A DNA stretch of 51,209 nt from Sporolactobacillus vineae DSM 21990 = SL153 (GTDB lineage: Bacteria > Bacillota > Bacilli > Bacillales > Sporolactobacillaceae), in the NCBI RefSeq assembly GCF_000377985.1, contig NZ_KB899054.1, positions 1-51,209 on the forward strand, given 5' to 3'. The notes beneath the pieces were generated by a model. It was not told where the DNA came from. It worked only from the letters and a program-made list of their open reading frames with translations, and made no database searches. Below, in pieces: positions 1 through 51,209 of this stretch (positions are counted from its first letter, which is position 1; the number at the start of each line of letters is the position of its first letter). The position numbers and the translations under genes are program-made.

Positions 1-50
1 TTTCGGAGCGTGCTTCATCACTTTCGGAGCGTTTACAAAATTTCGGAGCG
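1..50. repeat. 21-bp-period tandem repeat, TTTCGGAGCG core (array A)
   Basis: Three perfect copies of the 10-base core TTTCGGAGCG start at 1, 22 and 41, so the periods are 21 and 19 bp. The array may continue left of the window. The same core at the same spacing returns at 34335-34445, far away, so this is a dispersed intergenic repeat family. No coding function is apparent. Confidence 0.85.
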
Positions 51-124
51 CTTCCGAGATCGAGTGATCGATTTCAGATCGCATCCTATGATTGTGAACC
101 ATCTTTTGCGTAGTACAGACCATA

Positions 125-164
125 TAAAAAAGCCGTATATCCTCATGAATCCAGATACACGGCT
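125..164 (-). terminator. Rho-independent terminator of the trpB remnant
   Basis: An 11-bp stem (arms 131-141 and 154-164, with one G-U wobble when read on the minus strand) is followed on the minus strand by a run of U at 125-130. It sits just downstream of the trpB stop codon at 188 and fits as the original end of the trp operon. Confidence 0.75.
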
Positions 165-187
165 ATTTATTTTATTTCAGAATTATA

Positions 188-505
188 TCATTTCTTTTCC
201 AGCATGTCGCATACTTGCTTCACGTCTTTGTCGCCGCGTCCGGACAGATTGACGATGATGCTCTGGTCGGCCGGCAAGGTTCCGGCAAGCTTGATCGCAT
301 AAGCCACGGCATGCGAGCTTTCCAGAGCCGGGATGATGCCTTCAACCTTAGACAATGTCTGGAAAGCCTCAAGCGCCTCCTGCCCGGTCACCGTCACATA
401 TTCGCCGCGGCCGCTCGCTTTCAGATAGCTGTGCTCTGGTCCGACCCCGGGGTAATCGAGGCCGGCCGCGATGGAATGCGTAGGCTCCGGATTATTGTCC
501 CTGTC
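188..505 (-). pseudogene. trpB: tryptophan synthase beta subunit, 3' fragment
   Basis: The last ~105 residues match the C-terminus of TrpB. Visible landmarks are [36 protein letters not shown] and [10 protein letters not shown], the last being the phosphate-binding end of the PLP domain. A full TrpB is about 400 residues, so roughly the first three quarters is missing. TrpB-like sequence begins near 505; the ~20 codons upstream of that are unrelated and run toward the cadC promoter. TrpB makes tryptophan from indole and serine, and this fragment cannot be active. The break lies about 60 bp from the cad operators, suggesting that arrival of the cad operon, or a deletion joined to it, removed the rest of the trp operon. 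Confidence 0.85.
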
Positions 506-563
506 GACGAGCGCGTAACATTTTATTCGAATTATCAGCCCTGGGATAATCACGTGATCTTTC

Positions 564-627
564 ATTCAAATAATCATTTGAATAATAGAAAGGAAGCAGT
601 ATACTATAATCAAATGATTGTTTGAAT
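564..627 (+). promoter_or_regulatory. cadC-cadA promoter with two CadC/ArsR-type operators
   Basis: Operator 1 (564-583, ATTCAAATAATCATTTGAAT) is a perfect 8-4-8 palindrome. Operator 2 (608-627) is an imperfect copy, AATCAAATGATTGTTTGAAT. Both resemble the known CadC operator (ATTCAAATA...TATTTGAAT type). A promoter fits between them: -35 TTGAAT at 578-583 and -10 TATACT at 600-605, spacer 16. The sites overlap the -35 and the transcription start, so CadC would block transcription until metal binds. Confidence 0.8.
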
Positions 628-642
628 GAAAGGGCGATGGAC

Positions 643-1017
643 ATGGTCGAAAAAGATACGTGTGATATTTACTGTTTCGATGAGGAGAAAGTCGGTCGGG
701 TCCGGGAACAGATCAGTCAGAACAGAGACTGTCTTTCGGCCGCCGTACAGCTGTTCAAGGCACTGGCTGATGAAAACAGGACAAAAGTAATCTATGCGCT
801 CTGCCGGGAAAAGGAGCTGTGCGTCTGTGACGTTGCCAATATCATCGGCTCGTCCGTGGCCACCGCATCGCACCATCTGCGCACTTTGCGCGGCCAGGGC
901 CTGGTCACGTATCGCCGGGAAGGAAAAATGGCGTTCTATTCGCTTCTCGATCCGTCGGTCAAAGCAGTGATGCAGCTCGCTGTTGCCCAGGATAAGGTGG
1001 TGGCCGGCGATGACTGA
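643..1017 (+). CDS. cadC: CadC, Cd/Pb/Zn-responsive ArsR-family repressor
   Basis: A winged-helix metal sensor that represses its own operon and releases DNA on binding Cd, Pb or Zn. With the ATG at 643 the protein has 124 residues, and Cys7 and Cys11 fall exactly where staphylococcal CadC has its metal-sensing pair. A second pair, Cys60 and Cys62 in ELCVCD, lies at the start of the DNA-binding region, followed by the recognition helix ASHHLRTL. The ATG at 643 has an AAAGGG ribosome site 9 bases upstream; earlier ATGs at 622 and 637 are less well placed. The stop overlaps the start of cadA (ATGACTGA), so the two are translationally coupled. Confidence 0.93.
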   Translation: MVEKDTCDIYCFDEEKVGRVREQISQNRDCLSAAVQLFKALADENRTKVIYALCREKELCVCDVANIIGSSVATASHHLRTLRGQGLVTYRREGKMAFYSLLDPSVKAVMQLAVAQDKVVAGDD

Positions 1018-3124
1018 AGCGCCGGTCCGGTCCTACCATGTGGACGGGTTTGACTGCATGGCATGCGCCCGTACGTTTGAAAAAAATGTCAGGCGTCTCG
1101 AGGGGGTCACGGATGCCCAAGTGAACTACATAGCAGCTAGAATCAGGGTGACCGGGAGCCCCACCGTTGCCGCGCTGGAAAAAGCCGGTGCCTTCGAGCA
1201 TCTGAAAATCCGTGAAGAAGCGCAGCAGGAATTCGCCCGTGAGCCGTTCTGGAAACAAAGGGAAAATTTTAAGGTATATCTTTCCGCACTGATCCTGATT
1301 GCCAGCTGGATCACCGGGCTCCGCACCGGTGAGCAGAACCTGATCCCGATCATCGGTTTTATCGCCGCGATCCTGATCGGCGGCTACAAACTGTTCATTG
1401 GGGGGATCAAAAATATTATTCGGCTGGATTTTGATTTTGAAGCCTTGATGACGATGGCGATCATCGGCGCAATGGCCATCGGCAAGTGGCAGGAAGGTGC
1501 CATCGTCGTCATCCTGTTCGCCGTCAGTGAGACTATGGAACGCTTCTCAGGAGAAACGGCGCGGCAGTCGATCCGGTCGCTGATCCGTATGGCTCCCAAC
1601 GAAGCGGTTATACGGTGCGATGGTCAGGAACAGATGATGCCCGTTTCAGACGTACAAATCGGTGACGTCATGATCGTCCGGCCGGGTGAGAAACTGGCGA
1701 TGGACGGCGTTGTTGTAAAAGGGCAATCCGCCGTCAGCGAAGCGGCTATTACCGGCGAACCGGTTCCGGCTGCCAAGTCCTCGGGCGATACGGTCTTTGC
1801 CGGGACACTGAATGGAGACGGCCTGCTTGAAGTCCGGGTCACGAAACGGAGCGGAGATACAACCCTGGCAAAGGTGATTCGACTGGTTGAAGAAGCCCAG
1901 GAACATAAAGCACACGCCCAGACACTCATCGACCGATTTGCCCAGATTTACACGCCGGTGATCATCGTGGCGGCGTTCATTGTTGCGGTCGCGCCGCCGC
2001 TTTTCACCGGCGCGGCATGGACGGACTGGATCTACCGTGGACTGGCTCTGCTCGTCGTCGGCTGTCCATGTGCACTGGTCATTTCCACACCGGTCGCCAT
2101 TGTCACGGCCATCGGCAACGCTGCGAAGCACGGCGTCATGATCAAAGGCGGCATTCATCTCGAACAGATCGGCGCCTTGAACCTGATCGCATTCGATAAG
2201 ACGGGAACACTGACCCGCGGGGTACCTGAAGTGACCGATTTTAGTGTTGCCAAAGGGGAGGATCGGGACGCGGTACTGCGGATCTTTACCGCTCTGGAGA
2301 AAGGGTCGCAGCACCCTCTGGCAGCAGCGATTGTCCGATTTGCAGAAAAGAGCGGAGCGAATGAATCCGGTCCGGCTGTTGACGACTATCAGTCGCTTAC
2401 CGGGCGCGGCGTCCGGGCAAGAATCGACGGAACGCTCTATTACGCCGGAAGTCCGGCGCTGTTCCGGGAAATCATTCCCGCTGCCCTGAACGCGGATCTG
2501 ACCCGCCGGATTGATACACTCCGGCAGGAAGGCCAAACCGTCATGCTGCTGGGAAATGAGCAAGAGGTGCTGGCGCTCGCCGCTGTAACCGACCGGCTGC
2601 GCAGCTCCTCTGCCGCAGTGATTAATAAGCTTGATCAGTCAGGCATCAAGACTGTTATGCTGACCGGAGACAACCGGAGCACTGCCGAAGTCATCGGCAA
2701 ATCCGCCGGTGTCGGGGAAGTCCAGGCCGATCTCCTGCCGGAAGACAAGCTGGCCTGGGTAAAACGTCAGGGCAGTCTATATAAAATCGGGATGGTCGGC
2801 GACGGCATTAACGATGCTCCGGCACTGGCCGAGGCAACGGTCGGGATCGCCATGGGTGCATCGGGGACAGATACGGCGCTGGAAACTGCCGACATTGCCC
2901 TGATGGGTGACGAATTATCGCGCTTGCCGTATCTGATTCAGCTCAGCCGTAAGACGCTGCGGCTGATTCGCCAGAATGTATCGTTCGCGCTCGGCCTGAA
3001 GCTCGTCTCGATCCTGCTCATCTTCCCCGGCTGGCTCACCCTCTGGATGGCCATCTTCGCCGATGTCGGTGCGACAATTATCGTCACTCTGAACAGTCTG
3101 CGGCTGGCGAAGGTAAAAGGATAA
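1010..3124 (+). CDS. cadA: CadA, P1B-type heavy-metal (Cd/Zn/Pb) efflux ATPase
   Basis: A membrane pump that exports divalent soft metals at the cost of ATP. In order it shows one N-terminal metal-binding domain with Cys16-x-x-Cys19 (GFDCMACA), transmembrane helices, the actuator loop (SEAAITGEPVP), the CPC metal-transfer motif in VVGCPCALVISTP, the phosphorylation motif DKTGTLT, the HP motif (GSQHPLA) and the hinge GDGINDAPAL. About 704 residues is normal for CadA. The start at 1010 overlaps the end of cadC. CPC together with the upstream Cys-type CadC points to Cd/Zn/Pb rather than Cu. Regulation is by CadC at 564-627. Confidence 0.95.
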   Translation: MTEAPVRSYHVDGFDCMACARTFEKNVRRLEGVTDAQVNYIAARIRVTGSPTVAALEKAGAFEHLKIREEAQQEFAREPFWKQRENFKVYLSALILIASWITGLRTGEQNLIPIIGFIAAILIGGYKLFIGGIKNIIRLDFDFEALMTMAIIGAMAIGKWQEGAIVVILFAVSETMERFSGETARQSIRSLIRMAPNEAVIRCDGQEQMMPVSDVQIGDVMIVRPGEKLAMDGVVVKGQSAVSEAAITGEPVPAAKSSGDTVFAGTLNGDGLLEVRVTKRSGDTTLAKVIRLVEEAQEHKAHAQTLIDRFAQIYTPVIIVAAFIVAVAPPLFTGAAWTDWIYRGLALLVVGCPCALVISTPVAIVTAIGNAAKHGVMIKGGIHLEQIGALNLIAFDKTGTLTRGVPEVTDFSVAKGEDRDAVLRIFTALEKGSQHPLAAAIVRFAEKSGANESGPAVDDYQSLTGRGVRARIDGTLYYAGSPALFREIIPAALNADLTRRIDTLRQEGQTVMLLGNEQEVLALAAVTDRLRSSSAAVINKLDQSGIKTVMLTGDNRSTAEVIGKSAGVGEVQADLLPEDKLAWVKRQGSLYKIGMVGDGINDAPALAEATVGIAMGASGTDTALETADIALMGDELSRLPYLIQLSRKTLRLIRQNVSFALGLKLVSILLIFPGWLTLWMAIFADVGATIIVTLNSLRLAKVKG

Positions 3125-3155
3125 GCTGCAAGCAAAGCCACAATGAGCAGGCGGC

Positions 3156-3179
3156 GGCAAATTTGTTAACAAATTTGCC
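3156..3179. repeat. 24-bp perfect palindrome downstream of cadA
   Basis: GGCAAATTTGTT followed directly by its exact complement gives a hairpin with no loop. Weaker inverted similarity extends outward to roughly 3130-3226. There is no U-run, so it is not a standard terminator. It could be a cruciform, a protein-binding site or the stem of a small non-autonomous element. Confidence 0.6.
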
Positions 3180-3301
3180 ACATACTGCATGACCTGCCTT
3201 GCTCGCTCAATGTGTCTTGCTTTAAAAATAAATTCCCCCGTCTTATCATTGATTGCGGAAGAGCTTTCAAATTCTTTATTGACATGACGGAGGGGATTTT
3301 T

Positions 3302-4231
3302 GTGAAACAAGTGGCAATCGGGCCGGAACAGAAACCGGCATCTGCAGTCGTTCAGGGCTGCATGCGGATTTCCGAGATGACGGAAAGTGCTGTGGAAAAG
3401 CTGATCGACACCGATCTGGAAAACGGCATTACCTATTTTGATCATGCCGACTGTTACAGCCAAGGAGCTTGCGAAGCGCTGTTCGGTAAAGTACTGGCAG
3501 CACATCCGGGGCTGAGGGACAAAATCAAGCTTCAAACTAAATGCGGCATCGTTCATGGCGACGACTATACCATTTACAATTTTTCAAAGGAACATCTGCT
3601 TGAAACAGTCAATGCTAGTCTGAAACGTCTGCAAACCGATCATCTCGACTATCTGCTCCTGCACCGTCCGGACGCGCTGATGGAACCGGAAGAAGTGGCG
3701 GAAGCCTTCGACAAACTGTACGATGAAGGCAAGGTGCTGCACTTCGGCGTCAGCAACCAGAATCCGTATCAGATGGAATTGCTGAAAAAGACAGTCCGTC
3801 AGCCGCTTGAAATCAACCAGCTGCAGTTCAGTATTATGGCGACCGGGATGGTTGATGAAGGCATTAATGTCAACACGACGTTTGACGGTGCTGCGGTCCG
3901 TGACGGCGGCATTCTCGACTACTGCCGTCTGAACAACGTCACGATCCAGGCATGGTCGCCGTTCCAGTACGGCTTCTTTAAAGGGGTTTTTCTCGACAAT
4001 CCGAAGTTCCCGGAACTGAACAAAAAGATTGATGAGATCGCAGCAAAATATGGCGTCAGCAATAACGCCATCGCCGTCGCCTGGATCCTGCGTCACCCGG
4101 CGGAGATGCAGATCATTCTCGGTACGACGAATCCGAAACGGGTCACTGCATCGGCAAAGGGCGCAGATATTACTTTGACACGGAATGAATGGTATGAAAT
4201 TTATTTGGCTGCGGGCAACAAAATTTTGTAA
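3302..4231 (+). CDS. aldo/keto reductase, YdhF-like
   Basis: An NADPH-dependent oxidoreductase of the aldo/keto reductase superfamily; the natural carbonyl substrate is unknown. The start is GTG at 3302, with GGAGGGG 5 bases upstream; an open frame runs back to 3212 but has no ribosome site. The 309-residue protein has the AKR catalytic Asp and Tyr in DHADCYSQGACE, a Lys in LQTKCG, the HRPDALMEPEEV strand and the C-terminal cofactor region LGTTNPKRV. It is a single-gene unit between the cad operon and a bidirectional terminator. YdhF-type proteins are the closest family I recognise. Confidence 0.85.
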   Translation: MKQVAIGPEQKPASAVVQGCMRISEMTESAVEKLIDTDLENGITYFDHADCYSQGACEALFGKVLAAHPGLRDKIKLQTKCGIVHGDDYTIYNFSKEHLLETVNASLKRLQTDHLDYLLLHRPDALMEPEEVAEAFDKLYDEGKVLHFGVSNQNPYQMELLKKTVRQPLEINQLQFSIMATGMVDEGINVNTTFDGAAVRDGGILDYCRLNNVTIQAWSPFQYGFFKGVFLDNPKFPELNKKIDEIAAKYGVSNNAIAVAWILRHPAEMQIILGTTNPKRVTASAKGADITLTRNEWYEIYLAAGNKIL

Positions 4232-4257
4232 TACCTCAGCATTTTTCAGCGAATACC

Positions 4258-4288
4258 AGAAAGCCGAGCACACAGTGCCCGGCTTTCT
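4258..4288. terminator. bidirectional terminator between the aldo/keto reductase and dedA
   Basis: The hairpin arms AGAAAGCCG and CGGCTTTCT are extended by GCAC/GTGC. It lies between convergent genes. The A-rich start and T-rich end let it work on both strands. Confidence 0.8.
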
Positions 4289-5605
4289 TTATACCCTTCC
4301 TTTCCATCCATGTCCTACCGGCTGATCATTGTTCTTGATCAGCGACAGGAAACGGAACAGCTCAAGCAGCAGAATCATTCCGCTTCCCCAGACCGCACCG
4401 AAGACATAGCCTGCCAGAAGATCATTCGGATTCAGTCCCGATAGATAGATCCCGCTGGCACCGAATGCCAGCAGCAGTATAATGAACACGCTGAAGAGTA
4501 TGGCCATCAGGAGATAATTGTGCTGATGGCGGATTAATGCCATCAGCAAAAGACCACAGAAGAGTGTGATCAGGAATGCGTGCTGATCAGGAAAATCCAT
4601 ATTGATCCGTCGGTTGCCAATCAGGAAGTGAAACAGCCAACGGACCCCAAGCGAGAATAGAAAGCCGCCGGCAATCGTCAGTCCATAGAAAAGCAGTTCG
4701 AGCCACTGGTCCGTATGATTGACTAGGATGATCATGATGGTGAGCAAGGCAATAAGGCCCAGCAGCGGCCAGGAAGAAAGACTATAAAGATCCTGAAGCA
4801 GTGCTTTCCAGTTGTCGTTAAAGAAGAAATAAACAATCGACCGGGTGACCTCATTGAACGGGCCGGCATCGTTGCTGACAAAATCCTGGATCATCCCGAT
4901 CATCAGCGTAAACAGGGCGACAAACGAGACAAGCAGCAGAATCAGGATCAGTTTGATTCTGAGAAAACTTCTGTAGCGCTTGAAGAATGATTGAAAAATC
5001 AGCAGCGCCGATTTCTTGATAAACGGCCAGTTGGCCTTGATGACCAGGTAGCAGACGACGCCGAGCGCAATAAGGACCATCGCCAGCACCAGCCACTTTT
5101 TGATCTGCCCCTGATACTTGTCCCATTGCGGGCCGAGTACATAGCCCAATGAGATGAACGTGCTGGTCCACAGAAAGACGCCGATATAAGAATACAACGC
5201 AAATGAACGGAACGGAAGGCGGATCACACCGGAAATGATACTGGCGATGTGCCGGATTCCGGGGACATAGTAGGAGAAGATCAGCAGTACTTTTCCATAT
5301 TTACTGTACCAGCGGGAGACCTTCTCCATCTTTTCCGGGCCCATGTGGATAAACTTCCCGTACTTTTTAAAAAAAGGGGCGCCAAGTTTATAGCCGATCC
5401 AGTAAGAAATCGACACCCCTGCTATGCCTCCGCCTCCCGCGGTTAGGACAGACAAGAGATAATTCATTTTTCCGTGAAACGATAAAATACCGACATAGCT
5501 CATCAACGCTTCGTTGGGAATCGGAATACAGATCAGTTCGAGCATCAGCGCGAAAAACAATGTCGGATAACCGTATGTATTCAGAAGGTTCATCAATCCG
5601 CTCAT
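4289..5605 (-). CDS. DedA (VTT) family protein fused to a PAP2-like domain
   Basis: An integral membrane protein of 438 residues. Residues ~1-200 are a DedA/VTT domain (PIPNEALMSYVGILS, the GYKLGAPFFKKYGKF loop, and YVPGIRHIASIISGVIRLPF). Families of this type include polyprenyl-phosphate flippases. Residues ~210-430 resemble a PAP2 phosphatase with several membrane helices. The PAP2 catalytic motifs look degenerate: PSGH reads as PDQH in MDFPDQHAF, and the second motif reads YLSGLNPNDLLAGY, with Asn where the catalytic His is expected. The fusion would suit recycling of undecaprenyl phosphate, but phosphatase activity is doubtful. The start has GGAGGAAC upstream. Confidence 0.8.
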   Translation of the reverse strand: MSGLMNLLNTYGYPTLFFALMLELICIPIPNEALMSYVGILSFHGKMNYLLSVLTAGGGGIAGVSISYWIGYKLGAPFFKKYGKFIHMGPEKMEKVSRWYSKYGKVLLIFSYYVPGIRHIASIISGVIRLPFRSFALYSYIGVFLWTSTFISLGYVLGPQWDKYQGQIKKWLVLAMVLIALGVVCYLVIKANWPFIKKSALLIFQSFFKRYRSFLRIKLILILLLVSFVALFTLMIGMIQDFVSNDAGPFNEVTRSIVYFFFNDNWKALLQDLYSLSSWPLLGLIALLTIMIILVNHTDQWLELLFYGLTIAGGFLFSLGVRWLFHFLIGNRRINMDFPDQHAFLITLFCGLLLMALIRHQHNYLLMAILFSVFIILLLAFGASGIYLSGLNPNDLLAGYVFGAVWGSGMILLLELFRFLSLIKNNDQPVGHGWKGRV

Positions 5606-5736
5606 TCATGTTCCTCCGCAATAAAAATGAAGTCAGACTTTCCGGCAGAATAACTATTCGCCGGAGCGACCGCGTTCATGCCCCTTTATTCGGTCCAGAC
5701 GTTTCTCTCCTTTAACTTAGGCTCAATTCACGTTCA

Positions 5737-5819
5737 CTGTTGTTTTATACTGTGTTGTTTTGAGCGGAAGATGCGAGACTCCTGCGGGAAAAGCGAGCGT
5801 CTGCAGCGAAAAACAACAG
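5737..5819. repeat. truncated Bacillaceae-type CTCCTGCGGG repeat element
   Basis: The core at 5762-5808 contains GAGACTCCTGCGGGAAAAGC, a phrase I recall from a dispersed repeat common in Bacillaceae genomes. It is bounded by a 10-bp inverted repeat, CTGTTGTTTT (5737-5746) and AAAACAACAG (5810-5819). Short related sequences, CTTTAACTTAGGC and CCTTAACTTAAGCC, lie outside at about 5710 and 5832 and could be a decayed target duplication. No ORF is present. Confidence 0.6.
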
Positions 5820-5841
5820 ACAATCTTAACAGGGCCTTAAC

Positions 5842-6642
5842 TTAAGCCAGAAGATTCAGCGCCGCAAGTCCGGCTGCAAGGGCCAGGAGTGCAAGCATAC
5901 TGATCGTATCCCGGCCCCGCCAGTGCAGCTGGCGGAATGACGACCTTCTGGCTTCGGCGCGATAACCGCGGACATCCATGACATTCGCCAGTTCTTCGCC
6001 GCGGTTCAGTGAGCTGGCAAACAGCGGAAGAAAGATTGGAACGAGTACCTTCATCTGATGGAACAGAGATCCTTCGCCGAACACCGCACCACGTGCCCGC
6101 TGCGCATCCATGATCTTCTGCGTCTCGTCAAGCAGATTAGGAATAAAGCGCAGGGCAATCGATACCATCATCGACAGTTCGTCGACCGGAACGTGAAATA
6201 AACGGAGCGGACGCATCAGAAAAGTCAGGCCGTCCGTCAGATCGACCGGCCTGGTCGTCAGTGTCACGACGGTAGTAAAGAAGATAATCGTCACGAACCG
6301 GGAAAAAATGAAGACGGCCGTCTCAATGCCGAAGGAGGACACAGTAAATGGACCCCATTCGACATATGTTCTCCCTCCGGAAATAAACAGAATCTGCAGG
6401 AGCACCGTGAACAGAATCAGCCAGATCAGCGGCCGGACGCCGCGAAGGTAGATCCGGAAACCGACACCGGAGAGCGCCATGGCAAGGAATGTGAACAGCC
6501 AAAGAAGAACCAGGCCTGGAACATTCCCCGCCAGAAAAGCAATCAGAATGAAGGCAATCGCAGCGACCAGTTTCGCCCGCGGATCCAGATGATGAATCAG
6601 CGAATTACCGGGAAAGTACCGGCCAAGAATCAGTTTGTTCAT
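5842..6642 (-). CDS. ecfT: EcfT-type transmembrane subunit of an ECF transporter (probable FmnA)
   Basis: The membrane scaffold that joins an S-component to the two Ecf ATPases. The 266-residue protein begins LILGRYFPGNSLIHHLDPRAKL, typical of EcfT, and has several hydrophobic segments. The coupling-helix Ala-Arg-Gly signatures are present in MDAQRARGAVFGEG and MDVRGYRAEARR. It is the last gene of the leftward FLEET operon and overlaps ecfA2 by 4 bases. In Listeria, as I recall, a FLEET-encoded EcfT paralog called FmnA is used to move flavin outward for FMN attachment; the position here suggests the same role rather than general vitamin uptake. No S-component such as RibU is present in the window. 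Confidence 0.88.
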   Translation of the reverse strand: MNKLILGRYFPGNSLIHHLDPRAKLVAAIAFILIAFLAGNVPGLVLLWLFTFLAMALSGVGFRIYLRGVRPLIWLILFTVLLQILFISGGRTYVEWGPFTVSSFGIETAVFIFSRFVTIIFFTTVVTLTTRPVDLTDGLTFLMRPLRLFHVPVDELSMMVSIALRFIPNLLDETQKIMDAQRARGAVFGEGSLFHQMKVLVPIFLPLFASSLNRGEELANVMDVRGYRAEARRSSFRQLHWRGRDTISMLALLALAAGLAALNLLA

Positions 6643-7496
6643 ACCCGTCCCACCTTAATCAGTGCTTCGGCCAGCTCTTCTTCGGTCAGGCAGACGCCCG
6701 GCAGTGCCACTCCGGAGTGCTTCTCCAGTTTCAGCTGAAATCGCCTGGCCTCCGGAAGATCCAGATCCCAATCCTTCAATCGTGCCGGGTCCGTAAACAG
6801 CCGGCGCACCGAATCGTGAAACACAATTTTACCTTTGACAAGTACGACCGCCTGCTGCGCATACCGCGCCACACGATCCATGTCATGGGTCACCAGCACA
6901 ATGGTCATGCCGTAATCACGATTCCATCGGGTCAGCAGATTGAGAATCTCGCTCTGCCCGTCAGGATCGAGTCCCGCGCAAGGTTCATCCAGCAGCAAAA
7001 TGTCCGGACGGCAGGCCAGTATTCCGGCGATGGCGACGCGCCGTTTCTGGCCCCCCGACAGGGAGAAGGGGGATTTGCTGAGAAACGTGCGGTCAAGCCC
7101 CACCTGACCGATCACATCTGCGGCAATGGTGCATGCTTCTTCAGCAGTTGCGCCGAAATTCAGCGGACCGAAACAGATGTCCTTCTCGACTGTTTCCGCA
7201 AAAATCTGCGACTCCGGGAACTGAAAGACCAACCCGACTCTTTTGCGGACCGCTTTTAAGGTTTTCTTATCGGCGCCCTTCCGGACAACAAGCTGACCGA
7301 TTACGGCCTGACCTTCTTCCGGAAGGATGAGCCCATTCAGTACTTTCATCAGACTCGATTTCCCTGCCCCGGTCGGGCCGACCACGGCCGTGAACGAACC
7401 GGAAGCAACCGTCAGATTGATATGATCCAGCACCAGCGGGCTGCGAATCGGCCCAATCTGGTAATCTGCAGTAACACCACTTAACTTTATTTCCAT
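6639..7496 (-). CDS. ecfA2: ECF transporter ATPase EcfA2
   Basis: The second ATPase of the ECF module. It has 285 residues with Walker A GPTGAGKSS, Q-loop VFQFPESQIF, signature SLSGGQKRRVAIAG, Walker B ILLLDEPCAGLD and the switch His in VTHDMDRVA. The phrase FPESQIFAETVEKDICFGP is characteristic of EcfA2. Transcription order is ecfA1-ecfA2-ecfT with overlaps at both junctions, as in the usual ecfAA'T operon. Here the operon is attached to electron-transfer genes instead of the ribosomal-protein/truA context usual in Bacillus. Confidence 0.93.
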   Translation of the reverse strand: MEIKLSGVTADYQIGPIRSPLVLDHINLTVASGSFTAVVGPTGAGKSSLMKVLNGLILPEEGQAVIGQLVVRKGADKKTLKAVRKRVGLVFQFPESQIFAETVEKDICFGPLNFGATAEEACTIAADVIGQVGLDRTFLSKSPFSLSGGQKRRVAIAGILACRPDILLLDEPCAGLDPDGQSEILNLLTRWNRDYGMTIVLVTHDMDRVARYAQQAVVLVKGKIVFHDSVRRLFTDPARLKDWDLDLPEARRFQLKLEKHSGVALPGVCLTEEELAEALIKVGRV

Positions 7497-8299
7497 AACC
7501 AGTCGACCATTTCTTCTTCCGTCATATACTGATCCGGCGCCCGGCGCCCTTTTGCCAGCAGGATCCGTCTCAGGCGCTCACTGAACGGTGCCCCAAGATC
7601 CTTCTCTGTGCTGAAGATCTGCCCGGGCGTTCCGTCGTTGACAATTTTACCATCCTGCATCACCAGAATCCGGTTGCTTGCCGCCGCCTCATCCATATCA
7701 TGGGTGATCGACAGAATGGTCAGATGCGTCGCTTCGGCGAGCCGGCGCAATGTGCTGAGCAGATCGCGTCGGCTTTTCGGATCGAGCATCACGAAGGCTT
7801 CGTCGAGGATCAGGATGTCCGGCCGCAGCGCAAGAATGCCGGCAATCGCCACACGCTGTTTCTGACCGCCGGAAAGTCGGGAGGGGTCGGCCTGACGAAG
7901 GCCGGACAGACCGACCAGCTTCAGTGCTTCGGCCACCCGCACTTTCATCTGCGCCACCGGCATGTTCTCATTTTCCAGGCCAAACGCCACGTCGTCTTCC
8001 ACCGTCGTACCGATAAACTGGTTGTCCGGGTTTTGAAAAACGATGCCCATATGGCGGCGAAGCGCCCATTCGGATGTTTCATCAAGCATCTGCCCGTTAA
8101 TACGTATGGATCCTGACTGCGGTTTCAGCAGACCGACCAGGAGCCCGGCAAGCGTCGACTTGCCCGCTCCGTTTCTGCCGATCACCGCAAGCCATTCCCC
8201 GCGCGAAACAGAAAAAGTCACCGAGGACAGGGCGGACTTTTCTCCCCGCCCCCGATACGTATAGGAAAGGTTTCTGACCTCAATCATCGGTTCACTCAT
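7487..8299 (-). CDS. ecfA1: ECF transporter ATPase EcfA1
   Basis: The first ATPase of the ECF module, 270 residues. It shows Walker A GRNGAGKST, Q-loop VFQNPDNQFIGTTVEDDVAFG (the usual EcfA1 form), signature LSGGQKQRVAIAG, Walker B ILILDEAFVMLD and switch His ITHDMDEA. Walker B reads DEAFVMLD where many have DEATSMLD, a mild variation. GGGAG lies upstream of the ATG. The gene starts 17 bases after dmkA1 and overlaps ecfA2 by 10 bases, so all three Ecf genes should be co-translated with the quinone and flavin genes. Confidence 0.93.
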   Translation of the reverse strand: MSEPMIEVRNLSYTYRGRGEKSALSSVTFSVSRGEWLAVIGRNGAGKSTLAGLLVGLLKPQSGSIRINGQMLDETSEWALRRHMGIVFQNPDNQFIGTTVEDDVAFGLENENMPVAQMKVRVAEALKLVGLSGLRQADPSRLSGGQKQRVAIAGILALRPDILILDEAFVMLDPKSRRDLLSTLRRLAEATHLTILSITHDMDEAAASNRILVMQDGKIVNDGTPGQIFSTEKDLGAPFSERLRRILLAKGRRAPDQYMTEEEMVDWLWK

Positions 8300-8316
8300 A
8301 GATGTAAAACTCCCGT

Positions 8317-9255
8317 TCAGAAGATTACGGCAACCAGCAGTAGAAAGGCAATGGCTGCATTGATCAGCACCAGATTTTTTACCGCAACAACAAATGTCTT
8401 TGACTTCACCTGCATCACGTTAAACTGTCGCACCAGCTTATAGACCGGCAAGATGATCAGAACAGCCAGCAGCAGAACCGGCGGCAGGATTCTCAGCAGA
8501 ACGGCAATCAGAATGGCGGCAAAAGAGCCGGCATACAGACCGTCAAACAGCCAGAGCGCATACTTTTTTCCAATATAGTAAACCAGGGTAAAGCGGTTGT
8601 TCTTAATATCGTCGTCGAGATCGCAGATATTATTGGCCAGCATCAGGTTGGCAATGGTGAACACGCAAGGCAGCGACACCAGAACGATTTCAACCAGATG
8701 CAGAATGTCCGCCCGCAGCACAACGATCCGCCCCTGCCAGATAAGATTGACAATGCCCTCATCATAAGCGTTCGCATAGACAGTCAGAAACAGAATGCCG
8801 AGTCCCATCGTGACGCCTGAGAACAGTTCGCCGAGCGGCATCCGCGAAAGCGGGATCGGACCGAATGAATACAGGATCCCGATGGCAAAACACACCATGC
8901 CGGCAAGCAGAACGACCAGATCGGTTCGTACCACCAGCGAGATGCCCAGGACCGTCGCGATGGCAACGAGGCTGATGATCGTGAAAACGACCAATCCTTC
9001 CGGGATGTTCTGCCGGCTGATGATATTCTCCCGGCGCCGGTACTCGTCGCTTGTCGCTTTTCGGTAATCCATATAATTATTGATGGCGGTTGTTGCCATG
9101 TCAAATAAAAGCATAGAAGCAAAGAAAATCAACGTATTGAGCAGATTAAAAGTATGATACCGATAGGAAACGAACAGGCATCCGATGAGAAACGGAAACA
9201 GGCTGGCCAGTTTCGTCCGGATCTCAACCAGGTTCAGAAATGCCCCAAACGACAT
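8317..9255 (-). CDS. dmkA: UbiA-family 1,4-dihydroxy-2-naphthoate prenyltransferase, copy 1
   Basis: A membrane enzyme that joins a polyprenyl chain to 1,4-dihydroxy-2-naphthoate to give demethylmenaquinone, the EET quinone in Listeria (DmkA). The 312-residue protein has the two Asp-rich metal/diphosphate motifs of UbiA enzymes: INNYMDYRKATSDEYRRREN and NNICDLDDDIKNNRFTL. About eight hydrophobic helices are visible. It is preceded by GGAGGCG and follows its tandem paralog after 16 bases. The partner polyprenyl chain would come from dmkB (15621-16607). Having two copies side by side is unusual; see findings. Confidence 0.9.
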   Translation of the reverse strand: MSFGAFLNLVEIRTKLASLFPFLIGCLFVSYRYHTFNLLNTLIFFASMLLFDMATTAINNYMDYRKATSDEYRRRENIISRQNIPEGLVVFTIISLVAIATVLGISLVVRTDLVVLLAGMVCFAIGILYSFGPIPLSRMPLGELFSGVTMGLGILFLTVYANAYDEGIVNLIWQGRIVVLRADILHLVEIVLVSLPCVFTIANLMLANNICDLDDDIKNNRFTLVYYIGKKYALWLFDGLYAGSFAAILIAVLLRILPPVLLLAVLIILPVYKLVRQFNVMQVKSKTFVVAVKNLVLINAAIAFLLLVAVIF

Positions 9256-9271
9256 GCATCACGCCTCCAGT

Positions 9272-10210
9272 TCAGAAGATCACAGCCACAAGCAGTAAAA
9301 GGACAACGGAAGAATTCATCAGCACCATACTTTTCAAAGCCACGACAAATGTATTTGATTTGCTCTGTACCCGGTTAAATTGCCGGACCAGTTTGTAGAC
9401 CGGAATGACCGTAAGCACGGTCAGGAGCAGGGCCGGCGGTAAAATGTGCAGCAGAACAGCGAACAATATGGCGGCGAACGAAGCTGCATACAGACTGTCG
9501 AACAGCCAGAGTGCATACTTTTTTCCAATATAATAAACCAGGGTAAACCGCTTGTTCTTAATGTCGTCGTCCAAATCGCAGATATTATTCGCCAGCATGA
9601 CATTAGCGATCGAGAACATGCACGGCACAGAAACGAGACCAATTTCAAACAGCGGCCAGATGTCCGCTTTAATGATCACGATCCATCCTTGCCAGATTAG
9701 GTTGGCAATGCCTTTATCAAAAGCATTGGCATAGACCGTCAGAAACAGAACGCCAAATCCTTCGGTCACTCCTGAAACGATTTCGCCAAGCGGCATCCGC
9801 GAAAGCGGGATGGGTCCGAACGAATACAGGATTCCGATGGCGAAGCACACCATACCGGCCAGCAGGACAACCAGATCGGTTCGCACCACCAGCCAGATGC
9901 CGAGAGCGGTCGCCACCGCGACAAAACTGATGATCATGAAGACGACCCGTCCTTCGGGGATGTTCTCCTGTCCGATGATGTTCTCCCGGCGCCGGTACTC
10001 GTCACTTGTCGCTTTTCGGTAATCCATATAATTATTGATCGCCGTAGCCGCCAGGTCGAACAGCAGCATTGAACTGAAGAAGATCAATATATTAACCGGC
10101 TGAAAAGCATGAAACCGATAATAGGCAAACAGGCATCCGATGAGAAAAGGAAACAGGCTGGTCAGTTTCGTCCGGAATTGAACCAGTTTCAGAAACGCTT
10201 CCAGTGACAT
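9272..10210 (-). CDS. dmkA: UbiA-family 1,4-dihydroxy-2-naphthoate prenyltransferase, copy 2
   Basis: The same length (312 residues) and architecture as the downstream copy, with about three quarters identity by eye. The Asp-rich motifs are retained (INNYMDYRKATSDEYRRREN, NNICDLDDDIKNKRFTL), so both copies look catalytically able. Differences cluster in loops and in the C-terminal helices (MVLMNSSVVLLLLVAVIF here, LVLINAAIAFLLLVAVIF in copy 1). It lies 27 bases after fmnB in the leftward operon. This is a tandem duplication; the two could differ in chain-length or naphthoate-substrate preference. Confidence 0.9.
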   Translation of the reverse strand: MSLEAFLKLVQFRTKLTSLFPFLIGCLFAYYRFHAFQPVNILIFFSSMLLFDLAATAINNYMDYRKATSDEYRRRENIIGQENIPEGRVVFMIISFVAVATALGIWLVVRTDLVVLLAGMVCFAIGILYSFGPIPLSRMPLGEIVSGVTEGFGVLFLTVYANAFDKGIANLIWQGWIVIIKADIWPLFEIGLVSVPCMFSIANVMLANNICDLDDDIKNKRFTLVYYIGKKYALWLFDSLYAASFAAILFAVLLHILPPALLLTVLTVIPVYKLVRQFNRVQSKSNTFVVALKSMVLMNSSVVLLLLVAVIF

Positions 10211-10237
10211 GAAAAACGCCTCTTCTCTCTCCGTCTT

Positions 10238-11305
10238 TTATTTACCTGGCGCATTAGGCATCAGATGAAACGATTTGTCCGTCAGTTCAAAATTCTTTTT
10301 AAGCCCGGAAGTCACGTATACTTTTCTGCCTTTGGTGACAAAAATCGCATCCACGCCTTTCAGTTTCTCTGCTAAACGGAATCCGCCTTTAACACCGCCG
10401 ACGAACAGGACATTCGACAATGCATCGCCGTCGACAGACTTCTTTGTAATGACGGAAACACCGGCAATATCATTATCCAGCGAATAACCGGTGAACGGAT
10501 TCAGAATATGCTGATAGACCTTGCCGTCGACTTTAAGATACCGTTCATAGATACCGGCTGTAACAATCGATTTATTCGTCTCATTGATTTTACCGACGAT
10601 ATCTCCGCGCGGCAGGAACGGGTTCTGAATGCCGACGCCCCATTCCTGATCAGTCGGACTCATCCCTTTTACATAAATGTTCCCGCCCAGATCAACGATC
10701 GCGGAATGAACATGATAGCGATCCAGAACTTTAACCAGTTCATCGGTGATAAAGCCTTTGGCAATGCCGCCCAGGTCAAGGCGCATTCCCTTTTGTTTCA
10801 GAAACACCGTCTGCTTCTGATCATTCAGAATCATTTTTTTATAACCGATCAGCGGCAGTGTCTGGTTGATTTCCTTCTGCGACGGTTTGCGGGCATCCGG
10901 GAAACCGATGTGCCAGAGCTTGGTCATCGGACCGATGGTGATGTCGAAGTAACCGTCCGACATCTTTGCATAGCCTTTGCCCAGCTGGATCATGTGATAA
11001 ATATCTTTGGAAACCTTTACTGGACGGATTCCGGCATTGGCGTTTACCCGGTCGATATCCGACCGGTTCGACTTATCTTCCACAGTCACCGCACCGGCAA
11101 GATCTCTCAGGCGCTGAATCACCGGTTTGAGCACGTCTGCTTTGCCTTTATCATAAATTCTGATGGTATTGATGGTCCCCATCAGGTAGACTGTCTGACT
11201 CGCCGGATCACTGTTGATCACCGGTTTTACAGTCTGAGCTTTCGGCTGACAGCCGGTTAGAATCAGTGCCATGCTCAGCAGCAGAATCATGATGTTCTTT
11301 TTCAT
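10238..11305 (-). CDS. fmnB: FmnB, lipoprotein FMN transferase of the ApbE family
   Basis: A surface-anchored flavin transferase that attaches FMN from FAD to Thr residues of exported proteins, here most likely PplA. The start is taken at MKKNIMILLL, because the 13 codons before it do not fit a signal peptide. The lipobox LTGC gives the lipidated Cys19. ApbE hallmarks are present: the Asp/Gly segment LDLGGIAKGFITDEL, IVDLGGNIYVKG and the metal-binding GDALSNVLFVGG. The length of 355 residues is typical. It is the second gene of the leftward FLEET operon, separated from pplA by a strong hairpin that may set their ratio. Confidence 0.93.
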   Translation of the reverse strand: MKKNIMILLLSMALILTGCQPKAQTVKPVINSDPASQTVYLMGTINTIRIYDKGKADVLKPVIQRLRDLAGAVTVEDKSNRSDIDRVNANAGIRPVKVSKDIYHMIQLGKGYAKMSDGYFDITIGPMTKLWHIGFPDARKPSQKEINQTLPLIGYKKMILNDQKQTVFLKQKGMRLDLGGIAKGFITDELVKVLDRYHVHSAIVDLGGNIYVKGMSPTDQEWGVGIQNPFLPRGDIVGKINETNKSIVTAGIYERYLKVDGKVYQHILNPFTGYSLDNDIAGVSVITKKSVDGDALSNVLFVGGVKGGFRLAEKLKGVDAIFVTKGRKVYVTSGLKKNFELTDKSFHLMPNAPGK

Positions 11306-11390
11306 AGGAATCAGCCCTTCTTCAGTGTGTCGGCTGACAGCCAACGCAGTTCTTCTAATTATGAGTTAACCTCAAGTGGCGCTGATGACA

Positions 11391-11429
11391 ATAAAGACTT
11401 TAGAGCCGGCAAAGCCCTAAAGTCTTTAT
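11391..11429 (-). terminator. intercistronic hairpin between pplA and fmnB
   Basis: Perfect 13-bp arms ATAAAGACTTTAG and CTAAAGTCTTTAT enclose a 13-base GC-rich loop. On the minus strand the stem is followed by TGTCATC, not a U-run, so termination is probably partial. It could be an mRNA-stabilising 3' structure that raises the abundant lipoprotein PplA above the enzymes encoded downstream. Confidence 0.65.
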
Positions 11430-11456
11430 GCGAGGATCATCTTTGTTCACAGACGA

Positions 11457-12389
11457 TTATTTTTCCTTGAAGACGAGGTTATCCACTTCAATCGGAGTTG
11501 TATCGCCCTTCTGCGCTGCGTTGATCAGCTGTGCCGCATAAGCTTTAAATGCTTCGGTCGATTCTGTCGCGCCGGAAACCGCCGCTACACCGGCTGCATT
11601 CTGACTCTTGACCAGGGATTTTTCGAGAGCCGGAATATATTCTTTCGGTCCGACGCCCGATTTCGCCTTCATGGCTTTTTCATAAGCCGCATTTTCTGAT
11701 TTCTTCTTGCCGTTTTTGTCAAGGAAGTTATAGTCTACTTTGGTGATTTTGCCGCCCTCGACCGTCATATTGATGTACTGCTTCCAGCCGTGGCTGTCGA
11801 AATTCTTTTCAGCTAATTTATAAAGGCCGTCTTTCAGTTTGCCTTCCGCATTGACGGTGATCGGTGACGTGTCACCCTTCTGTGCCGCCTGAATTAATTG
11901 CTGTGCATAGTTGATGAAGGTGCTCGACGATTCGGTTGCGCCGGAGACGACGGCAACCTGTTTTGCATCCTGTGCGGCAACCAGAGCCTGATTCAGTTTC
12001 GGGATGTATTCCTTCGGTCCGACGCCCGATTTCGCCTTCATGGCTTTTTCATAAGCGGCGTTTTTCGACTTCAGCTGGCCCTGCTTATTGACGTAGTTAT
12101 AATCTGATTTAGTGATCTTGCCGTTTGCAACCGTGATCGAGAATTGAACCTTCCAGCCGTGCGTATCAAAGCCGGTCTCCTTTAATGTATACGTTCCGTC
12201 CTTGAGTGCGCCGCCGGCAACCTTTGTTGAAGCGTTTGCAGTTGAGCTGCTGCTGGCTGCGCTTGAGCTGCTCGAACTGGACGAACCGGCCGCTTTACTG
12301 CTTGATCCGGATCCCGAACCGGCGGCACATGAAGCAAGAATCATGGTGAATAAGATGGTCATGACGAGAGCAAATTTTTTCATGTTCAT
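11457..12389 (-). CDS. pplA: PplA-like lipoprotein with two FMN-binding (flavinylated) domains
   Basis: The terminal extracellular electron carrier of the FLEET system. The signal peptide ends with lipobox LASC (lipidated Cys21). A Ser-rich linker (~22-58) would span the wall, followed by two FMN-binding domains (~62-170 and ~185-295). Each carries the flavinylation motif SGATES, with target Thr152 and Thr275. The domains share KAMKAKSGVGPKEYIP word for word, and the DNA is also nearly identical there (11637-11690 and 12007-12060), so the duplication is recent or kept by gene conversion. The start is taken at MNMKKF, with AAGGGGGAAG upstream. Transcription probably begins near 12447, next to the palindrome at 12423. 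Confidence 0.92.
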   Translation of the reverse strand: MNMKKFALVMTILFTMILASCAAGSGSGSSSKAAGSSSSSSSSAASSSSTANASTKVAGGALKDGTYTLKETGFDTHGWKVQFSITVANGKITKSDYNYVNKQGQLKSKNAAYEKAMKAKSGVGPKEYIPKLNQALVAAQDAKQVAVVSGATESSSTFINYAQQLIQAAQKGDTSPITVNAEGKLKDGLYKLAEKNFDSHGWKQYINMTVEGGKITKVDYNFLDKNGKKKSENAAYEKAMKAKSGVGPKEYIPALEKSLVKSQNAAGVAAVSGATESTEAFKAYAAQLINAAQKGDTTPIEVDNLVFKEK

Positions 12390-12422
12390 CGTTGAAGCTT
12401 CCCCCTTTATCTGTGTCCCATT

Positions 12423-12440
12423 TTGTGAATTCATTCACAC
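12423..12440. promoter_or_regulatory. Rex/Fnr-like operator 1 in front of pplA
   Basis: TTGTGAATTCATTCACAC fits the Rex consensus TTGTGAA-N4-TTCACAA at 17 of 18 positions and also the Fnr/Crp form TGTGA-N6-TCACA exactly. It lies just downstream of a minus-strand -10 (TATGAT, complement of 12454-12459), where a bound protein would block transcription of the pplA operon. Which regulator uses it cannot be decided from the sequence. Confidence 0.6.
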
Positions 12441-12490
12441 CTTCTACATACACATCATAGCACTGAAAACGTTTCATGTTTGTAACCATA

Positions 12491-12594
12491 TTGTGAACAA
12501 TATCTCAAAGTCTGAAACTGATTCCCTGATTCATCTAGACACTCTGCAGTCTGTGGTGCTATATTTGATTCGGGTATTGTTCATAATTTCACAA
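12491..12594. promoter_or_regulatory. Rex/Fnr-like operators 2 and 3 between pplA and ndh2
   Basis: Site 2 (12491-12508, TTGTGAACAATATCTCAA) and site 3 (12577-12594, TTGTTCATAATTTCACAA) each have one perfect half-site and one 5-of-7 half-site of the Rex pattern, at the same spacing as site 1. Three related sites in one 250-bp divergent promoter region suggest redox control of both FLEET operons. Confidence 0.45.
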
Positions 12595-12684
12595 TCTTTA
12601 ATTTTCCTACTCTTTCAGCCTTATTAAGTGGTTTATACATTATTTGTGTAAGCGTTTGATTACATCGATGGGGAGGCAAAAGTT

Positions 12685-14568
12685 ATGGCTGATAAAAACA
12701 TTGTGATTATCGGTGCCGGATTTGCCGGTGTTCACGCTGCAAAAAAGCTGGCAAAAAAATACAAGAAAGATGATTCCGTCACCATCACGCTAATTGATAA
12801 ACATTCATACAGCACGATGATGACTGAGCTTCATGAGGTCGCCACACATCGGGTTGAGCCGGATGCCATTCGGTTTGATCTGCACAAACTGTTCGGCCGC
12901 TCCAAGGTCCGGCTGGTGACGGACAAAGTGACACAGATTGACCGGGAACAGAAAACAGTCATCACGGAATCCGGAAAATTTTCATATGATTATCTGATTC
13001 TCGGCATCGGCGGAGAACCGAATGATTTCGGCACACCCGGTGTCAGGGAACACGGTTTCACCCTTCTGTCGTGGGAGGATGCGGTAACCCTGCGGACGCA
13101 CATTGAACGGATGGTCCGGGAAGGTGCTGCCGAACTTGATCCGGAGAAGCGGCGGGCCATGCTGACGTTTGCGATTTGCGGATCAGGCTTCACCGGCGTG
13201 GAAATGATCGGCGAACTGCTCGAATGGAAGCGGCGGCTGGCAAGAGTTAACAGACTGAATGAGGATGAAATTTCGCTGTATCTGGTTGAGGCAGTTCCTA
13301 CTATTCTAAACATGCTTGACCGGAAAGACGCGAACAAAGCCGAGGGCTATATGGTACGGAAGGGTATTCAGATTCTTAAGAGTTCCCCGATCGTTGAAGT
13401 AAAAAACGACCGTATTGTCCTGAAGTCCGGACAGGAACTGCCGACGTACACGTTAATCTGGACGGCCGGTGTCCGGGCCAATTCGGATGCCAAAGCGTTC
13501 GGTCTGGCATCCGCCCGCGCCGGACGTCTGAAAGTCAATGAATATATGGAAGCCGAAGGGCAGGAAAATATATACGTTGTCGGCGATCTCTCCTATTATG
13601 AGGACGGCGGCAAACCGACGCCGCAGATCGTCGAAGCAGCCGAACAGACCGCCGGCACTGCGGCAAACAATATTATTGCGGCGATCAGCGGCGGTGAGAA
13701 AACGGCTTTCAAAGGGAACTATCACGGTGTGATGGTGTCGATCGGCGCACGCTACGGGGTCGCCAATATTAAAGGCATGCATCTCAGCGGCTTTTTTGCC
13801 AACTTTATGAAACATATGGTGAACCTGTTCTATCTTTTCACGATCAGAAGCGGCTATTATCTTTTCCAGTATGTGATGCACGAATTTTTCCACACCAGAG
13901 ACAAGCGGAATATTTTCCGTGATCTGCCGTCGCGTTACGGAAACGTGCTCTGGTCTCTACCGCTGCGTGTTTTCGTCGGCGCTTTCTGGCTTGTGGAGGC
14001 TTTTTCGAAGATTTGGGGGGCGAGCGTCTGGGATAAAGCCACGTCGAGCTGGTCCAATGTCTATATGCTGTTCCGCGGAATCGGCAAGGATTCCTGGTTC
14101 GTCGGTAATTCCGTCAAAATGCCTTTCAGCTGGCTGCAGACAGCAACGTCCGGTGCCAGTCAGTCTGCCGGAGATACAGCCTCCGCAGCCTCGCAGTTCG
14201 GAACACCGATTCTTCATAAAATGCCCGGATGGTTTGAGTGGATCATGAGAATTCTGCTGCCGAACGCAGGATTTGCCGTGTTCATGCAGCGCCTGATGCT
14301 TTTTATCGAACTGGGTATCGGCCTGGCAATCATGTTCGGTCTGTTCACCTGGCTGTGCAGTGCGGCGAGTGCCGGATTCATCGTTATGTTTTTCTTCACA
14401 GCTATGCTTGGCTGGGGCGACGTCTGGGTATTTCCTGCATCGATCGCCCTGCTGAACGGCGCCGGACGTACTGTCGGCTTCGACTACTGGGTCGTTCCGC
14501 TGCTTCAGAAGTGGTTCGGGCGGCTCTGGTACGGTCGTTCAAAATCGGTCTATAAAGATGAAAAATAA
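12685..14568 (+). CDS. ndh2: Ndh2, type II NADH dehydrogenase with C-terminal membrane extension (FLEET type)
   Basis: Oxidises cytosolic NADH and reduces the demethylmenaquinone pool dedicated to extracellular electron transfer. The 627-residue protein has an N-terminal FAD motif GAGFAG (10-15), the NAD motif GSGFTGVEMIGEL and the second FAD strand IYVVGD. The core ends near residue 400. The rest carries membrane segments (FVGAFWLVEAFSKIWG, MQRLMLFIELGIGLAIMFG, FIVMFFFTAMLGWGDVWVFP) that resemble DoxX-like helices and are absent from ordinary ~400-residue Ndh2. The long form is that of Listeria EET Ndh2. The ribosome site GGGGAGG lies 9 bases upstream. It is the first gene of the rightward operon. 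Confidence 0.93.
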   Translation: MADKNIVIIGAGFAGVHAAKKLAKKYKKDDSVTITLIDKHSYSTMMTELHEVATHRVEPDAIRFDLHKLFGRSKVRLVTDKVTQIDREQKTVITESGKFSYDYLILGIGGEPNDFGTPGVREHGFTLLSWEDAVTLRTHIERMVREGAAELDPEKRRAMLTFAICGSGFTGVEMIGELLEWKRRLARVNRLNEDEISLYLVEAVPTILNMLDRKDANKAEGYMVRKGIQILKSSPIVEVKNDRIVLKSGQELPTYTLIWTAGVRANSDAKAFGLASARAGRLKVNEYMEAEGQENIYVVGDLSYYEDGGKPTPQIVEAAEQTAGTAANNIIAAISGGEKTAFKGNYHGVMVSIGARYGVANIKGMHLSGFFANFMKHMVNLFYLFTIRSGYYLFQYVMHEFFHTRDKRNIFRDLPSRYGNVLWSLPLRVFVGAFWLVEAFSKIWGASVWDKATSSWSNVYMLFRGIGKDSWFVGNSVKMPFSWLQTATSGASQSAGDTASAASQFGTPILHKMPGWFEWIMRILLPNAGFAVFMQRLMLFIELGIGLAIMFGLFTWLCSAASAGFIVMFFFTAMLGWGDVWVFPASIALLNGAGRTVGFDYWVVPLLQKWFGRLWYGRSKSVYKDEK

Positions 14569-14613
14569 TCAGCTTTACTGAGATGCATCTAACACTGAAG
14601 GAGGGGACGACAA

Positions 14614-15033
14614 TTGGCCCGCTATCTTAAAATGATCCGGCCATGGGATATTATTATCGTCTGCGTCCTGGTTCTGATCTCCTTCCTTCCGGTCGGAATG
14701 TTCAGCTATGTCCATGCACGGGAAGCAGGGAATGCTTCCTCACGACTGATCGCCGTTGTCAGCCTCAACAACAAGCAGATCCGGCAGGTCGTGCTGACCG
14801 GCAATACAAAAACCGAGGAATTTACGGTCTATACGAAGAGCGGCGACTACAATACCATTGAAGTAAACAAGAACCGGATCCGTATTAAAAAAGCAAATTG
14901 TCCGGATCAGATCTGCGTGCGGACCGGATATATCTCTGAACCCGGGCAAACCATTGTCTGTCTGCCCCACAGAGTGGTGATCGAGATACACCGGGCCGAC
15001 AGATCCGAAGCTCCGGTTATTGTCAGTTCGTGA
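14614..15033 (+). CDS. eetA: EetA, NusG domain II-like membrane protein
   Basis: A small protein of the FLEET locus that, with EetB, carries electrons from quinol toward the outer face; the exact mechanism is not established. The 139-residue protein starts with TTG (AGGAGGGG 8 bases upstream). One membrane helix (~12-30) is followed by an extracytoplasmic NusG-II fold with Cys96, Cys101, Cys116 and His119 (NCPDQIC...IVCLPH), possible cofactor ligands. Its stop TGA lies directly before the eetB region. Confidence 0.9.
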   Translation: MARYLKMIRPWDIIIVCVLVLISFLPVGMFSYVHAREAGNASSRLIAVVSLNNKQIRQVVLTGNTKTEEFTVYTKSGDYNTIEVNKNRIRIKKANCPDQICVRTGYISEPGQTIVCLPHRVVIEIHRADRSEAPVIVSS

Positions 15034-15060
15034 ATGGATAAGATTCAGGAGATGGGCACG

Positions 15061-15594
15061 TTGACAAAAAATCAGCAGACGGCTTATATTGCATTACTCG
15101 CTGCTCAGGCAGTGGTTATCAGCCTGCTGGAACAGGCAATCCCGTTCCCGTTTCCTGTCGCACCCGGTGCCAAACTGGGGCTGGCCAACATTATCACCTG
15201 CATGGCACTGTATACTCTGACGACCAGAGATACGGCCAAAGTCATTGCCATCCGGCTGATTCTTGCCTCTCTGCTGAGCGGTACGATGTCGACGTTTATG
15301 TATAGTGCTTCCGGAATGATCCTGAGCTTCACCGGAATGTGGCTGGTAAAAAAGCTCGGGCCGCGGCGTGTCAGCCTGATCGGCGTCAGCGCTGCCGGCG
15401 CGATTCTGCATAATGTCGGCCAGTTGATTGTCGCCAGCTGGATTGCGCAGACCTGGACCGTGATGCTTTATCTGCCGATACTTTCCCTTGTGGGTATCCT
15501 TGCCGGCCTGGCAACAGGAATCATGGCTAACTACCTGCTCACTCATGTAGAAAAGCTGCAATACTATAAATATTTACAGGAAACCGAACACTGA
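15061..15594 (+). CDS. eetB: EetB, Gx-family membrane protein
   Basis: An integral membrane partner of EetA, of the family often named Gx transporter or heptaprenyl diphosphate synthase component I. I take TTG at 15061 as the start: AGGAG lies 9 bases upstream, and the protein then begins LTKNQQTAYIALLAAQAVVI, as relatives do. An ATG at 15034 in the same frame, directly after the eetA stop, has no ribosome site of its own. Five or so hydrophobic segments include VAPGAKLGLANIITCMALY, the family signature. Length 177 residues is usual. Confidence 0.88.
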   Translation: MTKNQQTAYIALLAAQAVVISLLEQAIPFPFPVAPGAKLGLANIITCMALYTLTTRDTAKVIAIRLILASLLSGTMSTFMYSASGMILSFTGMWLVKKLGPRRVSLIGVSAAGAILHNVGQLIVASWIAQTWTVMLYLPILSLVGILAGLATGIMANYLLTHVEKLQYYKYLQETEH

Positions 15595-15620
15595 CAACCA
15601 AGAGAAAGGAGGGGAAGCAG

Positions 15621-16607
15621 ATGCGCGTACACCCGATGTGGGATGCCTATCCGGAGCTAAAAGAAGATCTGATCCGCGTGCTCCAGGTGATTGAATCCCA
15701 TATCCGGATCCACGACCAGGCGATTGAACAGAGAATCAGAAAGTACATCAACACGTCCGGAAAGATGCTTCGTCCCGCATACACCATACTCTGCTCGGAG
15801 ATCGGTCCCGAACCTGATAAAGAGCGGGCGATAGCGGCCGCCGCGGCAGTCCAGTGCCTGCATATGGCCACACTGATTCACGACGATGTGATCGATCAGT
15901 CGGACACGCGGCACGGACAGAAGACGTTTAACGCGGAATATGGAAATAAAGTGGCGATTTACGCCGGAGACTATTTGTTCAGTCTGACATTCTCCATTCT
16001 CGGACCCTACGCATCCGAATCGTCGGTTCCCCGCCTGAGTTTCAAGCAAATAGAAGCGGATAAAATACTGGCCGGGGAACTCGAACAGCTTCACGCCCAA
16101 TATCGGACACCGGCTTCAGTGAAGCATTATCTGTCGCAGATTTCCGGGAAGACGGCCCAGCTGTTTGCGATCAGCTGCTATGCCGGGGCCGGGGTCGGGA
16201 AGAGCAGCCAGAGCGATGCATCTCACGCCTGGAATATGGGGCATGATATCGGCATGGCCTTCCAGATCATTGATGATATACTGGATTATCAGGGAACGCA
16301 AAATGTGCTGGGAAAGCCGGTTATGAACGACTTCCGAAGCGGGATTTATACATTGCCGGTTCGGATTGCGATGATGGCCGAACCCGAGTTTTTCCGCCCG
16401 CTTCTCGACAAGAAGGGGAACCTGACTGAGAACGATCTGACTGCCGTTCAGGAGGCCATTGCCCGGAATCACGGCATTGAAAAAGCGATGGATCTTGCGC
16501 GAAAATATACACGTAAAGCGCTGAAAGAAATGGACGCGCTCCCGAGCGGGGGTTATAAAAAGGTCCTGAACCGGCTGTCGCGTTCTCTACTGGAGCGAAA
16601 GATGTAA
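15621..16607 (+). CDS. dmkB: DmkB, trans-polyprenyl diphosphate synthase
   Basis: Builds the polyprenyl diphosphate tail for the EET demethylmenaquinone. The 328-residue protein has both Asp-rich motifs of trans-prenyltransferases: the first in HDDVIDQSDTRHG (Asp88, Asp89, Asp92) and the second in FQIIDDILDYQGT (Asp218, Asp219, Asp222), plus the Lys-Met-Leu-Arg-Pro isopentenyl site (GKMLRP). The ribosome site AAAGGAGGGG is strong. It is the last gene of the rightward FLEET operon and is followed by a clear terminator. Heptaprenyl is the likely product by homology with menaquinone enzymes, but chain length is not readable here. Confidence 0.93.
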   Translation: MRVHPMWDAYPELKEDLIRVLQVIESHIRIHDQAIEQRIRKYINTSGKMLRPAYTILCSEIGPEPDKERAIAAAAAVQCLHMATLIHDDVIDQSDTRHGQKTFNAEYGNKVAIYAGDYLFSLTFSILGPYASESSVPRLSFKQIEADKILAGELEQLHAQYRTPASVKHYLSQISGKTAQLFAISCYAGAGVGKSSQSDASHAWNMGHDIGMAFQIIDDILDYQGTQNVLGKPVMNDFRSGIYTLPVRIAMMAEPEFFRPLLDKKGNLTENDLTAVQEAIARNHGIEKAMDLARKYTRKALKEMDALPSGGYKKVLNRLSRSLLERKM

Positions 16608-16634
16608 TCTCCTGATTTTCAGAAGGTATATTCG

Positions 16635-16682
16635 AAGAGCTGCTGCTTCACTTGTCGATGTGGTGAAACAGCAGCTCTTTTT
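16635..16682 (+). terminator. terminator of the ndh2-dmkB operon
   Basis: AAGAGCTGCTG plus TTCAC pairs with GTGAA plus CAGCAGCTCTT around a 9-base loop with one bulged position, followed by a U-run. Confidence 0.88.
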
Positions 16683-16734
16683 CACAGACAGGGCTATAAT
16701 AGAGTCGAATCTGGATCCGCGGAGGTTACTTAAG

Positions 16735-17250
16735 TTGAAATCATTTGAGATTGTTTCAGGTGACATTACAAAAATTCAGGCAGACGCAATCGTCAATGCC
16801 GCCAACACCACATTGCTTGGCGGCGGCGGTGTGGACGGCGCCATCCACCGGGCTGCCGGACCGGAATTGCTTGCAGAGTGCCGCAAACTGCACGGCTGCG
16901 CCACGGGTGAAGCCAAAATTACAGAAGGCTACCATCTGCCGGCAAAGTACGTCATTCATACGCCCGGTCCGATCTGGAACGGCGGCACGCATCATGAACA
17001 GGATCTGCTCAGAAACAGTTATCGGAACAGTCTGGCACTGGCCGAAGCGCACGGATGCCGGAGCGTCGCCTTCCCTTCAATCAGTACCGGAGTGTATCAT
17101 TATCCCCTTGATCAGGCGGCCGCCATTGCCGTCCGGACGATTCGTTCATTCCTGAAACACGCGAAAAAGGTCGGGAAGGTCACCATGGTCTGCTTTGATC
17201 CGAAGACTCAGGCCGCTTATGAACATGCTGACCGGATCACTCACGTTTAA
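16735..17250 (+). CDS. macrodomain protein, O-acetyl-ADP-ribose deacetylase type (YmdB-like)
   Basis: Binds and hydrolyses ADP-ribose derivatives. The start is TTG at 16735 with GGAGG 9 bases upstream; the frame is open 25 codons further back, but that stretch overlaps the dmkB terminator. The 171-residue protein has the macrodomain signatures GDITKIQADAIVNAANTTL, LGGGGVDGAIHRAAGP and the phosphate loop SISTGVYHYP. A TATAAT box at 16695-16700 may be its own -10. It is a single-gene unit ending in a terminator shared with the convergent aldolase. Confidence 0.92.
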   Translation: MKSFEIVSGDITKIQADAIVNAANTTLLGGGGVDGAIHRAAGPELLAECRKLHGCATGEAKITEGYHLPAKYVIHTPGPIWNGGTHHEQDLLRNSYRNSLALAEAHGCRSVAFPSISTGVYHYPLDQAAAIAVRTIRSFLKHAKKVGKVTMVCFDPKTQAAYEHADRITHV

Positions 17251-17303
17251 CCCGCCTGAATTGATGAGCTGTTATTTTTGTCATGCCCTGTGCCTTTTAC
17301 CCA

Positions 17304-17338
17304 AAAAAAGCCGTTCTCGTTGGGGAGACCGGCTTTTT
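17304..17338. terminator. bidirectional terminator between the macrodomain and aldolase genes
   Basis: AAAAAGCCG...CGGCTTTTT arms, extended inward by TCTC/GAGA pairing, with runs of A and T on the two sides that serve both strands. Confidence 0.85.
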
Positions 17339-17358
17339 CCTTTTAACTCATATTCTGA

Positions 17359-18402
17359 TTACCGGACACTGCTCTTCAGGTTTTCCGCAACGTCAACGAG
17401 AAATCCGTCGACCGCAGCTTCCCTGGTCGCCCACGAAGTCACCAGCCGGACCGATGTATGCTGCGCATCTACCTTCGACCAGGTCAGGAAAGCATATTGA
17501 TGAAGCAATGCGTCGATCAGCGCATTCGGAAGAACAGGAAAGATCTGGTTGGATGGCGAATGGGTCAGAAAACGGAAGCCCTGAGCAGTTAACCCTTCCC
17601 GAAGCTTGTCTGCCATACGGTTGGCATGTGACGCAAGGTCAAAATACAGGTTTCCCTTCAACAGTTCCAGAAACTGTATTCCGGTGACCCGCCCTTTGGC
17701 AAGCATGGCCCCTCTCTGCTTGATCAAATAGCGGAAATCTTCCTTGAGTGAATCACGTACGATGACCAGTGCTTCACCGATCAGGGCACCATTCTTCGTT
17801 CCCCCGATATAAAAGGCATCCGTCAGTTTCGGCAGATCGCTCAGCACCAGATCATTTCCCTCGGCGGTCAGGGCCGAACCAAGGCGGGCACCATCCAGAT
17901 ACAGATACAGCTGATGGGCATCGCAAAAAGTCTTCAATCGCTCCAGTTCACTCTTTGTATAGATGGCCCCGACTTCCGTGGTATCGGAGATGTAGACCAG
18001 CTTCGGTTTGACCATATGCTCATCCGGATGGGCGTCGAGCACCTGCTGAATCGATTCCGGCGTCAGTTTACCGTCCCCATCCGAATCCGCCACAACAACT
18101 TTGTGTCCCGTTGCTTCGATCGCGCCGGTCTCATGTACATTGATATGTCCCGTTTTCGCCGCAATCGCTGCTTCGTGCGGACGCAGGAATGAAGAAATCG
18201 CCGTCATGTTCACTTGCGTCCCGCCGGTGAGGAAATGAACGGCCGCATCAGGACGCGCGATTCTCTGCCGGATCAGATCGGCTGCTTCCAGGGAATAGCG
18301 GTCTTCCCCGTATCCTTCTTCCTGCTCCAGATTGGTTCTCATCAATGCTTCAAGTATAGCGGGGTGCGCGCCTTCACTATAATCATTTTTAAAGCTGTAC
18401 AT
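17359..18402 (-). CDS. low-specificity L-threonine aldolase (beta-eliminating lyase family)
   Basis: A PLP enzyme that cleaves L-threonine or L-allo-threonine to glycine and acetaldehyde. The 347-residue protein has the PLP-stacking region LTGGTQVNMTAIS, the cofactor-binding Asp170 in LYLDGARLGSAL and the Schiff-base Lys203 in FYIGGTKNGAL. The end reads RLVTSWATREAAVDGF, typical for the family. GGGGG lies upstream of the ATG. It is monocistronic. Confidence 0.9.
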   Translation of the reverse strand: MYSFKNDYSEGAHPAILEALMRTNLEQEEGYGEDRYSLEAADLIRQRIARPDAAVHFLTGGTQVNMTAISSFLRPHEAAIAAKTGHINVHETGAIEATGHKVVVADSDGDGKLTPESIQQVLDAHPDEHMVKPKLVYISDTTEVGAIYTKSELERLKTFCDAHQLYLYLDGARLGSALTAEGNDLVLSDLPKLTDAFYIGGTKNGALIGEALVIVRDSLKEDFRYLIKQRGAMLAKGRVTGIQFLELLKGNLYFDLASHANRMADKLREGLTAQGFRFLTHSPSNQIFPVLPNALIDALLHQYAFLTWSKVDAQHTSVRLVTSWATREAAVDGFLVDVAENLKSSVR

Positions 18403-18509
18403 GCTTTTCCCCCATCTCAGCTGTTATTTCTTTCATTTTAAAACAAAAATCAATTCGGTGCGCACCAAAAATGCGAATCTTTTGGCGATTGAATCCATTT
18501 CATGCGGGG

Positions 18510-18656
18510 TCTTTCGGTCTACAGCGGGATGTTTTCGGTCTTCAGGCTGCTGTTTTCGGTCTTCAGCGTGATGTTTTCGGTCTTCAGGCTGCTGTTTTCG
18601 GTCTTCAGCGTGATGTTTTCGGTCTTCGCGCTTCATTTATCGGCCTTCGCGAATTT
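18510..18656. repeat. seven 21-bp tandem repeats, TTTTCGGTCTTC core (array B)
   Basis: Units start at 18510, 18531, 18552, 18573, 18594, 18615 and 18636. Units 2-5 begin GTTTTCGGTCTTCAG and end alternately in GCTGCT and CGTGAT, giving a perfect 42-bp higher-order repeat. The outer units are diverged. The array lies between the 5' end of the aldolase gene and the flavin reductase stop, starting about 110 bp upstream of the aldolase ATG. Because 21 is divisible by 3, it stays open in several frames, but no ribosome site supports a protein. Confidence 0.92.
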
Positions 18657-19132
18657 CAGCCGCCATAATAAAAACCTGTCTCCTTCATCGTCAGCGGATC
18701 GCCCTTACGATGTACACCGGCATCAATCACTTTGCCGATATAGGTAAAATGATCCCCTTTTTCAACCTGATCAATGACCTCGCACTCAAAATAACTGAGC
18801 GCATCCTTAAAAAGCGGACAGCCGGTTGTCCCGGTCGCAAATTCGTACCCGGCAAGCTTATTGCCTTCCGGTTCGAGTGCCCGGAAAAAGGCCGTGACCA
18901 TATCTTTCTGTCCGGCTTCCAGCACATTGACACTAAAAACGCGGCTTGCTGCAATCTGTTTCTGCGAACGGGTTCCGGCTTTGACAGCCAGAGCAACCAG
19001 CGGCGGTTCAAACGATGTCTGTGTCAGCCAATTGCCCGCAAACGCGTTCACCCCGCTGTCATCTTTTGTGCCTACAAGATATAAACCATAAGTAATGCCG
19101 CGTAAAGCGGTCTTTTTTGCCTGCGTATCCAT
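18656..19132 (-). CDS. FMN-dependent flavin reductase family protein
   Basis: A small flavoprotein of the flavin reductase (DIM6/NTAB, HpaC-like) family that uses NAD(P)H to reduce FMN or FAD. The 158-residue protein has the FMN-binding elements VNAFAGNWLTQTSFEPPLVALAV and SRVFSVNVLEAGQ and the C-terminal GDHFTYIGKVIDAGV. GAAGGGG lies 8 bases upstream of ATG. It is monocistronic. Its physiological partner is unknown; placement near the flavin-rich FLEET locus is suggestive only. Confidence 0.87.
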   Translation of the reverse strand: MDTQAKKTALRGITYGLYLVGTKDDSGVNAFAGNWLTQTSFEPPLVALAVKAGTRSQKQIAASRVFSVNVLEAGQKDMVTAFFRALEPEGNKLAGYEFATGTTGCPLFKDALSYFECEVIDQVEKGDHFTYIGKVIDAGVHRKGDPLTMKETGFYYGG

Positions 19133-19333
19133 TCTTGTACCCCTTCTTCATAAAAAATTCACGTATCTGTCACAAAGTAATTATAGAGCTTTTAGAAAAA
19201 GAAATACCAGTAAGATACTTGGCAGAATATTCATCAAACCATTCATGTCAGGTTGAAATATATGACATTTTTCACGATAATAATTTTACCTGGTTGCTTT
19301 TGGAAACTGATTTGTGGAGACTGAACGAACCCC

Positions 19334-19894
19334 ATGGCGCTGAGAGGGGGAATGCCTTTGTGGCATCTGAAATATGAGAAAGTCATGGACTTATCGGGAT
19401 GGAGCCGGTCACTGTATAAGTATCTCCGGTTATGCCTCTTAGTCATTATGTCAACCGAGTTTGCGGTCTTTCTGTTTAAAAAATCCATGAACAGTTTTGC
19501 CCCCGGCGATTCGGCAGCAAACTACCTGGTCGAGTATCTGTTCACGCCAACGATGATCAATGGCACCATCTTAGTCGCCGCAACGATTCTGACTGAATAT
19601 TTTATGCGGAAGCGTTTGCTGCAGATGCAGGCACTTACCATTATTACAGCTTCTCTATGTATCTGCGCCAACCTTGTCTATATCCACTATGTCGTCAGTT
19701 CGGCTTATTTCGTCTTTTATACCGATCATTAGCAACCGGTGAAAGTCACTGCCTGTGCCGGAATCTACGCGCGTATCATCCGTGCCTTTTTTTCGCATGA
19801 ACTTTTTGCAGCAGCCGACAAAGCATTATATAAAGCGAAACAGATTCCCGGTAAAAATGCCCGCTGCATCTGGCGTCCGGATCTTGATGCCTGA
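19334..19894 (+). pseudogene. diguanylate cyclase (GGDEF) gene with internal deletion
   Basis: The first 132 codons give a membrane protein with several hydrophobic helices (YLRLCLLVIMSTEFAVFLF, MINGTILVAATILTEYF). They stop at TAG 19730-19732. Directly after it, in the same frame, come VKVTACAGIYA and LFAAADKALYKAKQ, the C-terminal end of a GGDEF domain, stopping at TGA 19894. The active-site core GGDEF and about 130 residues between are absent. The gene probably made cyclic-di-GMP once and was lost by internal deletion plus a stop. The leading membrane part could still be translated. Confidence 0.7.
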
Positions 19895-19977
19895 CCACTT
19901 CAGATAGGAAAACGAGCCAGGGATGCAGCGCTCTCCGGGCCCGATAAAGAGTGCATCGAATTGGTTCCGCCGGCACG

Positions 19978-20157
19978 TTATTTCTTCAGTTCCCAGTAGC
20001 AGCGCTTCGGTGAGACAATCTTCTCTTCCTTCTTTAATTTGTTCATGACCTTGCTGACTTCTTTTTTGTCAATCCCTGTGGCTTCAGCAATCCTGCCCGT
20101 ATTTGCCGGTTCGGCAGCTTTCTCAAAAAAGTCGAGTACGGCATCATAGTTTTCCAT
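19978..20157 (-). CDS. small winged-helix DNA-binding protein
   Basis: A 59-residue protein starting at MENYDAVLDFFEKAA; GGAGAG lies upstream of this ATG, and the longer reading to 20214 lacks one. TGRIAEATGIDKKEVSKVMNKLKKEEKIVSPKRCYW is a helix-turn-helix followed by a wing, as in MarR-like or replication-initiator-like mini regulators. The target is unknown. It is monocistronic, next to decayed genes on both sides. Confidence 0.7.
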   Translation of the reverse strand: MENYDAVLDFFEKAAEPANTGRIAEATGIDKKEVSKVMNKLKKEEKIVSPKRCYWELKK

Positions 20158-20330
20158 CTCTACCACTCTCCTGATATTGACGATTTCACACTCATTATAC
20201 AAAATCCACGGCACGTGACAAGCACATTTATTGTAGAAAGCCCGCCGAATTTCAGACAGCCGATGATCTGGAAAGCGGCGCCCTGATCCTCTATCACGGT
20301 ACCCGTCCGGTCAGAGTCCCATTTCTTTCT

Positions 20331-20523
20331 TCAGTAATACCCTATTTCGCTGTTCATTTTTTTCATTAGTGTCTGAAATGAATAATCTTCAATCAACTGA
20401 TCTATCTTTTCCAAAGGGTTCGACATCACACAAATAGTCTCCGGAGAGCATTAGTCCAAATGGCTCAATTATTGTGAACAAACCATCATCGTTATGACCC
20501 GGTGCGTTGTAAACATGAGAAAC
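20331..20523 (-). pseudogene. metallo-beta-lactamase-fold hydrolase, C-terminal remnant
   Basis: Within the 418-bp stretch lacking an intact gene (20158-20575), the minus strand reads HVYNAPGHNDDGLFTIIEP then FGLMLSGDYLCDVEP, the metal-binding His and the LSGDYL strand of metallo-beta-lactamase-fold enzymes. A frameshift at a TTT run (about 20412-20416) ends this frame, while the other frame continues plausibly to TGA at 20331. The N-terminal HxHxDH half is missing. Confidence 0.45.
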
Positions 20524-20562
20524 CCATGCCACTTCCAAAAAACGCGGCATGGGCTTTTACTC
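20523..20562. terminator. hairpin downstream of the guanidine ABC transporter operon
   Basis: CCCATGCC and GGCATGGG arms enclose a 22-base A-rich loop. The tract is short on both strands, so strength is uncertain. Confidence 0.5.
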
Positions 20563-20575
20563 AGTGTAGACTTGA

Positions 20576-21598
20576 TTATTTAATATAAGGACTGCTCAAG
20601 AAACTGTTGAAACTTGGCACTTGCTGAATGTAACCAAGATTCTTTAGAAATTTACCGTTTTGTTCCGCGCTGTAATAAAATGATTTAAATGTATTTCCTT
20701 TTTTATAGTATTGCTTATTTGCATCAACCGACAGGAGGTGGAATCCGTCAATGCCCTGTTTGAGTTCAGCGGGCGTAATACCTGCATCCTTAGCCACAAT
20801 TTTAATCGATTCCTGCGGATGTGCTTTGTAATAATTCATCGCATCAAACCAGGCATCAGCAATGTTTTTCACATCCTGAGGTCTATTCTTCATAACATTG
20901 CTGTTCATGACCAGCATGTCTGGAATCAGTCCAGGATAACTCTTTGATGAGGCAATCTTTGTTCCATGACCCTTGGTTTGTGCCTCAGTCAGAGAAGGTT
21001 CCCAGAGCGCCGCCGCATCAAGTTTACCGGCAATAAATGCGTTACCGGAATCCTGCACGGTCATATTTGTCAGATGAATATCTTTTTCAGTCATCCCGTT
21101 ATCTTTAAGCAAAGTAAGCAGGAAGAAGTGTTCAATGGTTCCGACTTCGGTTGCTACTTTCTTCCCTTTAAGGTCTTTGACAGATTTGATACCCGGTTTG
21201 GCAACAATGCCATCACCACCGGCTGAATAGTCGGTCGCAAAAACCGATTTGATCGGCACACCCTTTGACAGAGGGGAGATACAGTCGATCAGTGCTTCAC
21301 TGTTCCCATCTACTTTACCCGCATTCAGCGCTGAAATGGAATCACTGTATGTCGGGAAATACACGAGTTTGACATTAACATGATGCTTCTTGAAGAATCC
21401 TTTATCACGGACAAGATACCAGAAATACCAGCTGGGAAGAGGGCTTAAAGCAATTTTAATTGGCGTTTTTGAAGAGGATGATGAAGACCCGGAAGTTGAG
21501 CTGCTGTTTGCTGATGAGGCACCGCAGGCCGTCAGTGACAGAGCCAGCAGACACGCCATAAGTATACTGAATATCTTAATCCATCTGGAATGTTTCAT
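20576..21598 (-). CDS. ABC transporter substrate-binding lipoprotein, probable guanidine uptake
   Basis: The extracytoplasmic binding protein of an SsuA/TauA/NMT1-type importer. The signal peptide ends in lipobox LTAC (lipidated Cys25), then a Ser-rich linker. The 340-residue protein has the family features SWYFWYLVRDKGFFKKHHV and AALWEPSLTEA. It is the third gene of a leftward operon (permease-ATPase-binding protein) controlled by a guanidine-I riboswitch, which is the reason to propose guanidine or a guanidine derivative as ligand instead of sulfonate, taurine or nitrate. The riboswitch evidence is strong; the ligand is inferred. Confidence 0.85.
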   Translation of the reverse strand: MKHSRWIKIFSILMACLLALSLTACGASSANSSSTSGSSSSSSKTPIKIALSPLPSWYFWYLVRDKGFFKKHHVNVKLVYFPTYSDSISALNAGKVDGNSEALIDCISPLSKGVPIKSVFATDYSAGGDGIVAKPGIKSVKDLKGKKVATEVGTIEHFFLLTLLKDNGMTEKDIHLTNMTVQDSGNAFIAGKLDAAALWEPSLTEAQTKGHGTKIASSKSYPGLIPDMLVMNSNVMKNRPQDVKNIADAWFDAMNYYKAHPQESIKIVAKDAGITPAELKQGIDGFHLLSVDANKQYYKKGNTFKSFYYSAEQNGKFLKNLGYIQQVPSFNSFLSSPYIK

Positions 21599-21620
21599 TT
21601 CTGATCTCCCCCGTACTCTG

Positions 21621-22406
21621 TTATTTTTTCAGAAGTGATACAATGTAATCCTTCAATTTTAGAAACTCGGCAGGCTTAACTAGTTCACTGCCGTCAAATA
21701 ATCCAAGATCAGCGTTCAATTCATCGGCCAATCTTCCCGGATGAGAATGCATTATATAGATGCGTTGTGACAGAAATATTGCCTCCTCAATGTCATGAGT
21801 AATAAAAACAATGGTGGTTTTCTCGCGCTTCCAGATTTGCAGCAACAGTTGCTGCATGTCGGAGCGAGTCTGCGCATCAAGAGCGCCGAATGGTTCATCC
21901 ATAAGTAGCACTTTTGGATTATTGGCCAGGGCCCGTGCAATGGCTACTCTCTGTTTCATACCACCGGACAACTCTTTGGGATAAGCATTGGCAAAATTCT
22001 CAAGGTTAACCATCTTAAGGAAATAATCTGATATTTCCCTTTTCTGTTTTACGGGCATTTTCTTTAATCTGGGGCCGAATTCAATATTTTTCCGGACCGA
22101 CAGCCAGGGAAACAAAGTATAGGCTTGAAAAACCATTCCACGATCTTCACCAGGACCAGTTATCCCTTCACCAAAGATTTTTGCTTCGCCTTCCGTGAGC
22201 TCGTCCAGCCCTGCCAGAATTTTAAGTAGGGTCGATTTGCCGCAGCCGGATGGGCCGACAATGCTGACAAACTCATGAGGATCAACATGAAGCGACACAT
22301 CGTCAATCGCTTTAATTTCCTTTTTGGTTGTATGATATATTTTTGTCAGGTGCACGACATCAATTGCACGTTGCGCCTCTGTGATGCTTTCTACTTCAGC
22401 TGCCAT
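21621..22406 (-). CDS. ABC transporter ATPase, probable guanidine uptake
   Basis: The ATPase of the same importer, 261 residues. It shows Walker A GPSGCGKST, Q-loop VFQAYTLFPWLSV, signature ELSGGMKQRVAIAR, Walker B VLLMDEPFGALD and switch His FITHDIEEAIFL, which places it with the nitrate/sulfonate/taurine ATPases. Its ATG overlaps the permease stop (ATGA). Regulation is by the riboswitch at 23485-23622. Confidence 0.92.
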   Translation of the reverse strand: MAAEVESITEAQRAIDVVHLTKIYHTTKKEIKAIDDVSLHVDPHEFVSIVGPSGCGKSTLLKILAGLDELTEGEAKIFGEGITGPGEDRGMVFQAYTLFPWLSVRKNIEFGPRLKKMPVKQKREISDYFLKMVNLENFANAYPKELSGGMKQRVAIARALANNPKVLLMDEPFGALDAQTRSDMQQLLLQIWKREKTTIVFITHDIEEAIFLSQRIYIMHSHPGRLADELNADLGLFDGSELVKPAEFLKLKDYIVSLLKK

Positions 22407-23215
22407 TATCGGTCACCTCCGGACCAGGGAAATAGGACTCGTCCCAATAGAACAAAGAGTCGGTCAATAATTAGGCCAAGCAGACCGATGACCAGAATTC
22501 CGACAAAGATGATGTTCGTGTTCATAAACCGTTGTGCCTTCATGATTGAATAGCCAAGTCCGCTGTCGGCCGCAACCAGTTCGGCAACAACGAGATATGT
22601 CCAGGCCCAGCCCATGATCAGCCGTAACGTGATAAACAGTCTCGGCATTAATGCGGGAACAATCACTTTAATCAGGGTGTTCCAGCGCTTGGCACCAAGT
22701 GTATACGCAGCGTAGATCAGATCCTTATTGACGGCTCGCGTATCATCGGCCACCATGATCACCAGCTGAAAAAAGCTGCCGATAAAGATGATCAGAATCT
22801 TGGCAGTCTCACCGATCCCGGCCCATACCATAACTAATGGAATAAATGCCGGCGCCGGCATGTAGCGGATAAATTCACTGAGTGGAATAATGATCGAATC
22901 GGAAAGTTTAAAGGTGCCGGCCAGGATCCCGAGCGGAACGCCGATTACAGCGGCAAGCAGAAAGCCCATAAACACACGGTAAATACTGATGCCGATATCA
23001 TTCCAGTAGCTCCCGGTCGATATCAGCTGAATAAAGGTTGTGAATACAAATTCCGGACTCGGCAGGAATATGCTCTGAATCAGGCTGAGCCTGCATACCA
23101 GATCCCAGATGAGCAGGATTAATACAAAGGTGACAATCGCCCCGGCCCAATACCACTTACTGGGGATGTCTTCACGGATTTTGAAAATTTTGCTCAACTG
23201 CCCTGGTGACTTCAT
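22406..23215 (-). CDS. ABC transporter permease, probable guanidine uptake
   Basis: A membrane subunit of SsuC/TauC type, 269 residues with about six helices and the EAA coupling loop (AAYTLGAKRWNTLIKVIVPALMP). AAGGGGG lies upstream of the ATG. It is the first gene after the riboswitch and is translationally coupled to the ATPase gene. Confidence 0.92.
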   Translation of the reverse strand: MKSPGQLSKIFKIREDIPSKWYWAGAIVTFVLILLIWDLVCRLSLIQSIFLPSPEFVFTTFIQLISTGSYWNDIGISIYRVFMGFLLAAVIGVPLGILAGTFKLSDSIIIPLSEFIRYMPAPAFIPLVMVWAGIGETAKILIIFIGSFFQLVIMVADDTRAVNKDLIYAAYTLGAKRWNTLIKVIVPALMPRLFITLRLIMGWAWTYLVVAELVAADSGLGYSIMKAQRFMNTNIIFVGILVIGLLGLIIDRLFVLLGRVLFPWSGGDR

Positions 23216-23484
23216 CGTAAGTTTTCACTCCCCCTTAGGAAGCTTTGATTTTCATATTACCTGTTCTGAATTTAATTTTACCTTGAGGTCTTGCTCCAGT
23301 TTCTTCCTCATCCAAACGGATTGACGAACCGACTGCATAAAGTATTTAATGATCGGAATATTCCGATATTATATGTGACAACTCCCTTCAGAAACGTTTT
23401 CGGACAAGCACATCGCCCCGAACAACAACTTTTTTACCCAATATTCAATTTTCATTTTTTCGGTTTGAACACCTCCAAAAAATA

Positions 23485-23622
23485 GCAAAAATAAAAAGCC
23501 CTGGAGAGAATTTTAACGATCCAAATTCTCCCGGGCTTTTTTCCCTCCGTGTAAACCTGATCACAGGATCGTCTTCTCTCGGTCCAGGCTTATTAAACGT
23601 CAATAACGGAACCCTAGAAGAC
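23485..23622 (-). promoter_or_regulatory. guanidine-I (ykkC) riboswitch with terminator, ABC transporter operon
   Basis: Read on the minus strand, the conserved aptamer phrases appear in order: CTAGGGTTCCG, CTGGACCGAGAG, ACACGGAGGGA and AAAGCCCGGGAGA. The GCCCGGGAGAATT segment also forms the 5' arm of a terminator whose other arm reads AATTCTCTCCAGGGC, followed by a U-run. Guanidine binding should prevent the terminator and switch the transporter on. The aptamer covers about 23523-23620. Confidence 0.93.
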
Positions 23623-23645
23623 TTTTTGTATGAACTCTTAGTTTC

Positions 23646-23673
23646 AGTATAGATAATTGTCTGAAAACATCAA
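23646..23673 (-). promoter_or_regulatory. sigma-A type promoter of the guanidine transporter operon
   Basis: -35 TTGATG (complement of 23668-23673) and -10 TATACT (complement of 23646-23651), spacer 16. The transcript would start near 23639, just ahead of the riboswitch. Confidence 0.65.
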
Positions 23674-23679
23674 CACTTA

Positions 23680-23696
23680 GGTCAGATAATCTGACA
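23680..23696. promoter_or_regulatory. TnrA/GlnR-like nitrogen box
   Basis: The minus strand reads TGTCAGATTATCTGACC, one mismatch from the TnrA/GlnR consensus TGTNA-N7-TNACA. The centre lies about 49 bases upstream of the predicted start, the usual place for TnrA-activated promoters. This would link guanidine uptake to nitrogen limitation. Confidence 0.5.
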
Positions 23697-23852
23697 ATAA
23701 AATCTCCATTTTTCTTAACTTTTCAACAACAATTTTCGCAAATAATGCGATTAAAGTAAGCTTTTTTCCCAAATAGAAAAATTTTTTCCAGTGATTTAAA
23801 GCAGACTTAAGTTGGATAAAATAATTTAATTTTTTAAAAAAGACAGAATCAC

Positions 23853-23881
23853 TTGATTTTTGCAAACATATTTGTGATAAT
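23853..23881 (+). promoter_or_regulatory. promoter of the guanidine catabolic operon
   Basis: -35 TTGATT (23853-23858) and -10 GATAAT (23876-23881), spacer 17, placed about 60 bases before the riboswitch. The surrounding 23700-23850 is A/T-rich with no gene. Confidence 0.55.
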
Positions 23882-23947
23882 ACTGTCAATAGATTTTGTG
23901 TGATCCGCGGAACCAAATGTACTGTCCGTGATAACTGAATAAAATGC

Positions 23948-24080
23948 TTTCTAGGGTTCCAGGCTGAAATGATCGGCTGATTGGTCCGAGAGGAAGCGCA
24001 CAATATTTTATTGTGGACACGGAGGGATAAAAGCCCGGGAGATACCTTTTAATAAGATATCTTCCGGGCTTTTTATTTTT
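23948..24080 (+). promoter_or_regulatory. guanidine-I (ykkC) riboswitch with terminator, catabolic operon
   Basis: The conserved aptamer phrases are CTAGGGTTCC (23951), TTGGTCCGAGAG (23981), ACACGGAGGGATAAAAGCCC (24017) and CGGGAGA. AGCCCGGGAGATA (24032) pairs with TATCTTCCGGGCT (24058-24070) to form a terminator followed by a U-run. It is the second, divergent copy in the same 1-kb intergenic region and is expected to be an ON switch with guanidine. Confidence 0.95.
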
Positions 24081-24202
24081 GCATTTAGTTCTAATTTTCA
24101 AAATTAACTGTCTAGTTTTAAGGTAGGGATACACAAAATCTTTCTTACACGGCAGCTCCGGATTCTTGAGATTTATCAAATTTGCAGGGAGGTTACCACA
24201 TC

Positions 24203-24919
24203 ATGAACATCATTTGGACAAAAACATTCCACAAGGGAGAAAAATGGTCGGGTGTCATTCGCAGAGGCCGACTGGTCCGACTTACAGCACTAGGTGTTGA
24301 TGCCAATCTGTCCGCTCTGTTTTATAATGCTCAGGATCATTCGGAGCGTTATAACATGCCTGACACGCTAAAGGCACAGCATACTTTCCATCTGACAAAA
24401 GGTAATATTCTGATGACCGATAACGGCCGGGCAATGATCAGTATTGTTGAGGACAGTCTTGGCTGGCATGATACGGTCAGCGGCTATACATCACGTGCTC
24501 TGACTGATGAGAAGTACGGAGAGTCGCTTTATCAGAAGGTGCGCAATGACTGGCTCCGATGCGGTCAGGAGAACTTTACAATTGAACTGATGCGCAACGG
24601 TATGGATGCCCGCGATTTGACTGCACCAGTCAACTTTTTTTCAAAGGTGACCAGCGATGATCAGGGGAAAATGACCTTTGTTAAGGCCTATTGTCCTTTT
24701 GAGGCAACCGTGACACTCCGGACCGAAATGGATACACTCTTCATCCTGTCTAATACACCGAATCCCCTTGATCCCGCTGAAAATTATCCCTCTGTACCTA
24801 TCCGTGTTGAAGTTCTACCGGCAGCGCCCGTCACGCCGCTGGATCCATGCGTCCTCTCCTGCCCGGAAAACCAGCGTGCCTTTGAAAACACATGGGATAT
24901 GTACGCATTAGCTCGATAA
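24203..24919 (+). CDS. cgdA: DUF1989 protein UAAP1, probable carboxyguanidine deiminase subunit
   Basis: One of two related subunits formerly named urea carboxylase-associated proteins. Published work, as I recall it, shows that the pair (CgdAB) deiminates carboxyguanidine to allophanate. The ATG at 24203 is preceded by GGGAGG; an upstream TTG in frame (24182) lies before that site and is rejected. The 238-residue protein has the family stretch MISIVEDSLGWHDTVSGYTS, where the partner has [11 protein letters not shown], so the Cys ligand of the partner is not present here. This suggests unequal roles. Which of the two is CgdA or CgdB I could not verify. Confidence 0.85.
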   Translation: MNIIWTKTFHKGEKWSGVIRRGRLVRLTALGVDANLSALFYNAQDHSERYNMPDTLKAQHTFHLTKGNILMTDNGRAMISIVEDSLGWHDTVSGYTSRALTDEKYGESLYQKVRNDWLRCGQENFTIELMRNGMDARDLTAPVNFFSKVTSDDQGKMTFVKAYCPFEATVTLRTEMDTLFILSNTPNPLDPAENYPSVPIRVEVLPAAPVTPLDPCVLSCPENQRAFENTWDMYALAR

Positions 24920-24941
24920 AAATCTCCGGAGGCGACAATAG

Positions 24942-25598
24942 ATGTCCGAACTTACAATTACAAAGAGTGAACTTCAGGAAAAAGATGCGATTTACAATGA
25001 AGTCATTCCGGCAGGAAAAGGCTGGATGTACGATCTGAAACCCGGACAGATTTTCCGTCTTGTCGATCTCGAAGGTAACCAGGCCGTCGACACGACTTTC
25101 TTCAGTACTGAGGATCCCCGTGACCATTACAGCGCCACAATGACGATCAACAGCCAGCATAATATTTATCTAACAACAGGTACTCTGCTTCGGGCAGAAT
25201 CCGGAAACCCGCTATTGAAAATTACCGCTGATACATGCGGGCGGCACGATACGCTCGGCGGTGCCTGTTCACCTCAAAGCAACACAGTCCGTTATGCACA
25301 TGAAAAAATACACATGCATGCCTGCCGCGATACATTTATGTACCACATGGCACAGTATAAGGGCAATTACAATTATTCCAAGCGCGATCTCGCACCGAAT
25401 ATTAATTTTTTCATGAATGTCCCGGTTACCCCGGAAGGTGATCTTGATTTTGCCGACGGCATTTCTGCTCCGGGCCGTTATGTCGAGATGACAGCCATCG
25501 TCCCGGCAACAGTGCTGATCAGTAATTGTCCGCAATTGAACAACCCATGCAATGCCTACAATCCAACACCGGTAAGGGTGCTCGTCTGGAATAAATAG
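24942..25598 (+). CDS. cgdB: DUF1989 protein UAAP2, probable carboxyguanidine deiminase subunit
   Basis: The second deiminase subunit, 218 residues. It keeps a likely metal-binding set of the family: [29 protein letters not shown] and [16 protein letters not shown] lies upstream of its ATG, and it sits 22 bases after UAAP1. With the carboxylase and allophanate hydrolase downstream it would complete the route guanidine to carboxyguanidine to allophanate to ammonia and CO2. Subunit lettering is tentative. Confidence 0.87.
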
Positions 25599-25627
25599 TC
25601 TTTGAAAAGAACAAGGAGGTTCCATCA

Positions 25628-28600
25628 ATGTTCGAAAAAGTATTGATCGCGAACAGAGGGGAAATAGCCTGCCGTATTGAGCGAACCTTGCAGAAAATGG
25701 GCATCGCTTCGGTCGCTGTTTATACTAAAGCGGATCAGGACAGCCTCCATGTCGATCAGGCGGATGAAGCGATGATGATTGGGGACGGTCCTGCCAAAGA
25801 GAGTTATTTAAATGCGGATAAAATTATTCAGGTTGCGAAACAAACAGGAGCTGAAGCAATCCACCCCGGATATGGGTTTCTCAGCGAGAATGCATCATTT
25901 GCCGAACAATGTGCCGCGAACGGGATCACCTTTATCGGACCCACCCCGGAACAAATCAAATTGTTCGGCCTGAAACATTCTGCCCGCAGAATTGCCGCGG
26001 AATCCGGTGTCCCGCTTCTGCCGGGCACCGGACTGATCCACAGCCCTAGTGAAGCTCTGGAAGAAGCAAACCGCATCGGTTATCCCGTTATCTTGAAGAG
26101 TACGGCAGGCGGTGGCGGTATCGGTATGCACATCTGCAACACCGATAAGGAACTTCAGACAGTTTATGAATCAGTTAAACATTTATCTAAGAAAAATTTT
26201 AACAATGACGGTCTTTTCCTGGAAAAATATATTCACAATGCACGCCATATTGAAGTGCAGATATTCGGCACAAAGACCGGTGAACTGGCCGCACTGGGCG
26301 AACGGGATTGTTCCATCCAGCGGCGGAATCAGAAAGTCGTCGAAGAGACACCGGCCCCCCTTTTGTCGGATCAGGTTCGTCGGAAAATGTTTGCTGCAGC
26401 AAAAGCGCTTGCCGCAGCTGTACATTACCGGAGTGCCGGAACCGTTGAATTCCTTTATGATGTCAAAACAGAACACTTTTATTTTCTTGAAGTGAACACC
26501 CGGCTTCAGGTTGAACACGGGGTCACTGAGGAGGTGCTGGGGATTGATCTCGTCGAATGGATGCTCCGTGAGGCCGCCGGCGAACTAACCGGACTGGAGA
26601 GCCGTGTCGGCAAGCCTTCCGGGCATAGTATTCAGGTCCGTGTCTACGCCGAGGATCAGTTGCATGATTATCGGCCGAGTCCCGGCAGACTGGATCAGGT
26701 TGCTTTCCCTGACTTTACACGAAATGAGACATGGGTGCGCAATGGCCTGACCGTATCTCCGTTCTATGATCCCCTTCTGGCAAAGATCATTGTTCACGGT
26801 AAAGACCGGGTTGAGGCTGTACATCTGATGGATCAGGCACTTGACGAGACCCGTCTTTACGGGCTTACAACCAATCTGTACTATCTGAAGGCACTTTTTT
26901 TGAAGAAGGAGTATCGTTCAGGCGACATTAATACACGGTTTCTAAACAATTTCCATCCTTCCGAACCAGCATTTGAAGTCTTGGACGGAGGTCTCCAGAC
27001 AACCATACAGGATTGGCCTGGCCGGGTCGGCTACTGGGATGTCGGTGTGCCGCCGTCCGGTCCGATGGATGACCTGTCCTTCCGGATCGGCAACCGGATT
27101 CTCGGGAACGACAACAAAGCCAGCGGTCTTGAATTAACTATGCGCGGTGGCGCCTTCCGACTGCGCGGTGAACTTGTTTTCTGTATTACCGGTGCGGATA
27201 TGGAAGCGACTCTGGACGGAGCGCCGGTATCTATGTATTCACGAATTCACGGAAAAAAGGGCCAGACTCTGACATTTAGGAAAAGCAAAACCGGCATGCG
27301 CACCTATTTGCTCGTTGGCGGCGGTTTTGATATGCCGGAATTTCTCGGCAGTTCCGCCACGTTTACACTAGGCCATTTTGGCGGTGTCGGGGGACGTTCT
27401 CTGATAGCTGGCGATGTACTCAGAGCAAAGCCGTATAAGGAGCCCGTATGGACCGTCAACAGCTATCCAAAGCAAACCATCTCCAGCAACTGGACGATCG
27501 GCGTTATTCCCGGGCCACATAGTACGAAGGAATTTCTGAAGCCGGAATATATGGAGCAATTAACAAAAACAACTTGGAAGGTGCATTTCAACAGCTCAAG
27601 AACCGGTGTACGTCTGATCGGTCCGGCACCACTCTGGTCCAGGGATGACGGCGGCGAAGCCGGTCTTCATCCTTCAAACGTTCACGACGTTCCTTATGCT
27701 GTCGGCGCAATCGATCTGACAGGCGATATGCCGATTCTTCTTGGTCCGGACGGGCCGAGCCTCGGCGGTTTTGTATGCCCGGTAACCATCGCTCTCGGCG
27801 AACTCTGGAAAATGGGGCAGCTTCATCCTGAAGACAATGTCCATTTTAAACTAATAACGCTTGAAGAAGCTGCCGCACTCCGGAAAAAACAAGAGGCAGA
27901 ACTTGCAGGAAATGCTCCGGTTCCCGCAGGACGGACTGCTTCACTGCCTCATGTCTCCGACTTGCAATATCCAATCCTGTTCCGGGAATCTGAAGGACAT
28001 CAGTTTCCAATCACCATTCGTTGTTCTGGTGATGACAATCTTCTTGTTGAATATGGACCCATGGAACTGAACCTGCTCTTCCGTTTTCAAGTCCATCATC
28101 TGATGCTGGCCATTCAGGAGGTAAATTCATTACCGATCATTGACCTGACACCAGGCATCCGTTCCCTGCAAATTCACTTTGATCCGACGAGGACGACGCC
28201 TCGGGAAATGTGCCGGACAATTATTGCGATAGACAAAAAGCTGAAGCCGCTTGAATCTGCCAGTGTACCCTCCAGAATTGTACATCTTCCTTTGTCCTGG
28301 AACGATCCGGCAACTCAGCTTGCTACCCGGCGTTACCAGCAAAATGTACGGCCTGACGCACCATGGTGCCCGAGCAATCTTGAATTTATCCGCCGAATCA
28401 ACGGACTCGGTTCAATCGACGATGTAAAGAAAATTGTATTTGACGCGAATTACCTCGTTCTTGGCCTTGGTGATGTCTATCTCGGAGCGCCGGTTGCCGT
28501 TCCGACTGATCCAAGACATTTACTGGTCACGACGAAGTACAATCCGGCCCGTACTTGGACGCCGGAAAATGCCGTTGGTATCGGTGGTGCCTATATGTGC

Positions 28601-29242
28601 GTCTACGGAATGGAGGGCCCCGGCGGATATCAATTTGTCGGACGTACGATTCAAATGTGGAACAGCCTGCGACCAACAAAGAGTTTCAAACCCGGAAAGC
28701 CATGGCTGCTGCGTTTTTTTGACCAGATCCGATTTTATCCAGTCTCAGCTGAAGAACTGCTTCAGAACCGGGAAGAGTTTCTGAGAGGACGTTTCAATCC
28801 TGAGATCACCGAAACCACTTTTGATCTGGGTCACTACATGCATTTTCTCGACAGCATCAAAGATGAATCTGCCGCTTTCCGTGCCCACCAGGAAGCGTCG
28901 TTCAATAAGGAAAAGGACAACTGGCATTGCCTTGGTCTGGATAAATTTATCTCTGAGCATGAAGAAAAACCATTTGATCCGGAAGATGCCATTCCTGAAG
29001 GATCGATTCCCGTCAACAGCCAGATGCCCGGCAGTGTGTGGAAAGTTCTCGTGAAAGAAGGACAACAGGTTAAGGAAGGTGAGACGCTTGTCATCGAGGA
29101 GAGTATGAAGATGGAATTCCCTCAGAAAGCAGAAAATGACGGGACAGTCACTTCTATCCTAGTTAAACCCGGTGATGAGGTTCATGCCGGGCAGGCTCTG
29201 TTAAGCCTTAAATTAACAAAAATGGAGGTGCCGCTAAAATGA
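25628..29242 (+). CDS. biotin-dependent guanidine (urea-type) carboxylase
   Basis: Carboxylates guanidine (or urea) using ATP, bicarbonate and biotin. The 1204 residues carry, in order, a biotin carboxylase domain (~1-445; ATP-grasp [13 protein letters not shown] and [15 protein letters not shown]), a KipA-like domain (~447-760; [20 protein letters not shown]), a KipI-like domain (~784-990; [20 protein letters not shown]), a further carboxyltransferase segment and a C-terminal biotinyl domain with the target Lys in EESMKMEF (near 1160). AAGGAGG precedes the ATG. Its stop overlaps the start of the hydrolase. The guanidine riboswitch and UAAP genes argue for guanidine as the main substrate; a key-residue check in the carboxyltransferase domain would decide. 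Confidence 0.93.
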
Positions 29243-31023
29243 GCCGGACTGCTGAGATACCTTTTCTGCTGACCATTCCGTGGCTGCGCAGAAATTACGG
29301 GGAGAGACAAATAACGCCTGAACAGGTTATTCAAACCATCATCGAACGCGCCGAAAATGACACGGCCAAAAATATTTGGGTAACCCGACCGGATCTTTCG
29401 TTCATTCAGCCCTACCTTGATCAATTGAAAGATCTGCCGTTGGAGAGCCACCCACTCTGGGGTATCCCGTTTGCGATAAAAGACAATATAGACCTGGCCG
29501 GGGTAAAAACAACAGCAGGTTGTCCTGACTTCGCTTACCTTCCTTCTGAACATGCAACAGTAGTCGGTAATCTGATCCGTGCGGGGGCAATCCCCGTTGG
29601 CAAAGCCAATCTTGACCAGTTTGCAACCGGGCTCGTCGGAACACGGAGCCCCTATGGGGAAGTCCATAACGCGTTAAAAGATGAACTGATTAGCGGCGGC
29701 TCCAGTGCCGGGTCAGCGGTAGCCGTCGCCCGCGGCCAGGCTGCATTCGCACTGGGTACCGACACCGCCGGATCCGGGCGTGTGCCGGCCGCGCTCAATC
29801 ATCTTATTGGATTCAAGTCATCTATCGGTGCCTGGTCGACCCGGGGCCTTGTGCCGGCTTGTGCCAGTCTGGATTGTATTACCGTTTTTGCGCACAGTGT
29901 GGCCGAAGCGGAAACTGTCGATCGTTCGGCACGTTCCTATGATCCGGAATGTGCCTGGTCCAGATCTATTCCCGAGCCTGCAAGCCGTCAACCGAAAAAA
30001 ATCTTACTGCCCAGGCAGGCACTGCATTTCTTTGGTCCGTTCAAAGACGAGTATGAAGCGGCGTGGCACACATCTATGCAGATGATCCAGCAACTCGGTC
30101 TCCCCATCGAGCGAATCGATAATACATTTTTTACAAATATTGCGCGGCTATTATACGATGGTCCATTTGTTGCCGAACGTTGGGCGGATCTGGGACCGTT
30201 TGTCGAGGCTCACCCGGGAAGCAGTTTTCCTGTGACTGAAAAAATTCTGAGATCCGGTGCCAAGCCGGCATATACAGCGTCATTGTTGTTTGACAACCTG
30301 CATCAGCTGGCCGCAGCGAAACAGAAAGTGAAGGCACTCCTGCAGAACGCCGTATTCATCACACCGACTGCCGGCGGCACCTGGACCCGGGCACAGGTAG
30401 ATGCCGATCCTGTGAGAACAAACAGTGAAATGGGCGAATACACCAATCATTGCAATCTGCTTGATCTTTGTGCCATTTCGGTTCCCGCCTTTGACGCAGA
30501 CGATCATCTCCCGTTCGGTGTCACTGTTTTTGCATCGGCAGATCATGAGGATTACCTGCTAGGGATGGCAGCCCAGATCGAACAATCCGTTTCAGAAACA
30601 GAGTTTCAGGAAACCGCCGACGCAGCAGGTAAAGAAACGGTTCAAATTGCTGTCTGCGGTCTGCATATGCGAGGATTTGCATTGGAATCGCAATTGCAGA
30701 CTCATCGCGCACATTTTGTCCGTGAATCGGCGACCGCGGAAAAATATTCGTTGTACCGGCTGAACACTCAACCGGAAAAACCCGGACTGGTTAAATCCGG
30801 GACAGGCGGCAGATCCATTCAATTGGAGTTGTGGACGATTCCATTGTCGGAACTGGGTTCATTTGCCACATCCATTCCTTCCCCACTGGGTATCGGTAAA
30901 GTGGAACTTAATGATGGCCGGGAAGTACCTGGATTTATCTGTGAACCCTATGGTGCAAAAGCAGGTACAGATATTTCGGAGTTTGGCGGATGGAGAAGTT
31001 ATGTTCGTACAATGGAAAAATAA
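29239..31023 (+). CDS. atzF: allophanate hydrolase (AtzF type)
   Basis: Hydrolyses allophanate to ammonia and CO2. It is an amidase-signature enzyme of 594 residues with the Ser-cisSer-Lys triad visible as Lys81 ([11 protein letters not shown]), Ser155 ([14 protein letters not shown]) and Ser179 ([13 protein letters not shown]). A C-terminal domain of ~130 residues ([15 protein letters not shown]...[19 protein letters not shown]) matches the second domain of AtzF. The ATG overlaps the carboxylase stop, so it is the last step of a translationally coupled pathway. A terminator follows. Confidence 0.93.
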
Positions 31024-31037
31024 TCATTTGGTTATAC

Positions 31038-31068
31038 AAAGGAGACAGGCTGCGAGCCTGTCTCCTTT
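31038..31068. terminator. terminator of the guanidine catabolic operon
   Basis: A 14-bp perfect stem AAAGGAGACAGGCT / AGCCTGTCTCCTTT with a 3-base loop. The U-run is short. It lies between convergent genes and may serve both. Confidence 0.8.
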
Positions 31069-31089
31069 GTAATGCGTCAATAAAAAAAT

Positions 31090-31578
31090 TCACCGATCTC
31101 TCTTCACAAGTTCTCTTCCCTGCTTACCCGTCGCCTGTTCGATCGTAATCTCTACGATATGCACCGCCTGCCAGGCTTTTTCAATCTCCGCGGCGCCTGC
31201 TTCGGGATCGTCCGGCGCGTATTTTTCTACCAACAGATCCAGAGCGTAACGCTTCACGACGGGTTCCTCAACCATCACCGCTCTTCCAAAAGCAATAACG
31301 CTTCGAAACAGCGTGGTGAACTTTGCCGGGGCAATGTCATCCCGGTCAATCACGCAAAAGGACACTTTACCATTCTTGCGGATGGCGTCCCATTTGTGGC
31401 CGGCACCTGCACAATGAAAATAGATTTTCCCGTCTTCAAAAGCGTAGTTCACCGGAACGGTATATGGATAGCCGTCATCACCGTTCACACCCAGGACGCC
31501 TGTCTTTCCACATTTTAAAATGGCTGCGGTCTCTTCAACAGTCAGCAGCTGCCTGATTCTGCGTATTTGCCGGAACAT
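31090..31578 (-). CDS. NimA-like flavoprotein, pyridoxamine 5'-phosphate oxidase fold
   Basis: An FMN-binding split-barrel protein of the family that includes 5-nitroimidazole reductase NimA. The start is ATG at 31578 with GGGGAGG 7 bases upstream; an open frame extends 18 codons further without one. The 162-residue protein has TGVLGVNGDDGYPYTVPVNYAF, the FHCAGAGHKWD loop with the conserved His and FRSVIAFGRAVMVEEP, all NimA hallmarks. The substrate is unknown. Confidence 0.87.
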   Translation of the reverse strand: MFRQIRRIRQLLTVEETAAILKCGKTGVLGVNGDDGYPYTVPVNYAFEDGKIYFHCAGAGHKWDAIRKNGKVSFCVIDRDDIAPAKFTTLFRSVIAFGRAVMVEEPVVKRYALDLLVEKYAPDDPEAGAAEIEKAWQAVHIVEITIEQATGKQGRELVKRDR

Positions 31579-31609
31579 CGCCTGGCCTCCCCTGAAAATT
31601 CCTGCTGCA

Positions 31610-31780
31610 TTATTTTTGCAGATTTTCTTCAACTCTGAACTTCACGATCCGGCGAATCAGGTCGCAGGGAACCCGGATCAGTACTCTGAGCTTTTTCAGA
31701 GTGTCCTGAACCGGTCCCGGGAATGACGCGATATAGGCGTCAACAGTTGGAAGGTCCGGTCTTTTTTCGATGGTACTCGC
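31610..31780 (-). pseudogene. DUF1801 (YdhG-like) gene remnant
   Basis: The minus strand reads PTVDAYIASFPGPVQDTLKKL followed by RVLIR, the N-terminal signature of DUF1801 proteins (YdhG/frataxin-like). It then runs into unrelated codons and stops at TAA 31610-31612 after about 55 residues. No in-frame ATG with a ribosome site is present, and about 60 residues of the normal domain are missing. Confidence 0.5.
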
Positions 31781-31844
31781 TCGCTTTCCACATGAATTTT
31801 ATTTCCCCAGTTTACCACATTTGCCTGGATACCCCTATTTTTTC

Positions 31845-32462
31845 TCAGCTCACCACCAGTGCCCTGCGTCCCATGGCGTCATAGATGCGGATAAACTTTT
31901 CTTTTTCCACCTTGACATTTTTCCCACTCCGGCCAGTCGATTCACAGTCATTGAAAAAGACGGCCTTATCGCTCACCCCGGTGACAACAATGCAATGCTG
32001 CGGTCCGGGTGCAGAAATGTGCTTCCCGTCAGGCGTGTACCAGCCGCGTTCAGCCGGCATTTCATGGGAAATCGTGAACCAGACAAGCACCGGTTTACCC
32101 TGCGAGGCATAGTTTTCGACGACACGGAACGCCTTGCCGTACAGAGCGATGCCGCCGGAGCGATAGCGGTCGAGCACCTGCTTCAGCGGGTTGGGGTTGA
32201 TCGTCATGCCATCGTCATAGGGATCGCCGACAAAACCTTTTTCAGGGTCACCCCATATTCTGATCGACCCGTCGCGATTCAGTGTGAGCGGTGCCGGATC
32301 CCGCGGCATCTGCCGGGCAATGGTCTCCTTATCCACATCTATTCCGTAATAATGAAGTGCCATCGTCAGAGCCACCGCTTCACAGCCCGTCGGCAGTTCC
32401 GGGCGCTGCCGGATCAGCGGAACATCAAGAAGCGGCCCGTCTGATTGATCATTCGCCACCAT
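31845..32462 (-). CDS. C39-like cysteine peptidase (YvpB-like)
   Basis: A papain-fold protein of the peptidase C39_2 group. The 205 residues contain catalytic Cys27 in PTGCEAVALTMALHYYG, a His in GPQHCIVVTGV and the Asn/Asp region VFFNDCES. No signal peptide is seen, unlike many YvpB proteins, so the start may lie elsewhere or the protein acts inside the cell. It is monocistronic. Substrate unknown. Confidence 0.78.
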   Translation of the reverse strand: MVANDQSDGPLLDVPLIRQRPELPTGCEAVALTMALHYYGIDVDKETIARQMPRDPAPLTLNRDGSIRIWGDPEKGFVGDPYDDGMTINPNPLKQVLDRYRSGGIALYGKAFRVVENYASQGKPVLVWFTISHEMPAERGWYTPDGKHISAPGPQHCIVVTGVSDKAVFFNDCESTGRSGKNVKVEKEKFIRIYDAMGRRALVVS

Positions 32463-32713
32463 TTTTGGTTCACTTCCCCATTAAATTTACGGTTTATTTT
32501 CACCCATTATAATACGCGAATCTGTGACGGACCACAGAATCTTTTGTGCTGATTGAAACATCTGACCTGCCTGTCTCGTATTATTGAGTTGTGATTCTCA
32601 CAATCGAGTTTCTTTCTATGATTCTGTGGGATTGGCCGAGTGTATCCTTGCTTTTTTTGTCTATTAGTGCTATTAAAGGAAATACTGAATGTTTTTATTT
32701 GGGAGTGAACGTG

Positions 32714-34225
32714 TTGGCGTTACAGATACCGGAAAACGTAAATCTATATGATCAAATGGTCAAACAAGCGAAAGCCCACCCGAAAAAAATCATCATCGAA
32801 GATACGGGCAGCTCATATACCTACAAGAAGTTTCTCATCGCTGTAAATATCATGAGCAAGAAGCTGGAACAGTCGCTCGGACACGAGAAAAGAATCGGCC
32901 TCTTCCTACCGAACGTGGTCGGCCAGGTCATCGTGCTGTTCGGCCTGTTCAAAAACGAACAGACGCCCTGCCTTCTGAACTTTACAATGGGTACGCAAAA
33001 CATCATCGACTGCATTGAAACGGCATCGCTCGGCACCGTGATTACGTCGAGACAATTCATTGAGAAAGCCAATCTCGGCTTTGCCCTTGAAGAAATGGAG
33101 AAACAGGTCAAAATCATTTATCTGGAGGATCTGGCCAGCGGCATCACCACCTTCAATAAAATCGCCGGGGTGATCGAGACCAGAACCTCAAGGCTGAAGA
33201 AGACCGCTCCGGGTGAGGTGATCCTGTTCACTTCAGGCACAGAGTCAAAGCCAAAAGGCGTTGTTCTGACGCACCGGAACATTTTTGCGAATATTAAGCA
33301 GGCGTTTGCCCATATCGAAGTTCGGGAAACCGACCGCATTTTTAATCCGCTGCCGCTGTTCCACTCGTTCGGTATGACCGTCGGATCGATCCTGCCGTTC
33401 ATTTCAAGTGTGAAAACGTACCTGTATCCTTCGCCGCTGGCTTTCCGTGATATTCCGAAAGCCATTTACAAGGATAAGAGTACGATCTTTGTCGCGACCA
33501 ACACCTTTTTCGAAAATTACGCCAAGTTTGCGACAAAAGAGCAGTTACACACACTGCGGATTGTCGTTGCCGGCGGGGAGCGTCTGCAGAAAGATGTCCG
33601 CGAACTCTATCGCACAAAATTCGGGATTAATATTCTCGAAGGTTACGGCGCCACGGAAACTTCACCGATTATCGCCCTGAACACGCCGAAACATCATAAA
33701 GACGGCACCGTCGGCCAGCTGATTCCGTTAATGGAAGCGAAGATCGCTAAAGTAGAAGGCGTCAACCAGGGCGGCAATCTGATGCTCAAAGGCCCGAATG
33801 TCATGAAAGGCTATCTGATTCATGGAAAAGGGTTTATCCCCTGCGGCGAATGGTACAACACCGGTGATATCGCCGAAATCGATAAAGATGGCTATATCAA
33901 CATCATCTCCAGATTAAAACGGTTTGCCAAGATCGCCGGCGAGATGATCTCACTGAATAAAGTTGAAGAGCTGGCACTGGACTGCTTCGGCGAGTCCGTC
34001 TTCTTCGCCGTCAGTATCCCGGACGCGCACCGCGGCGAGCAGATTGTCCTGTTTACCACGAAAACAGATGTTTCCAAGCGAGATTTCAAGAAATTTATTA
34101 AGGAAAAGAAATTGTCCATGCTGTATTTCCCGGCGCGGTTTGAGCACATCGATGAGATCCCGCTTCTCGGCAGCGGGAAACCAAATTACTGGAAGCTGGA
34201 AAATCTGGCAAAAAGTGAATCCTAA
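32714..34225 (+). CDS. acyl-CoA/acyl-ACP synthetase (AMP-binding family, Aas-like)
   Basis: Activates a fatty acid with ATP to an acyl-adenylate and then transfers it to CoA or ACP. The start is TTG at 32714 (GGGAG 8 bases upstream); a GTG directly before is the alternative, and the longer frame to 32591 reads as non-coding hydrophobic sequence. The 503-residue protein has the P-loop LFTSGTESKPKGVVLTHRN, GYGATETSPIIALNTP and GEWYNTGDIAEIDKDGYI. GYGATETSP and overall length resemble the synthetase half of Aas more than long-chain FadD. No acyltransferase domain is fused. It is monocistronic with a strong terminator. Confidence 0.85.
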   Translation: MALQIPENVNLYDQMVKQAKAHPKKIIIEDTGSSYTYKKFLIAVNIMSKKLEQSLGHEKRIGLFLPNVVGQVIVLFGLFKNEQTPCLLNFTMGTQNIIDCIETASLGTVITSRQFIEKANLGFALEEMEKQVKIIYLEDLASGITTFNKIAGVIETRTSRLKKTAPGEVILFTSGTESKPKGVVLTHRNIFANIKQAFAHIEVRETDRIFNPLPLFHSFGMTVGSILPFISSVKTYLYPSPLAFRDIPKAIYKDKSTIFVATNTFFENYAKFATKEQLHTLRIVVAGGERLQKDVRELYRTKFGINILEGYGATETSPIIALNTPKHHKDGTVGQLIPLMEAKIAKVEGVNQGGNLMLKGPNVMKGYLIHGKGFIPCGEWYNTGDIAEIDKDGYINIISRLKRFAKIAGEMISLNKVEELALDCFGESVFFAVSIPDAHRGEQIVLFTTKTDVSKRDFKKFIKEKKLSMLYFPARFEHIDEIPLLGSGKPNYWKLENLAKSES

Positions 34226-34243
34226 CAGATCTTCATGATCGAA

Positions 34244-34292
34244 AACAGAGTCTCTGAAACTGCGATTCCAATCCAGTTTCAGAGACTCTGTT
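34244..34292 (+). terminator. terminator of the acyl synthetase gene
   Basis: A 19-bp perfect stem AACAGAGTCTCTGAAACTG with its exact complement, an 11-base loop, then TATTTTC. Confidence 0.88.
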
Positions 34293-34334
34293 ATTTTCTG
34301 TCCTTCCGCGCTCTTTTTGGACATGTTCCGGACG

Positions 34335-34445
34335 GTTCGGAGCGTTTCAATAATTTCGGAGCGTCATTCGACCGTTTCGGAGCGCGGTTCGACCATTTCG
34401 GAGCGTCTTCTCGTGATTTCGGAGCGTTTGTAAAATTTCAAAGTG
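34335..34445. repeat. 21-bp-period tandem repeat, TTTCGGAGCG core (array C)
   Basis: Core copies begin at 34335 (G-TTCGGAGCG), 34354, 34375, 34396 and 34417, with a degenerate one at 34436. The spacings are 19, 21, 21, 21 and 19. Only the 10-base core is kept; the other ~11 bases differ in every unit. It lies between the acyl synthetase terminator and the end of the VOC gene, and shares its core with array A at 1-50. Confidence 0.9.
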
Positions 34446-34462
34446 CCCCACTGCAACTTTCA

Positions 34463-34894
34463 CTATTCTCTTTTTTCTTCCCACATCTTTGTACGCTCTT
34501 CAAAGCTCACTTCTTTATGGACCTGATGGATCATCCACTGATACCCGAACGGATCGGAAAAAATTGCGTTGGAGATGCCATATTCAGGCATCGCCGTGAC
34601 AGCCTGAATTTCCGTGCATCCAGCGTCAATGGCTCTTGTAGAAGTTGACTGAACATCCGGAACAAGGATGTTGAACCAGACCGATCTGGGTTCATCCGGA
34701 TTCGGCGCATTCAGGAAAAATTCCGGATTTTCATCGAGGATGTGAAACCGTACGCCGCATAATGTAAAAATGACTTCATTCTCGCCTTTAGGAAAATCGG
34801 TCACCTCAACACGCTCCACGTCAAAGATCTTCTCGTATAGCGCCAGCGCTTTCAGACTGTCGGTAACAACAAAATCTATTTCCGCACCTGTCAA
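34463..34894 (-). CDS. VOC (glyoxalase/PhnB-like) family protein
   Basis: A small metalloprotein-fold protein of 143 residues with the paired beta-alpha-beta units of the VOC superfamily (DFVVTDSLKALALYEKIFDV and SDPFGYQWMIHQVHKEV). PhnB-like members have no fixed reaction. The start is TTG with GAGGAG 9 bases upstream. It is monocistronic. Confidence 0.8.
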   Translation of the reverse strand: MTGAEIDFVVTDSLKALALYEKIFDVERVEVTDFPKGENEVIFTLCGVRFHILDENPEFFLNAPNPDEPRSVWFNILVPDVQSTSTRAIDAGCTEIQAVTAMPEYGISNAIFSDPFGYQWMIHQVHKEVSFEERTKMWEEKRE

Positions 34895-34973
34895 TCGATC
34901 CCACTCCTCTCGAGATTAATTTACCCACTTGAGAGGTTTTTCAATCAAACACATCTAGTCTCGCGAAAATCTC

Positions 34974-36158
34974 TTAACCTTCTTCTCCAGTCCATTTTCT
35001 GATGATCCGCTTCGTCTTTTCTAAAGAAAGCGGTACTTTGCCTGCTTCATAGTAGTCGATTTTTTTAACAACAGCGATCCGCTCGACATTATCCGGCCCA
35101 ACCGGTACAATTACCTGGTCGCCAGCGTCAATGCGCTCGTCCTCAGTTCGATAGTAGTAGACACTGCCTCCATCGTTGAAAGAGACACTGCAATAGATAT
35201 ACTCGGAGGGTCTTCTCTTGATCTTGTTGTAAACGGCCGGGTCCAAAATTTCGCTCCTGCTGTACTCGTGGATCAGAGAAAGAATCTTTTCTATAAAATC
35301 TGCCCAATTCTCCGGCAGGCCCTGTTTCTCATAGGTGCCGGTCAGAACAAGCTGCGGTTGTTTCTGAAAATCTATAGAAATTCGGTATTTTTTTGTTTCA
35401 TCAGGGGTATCTGTCACGTCCGGCGTCTCATCAAAGAGATCATCAGCATCAAGCGCATCAAGAAAACCGGCCACTTCTTTCTCAAGGGTATACTTTCGAG
35501 CGACAGTACGGCCGGATCCTGTATTTTGAATAAGTTCAAGAGTATTGGCGGCCCTGTCGATGATGAGCTGCTCGGCGTAGCCACAGATAACCTCATTACT
35601 TTGTTCGTTGACAAGGTTATTTTTCATATCTCTGTGGTAATCAATCACTATTCTGTCCACACGGTCAGGCTTTGTGTTTCCATCAAACACAAACAAGTCC
35701 TGCATGCAGAGGGTATCGCGGATCAGGTCGGAGAGATCGATGCCATCCACAACTAAATCAGCACACAGCGAACCGGTGAAATGATAAACTCCGCCTTGGC
35801 CATTAATGATGTCCATTTCCCAGAGGCCGCAGTCCAGAGCATCAATGATCACGTGGTCATTGCTGAAGTACTTCCCGGTGGCTGACAGGATGTGCGCTGC
35901 AGCCTGTTTACCAATACCGAAATTATTGATCCGTCCACGCTCAAGCCCTCCGTAATTTTCACCATAATGATACCCGGAAAACCAGACTCTGCCATCCGCA
36001 GCGATCGTTAAGTGTTGCTCCACCTCAACCGTCGGAGCAGGTGCCCGCCCATAGCCCTCATTGTTTGATACGATGCGTATTCGCTTCACTTCGTCTCCAA
36101 AAATGGATGGACCGCTGATATCTGCCGCAAACACGTGCTGTTCTTCTTTGGCCGCCAT
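34974..36158 (-). CDS. uncharacterised two-domain protein, intact copy
   Basis: I do not recognise a named function. The 394-residue protein starts at MAAKEEQHVF, with GGGGAGGAAG 7 bases upstream; 14 extra codons upstream are unlikely. The N-terminal part (~1-235) is beta-rich (VEQHLTIAADGRVWFSGYHYG; LSDLIRDTLCMQDLFVFDG). An acidic linker (DADDLFDETPDVTDTPDE) leads to a C-terminal part with YIYCSVSFNDGGSVYYYRTE and GDQVIVPVGPDNVERIAVV, which looks like a small beta-barrel found at the end of several Bacillota proteins. No signal peptide or membrane segment. A broken paralog lies at 48867-50025. Confidence 0.75.
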   Translation of the reverse strand: MAAKEEQHVFAADISGPSIFGDEVKRIRIVSNNEGYGRAPAPTVEVEQHLTIAADGRVWFSGYHYGENYGGLERGRINNFGIGKQAAAHILSATGKYFSNDHVIIDALDCGLWEMDIINGQGGVYHFTGSLCADLVVDGIDLSDLIRDTLCMQDLFVFDGNTKPDRVDRIVIDYHRDMKNNLVNEQSNEVICGYAEQLIIDRAANTLELIQNTGSGRTVARKYTLEKEVAGFLDALDADDLFDETPDVTDTPDETKKYRISIDFQKQPQLVLTGTYEKQGLPENWADFIEKILSLIHEYSRSEILDPAVYNKIKRRPSEYIYCSVSFNDGGSVYYYRTEDERIDAGDQVIVPVGPDNVERIAVVKKIDYYEAGKVPLSLEKTKRIIRKWTGEEG

Positions 36159-36305
36159 CTGAATGCTTCCTCCCCGGAACATTTTCAAGAACACTGCCAA
36201 ATCATGAACCTATTATTAGTCTCCGAAACTTCGCAGCAACAAAACTTTCAAATACTTTATCCATCGGGAATAACGGCAGCTCTTTATTACCTGTTTATTA
36301 CAATT

Positions 36306-36653
36306 TCAGCTCCTCAAAATCTTCTCCATAGGCTTGCCCCTGGCCAGTTCATCAACCAGTTTGTCGAGCCAGCGGATTTTCTGCATCAGCGGGTCTTCGA
36401 TGTTCTCGACGCGAATGCCGCAGACGACTCCCATGATTTTATGCGCGTTCGGATTCATTTGCGGGGCTTCTGCATAGAACGTCTCAAGATCCACATTTTT
36501 CTCGATTTGCGTCCGTAAACCTTTTTCGTCATAGCCTGTCAACCAGCTAGTGACGGTATCAACTTCTTCTTTTGTGCGGCCCTTTTTCTCAGCTTTTTGG
36601 TAGTACATAGGGTAGACTTTTGAAAAGGCGATGGTATAGATTCTCGGTTTCAT
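36306..36653 (-). CDS. DUF2200 family protein
   Basis: A 115-residue protein starting at [10 protein letters not shown], with GGGAGAGGAAAC upstream. Family landmarks are [22 protein letters not shown], the [20 protein letters not shown] segment and [18 protein letters not shown]. The function of the family is unknown. Monocistronic. Confidence 0.83.
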
Positions 36654-36806
36654 AGTGTTTCCTCTCCCCCACATTTTTTAGAATTACTGGATGCGTATCC
36701 AGTGATGCGTCAGCATGAGAAATGAGACAAATAAAAAGGCACAAACGAGGAATGCGACGGCGAGCGCGTTTATAACTGTATTGGTCCTGCTTTACTTTTT
36801 CAGCGA

Positions 36807-37805
36807 TCATAAATCAGATTGCAACCCCAGATCGTCCTTGTCTTGCTCTCGAACGAAGTGGTCAAGCAATGCACGCACTTCATCGGTTGACTTTGTGTTC
36901 ATCAGTTGATTTCTTAATTCACTCGCCCCTCGAAAATCATGGACATAGATCTTAAAAAAGCGATGGAGCGCTTTAAACGGACGCAGTTCTAATTTTTTCG
37001 AATAGTGATCGCGGAGATCCAGATGCAGCCTTAAGAGATCGAGCAGTTCCATACTACTATGATCTTTCGGCTCCTTTTCAAAAGCAAATGGATTTTTAAA
37101 AATGCCGCGCCCGATCATTATCCCATCCACACCATACTGATCAGCAAGTTCCAAGCCGACTTGCCGGTCGGGGACATCGCCATTGATCGTCAAAAGTGTA
37201 TCCGGTGCCACCTGGTCGCGAAGTTTCTTAATCTCCGGGATGAGTTCCCAATGGGCATCGACTTTGCTCATTTCCTTCTTTGTACGCAGATGAATGGACA
37301 GATTAGCAATGCCCTGTTTCAATAGGTGTGTCAGCCAGTCGTGCCATTCATCTACATCCGTGTAACCAAGCCTTGTCTTCACACTTACGGGTAATCCTCC
37401 TGCTTTTGTTGCCTGGATGACGTCTGCAGCAACTTCAGGACGCAGAATCAGACCGCTCCCTTTCCCGTTCTTTGTCACATTAGCTACGGGACAACCCATA
37501 TTAATATCTACACCACGAAACCCTTGCTTCGCCAGACCAATACTCGTCTGCCGAAAGTATTCAGGCTTATCCCCCCATATTTGGGCGACGATAGGCTGTT
37601 CGTCCTCTGTAAAAGTCAACCGTCCCTGCACACTATTGATCCCCTCTGGGTGACAATAGCTCTCCGTGTTGGTGAACTCGGTAAAAAACACATCAGGTCT
37701 GGCTGCTGCACGCACAACATGGCGAAAAACAACATCCGTCACCTCTTCCATGGGTGCCAGTGCAAAGAAGGGACGTGGTAAACTGTTCCAAAAATTATCG
37801 ATCAT
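36807..37805 (-). CDS. tRNA-dihydrouridine synthase (Dus family)
   Basis: An FMN enzyme that reduces uridine to dihydrouridine in tRNA. The ~332-residue protein has the FMN-barrel start [18 protein letters not shown], the catalytic Cys region [39 protein letters not shown], the [11 protein letters not shown] loop and [14 protein letters not shown]. Bacillota often carry two or three Dus paralogs; this is the divergent third type rather than DusB. The start is uncertain: ATG at 37805 or TTG at 37817, each with poor GAGGA spacing. It marks the right edge of the orderly part of the window. Confidence 0.9.
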
Positions 37806-37817
37806 CGTTACGTTCAA

Positions 37818-38441
37818 ATCCTCACATTATGGGATGCCTGACCAAAATCTCCATCCCCAAAATTACTTTCTTAACACTTATAGCACGATCAAGCTCTTTA
37901 AAGCAAATGACATGCCCTAAATCGATAACTGAAGGACTGTGCCTGCAACTTATGAAAAAATGGTCACACCGTTGGTTGATTTGTTTTAATGCTGGACGGA
38001 ATCGATCCGGGTAAAATTGTTCTATGAGGCCAAAACTTAGGCGGTTATTTAGCGCCACGCGCAGCAGCTTTTGAGCATCGGCTTACCGCCTGTGTCGCCA
38101 ACAGCAGCGTTTAAAACGAGGAGCTTAATAGGCTATTCGATACAGATACTATACGAGAAACCAAGTTATAGAATCTGTCAACTCACCCTCTTCACCTTCA
38201 GGGCAATGGATCTGTTATTACAAACAATAAAAATAAGGATTTCCTGACATTAGTACTCCGGAAAAGCAACCGAGAGAAAAGTTCAATGTCAGGAAACCTT
38301 TTTGTTTATAGGCACTTACAGCTGCACTATTCTTTAACGACTAATACTACCGTCTCGACATGGCTCGAGAGGACAGAACGAATGTCATTTGAGTGTGTCC
38401 GTTCTCGGGAACATATCCACAGCGTTTTTAGCAGTATCTTT
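37818..38441. other. gene-poor stretch with a long inverted repeat
   Basis: No convincing gene. A 78-codon minus-strand frame (37822-38058) has no recognisable motif. TTTCCTGACATT near 38236 and its exact complement near 38287 form a stem with a ~40-base loop followed by TTTTTGTTT on the plus strand, so it may act as a terminator or mark an old element end. Confidence 0.4.
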
Positions 38442-38609
38442 TTAGAGTATGGGATAGGTTTGTACATAACGAGGATTAGCATAATAGGGCGGCCTGGGTC
38501 CTATTAACGGCATTGACCACGTGTAAGGATTGTCATCATAGAGCATCTCTACTTTTTCATCTGAAAAATTCACGAGTAATAATCTGACTTCAGGACTATC
38601 TTGAAACAA
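38442..38609 (-). CDS. unrecognised 55-residue small protein
   Basis: A TTG-started frame with a perfect AGGAGG 8 bases upstream encodes 55 residues beginning MFQDSPEVRLLLVNFSDEKV and containing MPLIGPRPPYYANPRY. A decayed copy of the same sequence lies at 41654-41794 in opposite orientation, keeping LLVN-SDEKVKMVY and RPPYYCYPSYE, so the sequence has been translated and copied at some time. No family is known to me. It may be an intact small gene or the tail of a larger lost one. Confidence 0.5.
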   Translation of the reverse strand: MFQDSPEVRLLLVNFSDEKVEMLYDDNPYTWSMPLIGPRPPYYANPRYVQTYPIL

Positions 38610-38776
38610 GCGAATAACCTCCTCTTAAATTCACCTCATACACCTTATTCAGCAACCCCTTATACAGAGCAAGTACTTCTTTCAGGTCAAGCTAACTTCG
38701 GATGGGACATGCACTGGGCACGCCCATGGAACATAATGTGAAAAATGTGATTTCGATTAGTGCTAGGAGGGCTCCA

Positions 38777-39721
38777 ATGCAGCAGGATGAGCAAAATAAT
38801 CAGAAGAAAATTACCGATGGAAATTATCCCATATATCCAAATTATGGGGTGATAACACGCTATGAGGACATCCCGATTAATGTTCCTGAACAACGTCAAC
38901 TTCGACAACCAGGCGTAGAAAGATTGATGGTCCCCCGACCTATTATTGAAAATCCGGAGTACAGGGGAAGCGGGAAACTAACCGGGAAAGTTGCCCTCAT
39001 CACAGGTGGGGACAGCGGGATCGGAGCAGCTGTAGCGATTGCATTTGCTAAAGAAGGCGCAGATGTTGCTATTTCCTACTTGGATGAACATGAAGATGCA
39101 AACAGAACAAAAGCACGGATCGAACAGCTCGGCCAGCGCAGCATTTTATTGCCGGGTGACGTCCGAGACAAAATTCAATGTATCTCGATCGTGGAACAAA
39201 CGATCCAATCATTTGGCCGATTGGATATTCTTGTTAACCACGTGGGTATCCAGTTCCAGCAGCCAAGTTTACTCGATATCACTGACGAGCAATTCGATGA
39301 CACCTTTAAAGTTAATATCTATTCTCATTTTTACACAACCAGAACAGCGCTTCCCTATTTAAAACCAGGCAGCTCAATTATTAATACGTCTTCGGTTACG
39401 GCTTTTAAAGGTCCTTCACAATTGATCGATTACACATCAACGAAGGCAGCGATTATTGGCTTTACACGTGCTTTAGCCAATAATCTTATAGATAAGGGAA
39501 TTCGGGTCAATGCTGTCGCACCAGGATCAACCTGGACGCCGCTCCAGCCGTCAACCTATTCAGCAGATCAGGTCGCTATATTAGGTTCCGGTAATCCGAT
39601 GCGGAGAATGGCCCAACCCTTTGAGCTCGCGCCGGCGTACGTCTATCTTGCCTCTGACGATTCCAGATTTGTTACCGGCCAAACCATACATGTTAATGGT
39701 GGAGAGCTGACATCATCATAA
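38777..39721 (+). CDS. SDR-family oxidoreductase (YhdF/YhxC type), copy 1
   Basis: An NAD(P)-dependent short-chain dehydrogenase of 314 residues. The start is ATG at 38777 with AGGAGG 7 bases upstream; an upstream frame from 38702 is not supported. It has an N-terminal extension ([21 protein letters not shown]), the cofactor motif GGDSGIGAA, a variant NHVG for the usual NNAG, the catalytic Tyr-x3-Lys in [16 protein letters not shown] and a C-terminal [12 protein letters not shown]. This subgroup is common in Bacillus as stress-related proteins. Its paralog is at 45111-46010. The substrate is unknown. Confidence 0.88.
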
Positions 39722-39729
39722 GAAACGAT

Positions 39730-39941
39730 TCAAGCAAGTAGGTCGAGAACCATCTCGAAATGCCCAACTGCGCTGGATGTGCGGCTTCGAAGATAGATCA
39801 GCCCCTTTTTCCAGTCGATGATACGGTACATGGGGCCCATCGGACGTGCCCGATGGTAGAATAGTCGCCCACGTACACGGTGCCTGTGTTGAACGCTTTT
39901 TCGCCGGACTCGTTCCGCTTACCCTTGCGATCATGATCCAC
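39730..39941 (-). pseudogene. frameshifted remnant of an unrecognised gene
   Basis: The minus strand reads EKAFNTGTVYVGDYSTI in one frame and then, after a one-base shift, ARPMGPMYRIIDWKKGLIYL and SAVGHFEMVLDLLA to a TGA at 39730-39732. The smooth join and codon bias suggest a single former gene. I do not recognise the family. Confidence 0.4.
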
Positions 39942-40057
39942 ATGTTTTCAACAAAGCTTTTCCCATCTGAGAATGGCGGATTAGAAGGCGGAGAAGTGGC
40001 TGCCTTTATCGGGAGCGACGCTGCTTTGGCCTGTATCCCAACCAGGCTAATGGGCGT

Positions 40058-40107
40058 GTTAAAAACCAGTCTTCCTAAAATCGTTGATTAAAGGAAAACT
40101 GGTTTTA
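40058..40107. terminator. hairpin upstream of the nox 3' end
   Basis: AAAACCAGT with TTCCT pairs with AGGAA and ACTGGTTTT around a 16-base loop. The 150 bp to the left (39942-40057) hold only a short plus-strand frame with no recognisable motif. Confidence 0.55.
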
Positions 40108-40175
40108 ACGAGTTTATATGAATGGCAGGCTAGATGATCAAACCGCGGATTGGAACCGCCCCCGCCCTGTTTTGA

Positions 40176-41543
40176 TCACAGATTGGCAGGTACAATATTA
40201 TTGGCCTTTCTATAGGCAGCTTTAGCCAGTTCGCATAAGTAATTCCACTGCTGGTCAAACTCCGGCTGGAAGAAGAAATCAGCCAGTGCCAGTTGCTGTG
40301 TGGTCTGTTTTGTTTGAATGGCCAGAGACAGCGTGTTGATTGCCGGCGTGATATCGTGTTTCGACATGAGCTGTCCGCCGACAATACGATTGGTACCCAC
40401 TTCGTAAGTTAATTTCATATAAATCTTTTCTGTATCTGGTACAAAGGACGGTCTATAATAATCTTCTACAAATACCGATTGATTCTTCAGGCCGCTCTTT
40501 GCTGCTGTTGCTTCTTTAATCCCTGTAGTAGCAAATTTATAGTCGAAAAGAGACAAAGCTGATGTGCCGGAAACGCTGGGCATCTCAACCGATGGCTTCT
40601 CAAGATTCAGCGCGGCAACAACGGCCTGACGGCGCGCATTTGTGGCCAGGGCAATCGGCATTTTCTCGCCATTCGGGCTGTAATCGATCATGCAGGCATC
40701 ACCGGCTGCAAAGACATCTGGTGCACTGGTTCTCTGATAACGATCTACTTTAATGGTTCCGTTCGGATTCTGTTCAATCGTTCCTTTCAGCCATTCTGTA
40801 TTAGGCACAACTCCTGCAGCCTCAACAACCAGGTCGGCCGGATAGACACCTTTATCCGTTGCAACAGCTGTTGCTTTACCGTTTTGCCCTTGAATCTCTT
40901 GAACTTTTTCGCCAAGCTGAACGTTAATCCCCCGCTTGATGAGATCAGCAGTCAGCAAATCAGTAAATTCCTTATCCAGATAAGTCGGCAGAATCCGGTC
41001 AGCAACATCAATGGCAGTAACTTGCTTGCCAGCTTTAACATAAGCTTCAACCAATTCAATGCCGATATAGCCGCTTCCGATAACGACGACATCATTTACA
41101 TTTGGATCGTTGATTTTAGCTTTGTTTTTCAAGGCCCATTCTCTGCCGCGAAGAAAATAAACATTTTCCAAATCGTTGCCCTTAAATGGCAGCTGACGGG
41201 GAACGGCACCAGGGGTCAGAACGAGTTTATCATACGAGACATCAGACGCTTTCTGTGTATCCAGATTGATCGCATGAATCGACTTCGCCTTTGGATCCAG
41301 GCTGGTTACCTGGTGATGCGCATAAACGTCTACACCCTGATCACTGTATCCTTCCTTGGTTGCATAGTGTATATAATCTATATTTTGAACAGCATCCTCT
41401 AAATATAGCTGAATCCCGCAAGAGAGAAAGGATACTTTATCCGTTTGCTCAAACAGTTTGATTTTCGCATCGGGATAAGTCTCTAACGCTGTTTTCACAG
41501 CTTCATAGCCACCATGAGATGTTCCGACAACAACAATATTCAC
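40176..41543 (-). CDS. nox: Cys-dependent NADH oxidase (Nox / CoA-disulfide reductase family)
   Basis: Reduces O2 (to water in close relatives) with NADH, using one redox Cys and FAD. The start is GTG at 41543 (GGAGGGG 5 bases upstream). The 455-residue protein has an FAD motif (IVVVGTSHGGYEAV), the redox Cys42 in FLSCGIQLYLED, the NAD motif VVIGSGYIGIELVEAY and the second FAD strand DVFAAGDACMIDY. GTSHGG in place of the usual GGxxGG is typical of Nox. A PerR/Fur-like box lies upstream. In a fermentative Gram-positive this regenerates NAD and removes oxygen. Confidence 0.9.
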   Translation of the reverse strand: MNIVVVGTSHGGYEAVKTALETYPDAKIKLFEQTDKVSFLSCGIQLYLEDAVQNIDYIHYATKEGYSDQGVDVYAHHQVTSLDPKAKSIHAINLDTQKASDVSYDKLVLTPGAVPRQLPFKGNDLENVYFLRGREWALKNKAKINDPNVNDVVVIGSGYIGIELVEAYVKAGKQVTAIDVADRILPTYLDKEFTDLLTADLIKRGINVQLGEKVQEIQGQNGKATAVATDKGVYPADLVVEAAGVVPNTEWLKGTIEQNPNGTIKVDRYQRTSAPDVFAAGDACMIDYSPNGEKMPIALATNARRQAVVAALNLEKPSVEMPSVSGTSALSLFDYKFATTGIKEATAAKSGLKNQSVFVEDYYRPSFVPDTEKIYMKLTYEVGTNRIVGGQLMSKHDITPAINTLSLAIQTKQTTQQLALADFFFQPEFDQQWNYLCELAKAAYRKANNIVPANL

Positions 41544-41620
41544 ATAAACCCCTCCAATTAAGTTTGTCATTTACCAACAGACATAACGATAACATATATC
41601 ATTTTATAATAAAAGTAATA

Positions 41621-41635
41621 TGATAATAATTATAA
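41621..41635. promoter_or_regulatory. PerR-like box upstream of nox
   Basis: Read on the minus strand, TTATAATTATTATCA matches the PerR consensus TTATAATNATTATAA at all but two positions. It lies in an A/T-rich block about 80 bp before the nox start, in the promoter area. Confidence 0.45.
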
Positions 41636-41653
41636 TGTATATCTTGGATCAAT

Positions 41654-41794
41654 GACTTAATCTGCTGGTCAACCATTCAGATGAAAAAGTAAAGATGGTC
41701 TATATAGAGGGATTCCTGACCCATGTCTAAAATCGCACTTAGACCGCCATACTATTGCTATCCAAGTTACGAGCTGAATGATCCTATAATCTAA
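41654..41794 (+). pseudogene. decayed second copy of the 55-residue small protein
   Basis: In one frame the sequence reads NLLVNHSDEKVKMVY then a stop, and in another frame RPPYYCYPSYELND then TAA at 41792. Both parts align in order with the intact frame at 38442-38609, which has LLVNFSDEKVEMLY and RPPYYANPRY. There is a frameshift between them and a TGA directly before the first part. Orientation is opposite to the intact copy. Confidence 0.55.
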
Positions 41795-41833
41795 GTCCTG
41801 GAATATTCACGACCTGCGGTATGATCTTTTTGC

Positions 41834-42478
41834 TTGTCGCTGCCATCATATGACGATACGCTGCATGCTTTTGAGGATTCGTTGACTCGGCTGGGTCTTG
41901 ACTACGTGGATTTGTATCTGATTCACTGGCCAATCCCGATTGAGTACAGCGATCGCTGGCAGCAACTCAACGCGGATAGCTGGCGGGCGATGGAAAAAAT
42001 TTATCATGACGGCCGTGCAAGGGCGATCGGCGTTTCCAATTTTCGCGAGAAACATCTTGATGAACTTGCTAAGACTCAGACTGTGGCACCGATGGTCAAT
42101 CAGATCTTCCTGAATCCCGGCGATCAGGAAAAAAGTCTGGTGGCTTACGATCAGGAACACAACCTGTTGACAGAAGCCTACTCGCCTCTTGGTACGGGTC
42201 AATTGCTCCATGTGCCTGAACTGGCCAAGATTGCCGAAAAGCACGGCAAGTCGGTACCGCAGATCCTGATCCGCTGGAGTCTGGAAAAGGGCTATCTGCC
42301 GCTGCCTAAGTCGGTCCACAAAGCGTACATTCAGGCAAATACCGAAGTCTTTGACTTTGAACTGGACGATGACGATTTGGCTCTACTGGCAAAGCTGGAT
42401 GGTAAAGGGGCGCAGCATCAAGACCCCGACACCAATACCTATCGCCATGTTGTTCCATTCCTCAGCAAAAGCAAGTAA
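41834..42478 (+). pseudogene. aldo/keto reductase, 5'-truncated
   Basis: The frame encodes ~214 residues matching the aldo/keto reductase barrel from about its third strand on: SLTRLGLDYVDLYLIHWPIP, IGVSNFREKHLDEL, VNQIFLNPG, EAYSPLGTG and LPLPKSVHKAYIQANTEVF. The first ~80 residues, with the catalytic Asp, Tyr and Lys, are missing, and an in-frame TGA precedes the fragment. The protein cannot be active. The break coincides with the edge of the small-ORF remnant. Different subfamily from the reductase at 3302. Confidence 0.8.
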
Positions 42479-42896
42479 GTAAGCGCGTGTCCGGACCGGA
42501 TTTAAATAAACCTGTCCCAAACCCGGGCAGCCAGAGAGGGATTTTTTCGGGACTAGTGTTTTGAAAGAACATGGGAAGGGCAGCAAAGAATCTTCATTTT
42601 GTTTTTGCTGTTTCCCGTTCAGGAACATCTCTCAGGTCATGTGTTCTGAGAGATGTTCCTTTTCATTGATTCGTTTTGCCATGATGGTGTTGATCCTGTC
42701 AGGCGGAAAAATATGATCCGCATCATACGCCTTACCGGAGGCTGATCGGATCATCACCTGATGATTTAGTTTATAGCGCCGCATCCGCTCTAAGCGGATA
42801 TGCCATCCCGCCAGTGCCTGCACACTGGCGGATTTGTTTTCTCCCTGAACTCACTATACACAAGGGATGGCCCCGCTGAAGGAGCTTGATTCATCG
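42479..42896. other. intergenic stretch with nested hairpins
   Basis: No supported gene. AGGAACATCTCTCAG / CTGAGAGATGTTCCT (42621-42660) followed by TTTTC is a good plus-strand terminator for the truncated reductase. Two more hairpins follow: ATCCGCTCTAAGCGGAT (42783-42799) and GCCAGTG/CACTGGC (about 42806-42833). A 63-codon minus-strand frame at 42632-42823 covers them and has no recognisable motif. Confidence 0.6.
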
Positions 42897-43580
42897 TCAG
42901 AATAAGGTCCCGACGCAATAAGTAACGAGCATGGTCAGCCCGCCAACCACTACATTTCGCAGCACAGCCCGTCCTTTCGGTGCTTCTCCCAAATGAGCAC
43001 TGACGTAACCGGTCAGAGCAAGGGCAGCGAGCACAGCCAGTACGGTGAACTGGATACGGACAGGTGTCGGAAGCAGCACAATCGTCAAAAAGGGAAGAAT
43101 CGCACCGACGGTAAATGAAAACATGGATGAAAAGGCGGCATGCCACGGACTCACGTATTCACCCGGCCTAATGCCAAGTTCCGCTGCGGAGTGAGCGGCA
43201 AGTGCATCTTTGTTCATTAAATCGATGGCCACTCTTCTTGAAAGTTCCGGAGACAGCCCCTGATCTGTGTAGATCTGGGCAAGTTCCTTGATTTCACCGT
43301 TATAATCATCTCTAAGTTCTGCTTTTTCAATATCAACCATTGCTTTTTCCGTATCTTTCTGCGTGCTGACAGATACATACTCGCCACCGCCCATCGAAAA
43401 AGCACCTGCCAGAAGCCCCGCAAGTCCTGAAATCAGAATAGTCATCGAGTTCGTCGTCGCGCCGGCAACCCCAAGGACGATACCTGCTGTCGACACAATA
43501 CCATCGTTCGCGCCTAACACCCCCGCGCGCAAAACATTCAATTTCTGATTCACTTTACTTCCCGATTGTTCCTCTGCCAT
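42897..43580 (-). CDS. VIT1/CCC1-family iron/manganese transporter
   Basis: A membrane transporter that moves Fe2+ or Mn2+ out of the cytosol. The 227-residue protein has the family start VLRAGVLGANDGIVSTAGIV, the helix AGAFSMGGGEYVSVSTQKDTE, a charged middle region with Glu-rich metal-binding helices (EKAELRDDYNGEIKELAQIY) and three C-terminal helices. A Fur-like box lies upstream. It is monocistronic. Iron or manganese cannot be told apart here. Confidence 0.9.
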   Translation of the reverse strand: MAEEQSGSKVNQKLNVLRAGVLGANDGIVSTAGIVLGVAGATTNSMTILISGLAGLLAGAFSMGGGEYVSVSTQKDTEKAMVDIEKAELRDDYNGEIKELAQIYTDQGLSPELSRRVAIDLMNKDALAAHSAAELGIRPGEYVSPWHAAFSSMFSFTVGAILPFLTIVLLPTPVRIQFTVLAVLAALALTGYVSAHLGEAPKGRAVLRNVVVGGLTMLVTYCVGTLF

Positions 43581-43661
43581 AATAATACCTCTTTTCCTGA
43601 ACTGATCGTCCTTCCTGCTGTTCCCACAAATCTTTACAGTGAAAATTAAATTATTCTAATT

Positions 43662-43680
43662 GATAATGGCAATCATCATC
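43662..43680. promoter_or_regulatory. Fur-like box upstream of the VIT1-family gene
   Basis: GATAATGGCAATCATCATC matches the classic 19-bp Fur box at 16 of 19 positions. It overlaps a possible minus-strand -35 (TTGCCA). The rest of the 345-bp gap 43581-43925 holds a 13-bp-stem hairpin (43698-43729) and a very A/T-rich block (43735-43775), the probable promoter of the epimerase gene. Confidence 0.5.
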
Positions 43681-43925
43681 AGAACCTTGAAAACGCACCA
43701 TGCTGCCACCCATAAAGGTGACAGCATGGATAAACTACATTATAATAATTTTAATAATATAATTATCTTATAACGGACTGGAGAAAATGTCTACCGAAAA
43801 AGCGCAACATTCCCGGTGTTGAATGGTCCCGGACTTCTAAATAAGAAGTGGCTTTCTTTTATCCTGCCTCCATACTATGTGTCAGAGCGGCTTCATAAAG
43901 TAGCTTATACGGGGAGGGGGCTAAA

Positions 43926-45116
43926 TTGAAGCAGAAATTTCCGGACTTTACATCAGCCCATTTTCTAAAACAGCATATCTTTGATACGGTTAACTTTTAT
44001 GCAACTCGATGTATAGATCGTGTTCATGGCGGATATATCAACTGCTTTCTTGATGACGGAACAATATGTGATTATGAAACAAAGCAGCTTGTAGGTCAGG
44101 CAAGATTTTTGTTTATCTTCAGTGTGGCATCAATGTTGCGTCCTGCCCGGGAGTACCGGCAACTGGCAGAGCACGGCATTTCATTTTTGCTGAATCATCA
44201 ACACGATCCCGTCCATGGTGGATATTACTGGGAATTGAAAGGCCAATGTGTCACTGATTCAACGAAAAAAGCATATGGCCATGCCTTTGTTCTGTTAGCC
44301 GCAGCTATGGCAACAAGAGCAGGCATCTCTTCCGCTTTTCCCATGATCGCCGATACATTCGATGTATTAGAACGCTATTTTTGGAGGGAAAAAGAGGGGC
44401 TTTATCTTGATGAAATCTCAGCCGACTGGTCCGAAATATCTCCCTATCGTGGACAGAATGCCAATATGCATCTATGTAAAGCCATGATGACCGCCTATCA
44501 GGCCACCGGGAACAGGCGTTATCTTGATCGGGCCAAACGCATTGCTGAATCGGTCATGTTTCGTCTTATTCCCCAATCAGGAGGCCTCATCTGGGAGCAC
44601 TATCATGAGGATTGGACCATCGATTGGACGTACCATTTGGGCGTGACGAAAAGTGAGCTGCGTCCTTATGGCTTTATTTTGGGTCATTCCATCGAATGGA
44701 GCAAGCTGCTGCTGCTTATGGAACAGCTTGAACCCGGAAGTTGGCGTGTACCGATGGCAAAATCCTTATTTCGTTGCGCGCTTCGTCTGGGATTAGACCG
44801 TGAGAACGGAGGGATTTACTTTAGTATGGCTCCTGAGGGCAACATCATCGATTCGGATAAGTATTACTGGGTCATGGCAGAAGCGTTAGGCGCATCAGCA
44901 CTTCTTGCCGTATATGATCGCAGCAGTCTGTATCTGTATAATGATCTATTTGCCTATTGCTGGACCAATTTTATCGATCAGCAAAGAGGAGGCTGGTATC
45001 AACTGCTTGACAGGTTCAATAACCGTTACAGCAATATAAAAAGCCCGCCTCCCAAAACAGATTATCATCCCATAACGAATTGTCTTACAGCATTAACATC
45101 CTTTTACCGATTATGA
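43926..45116 (+). CDS. N-acylglucosamine 2-epimerase (AGE) family sugar isomerase/epimerase
   Basis: An (alpha/alpha)6-barrel enzyme that epimerises or isomerises a sugar at C2. The 396-residue protein starts with TTG, with GGGGAGGGGG upstream. Family landmarks are VHGGYINCFLDDG, KQLVGQARFLFIFS, KAYGHAFVLLAAAM, RGQNANMHLCKAMMTAYQATG, GHSIEWSKLLLLM and KYYWVMAEALG. RGQNANMHLCKA resembles mannose isomerase (YihS-like) more than renin-binding-type epimerase, so mannose/fructose is my best guess. Its last 6 bases overlap the convergent SDR gene. Confidence 0.85.
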   Translation: MKQKFPDFTSAHFLKQHIFDTVNFYATRCIDRVHGGYINCFLDDGTICDYETKQLVGQARFLFIFSVASMLRPAREYRQLAEHGISFLLNHQHDPVHGGYYWELKGQCVTDSTKKAYGHAFVLLAAAMATRAGISSAFPMIADTFDVLERYFWREKEGLYLDEISADWSEISPYRGQNANMHLCKAMMTAYQATGNRRYLDRAKRIAESVMFRLIPQSGGLIWEHYHEDWTIDWTYHLGVTKSELRPYGFILGHSIEWSKLLLLMEQLEPGSWRVPMAKSLFRCALRLGLDRENGGIYFSMAPEGNIIDSDKYYWVMAEALGASALLAVYDRSSLYLYNDLFAYCWTNFIDQQRGGWYQLLDRFNNRYSNIKSPPPKTDYHPITNCLTALTSFYRL

Positions 45117-46010
45117 AGCGACAAAACCGCCACCGTTAATATGAATGGTCTGTCCCGTGATATACGAGCCGTCACTTGAAGCGAGCAGCACATAGACTGG
45201 GGCCAGTTCGTATGGCTGACCCGCACGTTTCATTGGGACGTTACTTCCAAACGTTTTCACCATATCAGGTGTAAACGATGCCGGAATCAGTGGCGTCCAG
45301 ATGGGTCCCGGAGCAACAGCATTCACTCGAATTCCCTGGTCGACGATGTTATTGGCAAGCGCCCGTGTAAAGCTGACAATTGCCCCTTTCGTCGTCGTAT
45401 AATCGATCAAATCCTTACGGCCAATATAAGCATTAATCGATGTGGTATTAATGATGCTGCTTCCTGCATGCATATGAGGAAGGGCAGCCTTTGTCATGTA
45501 AAAAAAAGGATGTATATTGGTGTCAAACGTGATATGCCACTGCTCGTCACTTATATCTACAAAATGGTTTTGGACAAACTGAACCGCTAAATTATTGACC
45601 AGGATATCTATTCTGCCAAACGTTTCAAGGGTGCTGGAGATGACATACTTACAGTGCTCTTTGTTACGTAAATCCCCCGGAAGTAAGAGACAACGCTGTC
45701 CCAGCTGCTCAACGGCCTGCTTTGTTTCTCTGGCATCTTCATGTTCATCGAAATAGGCAAGGACCAGATCTGCGCCTTCTTTTGCGAACGCTACCGCTAC
45801 TGCTCTGCCAATTCCGCTGTCACCTCCACTGATAATGGCAACCTGGTTCTTCATCTTTCCGGTTCCAATATAGTTCGGGTTATCATAAACAGGTCGAGGG
45901 ATCATTAAATATTCCAGGCCAGGTTGTCTGGTCTGCTGCTGGGGTGGAAATGTGTTGGGGACTTCTTCACACTTGATTTCTGCTCCGAAATCGAAGGACT
46001 TTGAATCCAT
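45111..46010 (-). CDS. SDR-family oxidoreductase (YhdF/YhxC type), copy 2
   Basis: A 299-residue paralog of the SDR at 38777-39721, same subfamily, with the shared extension TRQPGLEYLMIPRPVYDNPNY. Cofactor motif GGDSGIGRA, NNLAVQF, catalytic DYTTTKGAIVSFTRAL and C-terminal ITGQTIHINGGG. Identity to copy 1 looks around 55-60% by eye, so the two separated long ago. Its 3' end overlaps the convergent AGE gene. The substrate is unknown. Confidence 0.88.
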   Translation of the reverse strand: MDSKSFDFGAEIKCEEVPNTFPPQQQTRQPGLEYLMIPRPVYDNPNYIGTGKMKNQVAIISGGDSGIGRAVAVAFAKEGADLVLAYFDEHEDARETKQAVEQLGQRCLLLPGDLRNKEHCKYVISSTLETFGRIDILVNNLAVQFVQNHFVDISDEQWHITFDTNIHPFFYMTKAALPHMHAGSSIINTTSINAYIGRKDLIDYTTTKGAIVSFTRALANNIVDQGIRVNAVAPGPIWTPLIPASFTPDMVKTFGSNVPMKRAGQPYELAPVYVLLASSDGSYITGQTIHINGGGFVAS

Positions 46011-46111
46011 GATTACACCTCTTTAGGCCATTTACCTGTAATGTATTCAGAGGAAAAAATAATGTTAATGCCCCCGTCTGGATCAAGTCCTTTTTGTGTG
46101 TCAGTTCCTCC

Positions 46112-46225
46112 TCAACTGTTGTTTTTAAACCTTATCGTTAAATGACAGGTTAGAATAATAGAAACGACGATCAGGAAAATATCGATCAGGAAAGAGCCAG
46201 GAGTTACATGTATTGGATCCGCCAT
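46112..46225 (-). CDS. possible 37-residue membrane peptide
   Basis: A frame in the 469-bp gap 46011-46479. It begins MADPIHVTPGSFLIDIFLIV, continues as one hydrophobic helix, and ends in a basic tail. The ribosome site is weak (AGAAG). It has the shape of a small membrane protein but no known family. Confidence 0.25.
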   Translation of the reverse strand: MADPIHVTPGSFLIDIFLIVVSIILTCHLTIRFKNNS

Positions 46226-46247
46226 ACTATTCTTCTATCATATATAA

Positions 46248-46275
46248 CCCCCCCCGGATAAATGACATGGGGGGG
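46248..46275. repeat. C8...G7 homopolymer inverted repeat
   Basis: Eight C (46248-46255) and seven G (46269-46275) can pair around a 13-base loop. Such tracts slip easily. It lies just upstream of the possible small membrane peptide, where length changes could alter promoter spacing. Confidence 0.6.
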
Positions 46276-46479
46276 CAAGTTTCTTGCATTTATAGCTCTT
46301 TTAAATCAAGGATTATTAACTTTTTTAATTTACAAGTTCATTTTTTCCCGCGCCAGTAGGATTAAAAACACTGCCGCAAACAGAACATTCTTTCCTATCT
46401 TATCAGGATTAACGTTCATTTTACCCTTCCATTCACGTTTGTAAATACAATAAGCCACATCCTGTAAAAAACATGATGT

Positions 46480-47415
46480 TTATCGTTCTTCCTTTAAATC
46501 ATCCAGCCTCTCTTTTATTGCTTCAATATCCATTGAATCCCTGGCAATTGTTAAGCCCTTTTCGTATCGTTCTCGTGCTTTATGAACATCCTTCTTTTTT
46601 CCAGAGAAGAATAAATCTCCCCAGCCGATATAGCCCCAGGGATTGTCGGGAAAATCTTGCACTAACTTCGCAAACTCGGACTCAGCCTTCTCATATTGGC
46701 CTAATTCAGCGAAAGACTCCGCAATGGCACGCCGCATACTATGAATTATCTCACTTTCTTTGGGAAAATAGCGACAAAACTCATGACAATAATTTATTCT
46801 TTTTTCAAAATAAACAGGCTTATCCAACCCCGCATTATGAAGTTCAGCTTCTAGATCCTGGCAAAAATCCCGAATAAAAAAGCTGCCCTTGTAGTGCTTG
46901 TCCAGATAATCTAAGTTCTGGAATTCAGGGTCGATCCTGTCCTTTATTGCCTCCCAGACTGTCAACCATGTATCACATGCAGATGTTGAGTCATTTTCAT
47001 CTAAATACTTATCCCCCCTGTCAATCAAGTCACCCATTTGTTCCATGGATCGATTTTTTGCCGGAGCCAATCTTTCCCATAAAACCCAGGCCGCCAGCCA
47101 AGGAAAGTCTTCATCTCTACCTCTTGCAGTAACCGTATATTGATGAAACCAATCCTCCGAAAGATCTTCAGCAGAGTAGAACTTTTCAACATCTTTTAAA
47201 AATGCTTCCTGTTTAAAGGGAATACCAAATTCCCGTAACTTTTGAATGATTTCATCGGTACTTCGTTCGTTCACCTCTTCATAGGTTAAAAACCTATGAA
47301 GAGGATTCCTTACAATTTGTTTCGCCATCAATTGTTTATCTTTTTCCATACAGCATTTTTTGTATTTTTTACCGCTTCCGCAAGGGCATAAATCATTTCT
47401 TCCAATTTTAGGCAT
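46480..47415 (-). CDS. SEC-C motif protein with TPR-like C-terminus
   Basis: A 311-residue protein. Residues 1-24 are a SEC-C zinc motif ([18 protein letters not shown]), as at the end of SecA. The C-terminal ~120 residues have TPR-like helix pairs ([22 protein letters not shown] and [20 protein letters not shown]). The middle is helical and acidic. The function is unknown; a protein-protein adaptor is likely. The 293 bp upstream of it (47416-47708 lies downstream of the next gene) contain only weak hairpins near 47520-47560. Confidence 0.82.
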
Positions 47416-47708
47416 GCTTTTTTCTCCCCTTATACGATTACTGCTACAATTTTAACCTTCATTCTCAAAATATAAAATTTTGTCAGCTACATACGTTTGA
47501 CTCTTTCTTTTTACTCAGATAAAAAAGAGAAGGTGGCACCATGTGACGCCTTTCTTCTGTTTTCCCAAAGGAGTTATTGTCCTTCATTGGTCTTATGAAA
47601 GACATTTTTCACGCTTTTTCACAGAATTTTGTCTAATAAAAACACACTCCGATATCAGATGAAATTAAGGTGCTTTCATTTGCACTTTCCCTTTCAATAA
47701 AAAAGTAC

Positions 47709-48251
47709 TCATGGCTGCTCTTCTTCGGTTAAAACAGCAAAATTCATTACATCATCCTCCTCTATCAATTGCCCCATTTGATTCTCAATAAAGGTAAAAT
47801 AACCGGTAGGCCCTAGATATTTCGTCCAGTGTTTAATCGATTTTTCAATCCTTAACAAGCATTTTATCGGTATCATGAAGTATTTTTGAGCATCGAAAGC
47901 ATTGGTTTCCCCAATTACTACTTCATGAACTTGTCTGTTGGTAAAAGGGTCAAAACCCATAAGAAGTCCTTGCAACAAGGCCTGATTTTCTGAATTAGCA
48001 TGACTGCTAAAATCGTACTCAACTTGTTTTATATATCCATCTACGGTTAGTAATGCCATTCGAATAGCGGTTAATGCTTCTCGACTTGAGCGATTAGTTT
48101 CCTGACGATGAAGCTTCAACATGTTGCCTTCCATTACCGAAAGAGGGTATGCATAACGCCCTTCTTGTCCGTTAGGGATCGTTCCGAAATCTTTCGCCAT
48201 TCGAGTTGAAACTCTGTCTAATTTATAAGTATCTACCTTAATCTTCTTCAT
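47709..48251 (-). CDS. hypothetical protein
   Basis: A 180-residue soluble protein with GGAGTTTGGAGC upstream of its ATG. No family recognised. It is mixed helical (SSREALTAIRMALLTVDGYI; KYFMIPIKCLLRIEKSIKHW) with an acidic C-terminus (LIEEDDVMNFAVLTEEEQP). It belongs to a run of minus-strand hypothetical genes (47.7-50.7 kb) that may be one imported block. Confidence 0.55.
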   Translation of the reverse strand: MKKIKVDTYKLDRVSTRMAKDFGTIPNGQEGRYAYPLSVMEGNMLKLHRQETNRSSREALTAIRMALLTVDGYIKQVEYDFSSHANSENQALLQGLLMGFDPFTNRQVHEVVIGETNAFDAQKYFMIPIKCLLRIEKSIKHWTKYLGPTGYFTFIENQMGQLIEEDDVMNFAVLTEEEQP

Positions 48252-48515
48252 AAATGCTCCAAACTCCTACTCTAATTGATTTTCCACTTTAATTGAATTT
48301 CTTTACTCTACTTAAAAACTATATTTTAATAAACCAGTTTTTCAGAACGCATTTTTTCAATGATAACCTTCAGTGAGTGCATCGTAGCCACCATATTTTG
48401 GCCACGTAGTCATCGCGGTGGGCATAAGTCCGTTTTTTTAACCACCGACAGCGTCCTTTTAACAGGGATTCAGGATGACTTTGCATTCCTGTTCTAACAA
48501 ATGTAATGTCTAGCG

Positions 48516-48553
48516 CAAACTAGCCTTTGAGTGCAAGTCTGCAGGCTAGTTTG
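48516..48553 (+). terminator. hairpin with U-run near 48.5 kb
   Basis: CAAACTAGCC and GGCTAGTTTG arms, then ATTATTTTT on the plus strand. No plus-strand gene is visible just upstream; the 268-bp gap 48252-48519 holds nothing else I can name. Confidence 0.55.
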
Positions 48554-48711
48554 ATTATTTTTGTCTTGGCTTCGCCATCAATTTTTTGCTGCGAGTCATT
48601 CGATCCCTCGCCGTAGTTGAAGGTGAGGGCTTCATCAAGGCCGTTAGTCACAAAAAGCCGGGCCACTTCATCGTCAATTAAAGCAACCATGTAGTTTACG
48701 GTGCGTACCAT
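48520..48711 (-). CDS. possible small hypothetical protein or fragment
   Basis: 63 residues (or 56 from the inner ATG), with VALIDDEVARLFVTNGLDEAL and KTKIIKLACRLALKG. No ribosome site and no known family. The stop lies inside a hairpin arm. It may be the tail of a lost gene. Confidence 0.25.
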   Translation of the reverse strand: MVRTVNYMVALIDDEVARLFVTNGLDEALTFNYGEGSNDSQQKIDGEAKTKIIKLACRLALKG

Positions 48712-48866
48712 TTCACTTTTTTAAATAAATCATATCAAAAAAAGCAAAAATATTACAATTATATTCAAAGTCTTAGTTACGACACACGAGCTCAAAATGG
48801 TATTGACTGGTTCCCCTAAGATCTCTTAAGGTACAACACGCCTTCATTTGTATTCAAAAACGTACG

Positions 48867-50025
48867 TTATTCCTTTTCATAGTGCTTTCTAATAATATGC
48901 TTTGTCTTGTCCAAAGGAAACGGTACTTCGGCTGCCTGGAAGAATTCGATTTTTTCGACGACAGCGATACGCTTCGTGTTGTCTGATCCAACAGGCGCAA
49001 TCACCTGATCTCCCACTTTAATGCGCTCGTCCTTGGTTTGGTAATAGTAGGTACGACTGTCATCGCTGAATGATACACTGCAATAGATATAGTCCGATGT
49101 TCTGCGTTTTTTATCTTTAAAAATGGATGGGTCGAGGATTTCGCCTAATCCGTAAAAGCGAATGAATGAGAGGATGCGTTCCATTAAATCCGACCAATTT
49201 CCCGGCAATTCGTTTTTATCATGGGTTCCGGTCAAAACAAGCGACGGCTTTTTATAAAAATCTACAACAATACGATACTTTTTTGTTTCATCAGGATCAT
49301 CAATCACGTCCGGGGGATCTCCCGATGGTCCATCAAAGAGAATATCAGCATCGAGATCATCAAGGAACCGGGTGATCCGACCCTAAACATAATAGTTTCG
49401 GGAAACGGTACAACCGGATCCTATGTGTTGAGTATGTTCAAGTGTATCGGTGCTCCTGTCGAGTATCAATTTCTCCGAGTAGTCCCAGGTCACGGCATCT
49501 GCCTTATCATTAATGGGAACATAACATTTAATCTTTGTTATCCAGTGATAATCAATTGCAATTCTGTTCACTCGATCCGGCTTGTCTTTCCCGTCAAAAA
49601 CAAACAAATCCGGCATATCAAGCGTATCACGGATAAGGTCGGACAAATCGGCGCCATCAACGACAAGCCCCTCGCACAGGGAACCTTTGAATGTATACGT
49701 TTTTCCTTGGCTGTTGGTGATGAGCAGCTCCCAATTGCCAATGTCCGTAGCAAAGACCGACTCATAATCATGACTGAAGTATTTGCCAACGACGGTCAGG
49801 ATGCGATTGGCGACTTCTGAGTTAAGATGAAAATTACTTGTACGGCCGCGCACATATCGACCTTCCTCACCAAAATTATAGCCGGAAAACCAGACGCGAC
49901 CATTCGAAGCAATCGTTAAATGCTGCTCCACTTCCTCCGTTAAGAGCGGCGCCGGTCCAAGCAAGATTATTAGAGACGATGCGTATTTTCTTTACGTGTC
50001 CTTCCACCTTTTCCGAACTATTCAT
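48867..50025 (-). pseudogene. broken paralog of the uncharacterised two-domain protein
   Basis: The same architecture as the intact gene at 34974-36158, aligned over its length (EVEQHLTIASNGRVWFSGY; LSDLIRDTLDMPDLFVFDG; YIYCSVSFSDDSRTYYYQTK; PFPLDKTKHIIRK). Two lesions are seen. First, an in-frame TAG at 49383-49385 splits the linker, with coding continuing in the same frame on both sides; the intact copy has Glu at this place (RKYTLEKE), so GAG to TAG explains it. Second, a frameshift near 49955-49965 separates the first ~20 codons (ATG at 50025, KKIRIVSNN) from the rest. The ATG overlaps the stop of the upstream gene, so they once formed an operon. Confidence 0.85.
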
Positions 50026-50716
50026 CGATCAGCACAACACGAGATTTATCAATGGGTTCAGCCGGCGGCGGATCGAATGATCGCAATCCAATCTTCACTT
50101 TATCATTCCCGGTTACCTTTTCTACGGCATTTAGAATTACATTGGAATAGTGCTCATAAAGCCATTCTTTCGTAAAAGCATTGGGACAAGTCACAATGAA
50201 CAGCACACCATCGTAAGTCGCCGTTGTTTTATTGAACCATGTACCGTACTCTACGGGTCTGACTTCCCCCGCAATCATTTTGAGCGCTTGCTCCCACATT
50301 CCCGTCTGTTCGCGCATGTTCATCATCTCCTCAAAAATAGAGTGGTAAATATAGATTCCTAACAATTCAACTTGCTCTTGCATCAAATCAAAACCATCGC
50401 TTTGGTTTTTCTCATTTAAAACAGTACCTAAATTTCCGGCATGTTGTTGAAATTCCGCCAGGTGCCCTTTTATTGGAACCTTTACCATGTAACCGCTTTT
50501 AACTTGCTTTCCATTTATAACCTTTTGGAACGCCGCCGCCAAAGGTTCAAAAGCAGTTCCAAGCGCCGTCAATCTAGATAGTGGCAATTTTGTGTGATTT
50601 GTAATGCTAGCCTGTTCTTCTGCAATGACAATATCGCATTCAACATCTGTCATTGCTTTTACAATTTTACTTTTTCGCTCCACTATTTCATTAGCCTTAT
50701 CAAGGTTATCAGTCAT
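50018..50716 (-). CDS. hypothetical protein with a DnaA domain I-like C-terminus
   Basis: A 232-residue protein. The N-terminal ~150 residues are mostly helical (FDLMQEQVELLGIYIYHSIF) and unrecognised. The C-terminal ~70 residues read GTWFNKTTATYDGVLFIVTC followed by NAFTKEWLYEHYSNVILNAV, which has the pattern of DnaA N-terminal domain I (Trp-Phe start, buried strand, pNxFxxxWlxxxY helix). In other proteins such domains mediate contacts with DnaA or helicase loaders. No AAA or DNA-binding DnaA domains are present. Its stop overlaps the ATG of the broken two-domain gene. Confidence 0.6.
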   Translation of the reverse strand: MTDNLDKANEIVERKSKIVKAMTDVECDIVIAEEQASITNHTKLPLSRLTALGTAFEPLAAAFQKVINGKQVKSGYMVKVPIKGHLAEFQQHAGNLGTVLNEKNQSDGFDLMQEQVELLGIYIYHSIFEEMMNMREQTGMWEQALKMIAGEVRPVEYGTWFNKTTATYDGVLFIVTCPNAFTKEWLYEHYSNVILNAVEKVTGNDKVKIGLRSFDPPPAEPIDKSRVVLIDE

Positions 50717-50859
50717 GTCTTACCCCATATCTCGTCTTCAATATCTCCGCAATTTTCTTCCATTGAAGATAGCTGCTCCATTTCAAGAATCAGCGACAAA
50801 AAACACTAATTCAAAGACAGCACAAGGCAACTCTTACATTAGACCTATTCCCTTGAACC

Positions 50860-51209
50860 GTAAGCGTCAAATAATGGACACCTAGGATCGTCACCCGGAT
50901 CATGGGATAATACATTCATTAAAGAGGATGGAGATGAATCTCATGACCTTGAACGACCGAGATTTGTTATGGAAAGAACCGTATTGAAGCCTTCGAAGCC
51001 AGCGGCCTGAATGGGGCGCAATGGTGCCGGTCCCAAGAGATACCTGTAAAACAATTTCGTTACTGGCATAAGAAACTGCGCCGCAGGGCTGCTGCCCAAT
51101 CACAGGAAACGGCAAAGAACCAATGGACCGCTGTTTCTCGCGAAACGACAGCCGACACGCCACTCTTGCTGGTTTGCGGATCCATCAAAATTGAAGTCCG
51201 GCAACCCTT
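50860..51209 (+). mobile_element. IS66-family insertion sequence, left end (partial, runs off the window)
   Basis: The left terminus GTAAGCGTCAAATAATGGAC at 50860 has the GTAAGCG start of IS66-type ends. The accessory gene tnpA follows directly. The element continues beyond 51209, so its other end and the target duplication cannot be seen. The 140 bp between the DnaA-like gene and this end show nothing else. Confidence 0.8.
50936..51209 (+). pseudogene. tnpA: IS66-family accessory protein TnpA, frameshifted and partial
   Basis: The frame from ATG 50936 (or the inner ATG at 50945, MTLNDRDLLWKE) hits a TGA after about 17 codons. One base over, the sequence continues as RIEAFEASGLNGAQWCRSQE, IPVKQFRYWHKKLRRRAA and TPLLLVCGSIKIEVRQP, the typical TnpA helix-turn-helix protein. 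An extra C in the GAACCGT stretch near 50980 explains the shift (WKERIEAFEA expected). TnpA helps IS66 transposition; this copy is probably dead unless the frame is restored by slippage or the base is an error. Confidence 0.8.

Follow-up and report, generated by a model that had tools for sequence, protein, structure and literature searches.

We found that Sporolactobacillus vineae harbors a locus for flavin-based extracellular electron transfer (FLEET) that, on our reading, includes a complete ECF-type FAD exporter of its own, for which we propose a mechanism; we assign this reading a probability of roughly 0.8. In the window (the whole 51,209-nucleotide stretch of DNA analyzed), the minus strand carries pplA, fmnB, two copies of dmkA, ecfA1, ecfA2, and fmnA, while ndh2, eetA, eetB, and dmkB are encoded on the plus strand. 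A sequence-only reading had claimed a complete FLEET locus with both Ecf ATPases inside it, and family searches recovered every gene it had named, at or near where it had placed them. Long Ndh2, ApbE/FmnB, EetA, EetB, DmkA, and DmkB are all encoded beside pplA, and all reading frames of the locus in the window are open. The same gene order recurs in relatives and is therefore not a matter of chance.

On the minus strand, pplA (11457..12389; open reading frame to 12434) encodes a two-domain FMN lipoprotein (NF041941, 428.8 bits; cut-off, 325), in which two SGATES motifs and an LASC lipobox, the marks of a flavinylated two-domain lipoprotein, were recognized by eye; its true start is likely at 12389 (MNMKK), also read by eye. 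Next to it lies fmnB (10238..11305; open reading frame to 11344), encoding an ApbE-type FMN transferase that is itself a lipoprotein (ApbE, 265.6 bits), with 11305 as the likely true start from visual inspection (MKKN, lipobox LTGC). The tandem dmkA copies (8317..9255 and 9272..10210), identified by family search as UbiA/DHNA prenyltransferase genes, share 78.6% DNA identity. Among the exporter genes, ecfA1 (ECF-A; 7487..8299) scored 334 bits against ECF_ATPase_1 (cut-off, 315), and its frame overlaps that of ecfA2 (ECF-A'; 6639..7496), which scored 326.3 bits against ECF_ATPase_2, 3.7 bits short of the cut-off of 330. As read by eye, Walker A, signature, and Walker B motifs are apparently intact in both in-locus ATPases. 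The ecfA2 frame overlaps by 4 bp that of fmnA (5842..6642), which encodes the EcfT-type (ECF-T) subunit of the exporter (CbiQ, 144 bits; cut-off, 25); narrower NCBIfam models scored under their cut-offs, and FmnA matched EcfT of solved ECF complexes (PDB 4hzu/4huq, E about 4e-77), with VRG in place of ARG in its second coupling motif. The locus holds a T-subunit and two apparently intact ECF ATPases.

On the plus strand, ndh2 (12685..14568; Pyr_redox_2) encodes a long-form type II NADH dehydrogenase of 627 aa with a membrane extension, 67-68% identical to two Listeria counterparts (634 and 631 aa). It is followed by eetA (14614..15033; NusG_II domain, 114 bits), eetB (15034..15594; Hpre_diP_synt_I PF07456, 172.6 bits), and dmkB (15621..16607; polyprenyl diphosphate synthase, 196.2 bits). 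The genome also contains menB and ribH, the one enzyme gene sought for each of DHNA and riboflavin synthesis, which suggests that both precursors are made.

The statement in the sequence-only reading that no S-component lies in the window held for the RibU type, as PF12822 had no match on the contig, but failed for EetB, which is itself predicted to be the S-component of the exporter. EetB had no match in a sequence search of the PDB, and its fold was compared instead. The predicted model (pLDDT 85.4, pTM 0.81) retrieved ECF S-components in all 14 best Foldseek rows (prob 0.87-1.00, TM by target 0.44-0.74), at weak E-values of 0.018 or higher and with no match at E ≤ 0.001; the best TM-scores were against TmRibU 5kbw_A (0.68 by query, 0.74 by target, rmsd 3.4). 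This assignment of EetB (15034-15594) draws on the modeled fold and on analogy with Listeria, where EetB is the S-subunit for FAD export (PMC9973259). RibU, considered as the missing S-component, was rejected: ribU was found outside the window (G000:C1:309040; PDB 3p5n, E=2e-37), and in Listeria RibU is dispensable for FAD export when the cell makes flavin (PMC9973259).

ECF transporters are known as importers. In the mechanism we propose, EetB would bind cytosolic FAD, and FmnA, together with the EcfA1 and EcfA2 ATPases, would drive it across the membrane; we infer both this direction and the choice of partners. FmnB would then attach FMN, derived from the exported FAD, at both PplA sites. 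Electrons would be taken from NADH by Ndh2 and handed to demethylmenaquinone, the product of DmkA and DmkB, from which they would reach flavinylated PplA and then iron or another acceptor. The precedent for outward FAD transport by an EetB–FmnA type exporter is Listeria, where PplA flavinylation depends on EetB, FmnA, and EcfA/A' and where EetB pulls down FAD, although the authors call their FAD-export model speculative (PMC9973259).

The sequence-only reading had reasoned that the in-locus module would serve all vitamins if it were the sole set in the genome. A second ecfA1-ecfA2-ecfT set was found (G000:C10:46859-49213), next to rpoA-like, truA-like, and rplM-like genes (named by eye), so this refuting case did not arise; RibU and the remaining vitamin importers probably depend on that second set. 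Among relatives, ecfA1, ecfA2, and fmnA were all present in the EET locus in 13 of the 13 Bacillales loci covering that side; the ecfA2 frame is split in one relative (L081). The sequence-only reading had described Listeria as keeping an EcfT-like FmnA in the locus and its Ecf ATPases elsewhere, and both Listeria loci (2/2) indeed contain fmnA alone of the engine. Neither the ATPases nor fmnA occurred in any of the six Enterococcus loci, and three Enterococcus genomes each yielded one AA' set in a search that covered AA' only.

In phylogenetic trees, the EET A1 and EET A2 families each formed one clade (support 100/100). The engine of the EET loci is a single old family of common ancestry and no local copy of the housekeeping set. 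In AU tests, for which the groups were chosen after the tree had been seen, a local duplication of the Sporolactobacillus housekeeping set was rejected (p=1e-7), as was a grouping of EET with Listeria housekeeping sets (p=0.0013). The best trees placed EET beside the Lactobacillales housekeeping sets (A1, 97/84; A2, 95/91; concatenated, 91/100), and a position nested with the Enterococcus-type part of Lactobacillales was unrejected (p=0.33). The Lactobacillales sampling covered 40 genomes and gave at least 30 loci; three of the 30 listed loci repeated genomes already included and were left out, and G180, one of the ten of these 40 genomes without a listed locus, entered the tree via a separate search. 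The single-subunit ATPase trees left out SpoG157 HK A1 (a fused 581-aa frame) and pieces under 200 aa (two L081 ecfA2 pieces), and the concatenated tree was built without four sets (SpoG157 HK and SpoG166 EET, HK, and x).

Alternatively, the engine may be an ancient paralogue that split off before the housekeeping sets of Bacilli diverged, rather than being of Lactobacillales-type housekeeping origin. Grouping of EET with the outgroup was unrejected (AU p=0.30), though the outgroup is a long branch; a single housekeeping clade without EET was likewise unrejected for A1 or A2 (p=0.095 and 0.107), and the Lactobacillales housekeeping clade itself was supported at just 77/92 in the concatenated tree. 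Conversely, the placement in the best trees and the rejection of a Lactobacillales plus Listeria housekeeping clade without EET (p=0.0018) speak against such an early split, which we consider a serious possibility that nonetheless falls short of probable. Only tentatively, and with more doubt than confidence, do we suggest that EET loci of the Bacillales type are accompanied in their spread by a private, ATP-driven engine for FAD export, namely a Lactobacillales-type housekeeping AA'T set captured as a unit and placed under Rex. EetB would first have run on the general ECF engine, as it apparently still does in the three Enterococcus genomes; the AA'T set would then have joined the locus whole and stayed apart from the recipient's own set. 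The ATPases would have been lost again from the Listeria locus or never have joined it, which would explain the shared EcfA/A' of Listeria. If this is true, Sporolactobacillus and its relatives would keep import insulated from export, unlike Listeria.

The in-locus ATPases and FmnA could instead be a redundant second general ECF module, serving vitamin import as well as FAD export. In Listeria, FmnA is able to stand in for EcfT when RibU acts as importer, and EcfA/A' work in both directions (PMC9973259), so the in-locus set may be shared; moreover, five loci over the PF12822 S-component cut-off elsewhere in the S. vineae genome, RibU included, could use either engine. However, the in-locus set accompanies the EET genes throughout the Bacillales loci, belongs to a clade apart from the housekeeping sets, and has fixed residues of its own (e.g., VRG for ARG in T), while the housekeeping set of the same genome has open frames. 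We therefore regard a shared module as rather unlikely and retain a FAD exporter belonging to the locus as our reading.

Three Rex-like operators lie in the region between the two gene strands, at 12423..12440 (one mismatch to TTGTGAAN4TTCACAA), 12491..12508 (two mismatches), and 12577..12594 (two mismatches, one TTGTTC half). At up to one mismatch, this consensus occurs at five places in 2.86 Mb, one of which is this promoter region, and the genome has one rex gene. Judging by these predicted sites, Rex probably represses the locus and releases it once NADH is high. No statement on Rex control of FLEET genes was found in the literature searched, whose coverage was partial, making this a weak absence; the main text of a Listeria Rex paper contains none of "extracellular electron", pplA, or ndh2, and its supplementary gene tables list 48 predicted Rex targets (PMC8389512). 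The palindromes might also be Fnr sites, in which case oxygen shortage would turn the locus on: a Crp/Fnr protein (L154) is encoded in the genome and has a C-terminal cysteine cluster like that of B. subtilis Fnr, and many pplA-side sites read ATGTGA-N6-TCACA. We nevertheless doubt this, because an exact TTGTGAAN4TTCACAA match precedes an adhE-like gene (named by eye), adhE being a classic Rex target, and because half-sites of the TTGTTA or TTGTTC type, which Fnr is expected to be unable to read, occur in 7 of the 14 primary Bacillales regions. In addition, a pplA start could be called in 7 of 13 of these Bacillales regions, where 21-34 bp lie between the end of the nearest site and that start, which we take from the sequences to be a repressor position. 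Control by cre/CcpA was rejected, as the cre consensus had no match at up to two mismatches in the intergenic region. A promoter scan of that region gave one site versus 1.1 in shuffles, and scans of the whole locus gave 20 promoter-like sites versus 9.7 and eight terminator-like sites versus 11.2.

The sequence-only reading had described the minus-strand genes as a single transcription unit. This stands for the tight run from fmnB to fmnA, where genes overlap or are 16-27 bp apart, but a hairpin between pplA and fmnB suggests attenuation or a split after pplA. This 19-pair hairpin (within 11384..11436, minus strand) has an MFE of -22.6 and a z of -5.62, the latter obtained after selection since the stretches were cut around stems already seen by folding. 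Stems occupied the same position in all 14 loci folded, and both the Rex-like operators and this hairpin recur across loci. In the window it has no clear U run and is absent from the output of the consensus terminator scan; it is a possible attenuator or terminator, and attenuation there may raise the abundance of PplA over that of the enzymes. Folding also revealed a hairpin with a U-rich tail 3' of dmkB (16634..16680, plus strand), a possible terminator that is likewise absent from the scan output.

PplA was found in 7 of 15 Sporolactobacillus genomes, indicating that the EET trait is dispensable. That the locus is a silent relic, as the lack of PplA in the other eight genomes and the split ecfA2 frame of L081 might hint, is very improbable given the open frames, catalytic motifs, operators, and hairpin retained in the window.

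Genomes with two complete engines, a general one and one inside the EET locus, permit a clean genetic test of whether transport direction is set by the S-subunit alone or also by T and A, a test that is harder in Listeria because its ATPases are shared. The Rex-like operators suggest a simple answer to the question of when spore-formers that live by fermentation turn to exporting electrons, and the separate ancestry of the pump and its likely redox switch make a private role testable. Sporolactobacillus, an industrial producer of lactic acid, is convenient for such tests.

The cluster resembles the FLEET system of Listeria monocytogenes in the EET genes of the latter's eight-gene cluster, with EetB as S and FmnA as T (PMC9973259). 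In Listeria, however, export relies on the EcfA/A' that also power the RibU importer (PMC9973259), whereas the Sporolactobacillus locus has both ATPases inside it and, unlike that of Listeria monocytogenes, a doubled dmkA. Alkalibacterium pelagium has ecfA, ecfA', fmnA, and fmnB at similar genome places, as well as eetA, eetB, and an ndh2-like gene, but pplA was not found there and dmkA and dmkB are far off (PMC10572741). The Bacillales comparison loci L059-L062, L064, L066, and L084, from Caldibacillus, Bacillus kwashiorkori, Lederbergia, Bacillus sp., and Oceanobacillus, have the same in-locus ecfA1-ecfA2-fmnA, belonging to the same clades; they differ in that L061, L062, and L066 had no dmkA/dmkB match in the stretch examined and L059, L060, and L084 contain a second ndh2-pplA pair. 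Earlier papers have already described such an in-locus arrangement (PMC10373932, PMC9973259): Paenibacillus isolate Paeni-Cedars has ecfA1-ecfA2-ecfT within the EET operon (PMC10373932), and in a survey of 4,214 genomes eetB adjoins ECF-T in 291 and ECF-A/A' in 796 (PMC9973259). The available text of that survey has no word on a second housekeeping set or on the kinship of the engine (PMC9973259); what our analysis adds is the distribution across Bacillales, Listeria, and Enterococcus loci.

The gene list that the sequence-only reading had drawn up for the flavin-based extracellular electron transfer (EET) locus (window positions 5842-16607) was borne out by family searches: pplA, fmnB, dmkA2, dmkA1, ecfA1, ecfA2, and fmnA, in order from the centre outward, occupy the minus strand, and ndh2, eetA, eetB, and dmkB the plus strand. 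The window spans all of contig C13, one of the 45 contigs of this 2.86 Mb genome. Contrary to the earlier view that it holds no S-component, EetB (PF07456) fits that role, judging from both its function in Listeria and a fold match here. According to the part of PMC9973259 available to us, in Listeria FAD is pulled down by EetB, PplA flavinylation depends on EetB, and EetB acts as the S-subunit in export while RibU is an importer. The model of the window's EetB, built from 23 sequences (mean pLDDT 85.4, pTM 0.81), gave ECF S-components in all of the best 14 Foldseek rows against the PDB (probability 0.87-1.00; TM-scores by target 0.44-0.74; E-values 0.018 or higher), and a sequence search of the PDB returned no match; the assignment thus rests on fold, not sequence. 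With EetB as the S-component, the locus contains all four exporter parts.

We found both the second ecfA1-ecfA2-ecfT set and the ribU gene that had been proposed as things to look for: the former at C10:46859-49213, between rpoA-like and truA-/rplM-like neighbours (named by eye), and the latter at C1:309040 (E = 2e-37 vs 3p5n). At E <= 1e-45, the EET locus and contig C10 held the only AA' sets of this genome, which lacked a third ECF set at that threshold. This shows that the in-locus engine (ecfA1, ecfA2, and fmnA) is encoded separately from the housekeeping set; its exclusive use is a candidate only. A C10-like set with adjacent A1, A2, and T matches occurred in 22 of 22 genomes (20 of which have an EET locus, the other two being congeners that lack PplA; one A1-A2 pair in a single frame, one A2 short), "housekeeping" being assigned by similarity and placement by neighbours for the window's own genome only. 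In another Sporolactobacillus genome, housekeeping ecfA1 and ecfA2 form one 581-aa frame (L099, 628-2373), either a fusion or a frame error. In genome G166, the in-locus ecfA2 is split over two frames (L081, 4786-5648); a sequencing error in the assembly is likely, because its housekeeping A2 is shortened too. The Sporolactobacillus genomes G165 and G166 also carry a third, very divergent ecfA1-ecfA2-ecfT set (L119, L121), and extra matches suggest one in further genomes.

We annotated 32 stretches, comprising 25 distinct EET loci, five repeats, and two without an EET locus, and counted engine placement, window included, only where the fmnB side was covered. In every one of the 13 Bacillales loci so counted, all three engine genes were internal. 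These loci are six from Sporolactobacillus (the window's among them), two Caldibacillus-type and two Bacillus sp. loci, and one each from Lederbergia, Oceanobacillus, and B. kwashiorkori, the last with fmnA truncated where the stretch stops; L081 was counted despite its split ecfA2, and locus L077, which ends too soon, was left out. Both Listeria loci had fmnA only, as the sequence-only reading had stated for Listeria. All three genes were absent from 6/6 Enterococcus loci and from the 2/2 Lactobacillus loci with enough sequence (two further contigs end too soon). Contrary to this, E. gallinarum is said, in the part of PMC10572741 available, to encode fmnA and ecfA/A', with no genomic place stated; this could refer to the housekeeping set, since the Enterococcus EcfT is closest to FmnA. 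In 40 genomes from the order that includes E. cecorum (L. grayi among them), no A2 match exceeded 51% identity to the in-locus A2; in-locus A2 proteins of other loci were 56-66% identical to the window's.

In the joint tree of A1 and A2 (71 rows), the in-locus proteins formed one clade for each subunit (100/100 for both), A1 joining the three Enterococcus housekeeping rows (97/84) and A2 the Enterococcus and Lactobacillus housekeeping rows (95/91). A branch of the T tree (39 rows; branch support 93/97, not starred) had every FmnA, including those of Listeria, on the same side. The concatenated tree (62 rows, 844 columns, LG+G4), for which the program warned of long branches, gave an EET clade (100/98) that joined the non-Listeria Lactobacillales housekeeping sets (91/100), these grouping by themselves at 77/92. 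The AU test did not reject EET nested with Enterococcus-type sets (p = 0.33), EET with the outgroup (p = 0.30), or housekeeping A2 alone or A1 alone as clades (p = 0.107 and 0.095). It rejected Lactobacillales plus Listeria housekeeping sets as a group without EET (p = 0.0018), and the engine grouped with the housekeeping set of Listeria (p = 0.0013) or Sporolactobacillus (p = 1e-7). Together, the trees and tests argue that the in-locus engine is of old descent rather than a duplicate of the genome's own housekeeping set, and a Lactobacillales origin is favoured, though not proven.

At thresholds of 90% for EET and 85% for housekeeping rows, the two groups were separated by five positions each in A1 and A2 and by two in T. 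The T coupling motifs of ECF transporters dock into the ATPases; the second is V-R-G in each of the 14 EET rows long enough to contain it, among them Listeria FmnA (one further EET row stops short of it), and MEARGY in the window genome's housekeeping protein, with A in 48 of 49 rows. In A1, the window has DEAFVMLDPKS versus DEATSMLDPEG in its housekeeping copy, V and S being fixed in 13/13 EET rows; in the A2 Walker A, A replaces S and S replaces T in 12/12.

PplA occurred in seven of 15 genomes of the genus and in none of 11 other genomes of the family, and its four best named relatives among 22 loci were from Sporolactobacillus. Across 150 sampled genomes of the order, three passed the family cut-off; 57 had a match at E <= 0.001, all except those three at 3e-7 or weaker. 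Both flanks of the window's locus, genes for a VTT-domain and a macro-domain protein, recur in L055-L057; neither adjoins the locus in L058 or L081, and L077 lacks the macro gene, its other flank lying beyond the available sequence. This suggests one old genomic place that changed later. The two dmkA copies of the window paired in the best tree (98/97; DNA 78.6% identical) and the second copies of THM19-2 and G166 formed a separate group (100/100), so the doublings look independent, with 9/17 forks of that tree open. The aspartate motifs are conserved in both copies (by eye); a third, distant prenyltransferase gene adjoins ribU, and menB is present. EetA (14614-15033) bears a cysteine-containing stretch (NCPDQICVRTGYISEPGQTIVCLPH); in Listeria, eetA deletion left EET unimpaired (PMC9973259, in the part available). 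A flavin-reductase-like protein is encoded 2 kb past dmkB (18656-19132). A probable locus for guanidine degradation spans 20576-31023. Two guanidine-I riboswitches, at 23526-23628 (minus) and 23940-24043 (plus), are flanked there by an ABC transporter and by a series of genes that encode two DUF1989 proteins, a biotin-dependent carboxylase, and allophanate hydrolase.

Three Rex-like palindromes (TTGTGAAN4TTCACAA, <=2 mismatches) lie between pplA and ndh2, the only ones in the 51 kb window; at <=3 mismatches it held eight sites against 3.9 expected, reached by 2/100 shuffles. Genome-wide, sites with <=1 mismatch occurred in five places (genes named by eye): this region, two further intervals between gene pairs (metK-/pckA-like and LysR-/Old Yellow Enzyme-like), and the DNA in front of a glycosyltransferase-like gene and of an adhE-like gene, the last site being exact. 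Across 24 regions with hand-set bounds and single-base shuffles, a <=2-mismatch site was present in 14/14 primary Bacillales regions (two near-identical; the excess marginal in L058 and L081, at 4% and 5.5% of shuffles) and 1/2 Listeria regions, and in 0/3 second ndh2-pplA pairs and 0/5 Enterococcus or Lactobacillus regions, four of the last five having weaker 3-mismatch sites, also above most shuffles. Those second pairs, without Rex-like sites, adjoin the EET locus in L059, L060, and L084. Besides a single rex, the genome encodes an Fnr-like protein whose C-terminus bears a cluster of cysteines. TTGTTA or TTGTTC half-sites in 7/14 primary regions, and a spacing of 21-34 bp between the end of the nearest site and the pplA start in the seven of 13 regions with a callable start, favour Rex as the putative repressor. 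Listeria Rex is reported to repress fermentation (PMC9094743 and PMC8389512, in the parts available), and the main text of PMC8389512 does not mention EET genes.

Between pplA and fmnB, we found a 19-pair hairpin (z -5.6), with a stem at this position in 14/14 loci folded and differing sequences in Listeria and Oceanobacillus. Nine of the 14 were compared with shuffles and scored z -4.2 to -8.2, in stretches selected beforehand around the stem; L061, L062, and L066 have a long, looped stem that may be a repeat element. A U run follows the stem in L060, L063, and L065; none is clear in the window's copy. The hairpin may thin the transcript, which would make PplA more abundant than FmnB and the exporter. 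The Ecf ATPases had been placed in the same single transcription unit; they share the strand, yet one full unit may not cover both pplA and the Ecf genes.

Within the literature examined, we found no account of the engine's separate ancestry or of the graded pattern from Enterococcus through Listeria to Bacillales, nor, in the parts available, of recurring Rex-like operators and the hairpin at EET loci. Engine genes inside an EET operon are themselves an arrangement already known: the available parts of the respective papers describe ecfA1-ecfA2-ecfT within the EET operon of a Paenibacillus isolate (PMC10373932), and eetB adjoining ECF-A/A' in 796 genomes and ECF-T in 291 (PMC9973259).
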